Assembly (NCBI GenBank): GCA_009192285.1
Contig: CM018603.1
Span: 4,208,588-4,272,587 of the forward strand
Source of the DNA: Morchella semilibera
Taxonomy: Eukaryota > Ascomycota > Pezizomycetes > Pezizales > Morchellaceae
Length of the DNA: 64,000 nt
Direction of reading: 5' to 3'
Below the pieces are notes generated by a model. That model did no database searches and was not told where the DNA came from. It worked only from the letters and a program-made list of their open reading frames with translations. Below, piece after piece: positions 1 through 64,000 of this stretch; the first letter of the stretch is position 1; every line of letters starts with the position of its first letter. The translations under genes were made by a program, and so were the position numbers.

Positions 1-1179
1 AAGAAGGGCTGTTTCGGCGGCCGGCGCTGGAGGAAATTGCATCAGTGTCGGTGGGCCAATCATTATTAATGGTCTGTTCGGTTGACACAAAAAGCCGTAC
101 ATCTGTGGATAATTGGCGATGGGCTCAATAAAACAATTACATAACTCCGGAATGTTTTTTTTTATTCAATTCATGATTGGAATAGATTTAACGGCAATCA
201 AACAGGCCCTAATTTTGAGCGGTCAAAGCTAGCTTTCTTCATCCCTGGTAAATATCCATGTGATACTCTGAGGTGCTAGAATATCTTAACGGACAAAAGA
301 GGTCGGAGCCCAACTGACGGAACAGAGGCAAGTCGGTAGATCATAAACATGTCCTTGCATTAAGAACTGGTCTTTGGTGGAAGGGCGGTTCGGGTTCGTG
401 GGTACAGGTCTTGAAAGTATTGGGTAAAGGCCTGATATATATGTATGTATGAGGTTTGGAGCAAAATAGTGCGATTCGGCGTTGATCAAGATATTTGGCA
501 ATAGCCGTGAGACTGCATGCGAGTATAAAATAAACAAAAAAAAAATATTTGGCACATGTTGTTGGGGTTTCAGGGTTAGGGTTCAGGACGAAAATGTCTA
601 CATTCCACACGTTAACCCCCCTATTACTATTAATACCCCCCAATATCCCCTATTCTCAACAATTGTCATCATCTTCCCAAAAATGAGCTGATTAGTTGTG
701 GAGGTAGATACCGGCATAGTCGAATAGTTGTACAACCAATCCACCGAATCCGAACACAATCAATTGATCAAGCAGCCGATAAAACACCAGAGCCATACGC
801 GCAGGTCCCACACAGATTTCTCCACAAAAAAGTACTGGGCGGTTTACCATGTCCCCAGCGTTCTGTTGATTTGGGAGTCTCACCGCCTGTGAGATATACG
901 ATTGTTTTGCACTGTAAGGCTCTGTTCTCATCCTTGCGCGTGATACCTGGGATAGGAACCCCCATCAGACTTGGGCAAGTGGGTCAAAAAAACTACATAT
1001 GGTTGTAAAGGAATATCCTGTTAAGGCTAGTAACAAAGGTTGATTCCTTATTTCTAGGTGCAAGGATTTGCCATCGCATGACTTGATATTTCGTTCGGGT
1101 GCACAACCTGTCTCTAGCCGCGAGTGGTGAGAACCATGATCAAATCTCGCCTAGTCAAACATCCTAGAGCCGCATACCA
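1..1179. other. Non-coding left edge
   Basis: No convincing coding region is visible. Two landmarks stand out. At about 483-545 there is a short segment ending in an A-rich tail that resembles the 3' end of the A-tailed element at 45871-46154. At 572-586 there are two telomere-like hexamers (AGGGTTAGGG context). The rest reads as old, unassignable sequence. Confidence 0.5.
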
Positions 1180-1860
1180 ATGGAGTCGGAGAAATACCGC
1201 CTTGAAACAACCTTCTCAACAGATGACACCTCCGTCACCCATATCGTTCACCATCCTTGTCTTTACCCCACAAAAATCGTTTGGAAAGACGATGGCTTGG
1301 TGGGTCGCAGTGCCAACGGCACCACCGTCATCCGCCAAACCGATCTATCTGGCAATGTGCGCGCTGTCAAGCGGACTCTCGGGTCAACGATCTATATCCA
1401 AGGGATTTCTACGTTGCCCGACTTGAGATAATCCTTTCCATTCTATACGCACTACCTCTTACCCAACCTAATCCAACGCTCGGACTCCTTCCTTCTGTTC
1501 CTTGGATGGTATGGGGATCGAAACTTCCTCCTCATTGCAATTGGGTATGTTGCGAACGGGGACCCGAGCTCCTTTACCAGATCGTACAATAATGCTCACC
1601 TACTGGAGGAGACTTCCTGCGATATCACCCGGTGATGCTGGAGGGCCCGAAAGTGTTACGCGGCAGGCACATCCGCCATCGCGACTAAACGCCGTAGGTG
1701 AGAGGTTTCTCTAAACCTATTTGCTTTCTTCCCAAACTCCGGATATCTCTGTTGAGGAACGGTATGATATTCCAATTTTGCTGACCTAAACTAATACCAA
1801 GAACATCCTAGTAGTTGGCCTAGATAGCGGACTTCGGGATCTCAAAAGGAATAAAGGACA
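1180..1860 (+). pseudogene. Decayed serine/threonine protein kinase
   Basis: Broken pieces of a eukaryotic protein kinase lie in order across shifting plus-strand frames. The ATG at 1180 opens an 83-codon frame containing a degenerate glycine loop (GLVGRSANGTTV) and the ATP-binding lysine in RAVKR. A helix-C-like piece (RLEIILSIL) follows in another frame near 1425. The hinge region FLGWYGDRNFLLIAIGYV starts at 1498 in the first frame. A catalytic-loop remnant with HRD sits at 1677-1685, followed at once by a TAA where the DLKP motif should be. NILVVGLDSGL follows an apparent intron near 1790. Stops at 1429-1431, about 1651 and 1686 and at least one frame change rule out function. The DFG and C-terminal lobe are not recognisable. 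Similar kinases are common in fungi, so this is probably a dead host duplicate. Confidence 0.68.
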
Positions 1861-4800
1861 CAATGCTCCGCAGTTAGACGGGTATTGACGGGAACGAGCA
1901 TCATTGCCTAGGTCCCACGGCTGATCGACATGGTAACTATCATGATAGCTCAACGACTAAGGCAACTACCCCGACCCCGAGTGCGGTGCTGGACCATATT
2001 CTATGTCTAGTTCAGCATTGTCCCTCCTCCATACCTCTGCCGATAACGAAGGAGACTCAAACTTAACTGTCATATCTCGTCAAATATGGAATGGTGTTGT
2101 ATGAATGATTCTCTAATTTTGCGACAAGGTGATTTGAAATATCAGCATCTCATTATGATTCCGCATTGAAGTGAAGCAATGCATGTGAAACAATAGTCCC
2201 CAAGCGCCGGAGGATCTGGGAAGTTTTTCGGGAATTCTCGAGCTTCGGCAGCTACGGAACTGATTATCCCGGCCCTTTCGGGGGACCTGTAGTCACAGTA
2301 TATCACTCGATAACCGAGTGATGAGCTGTGGTGGTGTTTTTTTTACCTGGTCTTTCTGCCGTAGCAGTGCTCCGGGAGCGCCCCGGCAGTGCAATGGCTT
2401 TAGTTCTCCTGGGGATGTTGTATCATTTACATTATATGCACGAAAACCACCATGGGCTAAGGTCCGGCCTGCGAGTGACGATTGGTGGCGCCGGAGACCT
2501 GTCACCCACCACTCATTTATTTATATGATTTGTTACCTTGGGCCAAAGGGAACATTAGCGCATGGGGATAGACCTGTTTCTTGAACTCGGCGGGATATCC
2601 TTGACCTACCTTACACCTTTGTCCTAAAAGGGTCTGGACGGGTGCGGGAACTGTTAAATGGCCATGGATGGTGATGGCCTCAGGCAATCCGTCGCGAGAC
2701 ATGATCTTAGGCCCTTTGGGAAAGAAGGCTACGCCTGAAAGATACTAAGACAAGAAGAAAACCCCTCAAGGAGGTCTTGAGAACGGTTTCTGATATCGTA
2801 AGCTCCAAAGTAGGGTTAGGGTTCTGCGGAAGACCCCAAGTTTTCACGATTTTTCTTCTTTCTTTTGCTGGCATCAAAGCTATGGGGGCATGGTCTCAAT
2901 AGTTTGAGAGAGTGATGTGGTCCGCCCTAAGCTCCTTCAAAACTACCTCCCTACCATCGGAGCTGCAGAGTTGGGCAAGTGCAGCAAGCCTAGCTGTAGG
3001 AGAAGTAAAGTAGGTACCCTTCCGGGGGCCTGTCGGCAGTGTAAGCACGTCACCTACCGCGGATACATCATTAAACCAGTAATCAGCCATAGCCAAGCTC
3101 CCGCTCTTCCTCTCTACGACGCGAGCACTTCCGTTGGGGGCCTCTCATCTGTCCAAAAAGGTATATTCCTTTTATGGGGAGGCACGGTTCGTCGGGTGGT
3201 GTTTAATGATTATCTTCTTGAATAGATTGGTGATTTATGCCTAGTTTTCCCTCTTTTATCACTTTTGGGGTGTTCTAACAATTAGCAATATCAGGAACTT
3301 TGACATATATGGCTGTCAAGTCACTTACCGCTGCCACCGTAACTGACTGCGCCGCACCTTAAGAGAGGGAACATGGGAGATTTAATGATCAGCATCCACA
3401 AGCGCGGTTTGTTGAGAGCGGGCAGGGGTTGCCGAAGCGAGAGGTTACTTAGGCTAGGTAAGTCGAGGGTGCGCGAGGAACAAGGATTTTTGAGAAGTAT
3501 TGCAGTGACCTCTTTGCCTTATAGAACCCCACATAATTCATCCCGAAGAGGCCAAATTGCACCTTAGATGATTGAGATTCCAGCTTTGTGGCAGGTGTAC
3601 GTGTGCTACCTAGGGACGCTTTCGGGTATATGTATTTAGTAGACCCTGGGGAACTTAGCTCATTTTTTGTTACACAACCACAAGATATACGCGACTTGCT
3701 TCTCCCCCATGTATTCTTCTCAGGCCGACTTGTTCCCCCCTATCGACTATAAGAGGTGGTAGATTCTGGCTCGATAACATGTATAGAGCATCTAATCTCA
3801 TAGGGTTCAGAGGTGTGCGGTGGGTTGCCGCTGCGAGAAGCAGTAATAGGCGAATGGGTTACGTACCACCATGGCTAGGATTGCACTGGGGGTGCTGGTT
3901 CTGTCTTACCGGAGGTCTTAAAAGCAATCAAATTGCCTCACCAAGCACCTGGATCCTGGCAACATCTTGGCTCTATGGCTCGGTGGGCACCATCGGACTA
4001 GCGTTGTGGAGCATATCTACGATTTGGTGGTCCTGTGATTTTATGGGGTAGTGAATGATTGAGTTTTTCCCTTCTTTTCAGGACTGGGGCAGGGTTTTTC
4101 GGTCCTGATGTTCTGCCAACCCACTCGACTCGGGTACTGCAGGGTCAGGCGGTGCTGGTCCGTTCCTAGATAGGCGGTGTCCGCTTTATTTCTGTTTTAT
4201 GTTCGTCGGATTTAGCCTGTTTGGTCGATGTCTGGGGGTTTTTTTTGTGCACATAAGGATTAGATCACTGTGTAAAAGATTTGCGTATAGATACTTACCT
4301 TTCCAATGCAGTCCCATTCCTTCATCATATTCAGCCCCTACAAAGCCAGTGACGCCTCAACCCCCCCTTGCGGTACTGAAAGTTTCTGTTACTTTTATGA
4401 TTAGTACTCCGGTGCTCTTTATAGCTATATATATATGAATAAACTATAGGGGCCTAGGACTTAATGGTCTAGTAAAGCTGAGTCGGAAATATGGTTTAGT
4501 CTAGTGGTCTGTAATTAAGTTGCAGCGGGGGTAATAAGTAACGTACCGTATGTGAAATGTGGGTATTTAAAAAATATATTTATGGCTTTGTGGGGGGTTT
4601 TACTATGCTTTGAGTATCTATCGCTATACCGAAAGTTATTTTGTGATCTGGGGTGATGGGCCAACTTACCGCGGGATTCGTTACTCAGAGACCACGGGCG
4701 GGTGGGAGACTCACCTGCTTAAGTACATATCAGACATTGTCTTGGCAATTTATCCTTTATAAATTTTTTACCCGACGTCCTAGAATTAAGTCTCCTTTTC

Positions 4801-7800
4801 TTGGCAGCTCTCAGAACACTGTGGCCACAGCTTGGCGTGCTGGCCACTCTATCTTCCTCGGAGCTTTCCGCTACTTGGTTCACCAGAAACGCTTGTTTTA
4901 TTTGAGATTGATTTATATTTTTATCATCCTTTCTTTCGTAAGGACTAAACCCCCAGATACCACTAGGAACGAGATGGTCGAGTGGGATCATTCTTTGGTA
5001 GGGCGGGAGATAGTTCGCTTAATCACCGATTATCACTCGTTGCTGGGCTGTTTCCAGGTTCGGGTTCTTGGCAGGTGCCCTCGTGGATATTATTCTTTTC
5101 AGTCAGCAGTGTGGGCGGCCGGAAAGCTGTGTTTTTAATCAATCATAGGAGGCGTAACAGCAAGAGACAACAGTAAGGTGACATGTAAGCGATAATTATT
5201 TGCTAACTACGGCCAAGGAGCTCACTATAAGCTAATTGACATGAGATACAACCTCCACCAGCTGTCACCATATCCTTTCTCCTAAGTCTAGTCACTTCCT
5301 TTTCACCGCGGGCCCATTCCGACAGTTTCTTTTATAGAAGTAATTACCGGAGTTGATATATATTAGTGCAATAATGCTACGATATATCTGTATTCGAAAA
5401 GCACTAAAAATCGGGGCAGGTGCACGTCTCCGTTGGAAAAGACGCGCGAGAGCTAAGTCTGTGTAGCAGCTGTGTTATCAACCGGTGCCCACCGGTTCAT
5501 GTCCTGATGCGAAATAAGGAATGTCGGTCCCAGAATATAGCTACCGTGTCTTCTGTCCCCGCGCTCCTTCCAGGGCTTCCTGCTGCAGGTGTGCTATGTT
5601 TCGCACTCGGCGAGATGTCCCCTGGGTTGCCTTAAATATCACCTCCGCCCCAGGATACGGTTCTGTGCCACTGCGAGTCGCTGCTTCCGTGCTCTGACTT
5701 TGATGTCGGTGTAGCAGGGGAGGAGTGGTTAGGTGCTGTGAAAGGAGATAAGGAATAGAGCTACATTCCCTGTCATATCAACGCGACGGAAAGTATAGCC
5801 ATGTTGTGCGCGATCGTGAAGGTGATTGTAAACCTCTTGTGGGGCGGATCCGCCGGGTTACTGCGAAGTAGGCATGCCGTGGGAGATTTGGCTGCTGTTG
5901 CGAGTATGTAAATTAGCTCGAACAACGGTTAGTGTCGGTCATGGTGGTGGTGTTCCTGCAGTGCCGAAGTGCGGGGTTGAAATTGAGCCGCACATACTAA
6001 ATGGCTTGGCAGACGATCCCTCCAGGGATCAAAGCTAGCGCCAGCCCAAGAGCAGAGCCTCATTACATGTAGATATGAACATAGCCCGCGGCATCCAAAC
6101 GACCTAGGAGGAGTACGATTTACAAACAGCATCATCACCGACGAGAAATTATCCTTCCGCTCCCCTTTCACCGCTTCTGTCCGCACCGTTTACATACGTT
6201 GCGCCTCTCCCTTGTTCAACCACCGCCTTCTCTCATACTTATTACATTACCCGACCCGCAGAGACCCTCTTCCTCATCCAGGTTCAATTAGAGCAAAGGA
6301 AATTATCCTCAAGATGGAGCCCAGCCCTTTTGGGGGATACATGAATCTCAATCATCTAACTGGCCGTAGCCTTGCTGGTGTTGTCGCGCTAAGCCTTGCC
6401 AAGATGCGTGTGCACAGGGTAACACGCCAAGGTTTACTCTCAGTGCGGCTGAAGCGTTAGCCCCGCACTTTGCACCCCTCTCGCCCCTCATGAAGCGAGA
6501 GCCTCACCCCACCAACACGCCCGACGTTAATCAAAATAATGCGCGACGTTCAAACAGCCTTATCGTTGGAGCTGCTAAAAAAACTTCACTAACAACACTA
6601 CGAATCCCCTCTCTCTCCTCTCTTAGTACCCCCGGCACGCTTCACCGCCAACAGCTTACCCCCTGCGATCGAATCTGCCCGCGCTCGGCCATCGACACAC
6701 TTCATGGAACCACCGCGAGACCTCATAAAGACATGTTCCGGACAGCATACACGAATTACCGTGTTAGCCTCATCACCGCGCGCAACTCCGCTGACTGTGC
6801 CCGGTGGCGTGGGGCCTTGAGATGCCTAGCGACCCATCCACGAGTGCATTCACGCGATCAACGATCCTAGTGAGTGGAAGCCTTACTTTCCAGGTCCCTC
6901 CCTCTGGCAAGGATGCTAATAACCCCTCTTTCAGCAGGGGTGTATACGATCCCAACCACTACCGACGCGATGAACACACGCACCGATATCGCAGTGTACT
7001 GCCATGCCATACCGACACATGACATCGCGTTAGCGAACACCCTGATCCTACGGCTAAGGCGTGGATTATCAATGATGTTATGTAAGTGCAGGTCCTGGTA
7101 CCGGGCCTAGGCGGTGGATTAGCGGTGTGGGCATCCTACATGGGACTAGGACACCGGGGGCACTACTGACAGCAGTAGGCTTCCTGGGTGCGGAAGAGCG
7201 GAGGAGAGGATTGGTTATAGTAGGGGCTGCGCTGTAAGCTGGGCGTGATCACTGGGAGGACTACATCCCCGCATAGTGACCCCTTTGTATCGCAGTAACG
7301 GGTATCAACGGCCCGGGATGAACTAATGGAATCCCACGACATGTTTACTTCTGGTAGGAGTATGTAGTTAGTAATTAAATACATACTTTGAATATTTGAT
7401 TCCCGGATTGTACAAGGCCCCTTGCGTGTTTTCTGTTCTTTGATGTATCGCACACCACCATCCCAGGGTAGATCAAAGCTAGGATCTGTCGCCTCCGGGG
7501 GTGGATTACTTGGGCGTTAGGCCGCGAGCGTAGATTGGCTAAGTTAGGATAGGTGGGGCAGAGTTGTAAAATGGGGGAAAGTGACTAGTTAACCTGCGGG
7601 TCTTCCCTTGATATAAAGAACCAACCGTATCGCCGCATCCCCAAACTTGAGAAAGATACCGGGGGTGCCGGCGTTAAGTATAGAGGAAGGTAAAAGGAGA
7701 AAAAAAAGGAAGGACCTAGGAGGGGGAAAAAAAGAAAAAAGAGATATTTACAGGGGGGAGTGAAATGGTATGAAATGTCAGAGTAACTAAATATCTAACT

Positions 7801-8741
7801 GAATAATGCATGGGCTAAAGGTGATAGAGCGGGAAGACGCGACTCTCTTTGTTATTTAATGTTCCCTCGAAATATGCAAAAACCGAGACATATTGTCATA
7901 GCCGGAAGGCTGCATACAATAATCAATGGATTGCAATTGAACAGAGAGCTCCGAGGCGTGAGATATCGCTCGCAGCTGGCTTCATAAAACCCTTTGAAAT
8001 AGGAATGAGGTATAGTGGAGGAAATATATATAGTGAAGAGCATATAGACTTCGTTATTACTTTAACATTGAGTACAAATTAAAGGTGGTGTTCATATAAG
8101 CATATGAAACGGTCGCATATACTTTGTGTACCGTGGATATAGAATCCTAGGCACAATGGTTGACTGCTCGGAAGGAGCGCGCGTTACAACAAAACTTTGC
8201 ACTAGGACATTTTCCCAGCTAACAGATGCTTTAAAAAATTTGTATATCTCCAGTAAATGTGGTGAATAATTTCTAATCGTAGTATGACCTGTACCCTAAT
8301 TGTATCTGATACTGGTGGTGACACCTACTCCTCATCAGCTATGAAGGGGGGCCGGGGGTTCTCAATGGCGGCGATGGAAATGCCACACCGTTTACACACT
8401 TTTCATTGTCAGGCTTGATACATTTTTCTGCTTTGTTCTTTGACTACATGTAGTATGCCTAATCTACCTTCCGAACCTGAAGATACTGACGTGCATGACT
8501 GGTTCTAGTATGTTCCGGCGTGCAGCTGGGTTTGCCTTTGCCGGGGGTGTGGCATTCATTCATACAACTTCTTGCTCTTTGAAAGCAAGGACACTGGCGT
8601 ACGCGTGTTCTACACATAGTATGAGTTACTAGAAACTCTCAACTAAAAATAGGCTGGAACAATATTACCCGCTCAAAGTCCCTTTCATACATGTACTTAC
8701 ATTATGAGCCGTCACAGCACGTTACCGGCGCGGCTAGTCCG
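1861..8741. other. Long non-coding tract
   Basis: Open frames here are short, lack recognisable motifs and do not assemble into a spliced gene. I treat them as chance. There is a perfect 8-bp inverted repeat (ATCACTCG / CGAGTGAT, 5-bp spacer) at 2302-2322, followed by a T run, a telomere-like GGGTTAGGG at about 2813, and a purine-rich run near 7690-7745. A fragment resembling the GCCGGAAGGCTGCAT segment of the A-tailed element at 45871-46154 lies at about 7898. Confidence 0.45.
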
Positions 8742-8959
8742 CATGCGGGTGGGCCGGGCTAGCTGGGCCGCGCTGGCGCCAAGAGGGGCAAAAGATGTCA
8801 GGTTTCCAAGTGGGGGCTATGGCCTAGTTGGCTAAGTCTGATTTAATTGCAGCACTTTCAGGTTCGGATCCCCCACTTTTCTAACAAATATTTCTCAGGA
8901 AAGCTTTGGGCGGGTGGCCCATGTAAGTCTTTTGTCCTGGCTAGATAATATTTTTTTTT
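8742..8959 (+). repeat. tRNA-like repeat (S1), copy 1
   Basis: This unit runs from CATGCGGG to a T run. It holds a tRNA-like core at about 8812-8876 with an A box TGGCCTAGTTGG (8820-8831) and a B box GGTTCGGATCC (8861-8871). These match the internal RNA polymerase III promoter of tRNA genes. The anticodon and T stems pair poorly, so it is tRNA-derived rather than a tRNA gene. Conserved flanks, including AAGCTTTGGGCGGGTGG downstream, recur in all copies. Confidence 0.75.
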
Positions 8960-9424
8960 GCTCGTACATGGCGCAGCGCGGGTCCGACACCTTCCTGCGG
9001 GTTCCGCCTTGGCCGTTCCATACCCTATGGTACAATTGGGAAGATGTAACTTGCCGGAATATGAGGATAAGCCGTCCTATATTGAGATATCCTCCAAAAT
9101 GACCTTAGCTATCCAGGTTTTGCGATGAACTCGTCTCATATAGCTGAGGAAGGATATGTTATAGGAGGTGGCGGGAGGCGGCGGTAGGAGGTAGCGATGG
9201 GTGATGGGGCGCCACACAGAATGGGGGCGGCACAGGGCGGGCACGGCACATCGGGTAGGCGGGCATGGCAAACAGGGAGGGTTTGGCTGTGCTAGTCTAG
9301 GTAAAAACCTCTAAGTCCCAAAACCCACATATATGTACTTACAGTCATCATCATCATCCTCATCATTACTATCGCCATCACAATTGTCATCAGAAAATAC
9401 TGTATAAATACGGGTATATATGAT

Positions 9425-9748
9425 GCGGTAAACATGTCAAAGGTGATTTTACTACCGGTGGTGAAAATAATACCAGCATTTATAGAAAATGGATAAAAGC
9501 ATAGACGTTTTGGCTAGAAGAGGCTATATAAATATGAACATTGTCCACCAGTGGGGAATTTCACCATTAGTGGTAGGTGATTTTACCACCGGTGGTAGCT
9601 ATTTTACCACCGCTGTGAAACTACTAGTATTAATGAAAATGCAGGATAAGGACTGAAAGTCAGCATTTATACTGGAACAAGAACCAATTCAGTGCTTATA
9701 CCGCCCGTATACCACCGTTGGTAAAATTACCTTTGACACATTTACCGC
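9425..9748. mobile_element. Foldback element, 38-bp imperfect arms
   Basis: Left arm 9425-9462 and right arm 9711-9748 are inverted copies matching at 33 of 38 positions. Both begin GCGGTAAA and end GGTGGT. The interior has more copies of a TTTTACCACCGGTGGTA-type palindrome (about 9555-9625). No reading frame is present. The form fits a non-autonomous foldback or MITE-type DNA transposon. No target duplication was identified. Confidence 0.6.
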
Positions 9749-9833
9749 TCCATACATTACTATTGCCTCGATACCTTTAGTGCGGATATTGACATATTTC
9801 CCGTATTCCGAATAGGATGAAACTAAATAACTC

Positions 9834-10170
9834 AGGGCCCGTTCGGACAACCCAATGATCTAGATTATCAGCGATAATCCGATGGATTATCGACTTTTGG
9901 GTTATCACAATAATCTAGGTTGTTTGCGGAATTGAATAATATAATCTGACATTTGGAACTCGCGATTATCCCAAAAATCCGCCAAGAGGTAACCACCTCC
10001 GGAGGTAATTATTCCCAGATATCCTGAAAGCCTAATCCTATCTCAACGTTATCTGATGTAGATCATCCACTGATTATGATTATTTTGGTTATCATTTTTG
10101 CTTTCTGGTAATCCAATCTGCCCAATAATCCAAAGAAATAGTCTAAGGTTAGGTTGTCCGAACGGGCCCT
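9834..10170. mobile_element. 337-bp MITE with 19-bp perfect TIRs
   Basis: The ends are perfect inverted copies of AGGGCCCGTTCGGACAACC (9834-9852 and 10152-10170). The AT-rich interior is full of GATTATC/GATAATC palindromes. It has no coding capacity. Terminal GGGCC followed by GTTCGGAC resembles Tourist/Harbinger-type MITE ends, but no matching 3-bp target duplication is visible (flanks CTC and AAG), so the superfamily is left open. Confidence 0.75.
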
Positions 10171-12773
10171 AAGTTGACTGAGTGAACAGTATGTTCAAAA
10201 GGGCAACCCGTCCGTTTTGTAGGTCAGGACGGAACTTCCGGCATGGTCCATCTGGTCTAGATGTTTACCTACCGCCGTATAGGGTAGGGTTGGCTGGACT
10301 ATGGACAACCGTCCTCCCTATCCCTTAATTCGCCTGTCTATAAGATGCTGCCCCCAAAGTCAAGCGAACCAAGTGTGGCTTTACTAGCAGATCTCGTTTT
10401 TCTCTCGGCGGGTTTTTTTTTTTCTTTTTTTAAATCATGTCCTTTCATTTCCTAGACCTTAATGGAAAATTTCCTCCTGTATTATAGGGGGCATCAATTG
10501 ATTGACAAACGAAGGATAAGGCGTTAAGGGAGTCAACAGAATGACAGCCTGGTTCATCTTCGTATATATATACGCCAACACTCCCCCCCCCACCACTTCC
10601 CGCAGAAGCCTGGAACTACAGATGATAGTCGGTCATTGCTTTAACCCCCTGCTGATTGATCAGCTGATCGATCGGCTAAGCAGGAGTCCTATGTCCTCGG
10701 GTTTGGTAGAGGAGCTGGAAGACGAAGACCTATATCTATTAACATGGCCTAACAACCCTGGTGATAAAAACCTTCCCAACCGGGGAAGCTAGAAGATCGC
10801 TCAACAGCCTAACTCAGATGCATTCAATCTCAGCGGCGTTACTAGCAGGCAGCGTTTAGATAAAACATCTCCTTGTGTGTGATATTATCCGTTGTAGTAG
10901 GATAGGTTCTTCAATTGGCAGGACATGGTATAGAGTAAGGACTTTACCGTCTTTTTATGAAAATAAATCAACAGGCGGGGGGGTAATAATGGTACGATAG
11001 ATCATGATTTTTTCCCCAAACCCACACTACTAAGAAATCCGTGCCGTCGTTACAATAAAGCCATATCCACTAGAATATTGCCATGGAAGGAGGAGAGAAA
11101 ATTTAGAGATTACCGTAGCTAATACAGTCCGCATACTCCTAGGCTACCAATACTCCCCTGCAATTAATTAATTAAACAAATAAAAAATCAAACCGTTCTT
11201 CCACTAAAGGCTGGATGCGAGTATGAAGTCAACAAAAAAAAAAAAAAACCGTGCTTCCAAATCCCTACCGAGTGATATGCTATGACTCAACTCCTCGGAC
11301 GCCGTTGTATGTGGCAGATATCCCTAGTAAATGAGTTTGTTGTGTCAATCTAGGTACGCCATGAAGGTCCCTCTATTGATAGGCGGACACCTTTCTTAAC
11401 CACCATTGCGGGCGGCATCACATTTAAAAAGCGTTCGTAGGAGGCACGGAGGTCCAGTTTGCATCATCATGCAAAGCCTTTCAAAGAGTGCCCCCCTCAC
11501 AATTCATTAACTACAACAGCTCGTGAGGCCCATCCCCGTTCTGTTTAGTCTGGATAAATCTAATGGGCATGAATGGGTTGCTAAGTTGTGGCATCATTGC
11601 CCATCACTCGGTACTATGATGAGTGTTGACAAAGAATAAGTATATTAGCTATTGCTGGACATATAACACCCCGGGATGTGTAAGAAGCATAGAGGTGTAC
11701 TGACCCCCCACCAAGGTTAATATACGGCCTCCACCGGCGCCCGCACGGATATTTCGTAGAGGTACATACTTAGATATTTGTAGTAATAATGTAGCTGGGG
11801 CTACGTTCACCATGTGGTATTGTATGCTGAAGCATCCCTAGTGATCTCAACGTAGCTTCCACGTACTAGCAGTGTGAAACACCTTTACGCACTCGATAGT
11901 TGCCGGCCGGGGTTGCATCATGTAATCTCACTCGGCGCTTAAGCACCGACAAAAACGGTAACATATGCCAAACCAAAGCCCCATCTAGGGGCTAGCCAGC
12001 TCCGGCCGCCTACTTTCCCCCCCCTTCTCCAAGCCCAGCCTTGCTGCATACAAAGCGTTACAGATAGTTTTTCACAGGTCGATAACCCTCCAGACAAGCA
12101 CCAATTTTCGAAACAATTAGTGCAGCTTGCTCCAGTACATGGCACGTTCGGTTTGGTCTTTATTCTCCCTCCCAATACTTACGCGCAATGGTTGGTCTCG
12201 ATCTCAGAGACTCATTTCCGGCCTTCTTCGGGTGGGTGCTGCGCGATCAGGACGGCCGGATGCATCATGAGGTATCACTCGATGTCACTTTCGGGGTGGT
12301 TACATGCAGGCTGCGCTGTGGAATAGCCAACTGATGGGATCACGCTATACCAGGAACTTGGTAACGACTAAATGAAAATAATTCATGGGGATATGTAATT
12401 GGTAGGCTTCACTGGGTATATATAGTGCTAGTAATGGCAGGATCACGGGTGGCGGTGTAGCGGGAATATTATATATTAGCTCAGGCCTAGTGTAAATCAC
12501 TTCTTTATACATTCCACGATTCATTGGTAGATGAGTTATTACCATGTGAGCAGCTGAGCGAGATTTTTGTGCGCTCACGATGCAATATCAGGGACATAAG
12601 GGACGTCTCTCTTGGCGCAAGATTTCGTTTAAATGACAGTATGAGCGAAGCAAGCGATACAAGAGTAAAGGACAAAAAGGTTCCTGCTGTAACCAGTACA
12701 ATACCCCACCCTGCAAACCGAAAACTCATCCCCCAACCAAGCCAAGTGGTATCCGTACCATATTCTTCTCACC
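10171..12773. other. Non-coding tract with motif repeats
   Basis: No supported gene. An A-tailed fragment (GGCTGGATGCGAGTATGAAG then A15) lies near 11206-11250. Versions of the recurring GCATCA...TCACTCG motif occur at 11591-11611, 11914-11934 and 12262-12282, with an inverted version near 11270. Confidence 0.45.
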
Positions 12774-12954
12774 CTATGAAAGCTCCTGGTAGCGCACATA
12801 CCACAAGCTAGTATCCCGGTTGTCCTTTGCTACCTCATTTGGTACCGCTGCCAGGGCCATGTGCGTTCTGGGGAGCGGGGCACCCCCACCAGTAGCCACC
12901 GAAAGGTTAGGATCCTGGCAGCTCTGGAGGCGGCCCTGCATCATGGGCGGAAAT

Positions 12955-13007
12955 CTACAAAGTATAACGTCAGCTAATGATTATGCATAGAGTGCTTTGG
13001 TACTTAC
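12955..13007 (-). other. Intron of the interrupted gene
   Basis: A 53-nt GT-AG intron on the minus strand: donor GTAAGTACC, CTGAC branch site about 18 nt before the acceptor, acceptor TTTGTAG. Joining the flanks preserves the reading frame. Its size and signals are typical of filamentous ascomycetes. Confidence 0.75.
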
Positions 13008-13060
13008 ATCTTTGGTCCGATACACTCCTCCATGGTCCATAGCTGCGCAGGGGGTGTAGG

Positions 13061-13065
13061 GTTTC
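13061..13065. repeat. Target-site duplication GTTTC (left)
   Basis: The five bases before the LTR at 13066 are repeated exactly at 20555-20559, after the other LTR. This is the expected 5-bp signature of Ty3-type integration. Confidence 0.9.
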
Positions 13066-13457
13066 TGTAAAGGGATATCTCAGAAGTCACTAAGATATGG
13101 CTAATGCTAAGCGATAGTTCTGTAGCTTTTAAACTTGTAATATTGTAGACCGGATTCCGTTCGCTTGAGAGGATGATGATTCCCCTAAGACGACGGGAAT
13201 CCTACTAGCTATTTATACATGAAGAACCCCCTTAAACCCGCTAACTCCATCAATAGCAAATCTCCCGCAATGCCTCCGCTACTGCTCCGACTTTCTACGA
13301 GGTGGGGTAACCAAGAGTCCACTCATGAGGTGTGGTAGTGGTTGCCGAGTTATAACCGAACCCCGCTTCTGGGCGTACGTCACTCTTCCATCGCGCCGTC
13401 ATGCCAGGACAATACTATTGTACTACTAGCACCGCACTTCCAAGCAATCCTGTAACA
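13066..13457 (-). repeat. 3' LTR of Ty3 element
   Basis: A 392-bp repeat that begins TGTAAAGG and ends CTGTAACA on the plus strand, with TG...CA boundaries. It is identical by eye to 20163-20554 and closely similar to the solo LTR at 62695-63087. Confidence 0.95.
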
Positions 13458-13471
13458 CTACTCCCCCTTCC
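13458..13471 (-). other. Polypurine tract
   Basis: Read on the minus strand this is GGAAGGGGGAGTAG, lying directly against the 3' LTR. This is where plus-strand DNA synthesis is primed in LTR elements. Confidence 0.8.
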
Positions 13472-13550
13472 AAGCCGTCGTCCTCGACCGTTAAACCCTT
13501 CCATGGAAAAAACCCTGTGGGAAAAGCCATGATGAGGGAAGGTATCGGGA

Positions 13551-16500
13551 TTATTGCTCTGCCAACCGTCGCTGCCTCTTAGTCTGCCGTGCTCCGGACT
13601 CCGGGGCGACTGTCGCTTGACTCCGAGTGCGTGGACGGTTGCTGACAACCGGTTTGGCATTCTCATCGGCCAGTGCCTCTTGGGGCTCCGGTGTTGCCAG
13701 TCGTTTGCGAGTGTTCTGCTTCCTGTTGGGGTCCGCATCTTCACGATAGGGCCTCAGGAGCATCTCATGGAACACGTTGTGAACCTTCCAGTCCGCTGGT
13801 AGGTCTAGTCGGTACGCTCGATTACCGATCTTGGCTAGTACTTCGAAGGGTCCAGTGAATTTATCTGACCACTTGTTGTATCCGCCGAGGTTTCTTGTGT
13901 CTAGCAGGACCTTCTGCCCTAGTTCGAACTGCTGTACTGCGGGACCAGGTCGTGACGCCATTTTATCGTACGTCTGCTGTAAGGTTTCCCGGGCCAGTTC
14001 ATGGGCGGCGAGGATTTCGTCCAGGTGGTTATTCCCTTCGGCATCCAGCTGCTCAATCTCCACATCCGTAGGCCAGTCTGAGCGAGGGTGAAACCCATAG
14101 TTGCAATAGAAAGGTGACTGCCCGGTAGAGGAGTGTTTGGCGTTGTTGTAGGCGTATTCGCAGATAGGAAGTAGGTCTCTCCACTTCTTACCTGTGCCTG
14201 CTGTAAACGCTCGTAGGTAGGACTCCATATGCTGGTTGGTCCTTTCCGTCTGACCATCTGTCTGCGGATGGAACGAGGTCGAGAGTCTTCTACGAATCCC
14301 TAGTCGTTCTGTAATCGCGGTCCAGAAGGCTGACACGAACTGTGTTCCTCGGTCCGATACTATTGATCGCGGGAGTCCATGAAAGCGCCAGATGTCTTTG
14401 ACGAAGGCTTGTGCGGTTTGCTCCGCGTTGATTCCTGTCATTGGGATGAAGTGCGCCATTTTGCTGAAGCGGTCCACTACCACCATAACATTCCGGAAAC
14501 TTGACCGCTCCTTGGGCATTTCTACTACAAAATCCATGGAGATGTCGCACCAAGGGGTCGTGGCTAACTCTAGGGGCTGTGGAAGAGACATATGTCGTCG
14601 TCGTTGTTTGGCTCTTTGGCATACATCGCACGTGCTGACATATTTGGCTACATCTGTGGTCATCCCTGGCCACCAGTAGTTCCTGTCAATCAATTCCAAG
14701 GTTTTATCTCTGCCTAGATGCCCTGCCGTGGGTCGGTCGTGATGGTCTTCTATGACCTGTTTGACTGCATGCCCCGGCACTACCCAGCGTCCTTCATGGG
14801 TCGCTGTATTCTGATCGGGATCCCACTCTGTTGCAGCTTCCCGCAAGATAGTCTGCCGGGTCCACAGGTCCTCAGGATCTTCGTTTTCAGGGAATTCATC
14901 CGGAACTATCCTACGAGTCCATCGACCCTCTTCTTCATACCAGTTCTGCAGAGCCGCAGGCATTCCCACTCCTGGTATGTGTACCCACTGATCCACTGGA
15001 CACACTTCTGATGAGCGATTGCAGAGGATTTCTTCACGAGGTTCTATTCCCGCTTGTGTTCTTCTGGCAAAATGTCCGGGGAGGAGGTTTCTTTCCGCGA
15101 AGTGTTCAGGTGAGAGGAGCATTTTTACTGGCTGCTCTCGAACTACTCCCCCTTCCATAGCGTACTCCGGGCGCCTGGTCAACGCGTCAGGTTTCCCGTT
15201 TTTGTCGCCTGGTCGGAAGTGGATCTTGAAGTGAAAAGGTGCTATCTTTTCAGCCCAACGGGCCTGTCTTCTTGACAGCTTCTTGGTCGTTGTGAAGTAC
15301 TGAAGGTTTTGGTGATCAGAATAGATCTGGATAGGTATGTCCGTACCTTCCAGCCAATGTCTCCAAGTCAGGAGGGCGGAAACTATTGCGAGCATCTCCT
15401 TATCGTAGATCTCATAGTTGACCTCGGCCTCATTGAACTTGCGAGAGTGGTAAGCCACCGGATGTAGCTTGCCATCTTCGAACACCTGTGACAAGACCGC
15501 AGCCTCTGCCCAGTCGCTGGCATCTGTTTCAAGGACAGCCATGCGATGTTCGTCATAGTGTCGGAGGATAGGAGCGGTGGTAAATAGCTTTTTGAGCCCC
15601 TCAAAAGCATCCTGCTGCTCCCGACCCCACTTCCATACGGCATTTTTCTTCAGGAGATCTGTCATGGGCTTGCATACCGCAGAATACCCGTAGATGAACC
15701 GCCTTAGAAAGTTGGCGAATCCCAGGAAGCATTGAAGCTCCTTCACCTTTGTGGGTATTAACCACTCAGTGATAGCCTTCACCTTCTCGGGTGAGACCTG
15801 GGTACCGCTACCTGATAGCTTGAATCCTAGGAATTCTACCTCCGTTTGGAACCAAGCAGTCTTTTTCAGGTTGCCGAACAGGTGGTTTTGTCGTAGCCGC
15901 TCCAGCACCCTGCGCACAAGAGCTATATGCTCTTCTCTGGACTTGGAATATATCAGGATATCATCCAAGTAAACCACTAGGCCCTGATCTAACAGGTCCT
16001 TGAATATGGTATTGACCATTGCCTGGAACGTCGCCGGGGCATTGGTCAAGCCGAAAGGCATTACTTTATATTCGAAGTGGCCGTATTTGGTCCGGAAAGC
16101 TGTCTTCCACTCTTCTCCCTCGGCGATCCTTACTAGGTTGTAACCGTTCTTGAGATCGATCTTGGTGAAGAAGAGAGCTCCCTTCGTCGAATCTGCCAGC
16201 TCTGTCATGAGAGGCAGTGGGTACCGGTTCTTGACTGTGACGGAGTTTAAGCCGCGGTAGTCTACGCATAACCGTAGTGACCCATCTTGTTTAGGGACGA
16301 AGAGGATTGGTGCCGCTGCTGGGCTGGAAGATGGGACAATTTTACCTGCCGCTAACATTTCGTCCAGGTATTCCCTCAACGCTTTCTGTTCCGGGGGTGA
16401 TAACGCATAGATCGGACCCCACGGGGGTTGGCTTCCGTCCAAGAGAGGAATCGTATGATCCCACTCACTATGTTTTGGCAGGCGTCCTGCTCCTTCAGGG

Positions 16501-17099
16501 GAAAACACATCTGCGTAGTCTTGGAATTCTTCCGGGATAGCACTAGCGAGAGTCTCGCTTCCCGTGTTTCGTGCCCAGAAAGGGTGTGACTCGAGAGGCA
16601 TGTCAGGTTCAGGCATGTGTCGTAGAAGTCTGACGACCTTTTCTTGCCAACCTTCTTCGTACATGTCTCCTTCTGTCATCATACATCCCTTAATCTGGCA
16701 CTTGATACTATTGAAGGTAGCCTTATTCTGGCCCCAATGTATCGTGGGTTGATGCTCTTCGAGCCATCGATGTGGTATGACGAGATCTTCTCCGGCAAAG
16801 GTACCTATTTCACAGGTGACTAGCCGGTCGAGGTGGCTACCAATGCGGAGTGTGAGAGGTTGGGTAATGTGAGTACCGGAGTGAGGCATACGTGAGCCAT
16901 CAGCTTGTTTGATGAGGAGAGTTGTGGTGCGGGTCTGAACCGGGATGTCGGCCTTCTTAACACAGTCCCAGGACATTATCCATGTCTCTGTGCCGCTGTC
17001 TAGTAATGCTCGGACAGTGTGGGTGAAGTGTTTGTTGGTTTTAGGGTTAAGCCAAGAGATTTCTGTCTCAAGGCGAGTTTCTTTGGTGATGGTAGTCAT
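13551..17099 (-). CDS. pol: Ty3/gypsy Pol polyprotein
   Basis: This 1,182-residue polyprotein copies and integrates the element. Counting from the ATG at 17099, it shows an aspartic protease (ALLDSGTETWI, Asp34), a reverse transcriptase with MPFGLTNAPA and the catalytic box YLDD (377-380), and RNase H acidic residues Asp526, Glu568 and Asp595. The integrase has an HHCC zinc site (His787, His794, Cys824, Cys827) and the D-D-E core (Asp856, Asp916, Glu952). The basic C-terminal tail lacks a chromodomain. The frame stays open upstream to 17201 without another ATG, so an upstream extension or frameshift fusion with Gag is possible. The gag stop lies 390 nt before this ATG. No internal stop or missing catalytic residue was found. 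Confidence 0.95.
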   Translation of the reverse strand: MTTITKETRLETEISWLNPKTNKHFTHTVRALLDSGTETWIMSWDCVKKADIPVQTRTTTLLIKQADGSRMPHSGTHITQPLTLRIGSHLDRLVTCEIGTFAGEDLVIPHRWLEEHQPTIHWGQNKATFNSIKCQIKGCMMTEGDMYEEGWQEKVVRLLRHMPEPDMPLESHPFWARNTGSETLASAIPEEFQDYADVFSPEGAGRLPKHSEWDHTIPLLDGSQPPWGPIYALSPPEQKALREYLDEMLAAGKIVPSSSPAAAPILFVPKQDGSLRLCVDYRGLNSVTVKNRYPLPLMTELADSTKGALFFTKIDLKNGYNLVRIAEGEEWKTAFRTKYGHFEYKVMPFGLTNAPATFQAMVNTIFKDLLDQGLVVYLDDILIYSKSREEHIALVRRVLERLRQNHLFGNLKKTAWFQTEVEFLGFKLSGSGTQVSPEKVKAITEWLIPTKVKELQCFLGFANFLRRFIYGYSAVCKPMTDLLKKNAVWKWGREQQDAFEGLKKLFTTAPILRHYDEHRMAVLETDASDWAEAAVLSQVFEDGKLHPVAYHSRKFNEAEVNYEIYDKEMLAIVSALLTWRHWLEGTDIPIQIYSDHQNLQYFTTTKKLSRRQARWAEKIAPFHFKIHFRPGDKNGKPDALTRRPEYAMEGGVVREQPVKMLLSPEHFAERNLLPGHFARRTQAGIEPREEILCNRSSEVCPVDQWVHIPGVGMPAALQNWYEEEGRWTRRIVPDEFPENEDPEDLWTRQTILREAATEWDPDQNTATHEGRWVVPGHAVKQVIEDHHDRPTAGHLGRDKTLELIDRNYWWPGMTTDVAKYVSTCDVCQRAKQRRRHMSLPQPLELATTPWCDISMDFVVEMPKERSSFRNVMVVVDRFSKMAHFIPMTGINAEQTAQAFVKDIWRFHGLPRSIVSDRGTQFVSAFWTAITERLGIRRRLSTSFHPQTDGQTERTNQHMESYLRAFTAGTGKKWRDLLPICEYAYNNAKHSSTGQSPFYCNYGFHPRSDWPTDVEIEQLDAEGNNHLDEILAAHELARETLQQTYDKMASRPGPAVQQFELGQKVLLDTRNLGGYNKWSDKFTGPFEVLAKIGNRAYRLDLPADWKVHNVFHEMLLRPYREDADPNRKQNTRKRLATPEPQEALADENAKPVVSNRPRTRSQATVAPESGARQTKRQRRLAEQ

Positions 17100-17488
17100 T
17101 GTGGCGTGGGTTGTAATAATAGTAGAGGAGGATGGTAGATGCTCTTCTCCTCGAGGCGGATGAGGTCCCTTATATAGCCAAGTGCGGGGTAGCTCTGACA
17201 CGTCATACCCAAAGAATACCTTGCCCTAGTCACGAGTTCCTACTTTGCATTGGCAGTCTCTCCACAGGGTTATGGCAAGTCAACAGTACGCAGTGCGTCT
17301 ACTGTCCGCTATCTGTGTGGCCCCTCTGATTTCTGAACTTCTAGACTCGAGTCTTGGTTTCTGGTATTGGCCATTGCTTCCTCGTAGTATGGTTTTTATA
17401 AAGAGATTTTATTTCCGTGCCCTAGTAACTAATTTATTCATAACCCAACAAAAGAAAACCCATAAGAAATATAACCATTTTAAACATT

Positions 17489-19927
17489 TTAATCTTCCCC
17501 AAGTGCCGTAATCCTAGCCCTAAATGCCTCGCCTTGAGGTCCCAATTTCTGCCTTTTCTCACTCTCCCCTTCCGGTTCCTTCGTCCTCGAGGGTTTATTC
17601 TCCCGTTTCCTTTTCTTCCCACTTGATCTTTCCGTACCACTTGCCATTCTGACTTTAGTGGTCGAGTAGCATTCCTTTGTCCAGTGACCTTCTCTTCCAC
17701 ACCGGAGGCATTTATTCTCCTTCGTCCATTGGTCTTTCTCTGCTTGGGTGGCTCCCAGGCTACCAGTAGCTGGTCGAGGTTTGTTTGGGGAGTCCTCTCG
17801 TTCCTTTCTATGGGGACGGGACTCATCATGCTCCTTTCTACGGGGGCGTGGTCGCTGGCGTTTGGTTTCTTGGTGCTTAGGTTCTCGAGATTCCTGGGGT
17901 TTTGCTGGTTCTCTTCCTCGCAGAATCTTCTGACGGGCTCTGACTTCAGCATCTTTTCTCCCCACTCTTCGAACCCATGCCAACCAATCTGGGAACTCAG
18001 ATGGTTCTTCAATCGCGGCTGATAGTCTTTGTTCTAACGTGGAGTTTATTCCTGTTAGAATCATGGACTTCATGACGATTGGGCCTACTCGAGCGTCCCA
18101 CTCAAGATTTTGCATCTCGTTAATGTAATCGTCAATAGGGCCAACTTGACGGAGATTATCCATCTTCTGTTTAGCCTGTTCTTGACTGGTGCGATTACCA
18201 TACTGGATGCGAAGTTCCTGCTTGAAACGTTCCCAAGTACCGAGCCTAGGTTCTACACTAAGCCTTTCCTTAAAGTTGCGCCAGAAACTTGCTGCACTCC
18301 CGGTGAATTCCAGGGATGCCCAAAGGATTCGAGTCTTATCATCCCAGGTGACTCGGGGTTGGAGGTCCATTAGGATCTCCATTCGATCGATCCAATGGCG
18401 GACGTCTTCGTCGGGTTTACCAGAGAAGGGGATTTTGGCCTGCTTAGGGGTTTCTCCCTTGCGATGGCTGCGGGAAACCGGTGACTGCGTCTCTGCTCGT
18501 CGGTGGTGCCTGTCCCGTCTTCTCTTTGGTCTCCTATCATCATCGGAGGAGCTGGATGAGTCCGATGAGCTTGGACTGTCATCCCTCCTGTGCCTTCTTC
18601 TTCCTCTTCCACCACCATTTCCTCCACCATTTCCTACCGCTCCCTTCTCCAGTACAGGCTCCTCCTCCCTCCTACGTTTACCGTGGGATCTTCTGGGTGG
18701 TGGAGACGGGGATTTACTCCTCCTCCTGTTGGCTGGGGGTGAGGGTGGCGGTGCCCTTCCTTCTCCTGGGGAATCCTCCTCAGACTCAACCCGTGGCTGC
18801 TTTCCCTTAAATGCTTTCAGGGCTACCTTCAGCATTTTCCTCAACTCTGGCTGGATGGCATCGGCAATGGGGGTAGGCGCCTTTGGTGGTGGGGCTGCCT
18901 GTGCTGCTGTCACAGTTGCCGCTAGTCCCTCGGGTAACTCCAGGTTTTTCTCCGCTTGCTGAGCCTGTATATAGGCAGCTAGCGCCTGGGTTTGTTGCCG
19001 TTGTTGCTCATTTTCGAGGGCCATTTGTCTGAACCTTAGCTCAGTTGCTGCCTGTTGGTTTTGCGTATAGGCTTGGAACTGGCTAGCCAAAGTACCGAGG
19101 GCGGTGCTTATCTGCCCTTGTTGTCCTTCTACCTCCCGGAACTTCCCTTGTAATTCCCCCACTAGTTGTTGTCCGCCCTGGACTACCTGGCCGTGTTGAT
19201 GCTCCCTTGCCCTGGCTTCTGCCTGAAGGGCCCAGTCCGTCTGAGCCGCGAGACCTCTCATGCCCTGGACGAGTACCTCGGTCCTGAGGGGTCGTGGGGT
19301 CTCCTGCTCGGAGAACTGTTCGCCGAAGGAGGAGGTGCTTGCGTGGCTGGCGTCGCTCATATCCCCATCCGAACCAGAGCGCCTCACTGTAATAGTGGCC
19401 TGCTTGGTTGGAGTTTCGAAGGGGTTGAGGTCCATGCTGGCAGAGCTGCGCGTGATCCTCTTCGGGTCTCGCTTGCGGACCTTCTTCGGGGCTTTGGCTT
19501 TGAGGGGGGCAGGGTTCCATAGCTCTGTGGCGGGGGTGTCCCTGGCTCTGCTGGCTATGGTGGGTGGGCCTGGGCCATGGCGGTGTCTTTGTCTCGGACC
19601 ATGATGGCTTCCGCCATATCTTGGTCTTCCCGCGAGGTTAACGCTAGTGGGCGGGACATCTTTAAAGAATTCGATGGGGAGGTCGGGGGTGTTGATGCAC
19701 CAAGGTAGAGGAGTGAACCAAGGTACCGAGTGCGCTAAGCCGTGAGAGTTCTGGCGAAGCGTTATGAGGATGGAGGGGGTGGAATTGGGTTCAAGGATGT
19801 TCTCCTTGAAGGTGGCAATAGTGCGAGCTTCTGAGAAGAAGCCTTGGTGTTGGAGGTAGCCGCAGTAGAGATGTTCTGCGCTGCCTCGAGGAACGAGAAA
19901 AGAGGTCTCACAGGGGAAGCGAAGCAT
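17489..19927 (-). CDS. gag: Ty3/gypsy Gag protein
   Basis: This 812-residue structural protein forms the virus-like particle. The N-terminal 240 residues are variable. A glutamine-rich probable coiled coil follows (about 225-330), then a Ser/Arg/Asp-rich linker with runs of S and D. A retrotransposon Gag core starts near residue 499 (FSGKPDEDVRHWIDRMEIL) and runs to about 650. A CCHC zinc knuckle, CLRCGREGHWTKEC, lies at 740-753. The start at 19927 is an ATG 235 bp inside the 5' LTR. It is unusually long for a fungal Ty3 Gag (the second element's is 471 aa) because of the low-complexity N-terminal half. Confidence 0.93.
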   Translation of the reverse strand: MLRFPCETSFLVPRGSAEHLYCGYLQHQGFFSEARTIATFKENILEPNSTPSILITLRQNSHGLAHSVPWFTPLPWCINTPDLPIEFFKDVPPTSVNLAGRPRYGGSHHGPRQRHRHGPGPPTIASRARDTPATELWNPAPLKAKAPKKVRKRDPKRITRSSASMDLNPFETPTKQATITVRRSGSDGDMSDASHASTSSFGEQFSEQETPRPLRTEVLVQGMRGLAAQTDWALQAEARAREHQHGQVVQGGQQLVGELQGKFREVEGQQGQISTALGTLASQFQAYTQNQQAATELRFRQMALENEQQRQQTQALAAYIQAQQAEKNLELPEGLAATVTAAQAAPPPKAPTPIADAIQPELRKMLKVALKAFKGKQPRVESEEDSPGEGRAPPPSPPANRRRSKSPSPPPRRSHGKRRREEEPVLEKGAVGNGGGNGGGRGRRRHRRDDSPSSSDSSSSSDDDRRPKRRRDRHHRRAETQSPVSRSHRKGETPKQAKIPFSGKPDEDVRHWIDRMEILMDLQPRVTWDDKTRILWASLEFTGSAASFWRNFKERLSVEPRLGTWERFKQELRIQYGNRTSQEQAKQKMDNLRQVGPIDDYINEMQNLEWDARVGPIVMKSMILTGINSTLEQRLSAAIEEPSEFPDWLAWVRRVGRKDAEVRARQKILRGREPAKPQESREPKHQETKRQRPRPRRKEHDESRPHRKEREDSPNKPRPATGSLGATQAEKDQWTKENKCLRCGREGHWTKECYSTTKVRMASGTERSSGKKRKRENKPSRTKEPEGESEKRQKLGPQGEAFRARITALGED

Positions 19928-20162
19928 GTACTATCCTCTTGATCACTACTTCTTATACCGAGTGCCCGTGTACTATCCGTACCTAGCAATCACACAAGGT
20001 AATCGAAGTGTTGTCTTGAGTAGTAGTAGGTTCGCTTATAGGAGGAGCAGAGTTGGACAAAGAGTCCAGAGGTTTTCTCTGATTGCGACGTGGAGGCGGA
20101 GGTACCAGTAGATGGCTCTCTCCACAGTCATAGGGTATGCGACCGGATAAGGTACAATATAG

Positions 20163-20554
20163 TGTAAAGGGATATCTCAGAAGTCACTAAGATATGGCTA
20201 ATGCTAAGCGATAGTTCTGTAGCTTTTAAACTTGTAATATTGTAGACCGGATTCCGTTCGCTTGAGAGGATGATGATTCCCCTAAGACGACGGGAATCCT
20301 ACTAGCTATTTATACATGAAGAACCCCCTTAAACCCGCTAACTCCATCAATAGCAAATCTCCCGCAATGCCTCCGCTACTGCTCCGACTTTCTACGAGGT
20401 GGGGTAACCAAGAGTCCACTCATGAGGTGTGGTAGTGGTTGCCGAGTTATAACCGAACCCCGCTTCTGGGCGTACGTCACTCTTCCATCGCGCCGTCATG
20501 CCAGGACAATACTATTGTACTACTAGCACCGCACTTCCAAGCAATCCTGTAACA
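20163..20554 (-). repeat. 5' LTR of Ty3 element
   Basis: A 392-bp LTR identical by eye to 13066-13457. It should hold the element promoter. Immediately inside it I could not recognise a tRNA-complementary primer-binding site; the minus-strand sequence after the LTR begins CTATATTGTACC. Confidence 0.95.
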
Positions 20555-20559
20555 GTTTC
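20555..20559. repeat. Target-site duplication GTTTC (right)
   Basis: Exact partner of 13061-13065, and also the last five coding bases of the first exon fragment of the interrupted gene. Confidence 0.9.
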
Positions 20560-20905
20560 CCATTGGCGTAGTGACAATAAGGAGCTCGCCGGGGTTCGCG
20601 GAGAGGGTGAGCGTCTTGCTATCGTCGCTCTCGTATGACAGTGAGAACTGTTCGGGGTTTTGAGGATTGACTCGGACTCGCCAGGCACCACCCTCGGGAC
20701 CGAGCACTGTAGCGGCATAGCCATTGATTTCGACCACTGGGGCTCTATTTTGCCCAATACTGAGTAGAGCCGTACCGTTCGGGAGTGCCATTGCTGTCTA
20801 GATTGTTTTGCTTAGGGGGAGTGAGGGGAAGGAGGGTGATTGTTGTGAGCGCAAGGTGGGGAGTGTTGAATGCAATGTTGGTGGCATAGATGGCTGGAGT
20901 AGCGA

Positions 20906-20914
20906 GATTTATAC
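20906..20914 (-). promoter_or_regulatory. TATA box of the interrupted gene
   Basis: GTATAAATC on the minus strand, about 115 bp before the ATG at 20791. It is followed by a C/T-rich tract with CCCCACC and CTCCTTCC, as usual for ascomycete core promoters. It supports the idea that the gene was real before the insertion. Confidence 0.5.
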
Positions 20915-21532
20915 AGTCTAAACATCACCCATCGCTGATCGGAAGGGATTATCCAATCCTACAAGTCTTCATCCCTACCCCGCGTCTCCCTCTGATAAAG
21001 CAAGTAAAAAAGGTCGAAATATGCGGTTCAATTCACAATCGGACCATGATCTGCACCAATACCACAGATCTGTTTGAGCCCAGCTCGGTTTCAACGCTTT
21101 ACTTCGGCATTGGTTTCCCTTTACAATCGCCAAGGCCTAGGCCATGTTCTCGCTAGATCGGTTGGAACAGATGGTGAGCGGTTAAACAGATTTGGAAACC
21201 CCGGAAACCCCCCCCCATGGCCCAAGAGATGTCGAGCCCCGAGGTCAGACACACCTGTCTGTGTTGTGTATTCTCATAGGTTACCCCACTTCTCCCCGGA
21301 GGATGAGGGAATTGAAGAAACTCAACCATGGCATCGCGATCGGGGATGACATCACCAATTGCAAAGATAGACCGTCGCCAGATACACACAGGGAATAGTT
21401 TCTCGGGAGTAGATGGTCTGTGCGACGCGTACACCATGCAGGTGATCGACTAGAGCAATTGCTTAACGCATCACCACGGTCTGATTTTGCACAAATAAAA
21501 TCACTTTCAGCAGAATTTATTACATATTCTCT

Positions 21533-21690
21533 TGGACCGATTAGACCTTTTAAGCCAACAGAAAAAAAGGCTCGGAGATAAAAGATCAACACCCAGTAGC
21601 TAGAGGTAGGGTAGTAGGTATGATATTTTCTATCAGCTCATAGAGGACCTCACTATCATCAAAAGTACACCCGTGCGAGCACGGCGTAAA
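21533..21690 (+). repeat. Dispersed repeat shared with 45285-45425
   Basis: Both places share CCTTTTAAGCCAACAG, then AAGATCA..CACC, GTAGGTATGATAT and GTACACCCGTGCGAGCA in the same order and spacing. This is a fragment of the module family spread through 44-60 kb. Confidence 0.6.
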
Positions 21691-22429
21691 GGTCTATTAT
21701 TAAGTATCGACACGATTTCCCGAAGATAAGCGAGGTGGATCGGCAACGTGGGGGCAATGCACAGATCTAGAGCAGGCCAATCCTTGTTTTGCCAAGAGGA
21801 TCTCCCGCAGATCACGGTGAACAAGGGAGAAAAGTGGAGATACCGCAAAAACTCGAAAAGTTGGCTATGTCTGGCCAGGGATTACGTCCGGTTGGTTGAA
21901 GGGCGTAGATCAGGTCTACTTATAGCAAATTTGATATCCATGACGTCGCTCAACCCTCGATTGCACTCGTTAGCTGAGCTCGCGCCGCACTTCCGTGTGC
22001 GCCACAGGGGTGGGAGGCCCATCACCTACCTGATAGGAATGTATGAAGTAACACGAGTGCTGAGGATACAGGGGGAGAGATGTTTTGACCCTCACCCCCG
22101 GGTAGCTGTAGCTTTTTTTTTTTTCCATTTAACTCATAATTTCATTCGTTTCTAGGTACAAGAATGTTGCATGCAGGGAGCCGGGTAGCTGTAGCTAATG
22201 GACAACTAAGTATTCCCTACAGCTCTTCGCCACCTGTAGGATACACCACATGTATATGCCTCTGGTTGTATTCAGCACCTATGGCTAATATGGGGCTTTT
22301 CCAAATTGAGGGAGTAATCTTCGTGCGCAGTTAAAATAACCAGTTATCTTACGTCCGCTTTGCGTTCCGTGGTTTTGCAGATCAGGGTCAGGGGTTTGAT
22401 CTTTTCCACCGGCGAAACCTAACCCTTAG

Positions 22430-22700
22430 TGGCAAGTGTGATATGTACCCCGGAGGTTCTCAAAGTGACTGAGTACTCGAGCTAGTGTCGCAACCACTAT
22501 CAAAGCTAGACCCAGTCAGCTGTTCCATTTTTATTTTCATGTACTATCTAATATATAGCTCCGCCTAATAAAATTCGATATATTTAAATTAATACCCAAC
22601 TTTTGGGATGGTGGCCAGTAGCTGCAGGGCTTTGGTTCTTTGTCGCCATTGCATCACTTTGTCGAGGACCCCCGGGGTACATGCGGATTACCACGGTGTA
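22430..22700 (+). repeat. Dispersed repeat shared with 48.4-49.7 kb
   Basis: ACTATCAAAGCTAGACCCAG with GCTCCGCCT and AAATTCGA matches 48490-48560. GATGGTGGCCAGTAG through ACCCCCGGGGTACA matches 49598-49675. At the second locus these two parts are about 1 kb apart, consistent with a later insertion of the R2 element between them. Confidence 0.55.
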
Positions 22701-25700
22701 CCTGCCATCTGATGATCTGGACACTTTCGCCCTACACGGATGGTGGGGGTTTGCCTCCATCAACCTTTGGCGGGAATTTAATCAATCAAGTTGTCCCGAT
22801 CAAGCTGTAATCATGTCGCTCCACGTACTGCTGCTGGTGTTGCGTAGTTAGATAATGGCTTGCAAAAAATGAGAGAGGCTTTTCTGGCAGTGTAGCCGCC
22901 ACTCATTAGAGCCATGCACCGGTCAGCCATCTCAGGTGAGTGGCTAAGGCTTACTAGGGGCCGTATTGCTAGGGAAGTGGTGTTACTATTTCTGCTCGGG
23001 ATTATTAGACCAGAATATTCTAACCAATTCCTTTGAGCCCCGCTTGTCGGGGGCCATTACACCCCCCCCTGTTGGGCGATGCTTCGCGTGCAGGTTCCTC
23101 GCCGGCAACACGGGTAATGAATTAAACAAAGGAAAAAGAAATTCCCTGGCGGTAGGTTTAGCAGCCAGTTCTTACGTGGTGGAAGATTCCACAGCTCAGC
23201 TCGCTCGTAAGGGGGGCTGGGTACACTAGATTCCGCAAATAACAGATCTCGGGGGTGCATCGTGGAATATCACTCGTCTAGCATTTTGCGGCGCGAGGAT
23301 TTATTTTTTGTTTGTTTAATTCATTAATTGTACTTGCTGCGCGAGGAGGCCAGAGGGAATAGCCGTTACCACAGGCGGGTGTATCTAGTACCTTATCTGC
23401 CAGAATACCATGACACTCCGGTATTGCTATAGTTACCCCGGCCCAGGGGAGGAGTACTCTACGCTGCGTGATACATCTTTGCTTTTTGTAATGGCTTATG
23501 GGCTCCTGTGGGCTATACAGCGGATATCTAAGTTGTCACCCGAACCCTCCTGACATTTTCCCCTAACGCCAGTTAACCAGTCGTTCAAACGTATGCCACG
23601 TGCTGTCGGGCAGGCCCCGTAGAGGCCTGAGGGCCACCCGCCTTGCGATGCGAGGTTGTGGTTTACCGTGACTGGGAGACCCGGCATACATGTGCCCACC
23701 TGAATCACATGTCGTAGGTGCCGCCCCGGGGTGCATCACAAAGTATCACTCGCCTTGCGCAGAGTTTGGCAAGGTCGAGACCACTCTTACATTATGTCAT
23801 TACTGTTTGCCAAGGCTATTATCGTTATAGAATGGCTATTAAATTCCCTCCTGTGTTACGGTAAGACGTCACAGGGGTTGTGTTCGCTGCCAGAGTCAAT
23901 ATTTCGGACACTCTGTTTTTTGTTTTATAATTGTATGCAGCCCCCCGGCGATGAAAATACCACACTACCACAGAACTGCCCCACCTCCGCCAGCAACCTC
24001 ACCAAAGGAATGAACATCAGAGATATAAATAAACAAGCAAACATCCCCACTCCTGCTGCATTTCAAACTCCGGTTTACTGTCACGTTTGCCCCATGCCCG
24101 CCCGGTTACATTTCTTTTCCTTCTCTCGCTCCTCTTCGCTCACTTTGCCCTCTTCCTTTCCTCTACACTCCGTCCGTTGTTTCCAGATTCCTAATGCCTT
24201 TCCTGTCCCCTGCTGCCGGACCAAATCTTACCCTTGTTATTCTAGAGCCCTGCAAATAAATATCCCATAGCGACAACAATACCAGCGGTCACAAGCACCA
24301 GGACAAATAGGTCGCCCGCAACACAGCCGTACGAATGAGAGAGCTCTCCTCTCATGAAGACCTTCTGGCGATTCCAGACCTGTAGCCGCTAGCTGACCTC
24401 CTGACGAGAGTCTGCCTACCTGGATTCTGACACAACTCCCGGTGGTGCCGTTGGCGGGGTTGAAATACCCTTACCGCGGGAGTCGCTGCAAAAGACCTCC
24501 GCCGGGTTTCGCCTGCGATATGGAAATAACCCGTAGGGAAAATAGTACCATTCGCAATGTGGGGGTACTCTTCTCAAGGTAGTCCTAGCTGCGACCTACG
24601 CAGGAGAGTGTCGGCGATGTTAAAAAAATCCGCGGGGTCATCGGCGACGTGGAAACACCCCCCCCCCCCGGCAGACAGCCCCTGGCAAGATATTACCCAG
24701 GGGGCCATCTGTATGTGGGAATGCATTCCCTTGTCAAGGGAGCAGCGCTGTGGGAGCCGATACCTAGGAAATCGTTCGCAACGTCGAGTTTATAACCTTG
24801 TCGCGGGGGTCCTTGGGGGGTAGACTACATGTACTTGGGAGATATGGTTGGCGATATGGAAGTACACTGATCGAGACCTACATCAGCGCCTCCCTACGCC
24901 CGTCACGCCGTCAGCCACACCCAAATCCACCTCAGGTTGTCTAGATCTTTCAACGCTCAGTGGCAAAGCCGTAAACACTCCAGGATCCCACTTCGCCTGT
25001 GCCCATTAGCAAAGCCACCCTAACCATAGCCACTACCTACACCTCCACCAAGCCCCCGCCACAGCCAGGAAACCACCCGTCAAGGTGCGGGGCGGCAGAG
25101 CGGGAATGGGCCAATTTTCCATTTCAAGTGGTAGGCGCGGATGTTGAGATAAGCTTTGTGCGCTACATTAGTAAGTACATGTGGGTAAGCGAAGGGAGCG
25201 TGCATGCAGGGGGCAAGGGAGGGAGATTGGATGCCGCTTATCGGAGATCCTTGGCAGGCGGGTGTGTGCCTTAGTGCGGATTCGTGATCTCACTTGGGGA
25301 TGACGTCATAGGGGTGTGGAGTTAGTCCCAAAATTCCTTCCAATTATACTCGGGAGCTTACCGTGACGGAAAGATGAACATTTCAAAACACTCTAAAGGC
25401 GATATCACCTTAGCTTCAATAGGAACGTAAAACTTTACTACATTACTAAAAAGGGGATGTAATAGATACCGTAGGGTACGGTATCGTGAAAAACTTCCGA
25501 ATTTAATAGGAGTTTTGGCCATTATACCGGAAGGCCTACATACCCGAGCTAGCTAAATTCCCTTTACCATACAATACCCCCCCCTCCTACACGGGCCCAT
25601 AATCCCGCCGTCGATACTACCACCACAGGCGCCCACACACTCCGATTCCCCCCTAAGCTGCCATCTGCACATACCGTAATAAGACCGCCTCCATCATGAA

Positions 25701-27644
25701 CGGCACCGTGTCAATAATCCCATCACCGGCGCCAACTCAGACAAACTCCGGCAGCCTGTTGCCACTCCCGAACTAGGCAAAGAGCGGCAGCTACAGTGAC
25801 GTCAATGACCCCTACCTATCCTCCCTTGTGCCCGACAGCAGCTCCGGTCTCGCACTGATGCCGCCTGCCTCCGGCGATACAGAACTAGACCCCCGGTGAT
25901 TGAGCGGCAGCTGTGGAGTTTGAAGATCGCATCGCGCTCGCACAGTACTTCTTCTGGCGCTCGCTGTTAGGTGTGACTATCAGCCGACATGAGTAGGTCT
26001 TCCCCCGTCTTCGGGGGTGCCTAGAGAGCGCTACCATGAAGGGCAGGTCCCGGTGCGGACGGCCGCGGGGCCGGTGGCTCTCGCGATCGCAAGCAGCGGT
26101 GGCTGTGAGGGTTCTGGAGGGCGGGTCTGAGGGCTGGAACAGGGGTGCCGAGGGATAATGTGTGGTGCTGGCGATGGGCGGTTTGGCATGTGATGGCTGC
26201 TGGCTTGGATTCTATTTCATGCTTGGTAGTTAATATTAACATGGCTATCGTGGAATGGGCATGTATTGTATATACTTTGTTCACCTTTCATGGTTGACTG
26301 GGAGTGTCCACCGAGCGGGGGTTCCCTGTCTTGAAACTCTGAACAACAAGTGCTGCGACGCGGCTCCAGCGAAGTGTCGAGAAAGCACCCGTGGTACAGC
26401 CCGTTCCGTCCTGTCAGCAAACGAACTCCACCCGGAATGCCAAGCCGCCACGCTAGCCCGGCGAAACACAAAATATCACCCGCTATGCTATCCGCCGCCA
26501 CCTTGTCCGTGCACTGTGCACAATACTTACCCATCGAAACCTCTACCAGCAGCCGTCATGATCGGAGGACATATTTTCATGTTGGTGGGCTGTTGTATCA
26601 GCGGGTGCTATATGGCCGTCCTTGCTGCAGGTGGGGGTCGCTAGGGCCCGCGTCCGTGAGGGCTGGGCGTGTGGTTATGTCCCGCAGTACGCGGTGCATC
26701 ATGATATATCACCCGGCTTGTCGGCGACCGTGGCTTTTTTTTTTGTTTAATCTGCCCATTGTTGTCTGCTACTGCCAAGGAGACCTCTAACCAGTAGTCC
26801 TCATTGTAGTGTTGTAGGTAAGTGGTGAAGTAAAATGTCATACTCGTTGCAGTCGAATTGGAGCGATGCTATGAGGCTATAAGGGAATACATACATACAT
26901 CTGCGGATCGGGCTCGCCTATCGGACCTGGGTTACGGCGTTATCCGGACTTGGAGGTGTGTAATATGATACATTGGCTGGCAAAAGGATTTTATCTTGCT
27001 GGTACTTTCGCGTTAAGCATTTTCCACCTTGCTTCTATTTCTTGTTTCGGCTTGTACGGACTTGGGGGGGGGGGGGGTGGGGGCTTGTATAACTGGGAAT
27101 AGAAAGGCAAGGGTTGACTGCGGCAGAGACTAACCCCTCGACCTATTCGTCGAGCGCAGATTCATTAAGCTTCATGGTTAGCGCAAAAAGCGATAAATAC
27201 AGCCATCACAATTCCACCGCAGCAAAAGACTCACGTGGGCCACCCGCCCACCGCTTCCTACATCATACAATGTTAATGACTACCCGGCGGTTCGAACCAG
27301 AGGCTACGGTCTCCAAGTCGAGACCTGCGCAACTCGGCCAACCCCCGGGCGAAAGAACCGTCTGTTTTCATAACTTTGGCCACATCTAAGGTGGCAAACC
27401 AAGCTGCGGGCACCCAAAAGAGAACTAGTGGTTACGTGTACTCTGCCAGAGGATTCTAGCGAGTGGCCAGTTCTCCTGTGGGGTCAACCGATACCTGGCA
27501 TCTCGTTCCGGATCGTGTCACGATCTATCTCTGCTTTAAAAGCCCCTCGGATGGCTCCATCTCCCCACTTCCAACCCAAAGACGTCGACCACTGTCCCTA
27601 CCAATCGCTGGGCAAGGGGGAGCGGTATTATCCTCATGTCAAGG

Positions 27645-27833
27645 TCGTGATATATCCAATACGGGTGTTTTACTCGGATATTGGGTGGAGAACGTGGTTG
27701 TCTGCTTAAGTAAGTACTTACAAACTGCCTGCGGCTCAGGCCGTGGTATATCCAACACGGGTGTTTTATTCGGGTATCAGGTGGAGAACGTGCCTGCCAG
27801 CTCCTCTTCTCAAGTAAGTACTCACAAGCCCCC
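27645..27833 (+). repeat. Tandem duplication, ~95-bp unit
   Basis: Two head-to-tail copies (27645-27731 and 27740-27833) share ATATCCAA-ACGGGTGTTTTA, GGTGGAGAACGTG and AAGTAAGTACT-ACAA. They differ at scattered positions. No coding content is apparent. Confidence 0.65.
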
Positions 27834-30329
27834 TACGTGATCGTCAGGGACCGAGCCCATCACGGGTCCGGCTTGGGCCACCTCTTGGGAGTCTATACTA
27901 ATCTTTGTCTCCTTCATAAGTTGTACTCGTACAATGTGTTCGCGATATGTTCTTTTGCTTCCTCCATTATATCAAGGACGAACAAACCACCGGACCGTCC
28001 CGCTCTAGAACTCGAGATCCTGATTGAGGGTTACAAAAGAAACAATATGACAAGGAGCTTAGTTAGCGGGCTTGGTTTGCCTGCGCTCCCGGCCCGTCTT
28101 CCACGCTCCGGTGACGAAATTGTCCTTGCTTGGAGGAACAGCAGGGGGACGGGGAGGGGAGGAGGAATAGCAGAAGAGGAAGAGCTCGTGGGCCCGATTA
28201 GAATACCCACAAAACCTCTTGGTGGGCTGAGGAAATATCTTATGGAACGGTAATACCAGTGGCGACTTACCGGCGAAGCAAACTGTGATGGCCCCGGGAA
28301 ATCGGGTCTAACTCTGCGATTTAATTACCAGTGACTCCGCCGTGTGGACGCACCCCCTTTGAACATCCAAAAGTAAATGCCTAACTCGAGGGTCTTTCAG
28401 GGCCTCAAGCCACGTTGCAAACTTTAGATTATTGAACCCGACTACAGATAAAGGCGGAGTCTAGGAAGAGGAGGCGGATAGGGACTACGGAGAAGACAGA
28501 GACGACAGAGATGAATCACTACTCGGCTATAATCTTCTACACTCCCATTTCTATGCCTAATTGGTGTGATCTGCGCAATCATTTCGTTGTTGTGTAGTCT
28601 GGCAGTTGTCGCCAAACTACTTGTACTGTCTTTCTGAGGATACTTGTTCTTATTGGAAATTGTACTATATAGAAAGAGCTTCTCCCTTCCCTTTGTCTAA
28701 GACAATCGGTTCGACAATACGATTCATATTGTCTATTCTCCCACGAAGACCTGCTTCCGCTGAAATTAATTATATACAGGGGTTGTAAGGCTACCTAGAC
28801 TGATATTACGTATTAGACTGTATGGGAGATTTAAAAAGGGGGTGTAGATATTGCGTATTGCAACGAGTAAGACAAGATTGGCATAATTCTATTATGCTAA
28901 TGGATGTAATTCAACTAAACACCGTTAAGGTAATGTTCGGATTTGTATATATAAGGCTAGAGTACCCACTAGCTCTTATACTGATATAACTAAGGGGAAT
29001 GTATCGGGTAAGACAATTATTGTCCAATCGGGACCATGCCCCCCCCTCCCCTCCAGTCTTTATTTTTTTCCATGCGTGACCAACTCCCAGCGCAGTAGAT
29101 ATGTTGTTTAGAGAGGCCTTTCTTTGTAAATACTGAATACAACTGTTGCATCAAAACTTGATAATAATTAAGTAGATCACACACCCTGAAGCAAAGCCGC
29201 TCCCCTGACGCAGCCCTGGATCGTCCCTGGTGTTTCTTGGTGTGGCTCTTTATGGGTGCTCCTGGGGCGGCGGGGGTGGGGCGTTGTGTATGTTTATGCT
29301 TGTACACCTGGGAGTTGTGAGTGCAATATTCATGTTTGTCGCAAGAGTCCGGGGAGACTGACGAGGCAGACAGCAACCAATCGAAGCGCACCGGGTGCGT
29401 CGCTGTGCTAGTGACTAATCCAGATGCGGACCACCTCGGGTGTTATTCCGCCCCCGCTCCTTACGATAAAGGCGTATCCGAGCAACACCGCCCTGCGAAG
29501 GAACCCGGGCTTGCTCTCCACTGCTTTGCATCATCGGATTATTAGCGGAGGCCCGCGGCGGAGACCCGGTGCTGCGGTGGCAGCCTATATGTAGACGTTG
29601 TATGCTAGAGCGCGATCATGTAGCTGGGATCATAGTACTTAGTAGGCTAAGACCTCAGGTGCACCGCTGGGTTATCTGCCATTTCCTGGCTGATCGCGCT
29701 GGTGGTGCGCGCGAGAGAGGGTATCTTAGAAGAGGCTTTGTGTAAACAAGGCCGGACACGGGGGCAGCAGGGATAATAAGGGTCTTGACTCTTTCCCGCG
29801 TACAGCTTGGGTGGGGATGGCGGTGGGTTGGGCAAGACTTCCGAGCAGCCCACTCTGGCTCAAGGTCGGGGCTGTGGGGTCTTGATACGCTGTCAAGACT
29901 GCGCTCATCTCGGCCGGGTGGGTGAGATGCAGGACCTGTCTCGTCTTGTCACGCTGTGTTCCTCAACACCTTTCTAGGTTTTTAGGCGGTATCTTGGCCC
30001 CTTGGGACGGTGTTTGCAGTGATATAAGAAACGGGAGACGTACCGTATTGACTGTGCTGTGTGGTCTCTGGATATTACTGGAGATAGGGGATCTTTGTCA
30101 GCCGTATTCATCGTCGTGGCCGTTGGCATCATGGGATTTGGGTTTAAACTCCCGGTACCTATACGGGGAGAGTACGACCGGGTGGGGAAAGCACCACCCG
30201 AAGAACCTAGTTAACTGGCTGGTATTACCTGGGGTCTGTATAGTCTAAATAAAAACCCCATGCACTGGCCTAATACAATAGTTATGCCGGGGTCTGTCTT
30301 TGTTTACTCCATGGATCTCAATCCAATCC

Positions 30330-31290
30330 AATGATAGCTGGACAGATCCTTGACTGTTCTCACCCCCCACTTTATCACCCCAGATATTACGCTAAACCTT
30401 CAGAGATGTACACGGCCCACGCCCGGCGGCCGTCTCCATATCTCAAATCATGTACTCAACCATCCTTACCGACCTCAACAGCCCTTCCAGGCGGTACACC
30501 AGCCGATGCGGCAGCCCTGGCAGGAGGACCGTGTTGGAGATGGGGTGGCGGATCCGTTGAGGCACTTGACCTCAATGTGACTACCATCTAAGGTGACGAA
30601 AACTGTAGTGAAGCTTTCTGGCCGCTGGTGTATGTGCAAGTCCCCTCTGCGGACGTGCTGCAGGGGCTATGCCCGGCGTGTGGGTCCCACCGAGTGATAC
30701 ATCAATGCTACGGGGGCGTATGACGGTAGGCTAACTAACGTGCACAGCTGTTGCGGGGTGATCATTCCGTCGAGGCGTGGTTCGGTCACGGAATGTCACT
30801 CTTTAGAGGCTAATCCACATGCGGGCGGGCGTGTGCCGCGCTGGCGCCAAGAGGCGCAAAACATGTCAGGTTTCCAAGTGGGGGCTATGGCCTAGTTGGC
30901 TAAGTCTGATTTAATTGCAGCACTTTCAGGTTCGGATCCCCCACTTGCTAACAAACATTTCTCAGGAAAGCTTTGGGCGGGTGGCCCATGTAAGTCTTTT
31001 GTTCCGGCTGGATACACTTCTTTTTTGCGTGGTAGGGGGTGTTTTCCTTTCGGTAAGGCTCCGTTGGATTTTCTGAGGGTTTGTGTGGTGGGTATCTTAT
31101 CTTGGCTTCAACAGGGCGGTATACAGCGGATCTGCATCGGCGGGTCTATTTTGATGGTATGGTGTGTGGTGGAGTAGGCATACTCGCTTGTATACACTGC
31201 AGTTCTCCAGCTAACGTAGCGGGTGTGACATGGCCGACAACCTCATCACTCACCTCACCAGCACAATTCGAGCTTCAATAGGCAGGGCTC
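30330..31290 (+). repeat. Composite repeat R1, copy 1
   Basis: This module chain is repeated at 31660-32720. The order is CATCTC-rich head, CCGTCTCCATATCTCAAATC, GGCGGTACACCAGC, TTCTGGCCGCTGG, GGGGCTATGCCCGGCGTGTG, CCGTCGAGGCGTGG, then the tRNA-like S1 unit (30818-31026) and a downstream module (31050-31290) also present at 44225, 48060 and 51700. No protein is encoded. It is probably a non-autonomous element, with boundaries not fixed. Confidence 0.6.
30818..31026 (+). repeat. tRNA-like repeat (S1), copy 2
   Basis: The tRNA-like core lies at 30880-30944 with an intact A box and a B box at 30929-30939. The flanks match copy 1 from CATGCGGG to the T run. Confidence 0.75.
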
Positions 31291-31659
31291 TCAATGATAA
31301 TCCCGTATTGTGATACATCGATAATATTCGCTGGTAGTGTGGTGAGTAAAGTACAATACGATGATCTTTAGGTAATATTAGCTAGGATATGGGTTTTATC
31401 TGCATCGAGAACACATCATGGACATCGCGGTAGGGTCTTGGCGCCCAAATAGATCTTCATTTGCTTTTTCTATGTGGTTCATGGGCTAAAAAGAACTCCA
31501 GGGACATAAGACATCGCTCGATTATAGCACGATATATTATATCTGGTACGATACGGAGTCTGCAAAATATCATGCAGTTGGATAGCCACCTTAGTGTAAA
31601 ATATACTAGTGGGTACGATATGGCAAGAAGACCATACTGATACGTACCATTGAGAACCC

Positions 31660-32510
31660 TGATCCAGTGATAACTAGACAGAAGCTTAGTTATTTTCATC
31701 CCCCACTTAATCAACCCAGATGTTACGCCAAACCTCAAGAGCTGTACCACGGCCCACGCGCGACGGCCGTCTCCATATCTCAAATCATGTACCCAACGCT
31801 CCTCAGCGGCCTCCCGGGCGGGCGGTACACCAGCACTGGCAGGGGATCGTCGTGTTCGGAATAACGTTACAGATGCGTTGAGGGACCCGCGGGACCTGCA
31901 ATGTCGCTAATACCGCATTAATTGAGAAAATTCGTTGCGCTGCAGCAGGGGTATGAGCCAACCAGAGGCAGGATTTGGACGTCAATATGCAAGATTTGGT
32001 AGAGAAGACCCCTGCTGCAGCGCAACGAATTTTCTCAATTAATGCGGTATCCAAGGTGACTAGCGTTGTAGTGAGGCCTTCTGGCCGCTGGCGTATATGC
32101 AAGTCCTCGCTCTGTAGACGGACTGCAAGGGCTATGCCCGGCGTGTGCGTCCCACCGAGTGATACATCAGTGCTACAGAGGCGTACGACGGTAGGCTAAC
32201 TAACGCGCGGGGCTGTTGCGGGCGGTGTCTTCCGTCGAGGCGTGGTAGGGTCACATCACGGAATGTCACTCTTTTGGGGTTGCGGAGCTGGAAGCTCATG
32301 AGACGGTAGCCCCTCTTTGGTGTGGTGGTAACTTTCATCAGTCGGTGCTGTAGAGCTCGCTCTGGCGTCGAGTCCCATCATCATGCAGACACTATCCAGC
32401 GGGGTCCGACTTCACCTTTCTGCCGGATGTAAATACATGTAGTATGAGCCGTCCTGGCGCTGCAGGCCGCTAGGCTAGTCCCCATGCGGGCGGGCGTGTG
32501 CCGCGCTGGC
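31660..32510 (+). repeat. Composite repeat R1, copy 2 (interrupted)
   Basis: Collinear with 30330-30840 (head, CCGTCTCCATATCTCAAATC, GGCGGTACACCAGC, TTCTGGCCGCTGG, CGTCGAGGCGTGG). It is interrupted at 31910 by a 141-bp hairpin element absent from the other copy. After CACTCTTTT it continues through GGAAGCTCATGAGACGG into the S1 unit at 32483. Confidence 0.6.
31910..32050. mobile_element. 141-bp hairpin element, 43-bp perfect arms
   Basis: Positions 31910-31952 and 32008-32050 are exact inverted copies, starting ATACCGCATTAATTGAG, around a 55-bp loop. Aligning with the collinear R1 copy near 30580 shows this segment is an insertion. No target duplication is evident (left flank GCTA, right flank CCAAGG; the empty site reads CTACCATCTAAGG). 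There is no reading frame. It is either a short MITE or a fold-back produced by replication. Confidence 0.7.
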
Positions 32511-32690
32511 GCTAAGAGGGGCAAAAGATGTCAGGTTTCCAAGTGGGGGCTATGGCCTAGTTGGCTAAGTCTGATTTAATTGCAGCACTTTCAGGTTCGG
32601 ATCCCCCACTTGCTAACAAAGATTTCTCAGGAAAGCTTTGGGCGGGTGGCCCATGTAAGTCTTTTGTTCTGGCGGGATAATATTTTTTTT
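32483..32690 (+). repeat. tRNA-like repeat (S1), copy 3
   Basis: Core at 32545-32609 with A box TGGCCTAGTTGG and B box at 32594-32604. It ends at an eight-T run at 32690. Confidence 0.75.
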
Positions 32691-32896
32691 CTGGACATCG
32701 CGCAGCGCGGGGAGTGTTTCCATCCCGTGCGCGGACCAATTACACTAGCGCCAGTCCCCATAAAAACATAAACCTATATTAAGCCATTAATATTTCTATT
32801 ATAGGGCTTTTCCTGACCCTTAATATTTTTTTTCTATAGGCTCTTATTGACCTATGTTTCGATTAATCCTTATATTAGTAAATGATTTTAATACAC

Positions 32897-33306
32897 GATA
32901 ATAGCTTTATAAGAATTTTTTTATTCGCTGAAAAACCCCGATACGCAGGTAGGCCAGTATTCATGCTGATTCTGCACAGGTCAATTTCACAGATTAAATT
33001 TTTATTTACTTCCCGATTAAATACTATAAGTCTTCCCCGCAGCTCTGCCTGCCTACCTGCCATTCCTGCCTGCCTGCCGTACCTACCTGCCATATGTGCT
33101 TGATTCACTGCTTGATTCACTGCTTGATTCGCTGCTTGATTCGCTGCTTGGATTCACTGCTCCACAGATTAGCTCATGTATAATTAGTAGGAGCAGAGAG
33201 CTGCGGGGGGGTGGGTGTAGAAATGAAGGTGTGGAGATGGAGGTGTGGAGATGGAGAGGAAGGAAGGGCGTGGACGTGATATCTCTAAGTCCCCAGCCCT
33301 AACCCT
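32897..33306 (+). repeat. R2 repeat copy 1, ends in telomere-like motif
   Basis: Shares CGCAGGTAGGC-AGTA, TTCACAGAT, the CTGCCTGCC-rich stretch and a terminal GATATCTCTAAGTCCCC-(C)CCTAACCCT with 48500-49369 and, inverted, 54913-55880. It contains a 12-bp tandem repeat at 33097-33161. It is non-coding. Confidence 0.6.
33097..33161 (+). repeat. 12-bp tandem repeat CTTGATTCACTG
   Basis: Five head-to-tail units of CTTGATTC(A/G)CTG, the last with one extra G. Related GAATCCAGCGAATCC units occur inverted in the R2 copy near 55190. Confidence 0.75.
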
Positions 33307-33509
33307 GAATTGCTTATAGTTTTGCTTACAGTTTTTGACAATTCTTTTCCTTCGTATATGATTCTCTCCAAATGACCATTGATTATGCCTTAACGGGCTC
33401 TAAATGGGCACCAAGTACAATCTTCTTCACCCTTTTGGGTTTAATTAATGGTCTTTTCGAAATTAAGTCTTTTTAAAACCATGCTGCAGTATTAGTGCTC
33501 AAAATCATA

Positions 33510-33521
33510 CAGTACCAGAAA
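33510..33521 (+). repeat. Left terminal inverted repeat
   Basis: CAGTACCAGAAA, the exact inverse of 44186-44197. With the flanking TA the match extends to 14 bp. Confidence 0.65.
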
Positions 33522-33529
33522 ATGGGGAG

Positions 33530-33920
33530 GTTTTCATACCGAAGTACTACCGCAGTACTGCGGTATGAAAAGAAATACCGTACTGTTGGCACAATGCGAT
33601 CATAATACGGTATTGCTATGAATATAGTATTGCTAGACTCCCGTAATGTTGAAACAATGCGAGTTAGTTGCAATACGGTGTGGCTGAGAATACCGCAACA
33701 ATACCATAGCAGTACGGCATGGCTAACCGAGCCCCCTACGGTAGTGTTACGGCATTCTTACGGCAGTACCCACACCACACCACACCCTGCAAATACCGCA
33801 CGGCTACCACACCACTACCGCACGAGCCCCTGGTATTGTCTTAACAATGCTTGGATCTGCTGCCGTAATGCTGCCGCATTTTTTCGTGACGTACCGCAAC
33901 ACTGCCGCATTGTTCTGCAA
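33530..33920. repeat. Left subterminal dyad cluster
   Basis: Dense copies of TACCGCA, TGCGGTA, TGCCGCAT and AATACGGTA in both orientations, including the perfect 18-bp palindrome TACCGCAGTACTGCGGTA at 33548-33565. The same vocabulary recurs at the right end (43975-44175). Such subterminal motifs are binding sites for transposon proteins in CACTA-type elements. Confidence 0.65.
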
Positions 33921-34284
33921 AATAAGGCATGTATTCCATCAATTACTACACATGCCATATTGACCTATAGTCCTTTTAAAAGAATACAAGTCATTTATAA
34001 GTGTATTCTCCATCTAGTAACCAGTTGAATTATTGCATGTATGTCCGTATATTACATACAGTTGTTTTTTTCATGTATTTTACTATTTAATATACAGTTT
34101 TGTTTTCATTGTATGCCTATAAATCACATACAGTTGTTTTTTCTCTGTATTTTATTATTCTACATCAAAGTGCCACAAACCATCTATTCGCCTCAGACAC
34201 TCACCTACAGGAACTGATAACTGCAATGAGATGTTCACCAGCTGGTTTAGACGGCGATCAACACAATATTATAGCAGACACATG

Positions 34285-35075
34285 CAGTACTACACGCGCA
34301 AGTTAGTAAACTGACGCGTTGAGAATTGGAAGTCAAGAGAGGGCATTCACTTACCAGATCATGATACACGCGACTCTACACGACATGTATGTGAATGTCC
34401 TACACACGAGAATTAGTAAACAATGTATTTTCTGATAGGAGCGGCTATTCGTTTACCAGATTACTATGATACACGCGACTACTACACGTACATCTACTAC
34501 ACGAGAATTAGTTGATAATCGGAAATCAAGAGGGGGGGCATTTACAGCTTAAAAATAATAAACACAACATTATCAACGCTACATCACATTACATGAGAAT
34601 TAGTGAAGGTGCGGTTTGCGTGAGAGGATGGGGAGGCTTACAATGATGGACACGACACCGTTATGATGAACACACTACACGCGAGAATTAGCGAACTCAT
34701 TATTGTGGTCGGGGGTGGGGAATTACAATAAAGACACCACATTGTTATTATGTTAAACTACACGCGAGAATCAGCGAGCTCACCAATAGGAGTAGGATAA
34801 CTTCAGTACCGTACCAGATTATTATGGTAAACACGCGAGAATTAGTAAACGTCGTAGGATGGGAGGGGGTGTCTACCAGATTACAATGAAAACATAACAA
34901 AAAACTACACGCGAGACGCGAGATGCGAGGGTTAGCAAAGGTGGTGAAGAGTGAAGAAGAAGGTGGGATAATACAGAACACACAACTACACGCGAGATGC
35001 GAGATGCAAGATGCAAGATGCGAGATGCGAGGGTTAGCAAAGGTGGAGGTGGTGAGGAAGAAGAAGGTGGGACAA
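34285..35075 (+). repeat. Degenerate minisatellite, ~72-112-bp period
   Basis: Nine copies of ACACGCGAGAATTAG variants, near 34293, 34405, 34499, 34588, 34677, 34758, 34830, 34909 and 34989. Several are followed by TACCAGATTA-(C/T)-ATGATACAC. Spacing shrinks from about 112 bp to about 80 bp toward the gene at 35236. The last units break into short GAGATGC repeats. Confidence 0.65.
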
Positions 35076-35235
35076 TGCAGAGAAGGCGAGAAGAAGCGAG
35101 GGGAGGTGATCTGCGAAGATTTTCAACCCTAAACAACACCCCTGCATATTTCACTTGGCATTATCTCCATAGCCGAAGCTCTATAGATCTACATGTACAG
35201 TACCTGTAGTTATCTCCTAAATCAAGCAAATCATC

Positions 35236-36147
35236 ATGAGCACAACCAGGAGAGACTGCGGCATCTGCGGTAAGAAATTCACAGGAAAGACGGCGGATAC
35301 ACGTTACAAGGCTCACTGTAAGACCGAACATCTCGAATTTTACCGAACCTCCATCAGGCCTTTAAAGGATCCCAAGCTTATCAATCGAGAGGCCTATCTT
35401 AAGCGCAAGAAAACAAAACCCGATGTTGTTGAAGTGCAGCAGACGATGTCTCGGATGAGGCGAAAGGCTCGTAATGAGCAGATACGAGCCCTGCAGAACC
35501 GATCCCCACCTGAACCCCCTGCCATTCCAGAAGCGCCCTTCATCGATGAATTCAACCCATTTTACGTTGCGAGCGCCGAGTTCGGTATCTTCATCGGTGT
35601 CACATATGCACACCTCCTTGAGAATTCCGTCATGGTCTCATTGGAGCGATATGAATCAGCCCTTAATCTAGCCCCCCGCGTCGCTTCTCTGTTGAAAGGA
35701 GCGCTCGCTCTGGGAAGGAGAGATCCAATCGCCACTCTGGCACGTCGCTACCACAACTACCGCCGTAGTCTCATAGCGGTAGAGGACTATCCGGAACAAA
35801 AAAAGAAATACGAACAGTTGCTTGAGCGACATATCAATAAGCAACAACATCCTGAGCTCTGGGTGGACGAGGAGCTGCTCACTGCCCGTGCCATGCAGCT
35901 ATATGCGGAATATCAGTTGAACAAAGTGGCCACGGCGCAGACTAGGGCAGAGAACGATGGCGGTGGGGATGACGATGAGGATGAGGATGAGGATGAGGAT
36001 GAGGACGATTCCGAAGGCGATACCAACGGCGCTATCGACCCTGGTCTACAGGTTGATACAAGAGTAGCGGTTGGGAGGGAGGTCGGAGGTATGGTGGCTG
36101 GGGGGCAGGCGGTGGGGACATCGAGCGAAGCTGTTGTTGGCAATTAA
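35236..36147 (+). CDS. C2H2-type zinc-finger protein of the transposon
   Basis: A 303-residue single-exon protein. The N-terminus has a C2H2-like finger, CGICGKKF...HCKTEH, with likely ligands Cys8, Cys11, His27 and His32. A basic stretch follows (KRKKTKP, then RMRRKARNEQ at about 75-90). The middle is mixed alpha-helical in character. An acidic run of alternating Asp and Glu lies at about 245-262, before a Gly/Val-rich tail. A DNA-binding nuclear protein is likely. By analogy with the TnpA-type proteins of CACTA elements it may recognise the subterminal repeats, but no family match is claimed. The ATG at 35236 follows the minisatellite and has A at -3. It converges with the gene at 36597-38288. 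Confidence 0.7.
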   Translation: MSTTRRDCGICGKKFTGKTADTRYKAHCKTEHLEFYRTSIRPLKDPKLINREAYLKRKKTKPDVVEVQQTMSRMRRKARNEQIRALQNRSPPEPPAIPEAPFIDEFNPFYVASAEFGIFIGVTYAHLLENSVMVSLERYESALNLAPRVASLLKGALALGRRDPIATLARRYHNYRRSLIAVEDYPEQKKKYEQLLERHINKQQHPELWVDEELLTARAMQLYAEYQLNKVATAQTRAENDGGGDDDEDEDEDEDEDDSEGDTNGAIDPGLQVDTRVAVGREVGGMVAGGQAVGTSSEAVVGN

Positions 36148-36465
36148 CAATGCATTTGTATGCCAAGAATAATTCATGATTCATGGAGGCCTAACGATGT
36201 AACACTCATTCCTAGAAATTAAAAATACAAGGACAGCTGTTACACAAAACATACATGTAGGGAATCGGATGTTCGTAAGCAATGGTAAAACATTTACGCG
36301 ATACAATGGAATATGTGAAACGAAAAAAAAAGGGACAACATGGACTTAACTCCCGTATATCAGATACAACTGGTTAACTGTGCAAAAATATATAGCAGCA
36401 GATGGGTTGGCGAATATGGGGGTATGGCGATACTTGGCTAACAACTCAGATCGGGGAATAAATAA

Positions 36466-36560
36466 ATGGGGGAAAATGAAGGAAAATGAAGGAAAACGAA
36501 GGAAAATGAAGGAAAATGAGGAAAAATGAAGAAAAATGAGGAAAAATGAAGAGAGGGAAA
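36466..36560 (+). repeat. GGAAAATGAA microsatellite
   Basis: About eight units of GGAAAATGAA/GAAAAATGAG between the convergent genes of the transposon, just past the stop of the minus-strand gene. Confidence 0.8.
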
Positions 36561-36596
36561 AAAAAAACTAGAGACCCCCGATTGCTTCGGTGCCTG

Positions 36597-38288
36597 TCAA
36601 CAAGGCTGTCGGGTTGAGATGGTCGTGGCAGGTGAGGAGGCGAGGGCAACAACTGTTGCAGTCGGCGCGTTGACAATGGGTGCCAGCTCTGATGAAGGTG
36701 TGGCGGAAGCGGAGGCGTGGGGGGGTGGCGGGGTGGCGGTTGTGGTGGTGGGAACAGCTACGGAGGCGGGTACAGGGTTGACAGCAGCGGTGAAAAGGGG
36801 GGCAGCAGGAGCAGCAGCAGGAGCAGCGCCAAACGGAGCAAATAACGGGTCCAGTTCGGCCAGGTTCGTCGGTTTCTTCTTTCGAGTAAGTCTGGTCTTG
36901 TGGACGGGCTTTTCCGGGATCGTCACAATTAAGCGCTCGTGGAATGTACTGAAGGCGTCATTGCTAGCCACCAGCAGTAGACGTTGGTTGCACGCTTCAC
37001 GGTCCAGCTTATTCAACTTCAACATATGAGTATAGCTTATTAAAACGTCAGCTATGAATGGGTAAGGTGTTAGAAAGCGGAGGAGTACTTACACCATCGT
37101 GTATACAAAAACCGTCTTATAGAAATTTTCAGCCTCGGGCTGAAGCAACGTAGACCTCCAATCAACAAACGCAGAAGTGCTCCCGACCATCAATTGGAAC
37201 CAGGATTCCAAGCTCCAGTGGTTGGCATATACTGTCCTCAGGTGGACTTCATCAAGACTAAGGTAATGCGCACACTCAGGCTTCTCGATGATGGCGCCCC
37301 ACATTTCTTTGGCCTGGCGATTATACTCTTTGAGCCAGTTCTTGCGCCATTGGAGCATCCGGTCCCACGCCAACGTAAACTCGGGAGTATTTCTCTTGAC
37401 AATCTGGGCAGCAGATGTGTCAATCAGATGGCTAAACCGGCTCTCCGGAATTGTGAGGTATCGGGCAAATGCCATACGGCACATGCGATTCAGCGCGCCC
37501 CACACACAGTGGGTGGTTCCTGGATAAAGACCAGCAAACCTTGACTTATCGTATGCGCGCTTTCGGGGCTGCTCCTCTTCGGCCAATGCTTCTTGTTGAA
37601 TATATGCATCCAAAACTCTTTGGGCCTCGTCCGGTGATAAGTCAGTGGAAACCTGTTTTGAGAGTGTCAATAATATATATCAACTTACGGGGGTTCCTAT
37701 ACATACAGTGATCGTTGGTGCGGCTTCTTCATCTGATTCGGCTAGAGCCACAGTCCTCTGAGCGGAAGCGGGGGTCCTCTGAGCGGAAGCGGGGGTCCTC
37801 TGAGCGGAAGCGGGGGTCCTATTGACACGTTGACTACTCACTACGATAGGATCATCATATACATCCTCTTCATCGTCTATGAAATCATCGGCAGAAAACA
37901 TCGGACGTTGAGATTGACGGGTTTCCTCATCAGCTGATGGTGTATGTTGAGGTGGGCGACCCCCTGCTCCACCACGACGCCCGTTACCAGGCCTTTGGCT
38001 CTGCGAAACCTGCGATCTCCCTAATGTTTCCTGCGAATCACGTACGTTAGGGGTGGGGGATTCTTGACGGAATAATTCTCGACGTGATAGATCGGCCAGA
38101 CTGACTGTGCTATGCCTGCCCGGGCGGTGAGGAGTATATGGATCATCTCTGCGAACCACAGGGCTGCTAGATGGATGTGCTCGATATGCTCCTACCATTG
38201 TTGTCGACGATATGGGGATTCCGAGATCAGCGACAATACAATATTCGCACAGCTTGGCATCTAGATTAGTAATACACTTTATCACCAT
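36597..38288 (-). CDS. Unknown 526-aa protein of the transposon
   Basis: Three exons on the minus strand: 38288-37707, 37652-37093 and 37035-36597. The introns are 54 nt (GTATGT...ACAG) and 57 nt (GTAAGT...AAG, with GCTGAC branch site). All junctions keep frame, for 526 residues. Exon 1 is disordered, rich in Arg, Ser and Pro, and contains three RTPASAQ repeats from a 21-bp tandem repeat at about 37754-37818. The middle (about 195-400) is a compact, aromatic-rich region (for example HYLSLDEVHLRTVYANHWSL). The C-terminal part is Ala/Pro/Thr-rich after a basic KKKP stretch. I do not recognise a family. It is transcribed away from the 38698 gene, so the 38289-38697 interval may be a shared promoter. 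Confidence 0.65.
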
Positions 38289-38697
38289 TTGATGTCATGT
38301 GACTCACATGTACTACAGGTACTGTACTCGTATCCCAACTTGATATGTGAGACGAAAAACAATGTTTTGGCTGATAAAAGTAGCAAAAGGTACGAGATTG
38401 TTAGTGATGAGAGTGATGAGAGTGAGCAGAGAGGGGAGATGAAGTCAGCCTGGTGGGGGGTCGAAATAATCGAGCCAGTACAGGCACAAGCTCCAGTGTC
38501 CCGCTCCCGCTCCCGCTCTCATCATTAATCCATGTCTTGCCCGTGTGCAGCGCGTCTCTCTTGTCTCCTTTCTATTTTTCTCCCTCCCTTGTTTCCTTTC
38601 CATCATTTTTCTCCCTCTTGCAGAAGCCAATCTCATCCCTCAATCCAACAAAATCATCCCCAAAACCCATCCAATCATCCCATCATACGACAAAAAA

Positions 38698-39214
38698 ATG
38701 GATACAACCATCTCTACTACAGCTATGGATAAGTACATCAATATTGTCTGTAAGTAGATGAAAAAATCACGGGCATATACGTTTCTAACGCACAATAGAC
38801 ATCGATAACGACCTCGTCGGTGGAAGACACCCGGTCGTCGGAGAGACATACGAGTTAGTTTTGGCGGATACCATCAACACCAAGTATCCCATCCACGGCG
38901 TCCAGCTCCACAAAGATGGTCGTCCCAGTGGATGGGTGAGAGAGATTGACAAGGGCGCTGTGAAGGGAGTTCTAGACCGGGGCGGGCTTTGCTCATGTGT
39001 CATCACTTCGAGGAGGGACTTCATTTGGGACGATGACACATGCTGCTGGGGAACTGCCCGCTGGGTTGTCCTATTCGACCCCAAGAAGGAGCTTGGAGAA
39101 AAAACCGTGGGTGACATCGACGAGAAGGGTGCGAAAGTTAAGGTTGAAAATGAAGATGAACATGAAGGTCTCGGTAATAAGATTGGGTTTTTTTGCGACC
39201 AAAGAGGAGGATAA
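38698..39214 (+). CDS. Small HIRAN-like protein of the transposon
   Basis: Two exons (38698-38749 and 38799-39214) joined across a 49-nt intron (GTAAGT...AATAG) give 155 residues. The core resembles a HIRAN-type fold: GETYELVLADTI, HGVQLHKDGRPSGWVREID, then a helix and LCSCVITSRR. HIRAN domains bind DNA ends in repair proteins. The match is by eye and tentative. A seven-T run at 39188-39194 appears to shift the frame near the C-terminus. With six Ts the frame would stay open to 39272, adding an acidic Lys/Glu-rich tail. Whether this is a mutation or a sequencing error cannot be told. A 23-A run follows at 39302-39324. Confidence 0.55.
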
Positions 39215-39301
39215 GGACGGGGTTGTTAAGGAGGAAAAGTACAAACAGCTCGAGGGGTCTGACACAGAGTAAAATACATGAAAAATGTACGTGTAGTCAG
39301 T

Positions 39302-39324
39302 AAAAAAAAAAAAAAAAAAAAAAA
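39302..39324 (+). repeat. Poly-A run (23 A)
   Basis: A homopolymer just after the small gene at 38698. It could be a mononucleotide repeat or a scar of a retroposed sequence. No target duplication was found around it. Confidence 0.7.
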
Positions 39325-39893
39325 GATTGGAGTCCTATACACTCAACCGTGATGAAGTTATGGCTTTTATCTTAGAATGTATAATATATGAATTATTGAT
39401 CAACCAACCCATCGGGGCGAACGGGTTTTATGTTGGTGCTACGGGTTCTTGCTGCTTGTGGTGCTTGTAATGGGCTTGTGGTGCTTGTAATGGTTTGTGC
39501 GTTGCTTTGTGCATTGGAATGGCGCATAGACGAGTGATATACTATGAGATGATAAATGCATGTGTGTCTTGGCGATCATCCATGGTGATCGATACAGGGA
39601 ACGCGTATTAGATTAATGAAACGCCGAGATTTATGCGCCGATTTTTTCGTTTCGTTTCGGCCATGCGGGCTTCACAAATGCAGTGTCTTCATCTACGTCC
39701 GGTTCCAACATAGAGGCACCAAAAATTTTTACCCCGGTATATCATCACCAGCTAGATATCAAGACCAATATGGACGGAAAACGACCGCGTGGATGGCTCC
39801 CACCCTTAGAGCCCTCTAGGTTCAGAAGACGCCGTTTCGGTACGATAACACCATCAATACAGTCTGTCTACATGTAGTGACTAACCTGCATCG

Positions 39894-42800
39894 ATGATAG
39901 AAAACCCAGAAGATACAGCCCAGCCTCTGCCCATGCCAGAGTCATCAACGAACGAAAATTTCGCGCCTCAAGATGCCGTACCCGCGCCCGGTATACCCGC
40001 GCCTCGATCCCCGTTTCATGTATGGGAGGACCCCCCAGATCATAATCATAACCTAGAGGCTACGATAGAAGAAGATGTTGAGCCAGTTCCGGAAGACGAC
40101 ATGCGCGTTCTACAACCGATACAAACCAATCTTATGGGTGTGGATTGGAGCGGAAACAACAAAGAGGATGATTACGGGCTGACCCAAGAAGCTGAGGACG
40201 AGAGAGAAACGGTTGGGGGGGGTTATTTGGATGATATCGGGATCGGGGAAGGAGAAAACAACCAAGCTCTGGAACAAGATAAAGACGACGACACTGCATA
40301 CTTTCCGCCAAATGACGAGCTACAGACAGAACACACACAACACGCGACTCAAAACAATGTGGGCGATCCTCCAGCGGCAGAAAAATCAAATGATAGGGAG
40401 AGTGTTGTCGTTGACGGTAGAAACGGGCGTGTTTCGATCATTGCGGGGAAGAATTCCATCTGGCACTGATGCTATTTGTGACAAGTGCGGACCTTTCGAC
40501 AACCCAATACGAGGCACTCACAGAGGTTCTGGCACTAGCTACTACAGAGACGATAAGATCGCTACCTAAATCCATCAAAACTCTACAGCAGAGGTGTCGA
40601 AGAGGGTTTCCCCTGATGCAGCTCAAAGGGAAACCAGTAGATGTCGACCTAAGACAGATACCACCAAAGAAAGAAACGCCTCGGAACGCTTACTTTTTCG
40701 AGCCTTCCGAGTACTGCAAAGTATGGTTAAGCAGCCCGACGATTAGGCGGAGTTTGCACCAGGGACTCGGGGAGTACGTCGACGTCGCTTCTGAGCTCTG
40801 GCATGGGGATGCGTGGATGGAGAGTGTGAGGTCTACATCCGGTTCCTTTGCGTATATAAAAGAGGGGGATACAGCAGCAGACCACAGCGTCCCGCTCTTA
40901 CCGTCCGACTGCGTCCAATATACAAACTCAGAGGGAGTAACTGCTATCGGTAGAGTGAAATGTATAGGGATAGATAAGCGTCAGGGAAGTAACCAAGTAT
41001 CTGCGCTTATAAACCCTTTGATTCCTCCGCTCGAGCTGCGGGCAGAGTGGGAAACGCCTGACAATTCACCCGACCCTTTTCCAGAGTACGCATGGGTTGA
41101 CTCTAATTTACCGGAGTTGATACTAGTCGAGCACAAAAGGGAAATCGTTCCCTGCACCGATATCCGAGCTCGAGTATGGGTGCACTTTACCGATTACCCT
41201 TCTGTCAACGATCTACGCCAAAGCCTCCTTCCAGAATTACCAACGTTCTGTGTACGCCTGGTAGCCTATAGAACCAATAGCGGTGGATATCACATAAGAG
41301 CTGTTCACAAACGACACCGGGTAATTGCAGAGATAGAGCTCAAGGAAATGACACGTGATTATGTCCTGGCTAATATGGTCACCAACCAAGGATTGAGCAA
41401 TCAAGCGCCTAGGATAAGCGTACCCTATTCTGTCTTCCTGGACGGTTTTGGTTTATACAGGAACGCGTACTACAGTCTAAAGGGAATGTATCTGACGCCG
41501 GCGGGGTTGAATAGATGCGAACGAGCTAAATTGAATAATATGTACGTGCTTATGATCGGACCATTCGGCTCTCACGAACAGCAAATGGCGACCTGTTTAG
41601 AGATGGATGCATTAGCAGTCGGCAAAGGTATCACCATGGTACTAGACTCAGGCGAAGAGGTGTTCGTTACTGCCTTTCCTCTGCTTCTGACGGGGGACAT
41701 GCCTCAACAGAATCAAAACTCGGGAGCGAAGATACATAAAGCGACATACGGGTGTCGCTCGTGCTTTATAGCAGACGCCGATCGAGGGAACCTGTCGTTC
41801 AATGAGCAACACCATGGGAGATACAAGCAGCATGTGAGACTAATATACGATAATGCGAAGTCACGACCCACAAAGGCCGGGAAAGAAGCGGCTCTGCGCA
41901 GAGCTGGATTGTCGGATACTGGGCCCTTTTTCGATAACTGCTATAAGATGATGGACCCACAACGTAGCACACCAAACGACCCCATGCATGCCGAGCTCCG
42001 CCTCTGCAAATACTTCGAGGAAGCAGTACTGGAGGCCATGTTGTCGACAGAGGGAACCAAAGCTTATTTGGCGGCATGGAATATGGTACAGGTGCCATAT
42101 GGATGGGGCCAACCACAAAATCCTGTCAGCCACAAGGGCTCGATGGTTTTCAATGAACACGGAAGGATAGCGATTATCAACCCCTTTGTGCTGATGCATA
42201 TGTTTACCAACGATTGCTGGACCTACCACCCCGATGAGGTAAGGAATAATAGCTTGCTACTGCGGCGAGCACGACTGTCCTATGTCAAGCCTCTAGTGGG
42301 GAAACGTTTATCAGACGAGTTCGGCGATCCCACGGGGGGGATCGCCAAGACTGCGTGGTTGTTGGCTAGATGCGTGGCTTTGACCCTGCAGGAGAAGATA
42401 TCGACATCCGAGAGGTCTAGATTCACTCTGACCATACTGCAAGTGAGTATTATTATACCTCATGGAACCAGGAATATACACATCTATGGAGATCACGTGT
42501 AGTAGCGTGTATGATATTTTAAAAACTACATGTATCTGACTTTTGTCCATAGGCTCGACACAATCTTCAGAGGATATTCAGATGCGCAGCAGGGGATCGT
42601 GACGGGAGGAAGTTCAAAAATTATGTCACGGTCCCCAACGTACACCTAGCTCTCCATTACCAAGAGGACATACAAAACTACGCCACGGCCAGGAATAGTT
42701 CCACGATGACAGGAGAGCAAAAGCACAAGATCTTCAAGCTCCACGCACCACATACAAATTCAAAAGAGAACGATTTACAGTTAATGAAGGCAACGAACAC

Positions 42801-43509
42801 CGCACAGACAATCACCTTCATGCTGGCTGGGGCCTTTCAATTATCCGCGCCTAGGGTCACCGCTCAACTAACTAGCGTCGTAAACAAATGCCCGAAAATG
42901 TGCACGCGGTTTCTAGGGGTTACGAAGGACATGGATGGCGAAGATGAACCAATACACGCATCTGTGCAAACCACAGGAATAGACTGCGAGGGATCGTTTT
43001 TTACTAAAGCCATTACAGGGCTCGCAGTGCCTATAAAGAGGGTCTCACCAGGGGACTACGCATATGATGGCGATACTAGGTGCAGTGTGTACCAAGCGGA
43101 ATATGACACCGAACTACTACCACAAGTGCGTGTTAAAGTGCACTACTGGCGATATTTTTCCGGAGTGCCTAAAGGAGAAGAAGTGGGCCGCAAAGCAAGG
43201 CCCTTCAAAATCCGAGAGGGCCAAATAATAAAAATGAATGACGGGGCTCATTCCTTTCACTATGTTAGCAGGATTTTTACGATTAGTGTAGGGACTATGG
43301 TGCGGGTTTTGTTTGTAGTGAAACCTTTAGGATATGTCGCCGAGGAGGTCTCAGCAATGGCACCGGCTTACAAAGTGTTCCGGCTGCATGATTCTGAACC
43401 AGAGATGACAATTGGTATCAGGAGAATTGACTGCCGTATGATGCATTTCGTGTCAAAGAACAACAAAGACACATGGTGGTATAATCCGTATCTACCAAAC
43501 TTTTCTTAA
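39894..43509 (+). CDS. Plavaka-like DDE transposase
   Basis: Proposed three-exon gene: 39894-40401, 40452-42442 and 42553-43509, for 1,151 residues. The second intron (110 nt, GTGAGT...CATAG) is clear. The first (50 nt, donor GTGTTG) is inferred because it restores frame and joins into KFHLAL, a motif usual before the conserved domain. Residues 1-169 are acidic and disordered. The RNase-H-like core shows FLDGFGLYRN (Asp500), LLTGDMPQQNQNSG (Asp585) followed by GCRSC, and TPNDPMHAELRL (Glu684). These are the D-D-E positions and cysteine pair of Plavaka/CACTA-related transposases. No stop or frameshift breaks the core. If the first intron is wrong, translation could start at the ATG at 40469 (976 aa). 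Confidence 0.85.
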
Positions 43510-43519
43510 TATTATTTAA

Positions 43520-43800
43520 TTAATACATTTGATTTCTTACATGCGGTTTTGACTCTTAGGCGGATGCAGTTGATTTATCAAATCATTTTGTAAGGGTGTT
43601 ATATGCTATTATTGGTAAAGCGAATACAGTTGATTTACTAGGTTGTTCTGTGCCATTCTTACATGCAGTTTTTGCTGTTAAGCGAATGCAATTGATCTAT
43701 AAGATTATTTATATGTGGTGATTGCATGCAATTATCAACGTTCTCCTGCTTGAGTGAATACAGTTGATTTATCAAACTATCTTTGTGGGCGTTGCATGCT
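43520..43800 (+). repeat. Right subterminal tandem repeat
   Basis: Four degenerate units, 75-105 bp apart, each containing GCGAATACAGTTGATTTATC or close variants and ATGC(A/T)ATTAT. They lie between the transposase stop and the right dyad cluster. Confidence 0.65.
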
Positions 43801-43974
43801 ATTATCGATCGCTCTCCTGTTTGGGGTGTGTGTGTCAAATTTCATTGTATTCTATTCGAGATTACAAGGGTGTGTTGACTTGAACGTCTTACGTGCTAAA
43901 TATCAAATTATTGTGTAGATTGAATACAAGCAAGTTTTGACATTAAGCGTAAATGCTAAACTATGGCGCCAAGC

Positions 43975-44175
43975 GGAAAGGAATACCATGATAATACGGT
44001 ATTTCTGGAAATGCGCATTGTTTGAGGATTATGTACTTCATTAAATGCGGCAGGGATACTGAGTTGTTACTAGTGCGCATTCATACCACTACATGGGTAC
44101 TCACGACTGCCGCATTCGGCTAAACGCGGCAGGACTGCTGAGGGACTGAGGATGCCGCATCACTACCGTAGTCGC
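43975..44175. repeat. Right subterminal dyad cluster
   Basis: AATACGGTA, AATGCGGCAGGG, GACTGCCGCATTC, ACGCGGCAGG, GATGCCGCAT and CTACCGTAG occur in both orientations. These are the same motifs as at 33530-33920, which ties the two ends to one element. Confidence 0.65.
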
Positions 44176-44185
44176 CACATACTGA

Positions 44186-44197
44186 TTTCTGGTACTG
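44186..44197 (-). repeat. Right terminal inverted repeat
   Basis: TTTCTGGTACTG on the plus strand, the inverse of 33510-33521, followed by TA. Confidence 0.65.
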
Positions 44198-44224
44198 TAC
44201 TTATAGAAATATCCGAACTGGCGC

Positions 44225-44450
44225 TAAAGTAGCTTATCTTACCTTACTTTCAAGAGGGCGGTATAGGGTAAGTCTGCAACGATGTCTTTATCCTGGTGTC
44301 GTGGTGTGTGGTGGGGAGAAACATACTCGCTCGCATACACTAGATGTCCCCCAGCTAATGTACTGAGAGGGATATCATGACCGCCCACCTCATTACTCAC
44401 ACGCCTCATTACTCACTGCAGCAGCACAACGCAAGCTTCAATACATGTAG
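44225..44450 (+). repeat. R1 downstream module
   Basis: AAGAGGGCGGTATAG, GTGTGGTGGGGAGAAACATA, CTCCAGCTAA-like, ATCATGACCGCCCACCTCAT and GCAAGCTTCAATA. These recur in order at 31090-31290, 48140-48330 and 51795-51960. Here it abuts the right end of the DNA transposon. Confidence 0.6.
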
Positions 44451-44864
44451 GTATCACGGCATATCTTCCGTCCTCCCACCTACCATTTAACACAACCGAT
44501 ACTAGAGCCATGCGTACTACTTACTTATGTATTTACAAAGCTACGACCACCTGTCCGCTCCCTTGCCACATACACAAACAAGAAGGCGGGGCTTGCAGAG
44601 CTTTGGAAGCTCATGAGGCGGTGGCCCTCTCTGGTGGGTGGTGGGAACTTTCGGTCAGCCCGTGCTGTAGAGCCCGCTCCGGCGGCGAAGGGTTCCATCA
44701 TGCAAGAAACCATCCATCGGGACCCGCCTGTCGGATGTAAATACAGTACCAAAAAAGGGGATGTAATAGATACCATAGCAGTGCTGTAGCGATACTACAT
44801 ACGCCCGCTTTTCTGTTACTGTAGTACGTGCCGTCCCGGCGCTGCAGGCCGCTACGCTAGTCTA

Positions 44865-45071
44865 CATGCGGGCGAGGGTGTGCCGCGCTGGCGCTAAGAG
44901 GGGAAAAAGATGTCAGGTTTCCAAGTGGGGGCTATGGCCTAGTTGGCTAAGTCTGATTTAATTGCAGCACTTTCAGGTTCGGATCCCCCACTTGCTAACA
45001 AACATTTCTTAGGGAAGCTTTGGGCGGGTGGCCCTTGTAAGTCTTTTGTCCTGGCTAGGTAATATTTTTTT
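44865..45071 (+). repeat. tRNA-like repeat (S1), copy 4
   Basis: Core at 44927-44991 with intact A box and B box (44976-44986). It is followed by the AACGGTACC-rich module. Confidence 0.75.
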
Positions 45072-45079
45072 GTTTGGTG

Positions 45080-45285
45080 CGGCGGAAGCTTGCTGTGATG
45101 GTACCCTCTACAGCGAAAGCCCGCTATAACGGTACCTTCTATAAGAGTAATCTCCCCGTAACGGTGGCCCTTCTCGCTCCTTTTTGCCTGGTCTTTGGCA
45201 CCAACACCTCGTATATAGGAGTATTCTCTCCATAACGGTGCAAGATTCCAGGCCAAGCGTACCGTTGTAGTAAGATTTCACTGGA
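45080..45285 (+). repeat. AACGGTACC module, copy 1
   Basis: GGAAGCTTGCTGT, repeated TAACGGTACC/TAACGGTGG, CTTTTTGCCTGGTCTTTGGCACCA, and GCGTACCGTTGTAGTAAGATTTCACTG. The same module follows S1 units at 47590, 50440 and 59165. Confidence 0.6.
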
Positions 45286-45425
45286 CCTTTTAAGCCAACA
45301 GAGTGGAAAGATCGGCAAATAAAGAAGATCAGCACCTATCAGCCGGAGTTAGTAGGTATGATATGTCCTATGCCGTCCACAGGGGCCACTATCATAAAGG
45401 TACACCCGTGCGAGCATGGCTATAT
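45285..45425 (+). repeat. Dispersed repeat shared with 21533-21690
   Basis: Collinear with the segment at 21533 (CCTTTTAAGCCAACAG to GTACACCCGTGCGAGCA). From here to 45682 I see no gene. Confidence 0.55.
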
Positions 45426-45682
45426 TTCCCTTTCCCTTGCTTGGACATGGTGCAGCGCAGCTGAGTCCGATTATCATGCACGATATCGCCCAGCGGGATC
45501 CGCCTTGACCGTTCCACAGGGTGGAATATTTACACCCCCACCTCTACACATTCATCTTCATCTCTACGCCTCCATTTCGACGGCTTCACATCATGCCCAC
45601 ATCTTGTAACCTTGTTTAATTGGTTTATTTTTCACTCTGATAGTATGTTTTCTTCTTCCAAAAACTTGGATCATGACCCCAC

Positions 45683-46890
45683 CTACTGAACCTTGGTTTC
45701 TGGTACAAAATACTGTTTGAAAGCAGTTTGAAGATAGCTGGACAAGGGCTCGGGCTTTTGATACCAGTATTTATCTTCAAGTTTTGGCCCTGTTGGGTCT
45801 GAAACATGAAAGTATCGTTCCAATTGCCCAAAGCGAAGAATACCAATGGCATCACACATTAATGCCCTAGGGGGAGGCGGAAGAGCGAAGAGAAGGGGGA
45901 AGAGGTTGGGGCGCGTTAAGGTCGGAAGGGCGCGTTGGTGAATGATGAGTCTCGAGATAGAGAGCGCACCAATGAGAAGAGCGGAAGAGGAGGTTGGGAG
46001 TGGGATATGGGTATGAGTTTTGTGTTTTTTTTTTTTTGTGTTTGTTTTTGAGCGTAGGAGGTTTAGGGGAAGAATGTCAAACCCGGGGGGGGGGGAGACA
46101 GTTGCCATAGCCGGAAGGCTGCATGCATGTATGAAGTAATACATAAATAAATAAAACACATTAATGCCCTAGTTGTCTTCCGGTGATTTTGTTTTCTAAA
46201 AGGATCATCAAACCAAATTTTATGTCTAGACCGAACAATCCAATAATCTTCCCCTCGTGGTCACGGCTCCAGTAATTACTTGTACTCGGACAGTTTTCGA
46301 TTCCCATATATATCCAGAGCCCAAGCATGATTTTGATTACTCCCAAATTGCATGGTAGCCAAACACGTTGAAGCTTATTTAGAAACCGTTGGGTGTACGC
46401 ATTCCTCTTCATTTCTGCATATGCATTTGTATGTTGAGCGAGTAATTCACATACAGCGTCACCGAAAAATAACGAGAACGAAGTAAATGGATCGTCTGCA
46501 GTAGAATCACGAAGACAAAACTATTGGGAACAAGAAAGCGGAGGTTAGTTAGAAAAGTCAATTTCAATCGTTGCCCTTTATTCTCCATACCTACGCATCG
46601 TGGGGTTCAAACTCGGATGGAAAATGAATAAAATCAGGAAAAGGAGGTGGATTTGCATTATCAGCTCGGGTGTTGCTTTTGGCTCTTCCCACTTCGATTC
46701 TCACATTCGATTGATCAATAGTTTCCTTTGGATTTGCTTCTTCAAAGTCCTCAACTGTAGCCTGTCGCGTCCCAACCGTCTTTCTATTGTTCTCTGACGC
46801 CCCCCCCCCCCTTGCATCGGCATTGCTAAGTGAAATGTTATTGTCAGCAAGCACTACGCAGCTTACACAGGGGAGTTTGATCAGGACCAC
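45683..46890 (-). pseudogene. piggyBac-like transposase remnant
   Basis: Minus-strand pieces of a piggyBac (DDE_Tnp_1_7) transposase N-terminal region. One frame runs 46890-46594 and ends in a TAG directly before a GTATGG donor. A 70-nt intron (CTAAC branch, CAATAG acceptor) leads to 46520, where DDPFTSFSLFFGD, IKIMLGLWIYMGI and STSNYWS are family hallmarks. Near 46163 the frame shifts by one base. An inserted A-tailed element (45871-46154) follows, and then MCDAIGILRFGQLERYFHVS continues to a stop at 45683. The catalytic domain is absent. The TAG at the splice junction fits a C-to-T change of a CAG codon. It is dead on three counts. Confidence 0.75.
45871..46154 (+). mobile_element. A-tailed SINE-like insertion with 17-bp TSD
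   Basis: A 284-bp segment bounded by direct repeats of ACACATTAATGCCCTAG (45854-45870 and 46155-46171). It ends in a simple A-rich tail (ATAAATAAATAAA). This is the hallmark of target-primed retroposition. No tRNA boxes are obvious. The 3' part, GCCGGAAGGCTGCATGC, recurs near 484, 7898 and 11206. It lies inside the piggyBac remnant. Confidence 0.75.
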
Positions 46891-47468
46891 GCATCTTGTT
46901 CTTATTCTGTAAATCCCTAAATGTCTTGTCGCCTAGCTCAGAATCCTCATGCTTGATAGTAGAAGAACCTAGGGTCCTCTTCTTCCCTTTCAGTCCCACG
47001 GGTCCAGGATTTTCCTCGGTGCAGGTCCCGGCGCATTAAGCTAATTTAGGTGGGGTGCAATTAGTAGAAGGTTGACTCTTTGCCGCCCTCCTTCCTTGAC
47101 TTGGTCCTGCCGCATTTTTCTCGGCGTTTTCCTCGGTCCCCCTCCCGCCAGACCGCAGGTCCACACCGACCACCGCACAATCCATCAGCAATTTGTTTAA
47201 TTCGAGACAGGTAGGGGAAATGTACTGGAAAGTCAGGTTTTGGTTATGATTAGCGTAGTGTAGTATGGATAGTGTGGAGGTGCATGCTACTAGGTACTGG
47301 GAGTTGGGAAGTGACGTTCAAATTCACACCACATACTAGTCCAAATATGGACTAGTGCTCCATTTGAATATGAACTGACGGCCAAAGGGGTTGTTCGCTC
47401 TGGCGAGGCCTGGTCCGATTATCATGCAGGGCACCATCCAGCGGGGTCCACCCTAACCATTTAATAGA
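46891..47468. other. Non-coding interval
   Basis: No gene supported. It may include decayed 5' sequence of the piggyBac remnant, but no motif is readable. A short inverted repeat (ACTAGTCCA..ATGGACTAGT) lies near 47335-47355. Confidence 0.4.
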
Positions 47469-47589
47469 ATGTCATCTAATTGTAGCATTTGCAGGATCAG
47501 ACTCCCCACTTTTCTAACAGTTCTAGGAAGCTTTGGGAGGGTGGCCCGTGTGAGTCTTTTGTCCTGGCTGGATGATGTTTTTTTTTTGG
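47469..47589 (+). repeat. Truncated S1 repeat
   Basis: Only the 3' half is present: TCTAATTGTAGCA, a mutated B box (GGATCAGACTCC), then AAGCTTTGGGAGGGTGGCCC, GAGTCTTTTGTCCTGG and a T run. Confidence 0.6.
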
Positions 47590-47770
47590 TACGGCGGAGG
47601 CTTGCTGCAACGGTGCCCTCTGTAAGGGTGATCTCCCCGGGACGGTGGCACCTCTTGGTCCTCCTTGCGCTGGCCTTCAGTACCAGCACCTCTTGTAGAA
47701 GGGTAGTCTCTCTGTAACGTTGCAAATTTCCGGTCCTAAGCGTACCATAATAGCAAGAATTCACTGTAGT
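47590..47770 (+). repeat. AACGGTACC module, copy 2
   Basis: Collinear with 45080-45285: GGAGGCTTGCTGCAACGGT, GATCTCCCCGGGACGGTGG, CTTGCGCTGGCCTTCAGTACCA and GCGTACCATAATAGCAAG. Confidence 0.55.
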
Positions 47771-47823
47771 ATGAGCGAGCCGTCAGAGCACCTTCCCGGC
47801 GCTGCGGCGGCTGGGCTAGTCCA

Positions 47824-48043
47824 CATGCGGGCGAACCGGGCTAGCGTCTGCCGCGGTGGTGGCTAAGAAGCACAAAAGATGCTAGGTTTGCAAGTGGGGG
47901 CTATGGCCTAGTTGGCTAAGTCTGATTCAATTGCAGCACCTTCAGGTTCGGATCCCCCACTTGCTAACAAAAGATTTCCTAGGAAAGCTTTGGGCGGGCG
48001 GCCCATGTAAGTCTTTTGTTTTGGCTGGATAAGATTTTTTTTT
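47824..48043 (+). repeat. tRNA-like repeat (S1), copy 5
   Basis: Core at 47896-47960 with B box at 47945-47955. The A box is intact. Confidence 0.72.
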
Positions 48044-48059
48044 CCCGCCTGGACACGGC

Positions 48060-48400
48060 GTAAGCGGGGTGTGTTCCCTTCGGGCGCTGGCTAAGGCGCC
48101 GTTGGATTCTCTGCGGGTTTGTGGGCATCCTGGGTTAGATTGAATTCAAGAGGGCAGTATGGGGTGGAACTCCACCGACGACTCTATCAAGGTGGTCTGG
48201 TGTGTGGTGGGGGGGGGGGGCATACTCGCATACACTGGAGGACTCCCGGCTAACGTACCGGGAGCGATATCATGGCCGCCCACCTCATTAGTCACCGCAC
48301 CAGCAAAATGCAAGCTTCAATAAGTAAAATGGTAAATCCTCCGTCCCCTACCTGCCACCTAACAGGACCGATCCTATCCGTCCTGCCATCCAGGGACCTG
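48060..48400 (+). repeat. R1 downstream module, copy
   Basis: CTTCGGGCGCTGGCTAAGG, TTGTGGGCATCCTGG, AAGAGGGCAGTATGG, GGTGTGTGGTGGGG, a 14-G run and GGCCGCCCACCTCATTA. Collinear with 31040-31290 and 51700-51960. Confidence 0.6.
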
Positions 48401-48499
48401 ACATGTATTGCGCCATACATACTAAGTACCTACATGTTCCCCGGGGGTCCTTAAAGTGATGCAACAAGCTCAATATTCTGGTTTCGTGACTACCATCAA

Positions 48500-49369
48500 A
48501 GCTAGACTCAGTCAATTTCTCTTATATGGCTCCGCCTGGTGAAATTCAACATACTCTACCGCCAGTTCACATATTACTATCAGCTTGATATAGGGTTTAG
48601 TTTAACAGGATAAATGGCTGATTTGGCGTTTCATATGGTACTTCTTTGTCATGCCTCGTTGAAGCCAACTTTTGGCTCAGTCTGATATTTTATCGTATGA
48701 TATCATGTGAGCGGTCCTGTATAATACTGGATTTACTCAGTGAAGAACCCAAATGCGCAGGTAGGCTAGTACTTACACTTGTTCTGGGATAAGGAAACTT
48801 CACAGATGAAATCCCTATTTATTTCCTGATTAAACTTAAATACATATGTATATTCCCCTACAAGTCTTGCTTGTAGCCGTTCACCTGCCTGCCCGTCGTA
48901 CCTGCCTGATTCACCGCTTCACTCCGTGCTTTATACGTGCGATAGGATATGTACGGTGTCAGTGCGGTATAGAACGTACGGTGCGGTGCTTGATTCTATG
49001 CTCTTGATTCTATGTTCTGTACCTCCGGTGTGGTGTTTAGCTCTCGGCTATTTGGGTTCGCTGGATTCACTTCTTAATTCACCAATCAGCTCATATCTTG
49101 ATGATGACGATGATGACTACCTGGGAAAGTAGATAGATGGAGCCGTGAAGATGAAGCCGTAGAGGTGGAGCCATAGAGATTCACTGTTTGATTCGCTGCC
49201 TGCTTCACCGATTAGCCCATTTCTAGACGATGATAGGATGCTCAATTGCAGCAGCAGTAGATACATAGAGATGAAGGGGTGGTGGTGTAGGAAGCTGTAG
49301 ATGAAGGTGTAGCGAAGGTGTAGAAGGAAGGAAGGACATGATATCTCTAAGTCCCCAACCCTAACCCTC
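48500..49369 (+). repeat. R2 repeat copy 2, ends in telomere-like motif
   Basis: Starts with a GATATAGGGTTTAGTTTAACAGG and GGCTGATTTGGCGTTTCATA region shared (inverted) with 55760-55880 and 51955-52095. It continues through CGCAGGTAGGCTAGTA and TTCACAGATGAAAT. It ends GATATCTCTAAGTCCCCAAC followed by CCTAACCCT at 49339-49369. It is non-coding. Confidence 0.6.
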
Positions 49370-49956
49370 GTTCCCGCTGAGGTCCTTTGGTAACCCAATC
49401 CCTCCGCGAATGATCCACCCGAGAGAAACCATAACTGAGCTTGATTGGGATCTGAATAGGCGGCAAATACCAGGGCCCCCTCCCAATCAGGGAACTAAAG
49501 CTCATATTATGCTCAAATCATACCTCGGTCTCAAAATCAGTCTGATATTTTTATACGAGCTAGCGGTTGTGTATATAGATTACTTCCAACCTTTGCGCAT
49601 GGTGGCCAGTAGTTGTGAAATTAGTGGTTCTTGTTGCCGTTGCATCACTTTGAGGACCCCGGGGTACACAGCTTCAACCACCTGTCCGCTCTCCTGCCAC
49701 AGACGCAAACAAGAAGTTGGGGTTTGCGGAGCTTTGCCCCCTCTTTGATGGGTGATGGAAACTTTCGGTCAGTCGGTGCTTTAGAGTTCGCTCTGGCGAG
49801 GCCGAGTCCGATTATCCTGCAGGACACAACCAGGGGAGTCCGCCTTGACCCTGGATACGATTACTGATGTAAACAAAAAAAAAAGTCCACCTTGACCGTT
49901 CTGCCGGATGTAAATAGCATCAGCCGTCCGGCGCTGCAGTTAGCCAGGCTAGTCCA

Positions 49957-50167
49957 CATGCGGGCGGGCGTGTGCCGCGCTGGTGCCAAGAGGCGCAAAT
50001 GATGGCTGGTCGTCAAGTGGGGGCTATGGCCTAGTTGGCTAAGTCTGATTTAATTGCAGCACTTTCAGGTTCGGATCCCCCACTTGCTAACAAACATTTC
50101 TTAGGAAAGCTTTGGGCGGGTGGCCCATGTAAGTCTTTTGTCCTGGCCGGATAAGATTTTTTTTTTT
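49957..50167 (+). repeat. tRNA-like repeat (S1), copy 6
   Basis: Core at 50019-50083 with B box at 50068-50078. It ends in an 11-T run, and a long G run follows near 50186. Confidence 0.75.
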
Positions 50168-50317
50168 GCTTGGGCGTGGCGTGGGGGGGGGGGGGGGTTG
50201 TGTTCTTTGGGCTGGCTGAGGCTTCTGTTGGTGCTGTATAGTTCGCTCTGGCAAAGCCGAGTCCGATTATCGTGTAGGACACCATCCAGTGGGGATCCGC
50301 CCTCACCACCCAACAGG

Positions 50318-50435
50318 ATGTCATCCAGTTGCAGTAGCTGCGGGTTCGGACCCCCCACTTTTCTAACAGTTCTAGGGGGGGTTGGGCCGTTGGCTCATGT
50401 AAGTCTTTTGTCCCGGCTGGATAAGCTCTTTTTTG
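50318..50435 (+). repeat. Truncated S1 repeat
   Basis: 3' half with B box GGTTCGGACCC, then GTAAGTCTTTTGTCCCGG and a T run. It lies between copy 6 and the AACGGTACC module. Confidence 0.55.
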
Positions 50436-50439
50436 CTTC

Positions 50440-51035
50440 GTACTGCGAAAGCTTGCTATAACGGTACCCCATATGAGTCCAATCTATCTCCCCATTGTTA
50501 ACGGTAGCACATCTTGGTCCTTTTTTGCCCGGCCCCCAGTACCAGTGCCTCTTATATAAGGGTACTCACTCTATAGCGGTACAAAATTCCGGTCCCGAGC
50601 GTACCGTTATAGCAAGCATTCACTGTAGTATGAGCCGCCAGAGCACCCTCCAGGCGCTTTAGTCCTGGCTGGATAATATTCTTTTTGTTTGGTGCGCGGA
50701 AGCTTGCTGTGGCGGTGCCTTGTGTAAGGGTGATCCCTATAACGATACAGTACACCCTCGTTACGAGCACACGGTCGAGAATAAGGAATAGATATACTTA
50801 TAGGGAATTACCCCCATACGAAGTGAGAGGATGCTAACAAAATGGCACCTGCGGACCGGTGGATTGTATCCTTATAACGGGAATATCACTGTCTCAAGTG
50901 TCCTTATATCTAGAGTCTGTTGTAGCACTTCCCGGTCTCTTTTGCCTGGCCTTCAGCACCAGGACCTGTTTTATAGGGAAATCTCTCTATGACGGTACAA
51001 AACTCCGTTCCCGAGCGTACCGTTCTCCCTGAGTC
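50440..51035 (+). repeat. AACGGTACC modules, rearranged
   Basis: Two partial module copies (50440-50635 and 50695-51035). The second contains CACCTGCGGACCGG and CCTTATAACGG-GAATATCACT, collinear with 59225-59965. That comparison gives the uninterrupted version of the site where the 525-bp MITE sits. Confidence 0.55.
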
Positions 51036-51587
51036 TGTCAATGCTGACGTACCCCTATAGTAGCGAAATTGGATTTGTATAGAACATCTATTATTTGATA
51101 AGGGAGATCACAAGAACTGTTAGTAAAGCCACACAAAATTTGCTTCTTCTTGCAATTGGGGAGTCAGCATCCCACTGCCGGACTGTAGTATGAGCCGCCA
51201 GGCCAACTTTCTGGCGCTGCGGGCGGGTCTACGTGTCACCGTCATCGTCACCGTGCAGTGTTTGCAATGGGGCAGCTCGCCGGTCTTGGGGGTAAGGACC
51301 GGACTGACTACGGGCTGTAGCCGGTGTTGAGCAGGTGTCCGGGACCGAGTGATCACCCATGACCCCGTAGATATTTATCGTCCGGCGCCTTATCTATAGT
51401 CCTGGCAAAGTCAGGGACTGGACAGACCATGACCATATAGTCTGTCCAGTCTGGAAGCACTGCCAAGCCATCTATAGAGATCTATAAACTGGACCTGACC
51501 GTTGCGAACACTGCACGGTGGCGGTGACATGTGGGTAGACCGGGCTAGCGTGGCCACGGTGGTGGCTAAGAAGCACTAAGTCTGGCA

Positions 51588-51700
51588 TCTAATTGCAGCA
51601 TCCTCAGGTTCGGACCCCCCACTTTTGGAACAAATATAGTAGGACCTGGGCGGGTGGCCCTTGTAAGTCTTTTGTTTTGGCTGGTCAATATTTTTTTGCT
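51588..51700 (+). repeat. Truncated S1 repeat
   Basis: GGCATCTAATTGCAGCA, B box GGTTCGGACCC, GGGCGGGTGGCCC, GTAAGTCTTTTGTTTTGG and a T run, leading directly into the R1 downstream module. Confidence 0.6.
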
Positions 51701-51960
51701 TGGGCCTGGCGTAGGCGGGGGTGTGTTCCTTTCGGGCGCTGGCTAAGGCTTTCGTTAGATTTCCTGAGGGTTTGTGGGTATCCTGGCTCAGAATCAAGAG
51801 GGCGGTATAGAGTGCACCTAAATGGGGGGCTCTATTCTAATGTGGCGTGTGGTGGGGAGAAACATACTCGCTTGCAATAGAAGATCTCCAGCTAATCCAC
51901 CGAGTGCGCTATCATGACCGACCACCTTATTACTCACCGCACAAGCACGTACCCATCAGA
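51700..51960 (+). repeat. R1 downstream module, copy
   Basis: GGGCGCTGGCTAAGGC, AAGAGGGCGGTATAGAG, GTGTGGTGGGGAGAAACATA and ACCGACCACCTTATTACTCA. It ends where an inverted R2 fragment begins. Confidence 0.6.
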
Positions 51961-52095
51961 CTGAGCCAAAGGTTAGCTTCAACGTGGCATGATAAAGAAT
52001 ATCATATGAAAGGCCAAATCAACCATATACAAATATCCTGTTTAGCTAAAATCTACATCAAGCTGATAAGTAGTAATACGTGGACCGGCGGTAAA
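51955..52095 (-). repeat. R2 fragment, inverted
   Basis: Matches 55760-55880 in the same orientation (GACTGAGCCAAA-GTTAGCTTCAACG, ATATCATATGAAA, GCTGATAA). It is the reverse of the 48580-48700 part of copy 2. Confidence 0.6.
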
Positions 52096-52248
52096 GTACA
52101 TCTCACAGTATATGAAGTGCTATACTAAGTACCTGCAACCCAGGAACTGGAACCTCTGCCTTGGGCCCCGATCTAGTTTTTCTCCTCTTTTTTGGTTCAA
52201 CATAATCAGAGTCGCCTGCTGTCACGGTTGGCGATGGTGTACCTGGGG

Positions 52249-53182
52249 TACATCGATATGTATGGTGGCACGGTAATCTATCCTGAGTACGGGGATAAGA
52301 AATGATAATTCTGCATGTTTTGGGCTCAAGAAGTGAAGTTATCTTTCGCACTGGATATATACCAATATATATCGTCCTGTCTGGATAAGTATCCTATATA
52401 TCGTCCTGTTAGGATATATATTATCCTGTTAGGATATGAATTGTCCTGTCAGGATAGGTGTTTCTCGGGGGCATGAATATCCTGACAGGACGATATATAT
52501 CCTGACAGAGCGATACATATCCTGACAGGAGAATCCTCAGCCGTGCCCACCCCCAGCCGTGCCCGCCCTCAGCTGTATCCAAGAACCGCCTGCCGCGCTC
52601 TGCCGAGCCATCACGAACCTTTTCAGCTTCATCACCCGATCATCACTAAACTACTATATGCATCACCGCCCACATCAATAGCACCTTCAGATCATCTCAT
52701 CCATCATTGGGCTTGCCAGAGTTGGGGAACACAATAACTACAAGAAGTATTTGCACATGAATCCGAGCAAAACAAGTCGGAGTTTATCTACTACTGTTCT
52801 AATGATCTTGATAGTTGGCATTAATGATGGTGAAGGTGAGAAGCTGATGGTGATAGTGATGGCGATGATGATGATGATGGTGAGGATGATGAAGTTAGTG
52901 GTTTAGCTTGCTGCCCTGCCGTCCCCGCCGCTATGCCGTCCCCGCCGCCCTGCCGTCCTCGCCGCCTGCATGATAGCTTATACCCACTCACCTATATGAT
53001 AGCTTACCATACAACGATGATATCCTATCGAGGAGTGGAGATATGCCTATCCCAAAAACTCGTGAAAGTGCACGAGTTACGCAACTGGAGGTATAAAGCA
53101 TCCTTGGTTTTAGGATACATTAGTATGGGAGGTTTTCATCCTCTATAGACAATAAGTTATCTTTTCGGCTCATGTACCACAG
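52249..53182 (+). repeat. 0.9-kb tandem duplication, copy A
   Basis: A head-to-tail duplicate of 53193-54090. Shared blocks in order are GTACATCGAT-TGTAT, GTGAAGTTATCTTTCGCACT, palindromic CCTGACAGG cluster, TTTTTCAGCTTCATCACCC, CATCCATCATTGGGCTTGCC, GATGATGATGATGATGGTGA, GCCCTGCCGTCC repeats, and CTCGTGAAAGTGCACGAGTT. The CTCGTG...CACGAG block is itself a perfect small dyad. No coding frame is conserved between the copies. Confidence 0.7.
52380..52535. repeat. CCTGACAGG palindrome cluster
   Basis: On the left side of the cluster are several TATCGTCCTGT(T/C)AGGATA units. On the right side are inverted ATATCCTGACAGGACGATA units, around a short centre near 52460-52475. The whole block can fold into a long hairpin. 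A smaller version lies at 53310-53410 in copy B. Confidence 0.65.
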
Positions 53183-53192
53183 AGCCCCTGTG

Positions 53193-54090
53193 GTACATCG
53201 ATTTGTATAGTGACACGGTAATCTATCATGGGTATCGGGATAAGAAATGATAATTCTGCATGTTTTGAGCTCAAAAAGTGAAGTTATCTTTCGCACTGGA
53301 TATAGACCGATACATATAGTCCTGTCAGGATAGAAGAGCATGGATATCCTGAAAGGATGATATATATCCTGATAGGACGATATATATATATCCTGATAGC
53401 ATGATATATTGCGGCTAGCTGCCGCGCTCTGCCGAGCCATTACAAACTTTTTCAGCTTCATCACCCAATCATCACTAAACTACTATATGCATCACCGCCT
53501 ACATCAATAGCACCTTCAGATCATCTCATCCATCATTGGGCTTGCCAGAGTTGGGGAACACAATAACTACAAGAAGAATTTCCACATGAATCTGAGCAAA
53601 ACAGGTTGCGGTTTATCTAATGATCTTGATAGTTGGTATTTATGATGGTGAAGATGAGAAGCTGATGGTGATAGTGATGGCAATGATGATGATGATGGTG
53701 ATGGTGATGATGTTAGTGGTTTAGCTTGCTGCCCTGCCGTCTCCGCTGCCCTGTAGAGGGGGTTGGATGGCGGGACGGCAGGGCGGCTTAGCGGCGAGGA
53801 TGGCAGAGCGGCAAGGACGGCAGGGCGGCGAGGACGGCACGGCTGCCTGCATAATAGCTTTTACCCCCCTATCTGATAGCTTTTACCCCCTATCTGATAG
53901 CTTACCATACAGCGATGATATCTTATAGGAGAGTGGAGATATGCCTATCCCGAAAACTCGTGAAAGTGCACGAGTTACGCAACTGGAGGTATAAAGCACC
54001 CTTTGTTTAGGATACATTAGTATGGGAAAAGGACCCGAGAATTTCATCCTCTATAGATAATAAGTTACCTTTTCGACTCGTGTACCACAG
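53193..54090 (+). repeat. 0.9-kb tandem duplication, copy B
   Basis: Collinear with copy A with moderate divergence. It also has an extra inverted array of GGACGGCAGGGCGGC units at about 53760-53850, opposing the GCCCTGCCGTC units just before it. Confidence 0.7.
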
Positions 54091-54912
54091 GACCGCCAGT
54101 CCGTATAAAAATATCAGGCTGATTTCGAGACGCAGGTCTGATTAGAGCGTGATATAAGCTGTAGATGCAGAGTCGTCCTCAATCCTTCCTGATTGGGCGA
54201 TAACTGATATTCTGTCCTGGCGTCTTGGCAGTTGTCCTAACAGTTCGGTAGGAGATGTACGGTTGTTATTGTTAGGGTAATGTTAAGTGAGAGCGGGGAG
54301 TGCGAGGTGGAGGCTGTCGTCATTAGGTTCTGGGAGGTTCGATGGCGTGATGGATTGGTAATGTAGAATAACGGAGGTGGTGGGGAGGATTACGGGGTGT
54401 GATAGCAACGGGTTTCTATGAAGTTCTATGAGCGAAAGTGTGAGTCATAACGGACTAGGGAAGGAGGTGTGTTAAATAGCGAAGATAGATGCTTTCCTTA
54501 GTTCTTTCTCTTTTTTCCTCTCTGTCTCGTCTTCCTGTCATCTCGGTACATAGGAAAATACTCCTATCCTTCGGCCATAGTTTCTCGTACCCAAGATCTT
54601 GTCCTCTACGAGGGAAACCATAGTATCTCTCCTGGTTCTCATTGAGGTCCATTCGGTCCTCACTCTCCCTGCTCTGTGCTCTTGTGCCCTTGCCCTTGCC
54701 CTTGCTCTTACCTCTGTCCTCGCCGGTGCCTATACTCGTGCCTGTCCGGTGTTGTTGTTGTCTTCGTCAGTTACCTCGTCGCGTAGACTGTGCTCCTCGA
54801 GCCGATCTGCGTCATCATTGTCATCTACTTCTTTGCGTCGGGTTACTCCGTCACATCTGGGCCCATTCACATCTCACAAAAAAATAAGATAATCAAAAAT
54901 ATCAGCGGGAAT
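54091..54912 (+). other. Possible old LTR-like segment
   Basis: No gene. The 54470-54890 part is C/T-rich with CTTTCTCTTTTTTCCTCTCTGTCTCGTC. It resembles in style the leader of the second Ty3 element (60720-60960). I could not find paired TG...CA ends or a target duplication, so this is only a suggestion. Confidence 0.25.
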
Positions 54913-55880
54913 GGGGGTTAGGGTTGGGACTTAGAGATATCAGGTCCTTCCTTCTTCCCTACACCTTCACCCCTACACCTTCATCTCTACACCTTTGTCT
55001 CTACATCCCCACCTCCATGCCTTCACACCCTCTACAATCGATCATCCTATCATCGTACAAACATGGGCAAATTGGTGAAGCAGGCAGCGAATCAAGCAGC
55101 GAATCTCTACGGCTTCATCTATGCCCTCCCCCCAATCAATCCTAATCATCATTAGGATACGAGCTAATTGGTGAATTAGGCACCCAATCCAGTGAATCCA
55201 GCGAATCCAGCGAATCCAAACAAGCACGCCAGCGGAATCAAGCACTGTACCATCATAATGTACCGTACTGTAGTGTACCGTACAGAGCATGCAATGAAGC
55301 AGGGAAGCAGGCAAGCAGGCAAGCAGGCAAGCCGTTGTAGTAACAAATTTTAGATATATGTATTGCACGGTGCCACAAGTAGTTGAACATGAGGGTAGTA
55401 ACCATACAAACCCCCTAACAACATCAAAATTTCAAAGTCACACTCTCGAGCTGACATCTTAGTCGTAGGTACTATGACAGCTGGGGAATCTATATTTAAG
55501 GTTCTTTTGCTCCATCTCCTTGCGCTTGTGGGGAGGTACGTCTTTGGAGTTGCGTTCCCATACAAATTTTGGTTGCAAGGTGAATGTTCGCTTACTTGTG
55601 GAAACCCACCATACATAGTATTAAATCGTGGAATAAATAAGAATTCAATCTGTGAAATGTCCCTATGCAGAACAAGTATGAATACTGGCCTACCTGCGTA
55701 TTTGGACTTTTCAGTGAGTAAAATCAATATTATATAGGACTTCATACGATAAAAATATCAGACTGAGCCAAAAGTTAGCTTCAACGAGGAATGATAAAAA
55801 ATATCATATGAAACGCCAAATCAGCCATATATCCTGTTTAACTAAACACTATATCAAGCTGATAATAATATGTGGACTGG
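54913..55880 (-). repeat. R2 repeat copy 3, inverted
   Basis: Read on the minus strand it runs from the AGTTAAACAGG-ATGGCTGATTTGGCG region, through CGCAGGTAGGCCAGTATTCA, to GATATCTCTAAGTCCCAAC and CCTAACCCC at 54913-54941. About 300 bp of extra sequence near 55350-55620 is absent from copy 1. It includes CAGGCAAG and AATCCAGCG simple repeats. Confidence 0.6.
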
Positions 55881-56217
55881 CGGTAAAGTATCTACTAAAG
55901 AGAGGATATCAGTAGTCCCATCTACCGAGTGACCATCCATGAATCCCAAGCAAAGATTATCAGTTATCAGGCCATAGTAAAGACAAAGATCATCGCTAGT
56001 CCATACAAATGCCCTGAGCATCGAATTGCGAAGAGAGACCTATCATCGATACAGGCACACATGCAGCGATCTTTTCTCTCTTTGACTATACTGACACATG
56101 TACACACGATAACTATCAAAATGAAGTCCAAACGTCTGAAATGTTCAGTACCGCGGGTCGTTGGGCCAACGGATAGGGGAATATTTAAGATATAGATCTA
56201 TGCATTTATATTCCTAA

Positions 56218-56412
56218 AATAATTCGAAATCGCCTTGCTCAATATCAGAAGACATCCCTTTGAACCAAGGTTGTTTGAAGCCGATACATGTCAAGATCCC
56301 GAAAAACAACTTAACCCACGAAAGGGGAAAGGAGGCTGACCATATAAACGTTGTACAGCTTTTGCTGGAGTCCGGGGCCTATCCTAACATAGCCCCATCC
56401 GAACTGCAATAG
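56218..56412 (+). pseudogene. Ankyrin-repeat protein fragment
   Basis: An open frame of 64 codons without an ATG, ending at TAG 56410-56412. It contains DHINVVQLLLESGAYPNIA, which fits the second helix and turn of an ankyrin repeat (VVQLLLESGA). The upstream residues KPIHVKI could be the preceding repeat, decayed. With no start, no second clear repeat and a stop upstream at 56215-56217, it is best read as a leftover of a host gene. Confidence 0.45.
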
Positions 56413-57825
56413 TAGTACCGAAAGGTCTCAGAGGCCTAGGCCATTAATGCCCACGAATGGTAATTTAGGAGGAATATAGAACCTATAGTCAAAGGTGCAG
56501 CAGAGACGAAAGTTGTGGCGCAGACAATTGCTGCCAGTACCATAGAAAAAATAATCTTTCGGTCTCCAAGTTTACAATGACATTGCGGGTAAACACCGTG
56601 AACGTTTCCGAAGTAACCCTCCAAACACGATGCTACATGCATGTTCGGCATCGTTGTCGTCTGCCCAGTCGTTGCGGCCTCGGGAGCTCCGGGATTCTTC
56701 TTCGACTTTGAAAATCCTTTTTGCGACTTTGCCTTATGGTTAAGCTTGGGCTGAGGTTTCTGGAATTTCAGTGCAGTGATAGGAATCGCCCTTCTGCAAA
56801 CAAAAGTGTACAAGACTAGCCCTCGGTTAATAATGAAGAGTGAGTCACAGTGCGTCACTCGAATACAACCCATACCAAATAGTTTATCAAGAAAAGGCCT
56901 GAGATGCAATGAAATTAACGTAGGTATTATACTGTGCCTGGACACTTCTTTTGATTCTGCATTTTCATTTGTTTATTTTCTAGAGCTCCCTCTATTTGTG
57001 GGCCTCACAGCCAAGTGCGGCCTTCCTCTTTGACGCTATGAGGTAGGTTTGTTTATTTTGCTCAGCATGGTCTGACTATCTTGTGCCAGTTGTATCCTCC
57101 GGTAGCATTCGATTCTGTCATGCAGCCAAGAGTCCATGCACCCTATATACATGAATTTATTTTTTAGTACCCCTTGATACGTCTCCCCCGCCCTGGATAG
57201 TAAACGGTACCGGTATTGTATATAAAGCTTTTCAAACCGGTTCTTTTAAACTATCCGTCGCTATCAGCGCATACATCCTCTACCCTCGTGGTGTAGAATA
57301 AGTATCTATTCGAGTCTGTATTCGCATAAGGGTAATTATCTAGCCCCCACAGCGCACTAGGTGGGGAAGGCTTGATGAGGGGGCTCTGTTCATCTTGCTA
57401 CGGCTACTTCGTCAGCTTGGGGCTCATTCATTTCGACTCCCATACGGAAGCTCTGCAATCCATCACGAGAATCAAAACGACTATATGATATCGCGGATGA
57501 GCTTAGAATGAGTAGAATGCATCACCATCCGAGTGATACTTCATGATCCATAACCTTCGGGTTATGCATTAGACCCTATAGCATTTCTAAACACGGCTAG
57601 ATTCACTACTCGTTTATGTGCGGGTAGTGTACAATAGTAGCCGTGTTCGAAAACGCTACACTTACCTTTGTATTTGAAGGTCCCCCAATAGCTCACATAG
57701 CCCCGGTTCCGCCATGACTGGCGGCACCAAAGCGGTCAAACGTCTAAAAGGTCTCGCTATCAATATCGAAGTCGAGGGATCTAGAAATTGTACTTAACAC
57801 GCCCCCTGTACCGGCGGCTAGTCTA
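56413..57825. other. Non-coding interval
   Basis: No supported gene. A minus-strand open stretch at 56436-56945 lacks an ATG at its start. It contains one hydrophobic segment (about 56490-56560) but no recognisable motif. A copy of the GATCATGA...CACTCGG motif lies inverted at about 57529-57548. Confidence 0.4.
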
Positions 57826-58025
57826 CATGCGGGTTAACTGAGCTAGCGTCCGCCGCGCTGGTGGCTAAGATGCGGAAAAGATGACAGGTTGGCAAGTGGG
57901 GGGAATGGCCTAGTACGTTGCCTAAGTCTGATCTAATTGCCCCACCCCTCTAACAAGTATTTCCTAAGAAGCTTTGGGCGGGTGGCTCATGTAAGTCTTT
58001 TGTCCCGGCTGGATAATTCCTTCTT
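57826..58025 (+). repeat. tRNA-like repeat (S1), divergent copy
   Basis: The A box region is altered (TGGCCTAGTACGTTG) and the B box is deleted between TAATTGC and CCCCAC. The flanks CATGCGGG and AAGCTTTGGGCGGGTGG are retained. This copy should not be transcribable by polymerase III. Confidence 0.65.
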
Positions 58026-58205
58026 TGCTTGGACATGGCTCTGCGGAGGAATCGCAGCGGCTATGCCCGGTGTGTGCATCCTGCCAAGGAATAGGCTAAT
58101 GTTACAGAGGCGTACTGCGGTACCGCAGGCAGGCTAACGTGCGGAGCTGTTGCGGAGCAACCCCTTCCGTCGAGGCGTGGTTGGATCACAAGATGTCACT
58201 CTTTT

Positions 58206-58759
58206 AGAATTTGGGGTTTACGGGGCTTGGGGTTTGATTCATTGATTGATACTTCATACATGTGTGCAGCCCGTGGGCTATGACAGGACCTTTCCACCCA
58301 CTCCCCGGAGGCAGGCCTGCCAGGTAGGATCCCTCCCCAGAAAAAATCAAATGAGAAAAAACAATACAAAAAGAAAAACATATACAACGAAAAGACATAT
58401 ACATGAGAAAACCCCGTACACCACTCGCTAGACGCTGCTTTAACACTCGCCCCCCCGACTTCGGTCAGCCTGATGCTCTCACTTTCTCGGGACTCATCGC
58501 CCACTAGGCAGGTTTCGCCTTTCCTACAGCGTCCTCCTCTATCTTTCCTCTCGCCCCAGCTCCCCCTAAACATACTGCAACTCCTACTCCTCTTCCTCCC
58601 TCCCCTCCCTTCCCCTCCTGCTCCGTGTTTGTGCTTCGTCCATTCTCCCCAGATCTTCAAGCTTGCTTCAGTGCGTTCTGGACTCCATAAAAGATACCTC
58701 ATGTTGCCTTCCTCTGCCGGTACTTGTGACGGGACTTGGAGTCTTGTGGCTGTTGCTAT
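58206..58759. other. ~550-bp insertion in an R1 copy
   Basis: Flanking sequence CACTCTTTT on the left and GCAGCTCGGAAGCTCACGAG on the right is nearly continuous in the collinear R1 copy at about 32265-32300, so this block was inserted or lost as a unit. It has an A-rich stretch (58340-58410) and a C/T-rich stretch (58510-58620). A minus-strand open frame covers much of it but lacks an ATG and any domain motif. Its class is unknown. Confidence 0.5.
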
Positions 58760-58948
58760 GCAGCTCGGAAGCTCACGAGACGGCAGTCCCTCTTTGGCGG
58801 GTGGCGGGAGCTTCAGGTCAGTCGGTGCTGTAGAGTTCGCTCTGGCGAGTCCAAGTTCCGTTATCATGCAGGACACCAGCGGAATCCGCGTAAATACATG
58901 TAACGTGGGCCACCAGAGCACTTACCGGCGCTGCAGGCGACTAGTCCG

Positions 58949-59162
58949 CATGCGGGTGGGCCGGGCTAGCTGGGCCGCGCTGCCGCCAAGAGGGACAAAA
59001 GATGTCAGGTTTCCAAGTGGGGGCTATGGCCTAGTTGGCTAAGTCTGATTTAATTGCAGCACTTTCAGGTTCGGATCCCCACTTGCTAACAAACATTTCT
59101 TAGGGAAGCTTTGGGCGGGTGGCCCATGTAAGTCTTTTGTTTTGGCTGGATAATATTTTTTT
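58949..59162 (+). repeat. tRNA-like repeat (S1), copy 7
   Basis: Core at 59019-59082 with intact A box and B box (59068-59078). One C is missing after the B box. It is followed by the AACGGTACC-type module. Confidence 0.75.
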
Positions 59163-59164
59163 GT

Positions 59165-59965
59165 TTGGTGCAGCGAAAGCTTGCTGTAGCGGTGCCTTCT
59201 AAAAGGGTAGGTTCCCCATGACGGTACAGTACACTCTCGTTTTAAGGGTACGGTCGGGACTAGAAGATGTGCATCCTTATAGGGAAGTATCCTTAAATTG
59301 TGCGGCGCGGCGTAAAGGTGACAAAGGTTGCATCGCTTATAACTTTTCAACAGTGCAAAATATCGAAAATCTAACACACAAAGTTGAATGTATAGGTTTG
59401 GTGAACGTTTGTGTTAGACTTTTGAAATCTTGCCTATTACAAAGTGATAAGAGATGTCATTTACCAATTTTTGTATGTCAAAAGCGCCAAGACCTGGTGG
59501 AGCAGTGTTATACCCATTTATACCCCCTACGGGATGTACCGTAAATTCTCGAGAAATCCACTATTCTCGCTTCGCGAAATCTTAATTCCGGGTGAGAAGG
59601 GGTATGTATCTGCATGAACTCCTGGAGTTTGATTCGCCAATTCGCCTTGGTTCGGACTTACCACATACAAATACGGGGATAATGGATATTCAGGAATTAA
59701 CCGTATGTAGTTCTCGGCCATAACATGGCTGGAACCCAAGGCCCTTATTGGGTAGCAAGTAGCCGGAGTGGCTATGATTGTTTCAGCTAAGATACCGGCA
59801 GGTCACCTTTAAGACGCGCCGCACCATACGAGGTGAGAGGATACTAATAAAATAGCACCTGCGGACCGGTAAACCGTATCCTTATAACGAGAATATCACT
59901 ATATCAAATATCCTTATATCGAGAGTCTACTGTAGTACCTCTCGGTCCTTTTTGCCTGGCCTTCA
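59165..59965 (+). repeat. AACGGTACC module split by a MITE
   Basis: GAAAGCTTGCTGTAGCGGTG to CTTATAGGGAAGTATCC on the left and TACGAGGTGAGAGGATACTA to GCACCAGGACCTCT on the right are collinear with 50695-51035 once 59300-59824 is removed. Confidence 0.6.
59300..59824. mobile_element. 525-bp MITE with 23-bp TIRs
   Basis: The ends (59300-59322 and 59802-59824) are inverted copies with 2 mismatches in 23. They begin GTGCGGCGCG and end TAAAGGTGAC. The site is uninterrupted in the related module at about 50790-50830. Inside lies a nested inverted repeat (TCTAACACA...TGTGTTAGA, about 59370-59430). There is no coding frame. The target duplication is not clear, and the superfamily is unassigned. Confidence 0.75.
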
Positions 59966-60065
59966 GCACCAGGACCTCTACCACCACCATTAATGCGTCA
60001 TTTGATGCGTTTACTGATGTAGGAAGGATCTGTGGATCACCAGGGTACAAAATTTGTGTGTAGTA

Positions 60066-60441
60066 TGTGTGAGTCACACATATTATTTGTGATAATCTAC
60101 GAAAAATTGTGTTAGTCACACAAACATTAGCATTAATAGGGTAACTCACACATCCATTTGTGAAAACTGTGTGTTTCACACATTCAATTCTCCTTTATTT
60201 GTGCGCTTCACACAGTCAATAATGTAACGGCCTAATCTATGTGTGAGTCACCTTGACATTTAATATATCTGTGTTAATCACACAATCATTTTCTATATAG
60301 ATGTGTTGATCACACAGTTAAACTAGTGCGTCCTATATATGTGTGTATCACACATATATATTAAATTATTGCGGACTATACTACCAAACACACATATGTG
60401 TGATTCACACAGTTATTCTATATATTTGTGTGATTCACACA
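60066..60441. repeat. Array of ten TGTGTnnnTCACACA dyads
   Basis: Ten 15-bp dyads start at 60066, 60108, 60168, 60200, 60240, 60270, 60302, 60340, 60397 and 60427. Each has TGTG and CACA arms (only 60240 has a degenerate right arm) and a variable centre (GAG, TAG, GTT, CGC, TAA, TGA, GTA, GAT). Half-sites appear near 60030 and 60142. Spacers are AT-rich and not conserved, so this is not a simple tandem repeat. Start-to-start spacing is 30-60 bp. It lies just upstream of the second Ty3 element. Confidence 0.85.
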
Positions 60442-60466
60442 AATATCTATTCAATGATTTTAATTT

Positions 60467-60965
60467 TGTCAACACGCCCACTATCACGGCGTGGAACATG
60501 GTCTAGTGGTGTTGCGGGAAGAGGGATTAGTCAGGGATTCTTCTAGGTTCTTTGGGTTTCGGAAGCAGGGGTTTGGTTCGGTAATAGGGGTTAGGGATTA
60601 GGAGATAAGGTCGGGTTCGGAGTTACGGTTCTTGGGAGATGTTATGAGGTTCTGTATAAGGTTACGTGGATAGGTTATTGTGTTAGTATGTGGTGTATAT
60701 ATAGGGGTTTCGTCCTCGCTTGTAAATAGTTTCTTTTCTTTCCTCTTCACGCAACCTTCCTATCTTCAGGAGTTTGTAGTCCTTTAGAATATACTCGGTT
60801 CTCTGGTTCTACTTCGTGTCTCGCCTCGCTCCCATAGTCTCGCCTCGACCCACCTCGGATAACCTATCTTCGTCCCGCCTCGGTAGTATACCTTGGCCCT
60901 CCGCCTAGTCTTCCGCATCGCCCCGTGATACTAAGGTTGCGTCTCCAACGCCAACCTATACTACA
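60467..60965 (+). repeat. Probable 5' LTR/leader of second Ty3 element
   Basis: The interval before gag has LTR-like features: a possible start TGTCAACACGCCC at 60467, a TATA-like GTATATATAGGGG near 60709, then a C/T-rich R-U5-like region. Its partner LTR lies outside the window, so neither end nor the primer-binding site can be fixed. Confidence 0.4.
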
Positions 60966-60985
60966 CATATCGATATAAACCTACC

Positions 60986-62401
60986 ATGTCACACGCAGAC
61001 CCTATGGAAGAGTCAGAAGGACTCTACGAGATCCTCCAAAGGGATCTTGATACATTCGTCGCCGCACACCCCACCGTCGCTGACGACGCCAGCGAAGAAG
61101 CCAAGAAAATCCACGACCTAATGTTCCGCGCCCAACAAGCTGTCAAGCAGCTTATAATAAACTGGCAGGAAGAAATAGAGGATGGGGATGAAGCTCGAAA
61201 AGAATGGACCAAGAAACTCACAAAGTTGGGAAGGGAGAATCAAGAGCTCGAGGGACAGATAACAGTCCTCGAAACTCAGGTCACCACCCTTCAAACCCAA
61301 GTAAGAACTGCAAACCAAGCAACGCAATCCGCCGAGGCCGCACTCGCCGCCCAGATTGCACTCCCGCCTCCTCCTCCGCCCCCGGCAGCAGACCCTATCC
61401 CGCCACCTCCTTCTCGACGTCGCAACCGCCTCTTAGAAGGCATTGCCCTTACCCAAGAACCAAGACCTGAAAGGTCAGAAAAACTTCCGGACCCAGAGAA
61501 ATATCGAGGAAACAGGAAGGGACTTCCGCAGTTCCAAAATATGTTGAAACTCAAGCTCTTGGGCAATGCCGACCGATACCCCACCCTTCAGAATCAATTA
61601 ACCTATGCCATCTCTCGCTTGGAAGGCCCTGCCGCCGACCAATTTATGCCATATATTACCACCACCGGGATCAACCTCCCCTCCATGGAGAGGTTCTTTG
61701 AAATTTTAAATACAGCATTCGGCGACCCAGACCAGGTAGGTACTGCACGTCGCGCCCTCAGAAGAATCAGGCAACTCAATCGTCCCTTCTCGGAGTACTT
61801 CGCCGAGTTCCAACGATACGCCGCCGAAGCTGGAATGGGAGAGACTGCCAATGTGGAAGCCCTCATGGAAGGTCTGAGCGAGGAACTCACCAAGCTCATG
61901 GTCCACGAGGAGACCCCCGCTACCGTTATCGAACTCGCCACCATTCTCCAACGCTTGGACAACAAGCAGCAGATAATTACTGCTCGCTACCGTCCTCGCT
62001 ACCAGGCCCCCGCACCCCAAGCTCGTCCTGCACCCCGTTATCAGGCTCCTGCTGCCCCCGCACCTCGGTACTCAGCCCCGCCTCCTCCGGCTCCCCGCTA
62101 CCAAGCTCCCGCTCGCCCCAACCCCCCTGCTGCTCATCCGTCTCACACACCAGGAGGAGTAGTTCCTATGGATTTGTCAACTGGTCGTGGCCGCCCGGAC
62201 CCCCAGGAAAGAGAGGCCCGCCGCGTAGAGAACAGGTGTTTTTATTGTGGAGGTGTAGGACACCTCGTTAGGGAATGCCCGCAGGCGCCGGCTCCCAGGA
62301 ACCCAGCCCCCAGGATGAGGGGAGCTAGGGCAGATATTAGAGGAGAAGAGAAGGAAGAAGCCTCCGGCGATGAGGCGTTAAAAGATTTTTCCCTGGACTG
62401 A
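60986..62401 (+). CDS. gag: Gag of a second Ty3/gypsy element
   Basis: A 471-residue intact Gag. An acidic N-terminus is followed by a coiled coil (about 60-125), a Pro-rich hinge (PPPPPPPAADPIPPPP), and a Gag core (about 160-330; YRGNRKGLPQFQNMLKLKLL, then MERFFEILNTAFGD and FSEYFAEFQRYAAEAG). A long Pro/Ala/Arg/Tyr-rich repeat region (APRYQAPA units, about 330-385) precedes a CCHC knuckle, CFYCGGVGHLVREC (418-431), and an acidic tail. The ATG at 60986 is in good context (ACCATGTC). It is not closely related to the 812-residue Gag at 17489, so two Ty3 lineages are present. It is intact although its pol is broken. Confidence 0.9.
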   Translation: MSHADPMEESEGLYEILQRDLDTFVAAHPTVADDASEEAKKIHDLMFRAQQAVKQLIINWQEEIEDGDEARKEWTKKLTKLGRENQELEGQITVLETQVTTLQTQVRTANQATQSAEAALAAQIALPPPPPPPAADPIPPPPSRRRNRLLEGIALTQEPRPERSEKLPDPEKYRGNRKGLPQFQNMLKLKLLGNADRYPTLQNQLTYAISRLEGPAADQFMPYITTTGINLPSMERFFEILNTAFGDPDQVGTARRALRRIRQLNRPFSEYFAEFQRYAAEAGMGETANVEALMEGLSEELTKLMVHEETPATVIELATILQRLDNKQQIITARYRPRYQAPAPQARPAPRYQAPAAPAPRYSAPPPPAPRYQAPARPNPPAAHPSHTPGGVVPMDLSTGRGRPDPQEREARRVENRCFYCGGVGHLVRECPQAPAPRNPAPRMRGARADIRGEEKEEASGDEALKDFSLD

Positions 62402-62475
62402 GTGGCTCACTCCAGGGACGGTTAAGAGACTTTTCTAAGCTCTCGGTTTCTGGGTTTTCGGTTTCGGAGAAGGAT

Positions 62476-64000
62476 ATGGATGGGAATCAATTAGTTGTAA
62501 CTTGCTCAATTTCTCAAAATAAAGATTCGTTTATTCCCTCATATGCTCTCATCGATACTGGCGCCTCAAGATATGCGTTCATAGATAAGGATTTCGTATG
62601 CCACCACAAACTTAAGACTATTCCTCTTATTCTCCCCTGACACATAGACGTAATAGACGGTAGACCTATTGAGTCAGGAAAGGTCACCCATAAGTGTAAA
62701 GGGATATCTCAGAAGTCACTAAGATATGGTTAATGCTAAGCGATAGTTCTGTAGCTTTTAAATTTGTAATATTGTAGACCGGATTCCGTTCGCTTGAGAG
62801 GATGATGATTCCCCTAAGACGGCGGGAATCCTACTAGCTATTTATACATAAAGAACTCCCCTTAACCCCGTTAACTCCTCTAATAGCAAATCTCCCGCAA
62901 TGCCTCCGCTACTGCTCCGACTTCCTACGAGGTGGGGTAACCAAGGGTCCACTCATGAGGTGTGGTAGTGGTTGCCGAGTTATAACCGAACCCCGCTCCT
63001 GGGCGTACGTCACTCTTCCATCGCGCCGTCATACCAGGACAATACCATTGTACTACCAGTACCGTACTTCCAAGCAATCCTGTAACAATAAGGTCATCCT
63101 CAGTCTCGATATTAATGGTCACTGAGAAGACGCTCCCTTCTTTGTTACTCAACTAGGTCATTACCCTATAGTTATGGGCCTTCCTTGGATGCGCAGGCAT
63201 GGAACAACGATATTATCCGCCGATAATGAAATACAATTTAATTTTTCAAGCTGGATAAAGAATTGTTCCCTTACTCATACCAAGATTATTGCTAAAGGGA
63301 TTTCTATCGAACCCCCCGCTAAACTAACAACAAATATCTCCGTTATTACCTCCTACGCATTCCATAGATTGATTAATAAGAAAAGAAAAGGAATGAAACT
63401 CTATTCCACCACGCTTAAAGCCCTCGACGATCTTCTGGCCTAAATGCCTAAGGACCCCTGAGCACTTGTTCCTGTTGAACATCATCAATATCTACATCTT
63501 CTCAGTGAATCGAATGCCTCCAAACTCCCTCCTCATCGTACTGAATACGACCTTTCTATTGATATACAGGAAGGAAAGACTGTACCGTTCGGACCCATGT
63601 ACGGGATGACCCGACTGGAACTCCAGGTACTCAGGGATTATCTAGCAGAGTATCTATCCAATGGACGGATTCGACATAGCACCTCCCCCGCAGGCTCCCC
63701 GGTACTGTTTGTCAAAAAGACTGATGGCTCTCTCCGACTTTGTGTTGACTATAGAAAGTTGAACGCAGTAACGGTGAAGAATCGACATCCTCTTCCACTT
63801 ACACCAGAGACGTTTATGGGTATTTCCTCCGCCAAGTATTTCACCAAGTTAGATCTCCGAAATGGATATCATCAGTTAAGAATTAGGGAAGGAGACGAGT
63901 GGAAAACAGTATTCAGGACGCGATATGGACATTTTGAATACACCGTTATGCCCTTTAGGTTAACCAACGCCCCCGCTGCATTCCAACATTGGGTCAACGA
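62476..64000 (+). pseudogene. pol: Broken pol of second Ty3 element (partial)
   Basis: The plus-strand frame begins near an ATG at 62476 and runs off the window edge. The aspartic protease motif ALIDTGASRYAFI is visible. A TGA at 62638-62640 interrupts it, a 393-bp solo LTR is inserted at 62695, and a TAA (63441) and TGA (63459) follow the MGLPWMRRHG region. The reverse transcriptase N-terminal half is readable ([23 protein letters not shown], written here in part as [15 protein letters not shown]), ending at [10 protein letters not shown], where the normally conserved Gly is Arg. YLDD and all later domains lie beyond 64000. Three stops plus an insertion make it non-functional. Confidence 0.9.
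62695..63087 (-). repeat. Solo LTR of the first Ty3 family
   Basis: A 393-bp sequence collinear with the LTRs at 13066 and 20163, with scattered substitutions (mostly transitions) and one net inserted base. It is flanked by ATAAG duplications (62690-62694 and 63088-63092). No internal element sequence remains, so it is a product of LTR-LTR recombination. It lies in the pol of the second Ty3 element. Confidence 0.93.

Follow-up and report, generated by a model that had tools for sequence, protein, structure and literature searches.

In maize En/Spm, subterminal repeats are part of the TNPA-TNPD system. An element-encoded partner of the transposase is also thought to be needed by non-plant CACTA-type transposons; the SmTRC1 study argues that there must be one, and reports none that is conserved (PMC1636069). 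Among EnSpm-like transposons, the ESTA elements of rust fungi duplicate TA on insertion, have a reported profile similarity to RAG1 as judged with HHpred, and include families whose TET/JBP genes have been exchanged among transposon superfamilies (Kojima 2025, PMC12730594); the same source gives the termini TGT..ACA for PlavakaA and CATCA..TGATG for PlavakaB. Members of the CMCT clade, to which we compared the present locus, are recognized by the residues D, D, C(2)C, H(3-4)H and E in this order, by 5'-CA..TG-3' ends and by a target-site duplication of 2-5 bp. Analysis of a 64,000-nt stretch of the Morchella semilibera genome (the window) supported the presence of a mobile element that encodes a transposase related to CACTA together with three further, accessory genes, as proposed in a first-pass annotation of the sequence.

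The element spans 10,688 bp (33510-44197) and is bounded by perfect 12-bp inverted ends, with CAGTACCAGAAA occupying 33510-33521 on the forward strand, its inverse occupying 44186-44197 on the reverse strand, and a TA target-site duplication in the flanking sequence directly outside both (33508-33509 and 44198-44199). The left flank belongs to a host repeat with matches at 37 or more places, nine of which (L007-L015) were fetched for an empty-site comparison. The joined flanks were matched by all nine copies, with alignments extending 29-35 bases past the junction in eight of them and only 3 bases in the ninth (L009); TA was present at the uninterrupted site in seven of the eight long-aligning copies, L012 reading TG. 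A second full-length copy, on contig C23, aligns to the window over the whole span between and including the two TA (33508-44199), starts and ends at the identical bases and carries the same four genes, with identities of 99.6% over 10,516 columns and 99.4% over 180 columns for two pieces separated by a 143-bp insertion. This copy is also flanked by TA and its insertion site is not the host repeat of the window copy. The two full copies are a lower bound on copy number, because the whole-element query listed neither of them. TA duplications and CA..TG ends were also found in two diverged relatives (C1:3820039-3835864 and C1:4654999-4664650). These findings confirm a genuine element with exact ends: the inverted ends beside TA had been noted at first reading, the search for further copies and empty sites suggested with that observation recovered both, and the other full copy does not end at different points, which would have spoken against the proposal.

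Clustered motifs lie inside each end. The left subterminal cluster (33548-33959) combines TACCGCA/TGCGGTA with TGCCGCA/TGCGGCA and, with eight sites in 450 bp, is the densest such stretch of the window. TACCGCA/TGCGGTA occurs six times in the left 450 bp versus once in the 9,988-bp interior, a count of six being reached in none of 300 shuffles, while the right subterminal region (43948-44185) has three TGCCGCA/TGCGGCA sites in 250 bp versus one in the interior, a count of three again being reached in 0/300 shuffles. TACCGCA was sought in the right 250 bp and is absent; the ends therefore share a type of motif and not one exact word.

The transposase gene lies on the forward strand at 39770-43509 (exons 39770-39839, 39901-42442 and 42553-43509). 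The predicted complement of four genes with plausible introns is present, but the window copy loses its transposase frame near 40.43 kb, where it differs in length from the C23 copy by a single base, and meets a stop after 212 residues. In C23 the frame stays open over 1,189 residues; the loss in the window copy may also stem from misassembly. Alignments of eight sequences, some partial, for the first part of the catalytic region (A1) and of eight sequences for the second part (A2) bear out the D-D-E and GC..C motifs noted at first reading. Invariant in A1 are the first catalytic Asp (41441-41443, in FLDGFG), the second (41696-41698, in GDMPQ) and both Cys of the C(2)C motif CRSC (41753-41764); invariant in A2 are both His of the H(3)H motif HLALH (42643-42657) and the presumed catalytic Glu (42715-42717, in GEQKHK), all on the forward strand. 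The resulting order, D-D-C2C-H3H-E, is that of the CMCT clade, and the ends and duplication typical of this clade are present in the four elements with both ends located, namely the window and C23 copies and the two C1 relatives. No Pfam or PDB relative was found for the last transposase exon.

The accessory genes accompany this transposase family to different extents. Gene G2 (36597-38288, reverse strand; exons 38288-37707, 37652-37093 and 37035-36597, the limits of the first and last exons being set by hand from the sequence) encodes 526 aa with a conserved domain containing an invariant WRKNW, and is present at 15 of 16 loci of the family. Gene H (38698-39214, forward strand; exons 38698-38749 and 38799-39214) encodes a small protein, 155 aa long in the window copy but 174 aa long in that of C23, and is present at 14 of the 16 loci. 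The view that an element with four genes would be unusual is thus not supported. Searches of Pfam and PDB gave no relative of either protein. Elsewhere, H neighbours EnSpm transposases at 11 places, at a distance of less than 10 kb, and G2 was not found beside the EnSpm transposases of the same genome. Both G2 and H are under purifying selection: in two element pairs pN against a saturated pS was 0.28/0.80 and 0.18/0.84 for G2 and 0.36/0.85 and 0.26/0.75 for H, with values of 0.19/0.83 and 0.11/0.87 for the transposase. Distances among six elements were correlated with those of the transposase for G2 (Mantel r 0.98, with 2/720 permutations as high) and for H (r 0.78, 7/720).

The third accessory gene (35236-36147, forward strand) is intronless with 303 codons including the stop, and encodes a protein with an N-terminal C-x2-C..H-x4-H zinc finger and an acidic C-terminal half. 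The protein, suggested to be the DNA-binding partner of the transposase, may bind the subterminal repeats in some elements but cannot be a partner throughout the family, because the gene is present at only 3 of the 16 loci; at two places it also has an EnSpm transposase less than 10 kb away. The two element families possessing this gene are those with dense CCGCA clusters. Against a general rule that the zinc-finger protein binds [TG].CCGCA, an EnSpm-linked zinc-finger locus on C3, whose element ends were not located, has one such site in 6,701 bases.

The transposase is a distant relative of EnSpm, to judge from a weak similarity of profiles: between alignment A9 and the EnSpm transposases of the same genome, hhalign brought both Asp, C2C and DPMH into register along 202 columns, with P 0.0022 and an HH-probability of only 13%. 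As EnSpm and Plavaka profiles match one another about equally well (P 0.0015), the case for a closer tie to EnSpm depends mainly on the out-of-register match of A9 with Plavaka (P 0.21) and on small alignments. In favour of the first-pass assignment to Plavaka (PF18759), the broad D-D-C2C-H-E order is common to both (PMC12730594) and two of eight members have a match over the D2-C2C region (best E 0.0022). The score of this match (17.7 bits) is below the curated cut-off of 26.3 bits, however, the CAG..CTG termini of the element are neither of the published Plavaka pairs, and Plavaka forms a separate, abundant family in the same genome, with none of the 131 Pfam stretches listed falling at this transposase family when compared by eye. 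We therefore consider membership of Plavaka very improbable. PF02992 (Transposase_21) matched none of the eight members at E up to 10, and none of its 25 matches listed in the genome falls at this family. With its TA duplication and CA..TG ends, the element resembles ESTA and CNEST. There is somewhat less than an even chance that it is a member of ESTA and that its lineage has thus already been named: the TA duplication, the CA..TG ends and the CMCT motif set agree (PMC12730594), but a TA duplication is no proof of ESTA because CNEST of Cryptococcus shares it and yet falls in another clade (PMC12810828), and the published likeness of ESTA to RAG1 did not show when A1 and A2 were run with hmmsearch on the PDB sequences (nothing at E up to 10), a less sensitive method than the HHpred of the ESTA paper.

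The origin and nature of the accessory genes are also subject to competing explanations. Capture of genes by fungal transposons occurs, and no listed transposase lies near H at 2 of its 28 places or near the zinc-finger gene at 1 of its 6, as might be expected if the three extra genes were host genes carried by chance. Against this, gene order and orientation are conserved at diverged loci, selection is purifying, distances are congruent with those of the transposase, nearly all homologues adjoin transposases rather than standing as ordinary host genes, and for G2 the genome holds no clear stand-alone copy, only two unlinked matches at E 0.30; chance carriage is therefore highly unlikely. Vertical descent of H from a common EnSpm-like ancestor may explain its presence in two lineages and is compatible with the H tree taken alone. 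Between the lineages (window or C1:4658k versus two C21 copies), however, H is 38-50% identical, as against a mere 19% for their transposases in an alignment of 202 columns, even though in the family of the window element it is H that evolves faster of the two. In the tree of 19 rows, the EnSpm-linked copies of H fall in two places and form one side of a branch in none of 200 bootstrap trees. An AU test rejected a single EnSpm-linked group (p 0.033), but p became 0.137 without the C19 row, for which linkage is doubtful; exchange of H between transposase lineages is thus likely while repeated exchange is not established. More broadly, their positions suggest that H and zinc-finger genes have probably been exchanged between transposase lineages. 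The description of H as HIRAN-like is not supported by any of the sequence comparisons made. The HIRAN fold consists of a six-stranded beta-barrel and one capping helix (PMC4666394), and the order strand-Gly turn-strand-helix-strand in GVQL..DGR.SGWVR..DK...LL..G looks similar, by eye only. Pfam HIRAN (PF08797) matched none of ten members of H at E up to 10 and matched only two places in the genome, neither at H, while hhalign of H with true HIRAN domains of this genome gave P 0.48 and 0.78. A structure predicted from the single sequence had a mean pLDDT of 36.5, too low to use, and among the papers retrieved on HIRAN domains with transposases no title concerned a transposon-encoded HIRAN. A genuine HIRAN domain that has diverged very far, and that would bind DNA 3' ends such as those of the cut transposon, is an improbable reading of H.

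No relatives were detected in the viral or genome contigs scanned outside this genome, and PDB profile searches with the accessory alignments gave single chance-level matches only (A3 E 1.2, A4 E 0.79). No description of these genes was found in the literature searched, a statement about that literature and not about all literature; the words 'HIRAN', 'zinc finger' and 'accessory' are absent from the main text of PMC12730594.

Our preferred reading, to which we assign a probability of roughly 0.78, is a cut-and-paste EnSpm-related (CMCT) transposon that inserts at TA and has G2 and H as putative co-factors. Most likely, the 1,189-aa DDE transposase would recognize the CA..TG ends and subterminal repeats, excise the element and join it at TA. 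Two further proteins, the helical G2 and the small H, are encoded just upstream of the transposase, divergently or on the opposite strand, and would be regular co-factors of this lineage; they would probably help to recognize the ends, to assemble the complex or to evade silencing, much as TNPA does for maize En/Spm. The zinc-finger protein may be a later addition in one sub-lineage. The accessory genes hence look like working parts of the element. A bolder version, which we hold to be possible but rather unlikely, is that H and G2 are obligate partners of an unrecognized TA-targeting EnSpm-like lineage, H being a swappable module of undescribed fold, employed in the same divergent position by two or more widely different lineages of transposase, EnSpm included, and the zinc-finger protein a second module of this exchanged kind, governing the choice of subterminal repeat.

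The association of G2 and H with one transposase lineage at nearly all loci, and of H with a second, distant lineage, makes them concrete candidates for the element-encoded partner of non-plant CACTA-type transposons. Their movement would extend the superfamily-crossing exchange that Kojima described for TET/JBP to structural-type accessory genes. Should H prove essential as a cofactor, the CMCT elements of fungi could come to serve as defined transposition systems of several components; otherwise the element would still be a clearly delimited case of accessory gene capture.

Compared with known systems, the element resembles ESTA, by description, in TA duplication, CA..TG ends and D-D-C2C-H-E residues; the published ESTA come from rust fungi and have TET/JBP as extra gene, whereas the window element instead carries G2, H and the zinc-finger gene (PMC12730594). 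CNEST of Cryptococcus neoformans is likewise EnSpm-like with a CMC-type DDE transposase and TA duplications, but is described as about 7.2 kb in length with 33-bp inverted ends starting CACGG and one gene named, and as closest to Chapaev and Mirage (PMC12810828). EnSpm/CACTA elements have their catalytic motifs in register with ours and, in this genome, are accompanied by relatives of H and of the zinc-finger gene, but have a 3-bp duplication and CAC..GTG ends (PMC12730594) in place of TA and CAG..CTG. Finally, the TNPA-TNPD pair of maize En/Spm is an analogy for a transposase acting with an element-encoded DNA-binding partner (PMC1636069). H, if a general swappable module, would be comparable to TNPA and yet common to superfamilies; TNPA arises by splicing from a single transcription unit, whereas the partners in the window element are separate genes for which no kinship with TNPA has come to light.

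The element (window 33510-44197) ends in terminal inverted repeats, CAGTACCAGAAA (33510-33521 and 44186-44197), with TA adjoining each. The host sequence around the insertion is itself a repeat of ~145 bp (window 33400-33509 plus 44198-44240); at least 37 matches to its left part show it to be common in this genome, which comprises 56.8 Mb in 23 contigs and, judging by gene structure and transposon content, is probably fungal. Nine of the 37 left-flank matches listed were fetched and all nine matched the joined flanks; in eight the alignment extends 29-35 bases beyond the junction, and TA stands at the site in seven of these eight. The search for further copies proposed in the first-pass annotation led to a second full-length copy on contig C23, whose first and last bases are identical to those of the window element and which is flanked by TA at a different site. 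The two copies share 99.4-99.6% identity (25 substitutions and five small length differences), and only in the C23 copy is a 143-bp segment, possibly a small non-autonomous element, inserted at about the point that corresponds to window position 33686. A genome search with the whole element as query listed neither of these copies and hence gives no copy count. Both ends were located for relatives at C1:3820039-3835864 and C1:4654999-4664650, where the termini are CA..TG adjoining TA, and the right end only for a relative on C5.

Gene content was compared at 16 transposase loci, comprising 15 genome matches of at least 40% identity and a C2 remnant recognised in translation. The 526-aa accessory gene, G2, lies near 15 of these (the exception being C14), the small accessory gene, H, near 14 (absent at C14 and C1:4076k) and the zinc-finger gene near three; H is ~8 kb away at C19, and its matches at C1:6002k and C21:2092k are weak (E 0.0019). 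The window element, the C23 copy and C1:3820k share the order zinc finger (+), G2 (-), H (+), transposase (+), most three-gene loci have G2 (-), H (-), transposase (+), and C19 and C1:4076k are rearranged. Contig pairs C9/C10 and C21/C22 look like near-duplicates because matches recur at almost identical positions, so their loci were each counted once but are non-independent. More distant transposases of 30-35% identity (C2:3133k, C4:2627k, C1:2780k, C1:2774k and C1:1150k) had no G2 or H match nearby in the searches with these two genes. Three of these places, C2:3133367 (L036), C4:2627206 and C1:2780501, hold a second transposase family, 35% identical, in which the D..D..C2C and HxxxH..E motifs recur.

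G2, H and the transposase appear to have been inherited together under constraint. For two element pairs, non-synonymous differences per site fall far below synonymous ones (H, 0.36/0.85 and 0.26/0.75; G2, 0.28/0.80 and 0.18/0.84; transposase, 0.19/0.83 and 0.11/0.87), although saturation of the latter means that no exact ratio is given. Across six elements, protein distances track those of the transposase for both G2 (r 0.98; 2 of 720 permutations as high) and H (r 0.78; 7 of 720).

The transposase gene has exons at 39770-39839, 39901-42442 and 42553-43509, which in the C23 copy encode 1,189 aa; in the window copy a frame break around 40.43 kb brings a stop after residue 212. In C1:3820k the gene is split by ~6.3 kb (C1:3826075-3832376; L020, L006), and the part of this insert that was read holds an open frame resembling, by eye, the end of a retrotransposon integrase. 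The window also contains a Ty3/Gypsy-type retrotransposon (13551-19930, minus strand), whose two large open frames encode gag, reverse transcriptase, RNase H and integrase domains. A further open frame at 60935-62401 (plus strand) encodes 488 aa that include gag and zinc-knuckle domains, and at 52395-53409 groups of tandem units 20 and 24 bp long, TATATATTGTCCTGTTAGGA among them, recur in several nearby arrays.

The Plavaka affiliation first assigned to this transposase was not borne out. Pfam scans of the window's own exons were negative up to E 1, no match fell in the last exon, and Plavaka was touched by two of eight family members, under the Pfam cut-off. None of the 131 Plavaka or 25 Transposase_21 matches listed for the genome falls at loci of the window family. 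In a profile comparison with EnSpm transposases of the same genome, the family's motifs line up in register at P 0.0022 and an HH-probability of 13%; the comparison with Plavaka gave P 0.21, and EnSpm against Plavaka gave P 0.0015. Two Asp, a C(2)C pair, an H(3)H pair and Glu are invariant in two alignments of eight sequences each, some partial, and equal the motif set described for the CMCT clade in PMC12730594. We conclude from these sequence comparisons that the family represents a separate EnSpm-related lineage, possibly of the TA-duplicating ESTA type.

H matches 28 places (25 in one search and three more in another). Fourteen are at the window transposase family, and another is ~7 kb away from the C2 remnant. 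Eleven have a Transposase_21 match no more than 10 kb away (no more than 3 kb in 10 cases), two of the 11 being due to twin contigs. The last two, C17:105170 and C16:1033145, have neither transposase type listed nearby and are possibly stand-alone genes or remnants. Orientation to the neighbouring Transposase_21 is divergent in 10 of the 11 (the exception is C17:421k), and at C21:860k an EnSpm transposase adjoining H was read directly. H of the window or C1:4658k is 38-50% identical to two EnSpm-linked C21 copies, and values for the C5 and C9:916k members are 30-34%, whereas the transposases of the two groups align at 19%. By eye, the gene structure of H, a short first exon followed by the domain, seems to recur in some EnSpm-linked copies. 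The label HIRAN-like rests on a resemblance by eye and was not supported by sequence comparison: Pfam HIRAN matched none of 10 members, and the H profile showed no similarity to two genuine HIRAN regions from the same genome (for HIRAN, compare PMC4666394). Structure prediction from single sequence was unusable.

The zinc-finger gene has six matches, three in the window family, two lying 3.5-4.5 kb from weak Transposase_21 matches in divergent orientation and one near neither type. It goes with clusters of CCGCA/TGCGG in two families and is missing with them in two, a suggestive pattern: the window element has eight per 450 bp at the left and three per 250 bp at the right, and C1:3820k eight and five, while C1:4655k, with no zinc-finger match, has two and zero per 450 bp, and the right end of the C5 family, which lacks the gene, one per 400 bp. 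At an EnSpm-linked zinc-finger locus on C3, no CCGCA cluster occurred in the 6.7 kb read.

By what is established for DDE transposons, the transposase most likely cuts the element out and pastes it into TA. G2 and H are most likely regular partners in this, and the zinc-finger protein a binder specific to its lineage, roles that we infer by analogy with TNPA, the partner protein encoded by maize En/Spm (PMC1636069); the Cryptococcus neoformans EnSpm-like element CNEST offers a further comparison (PMC12810828).
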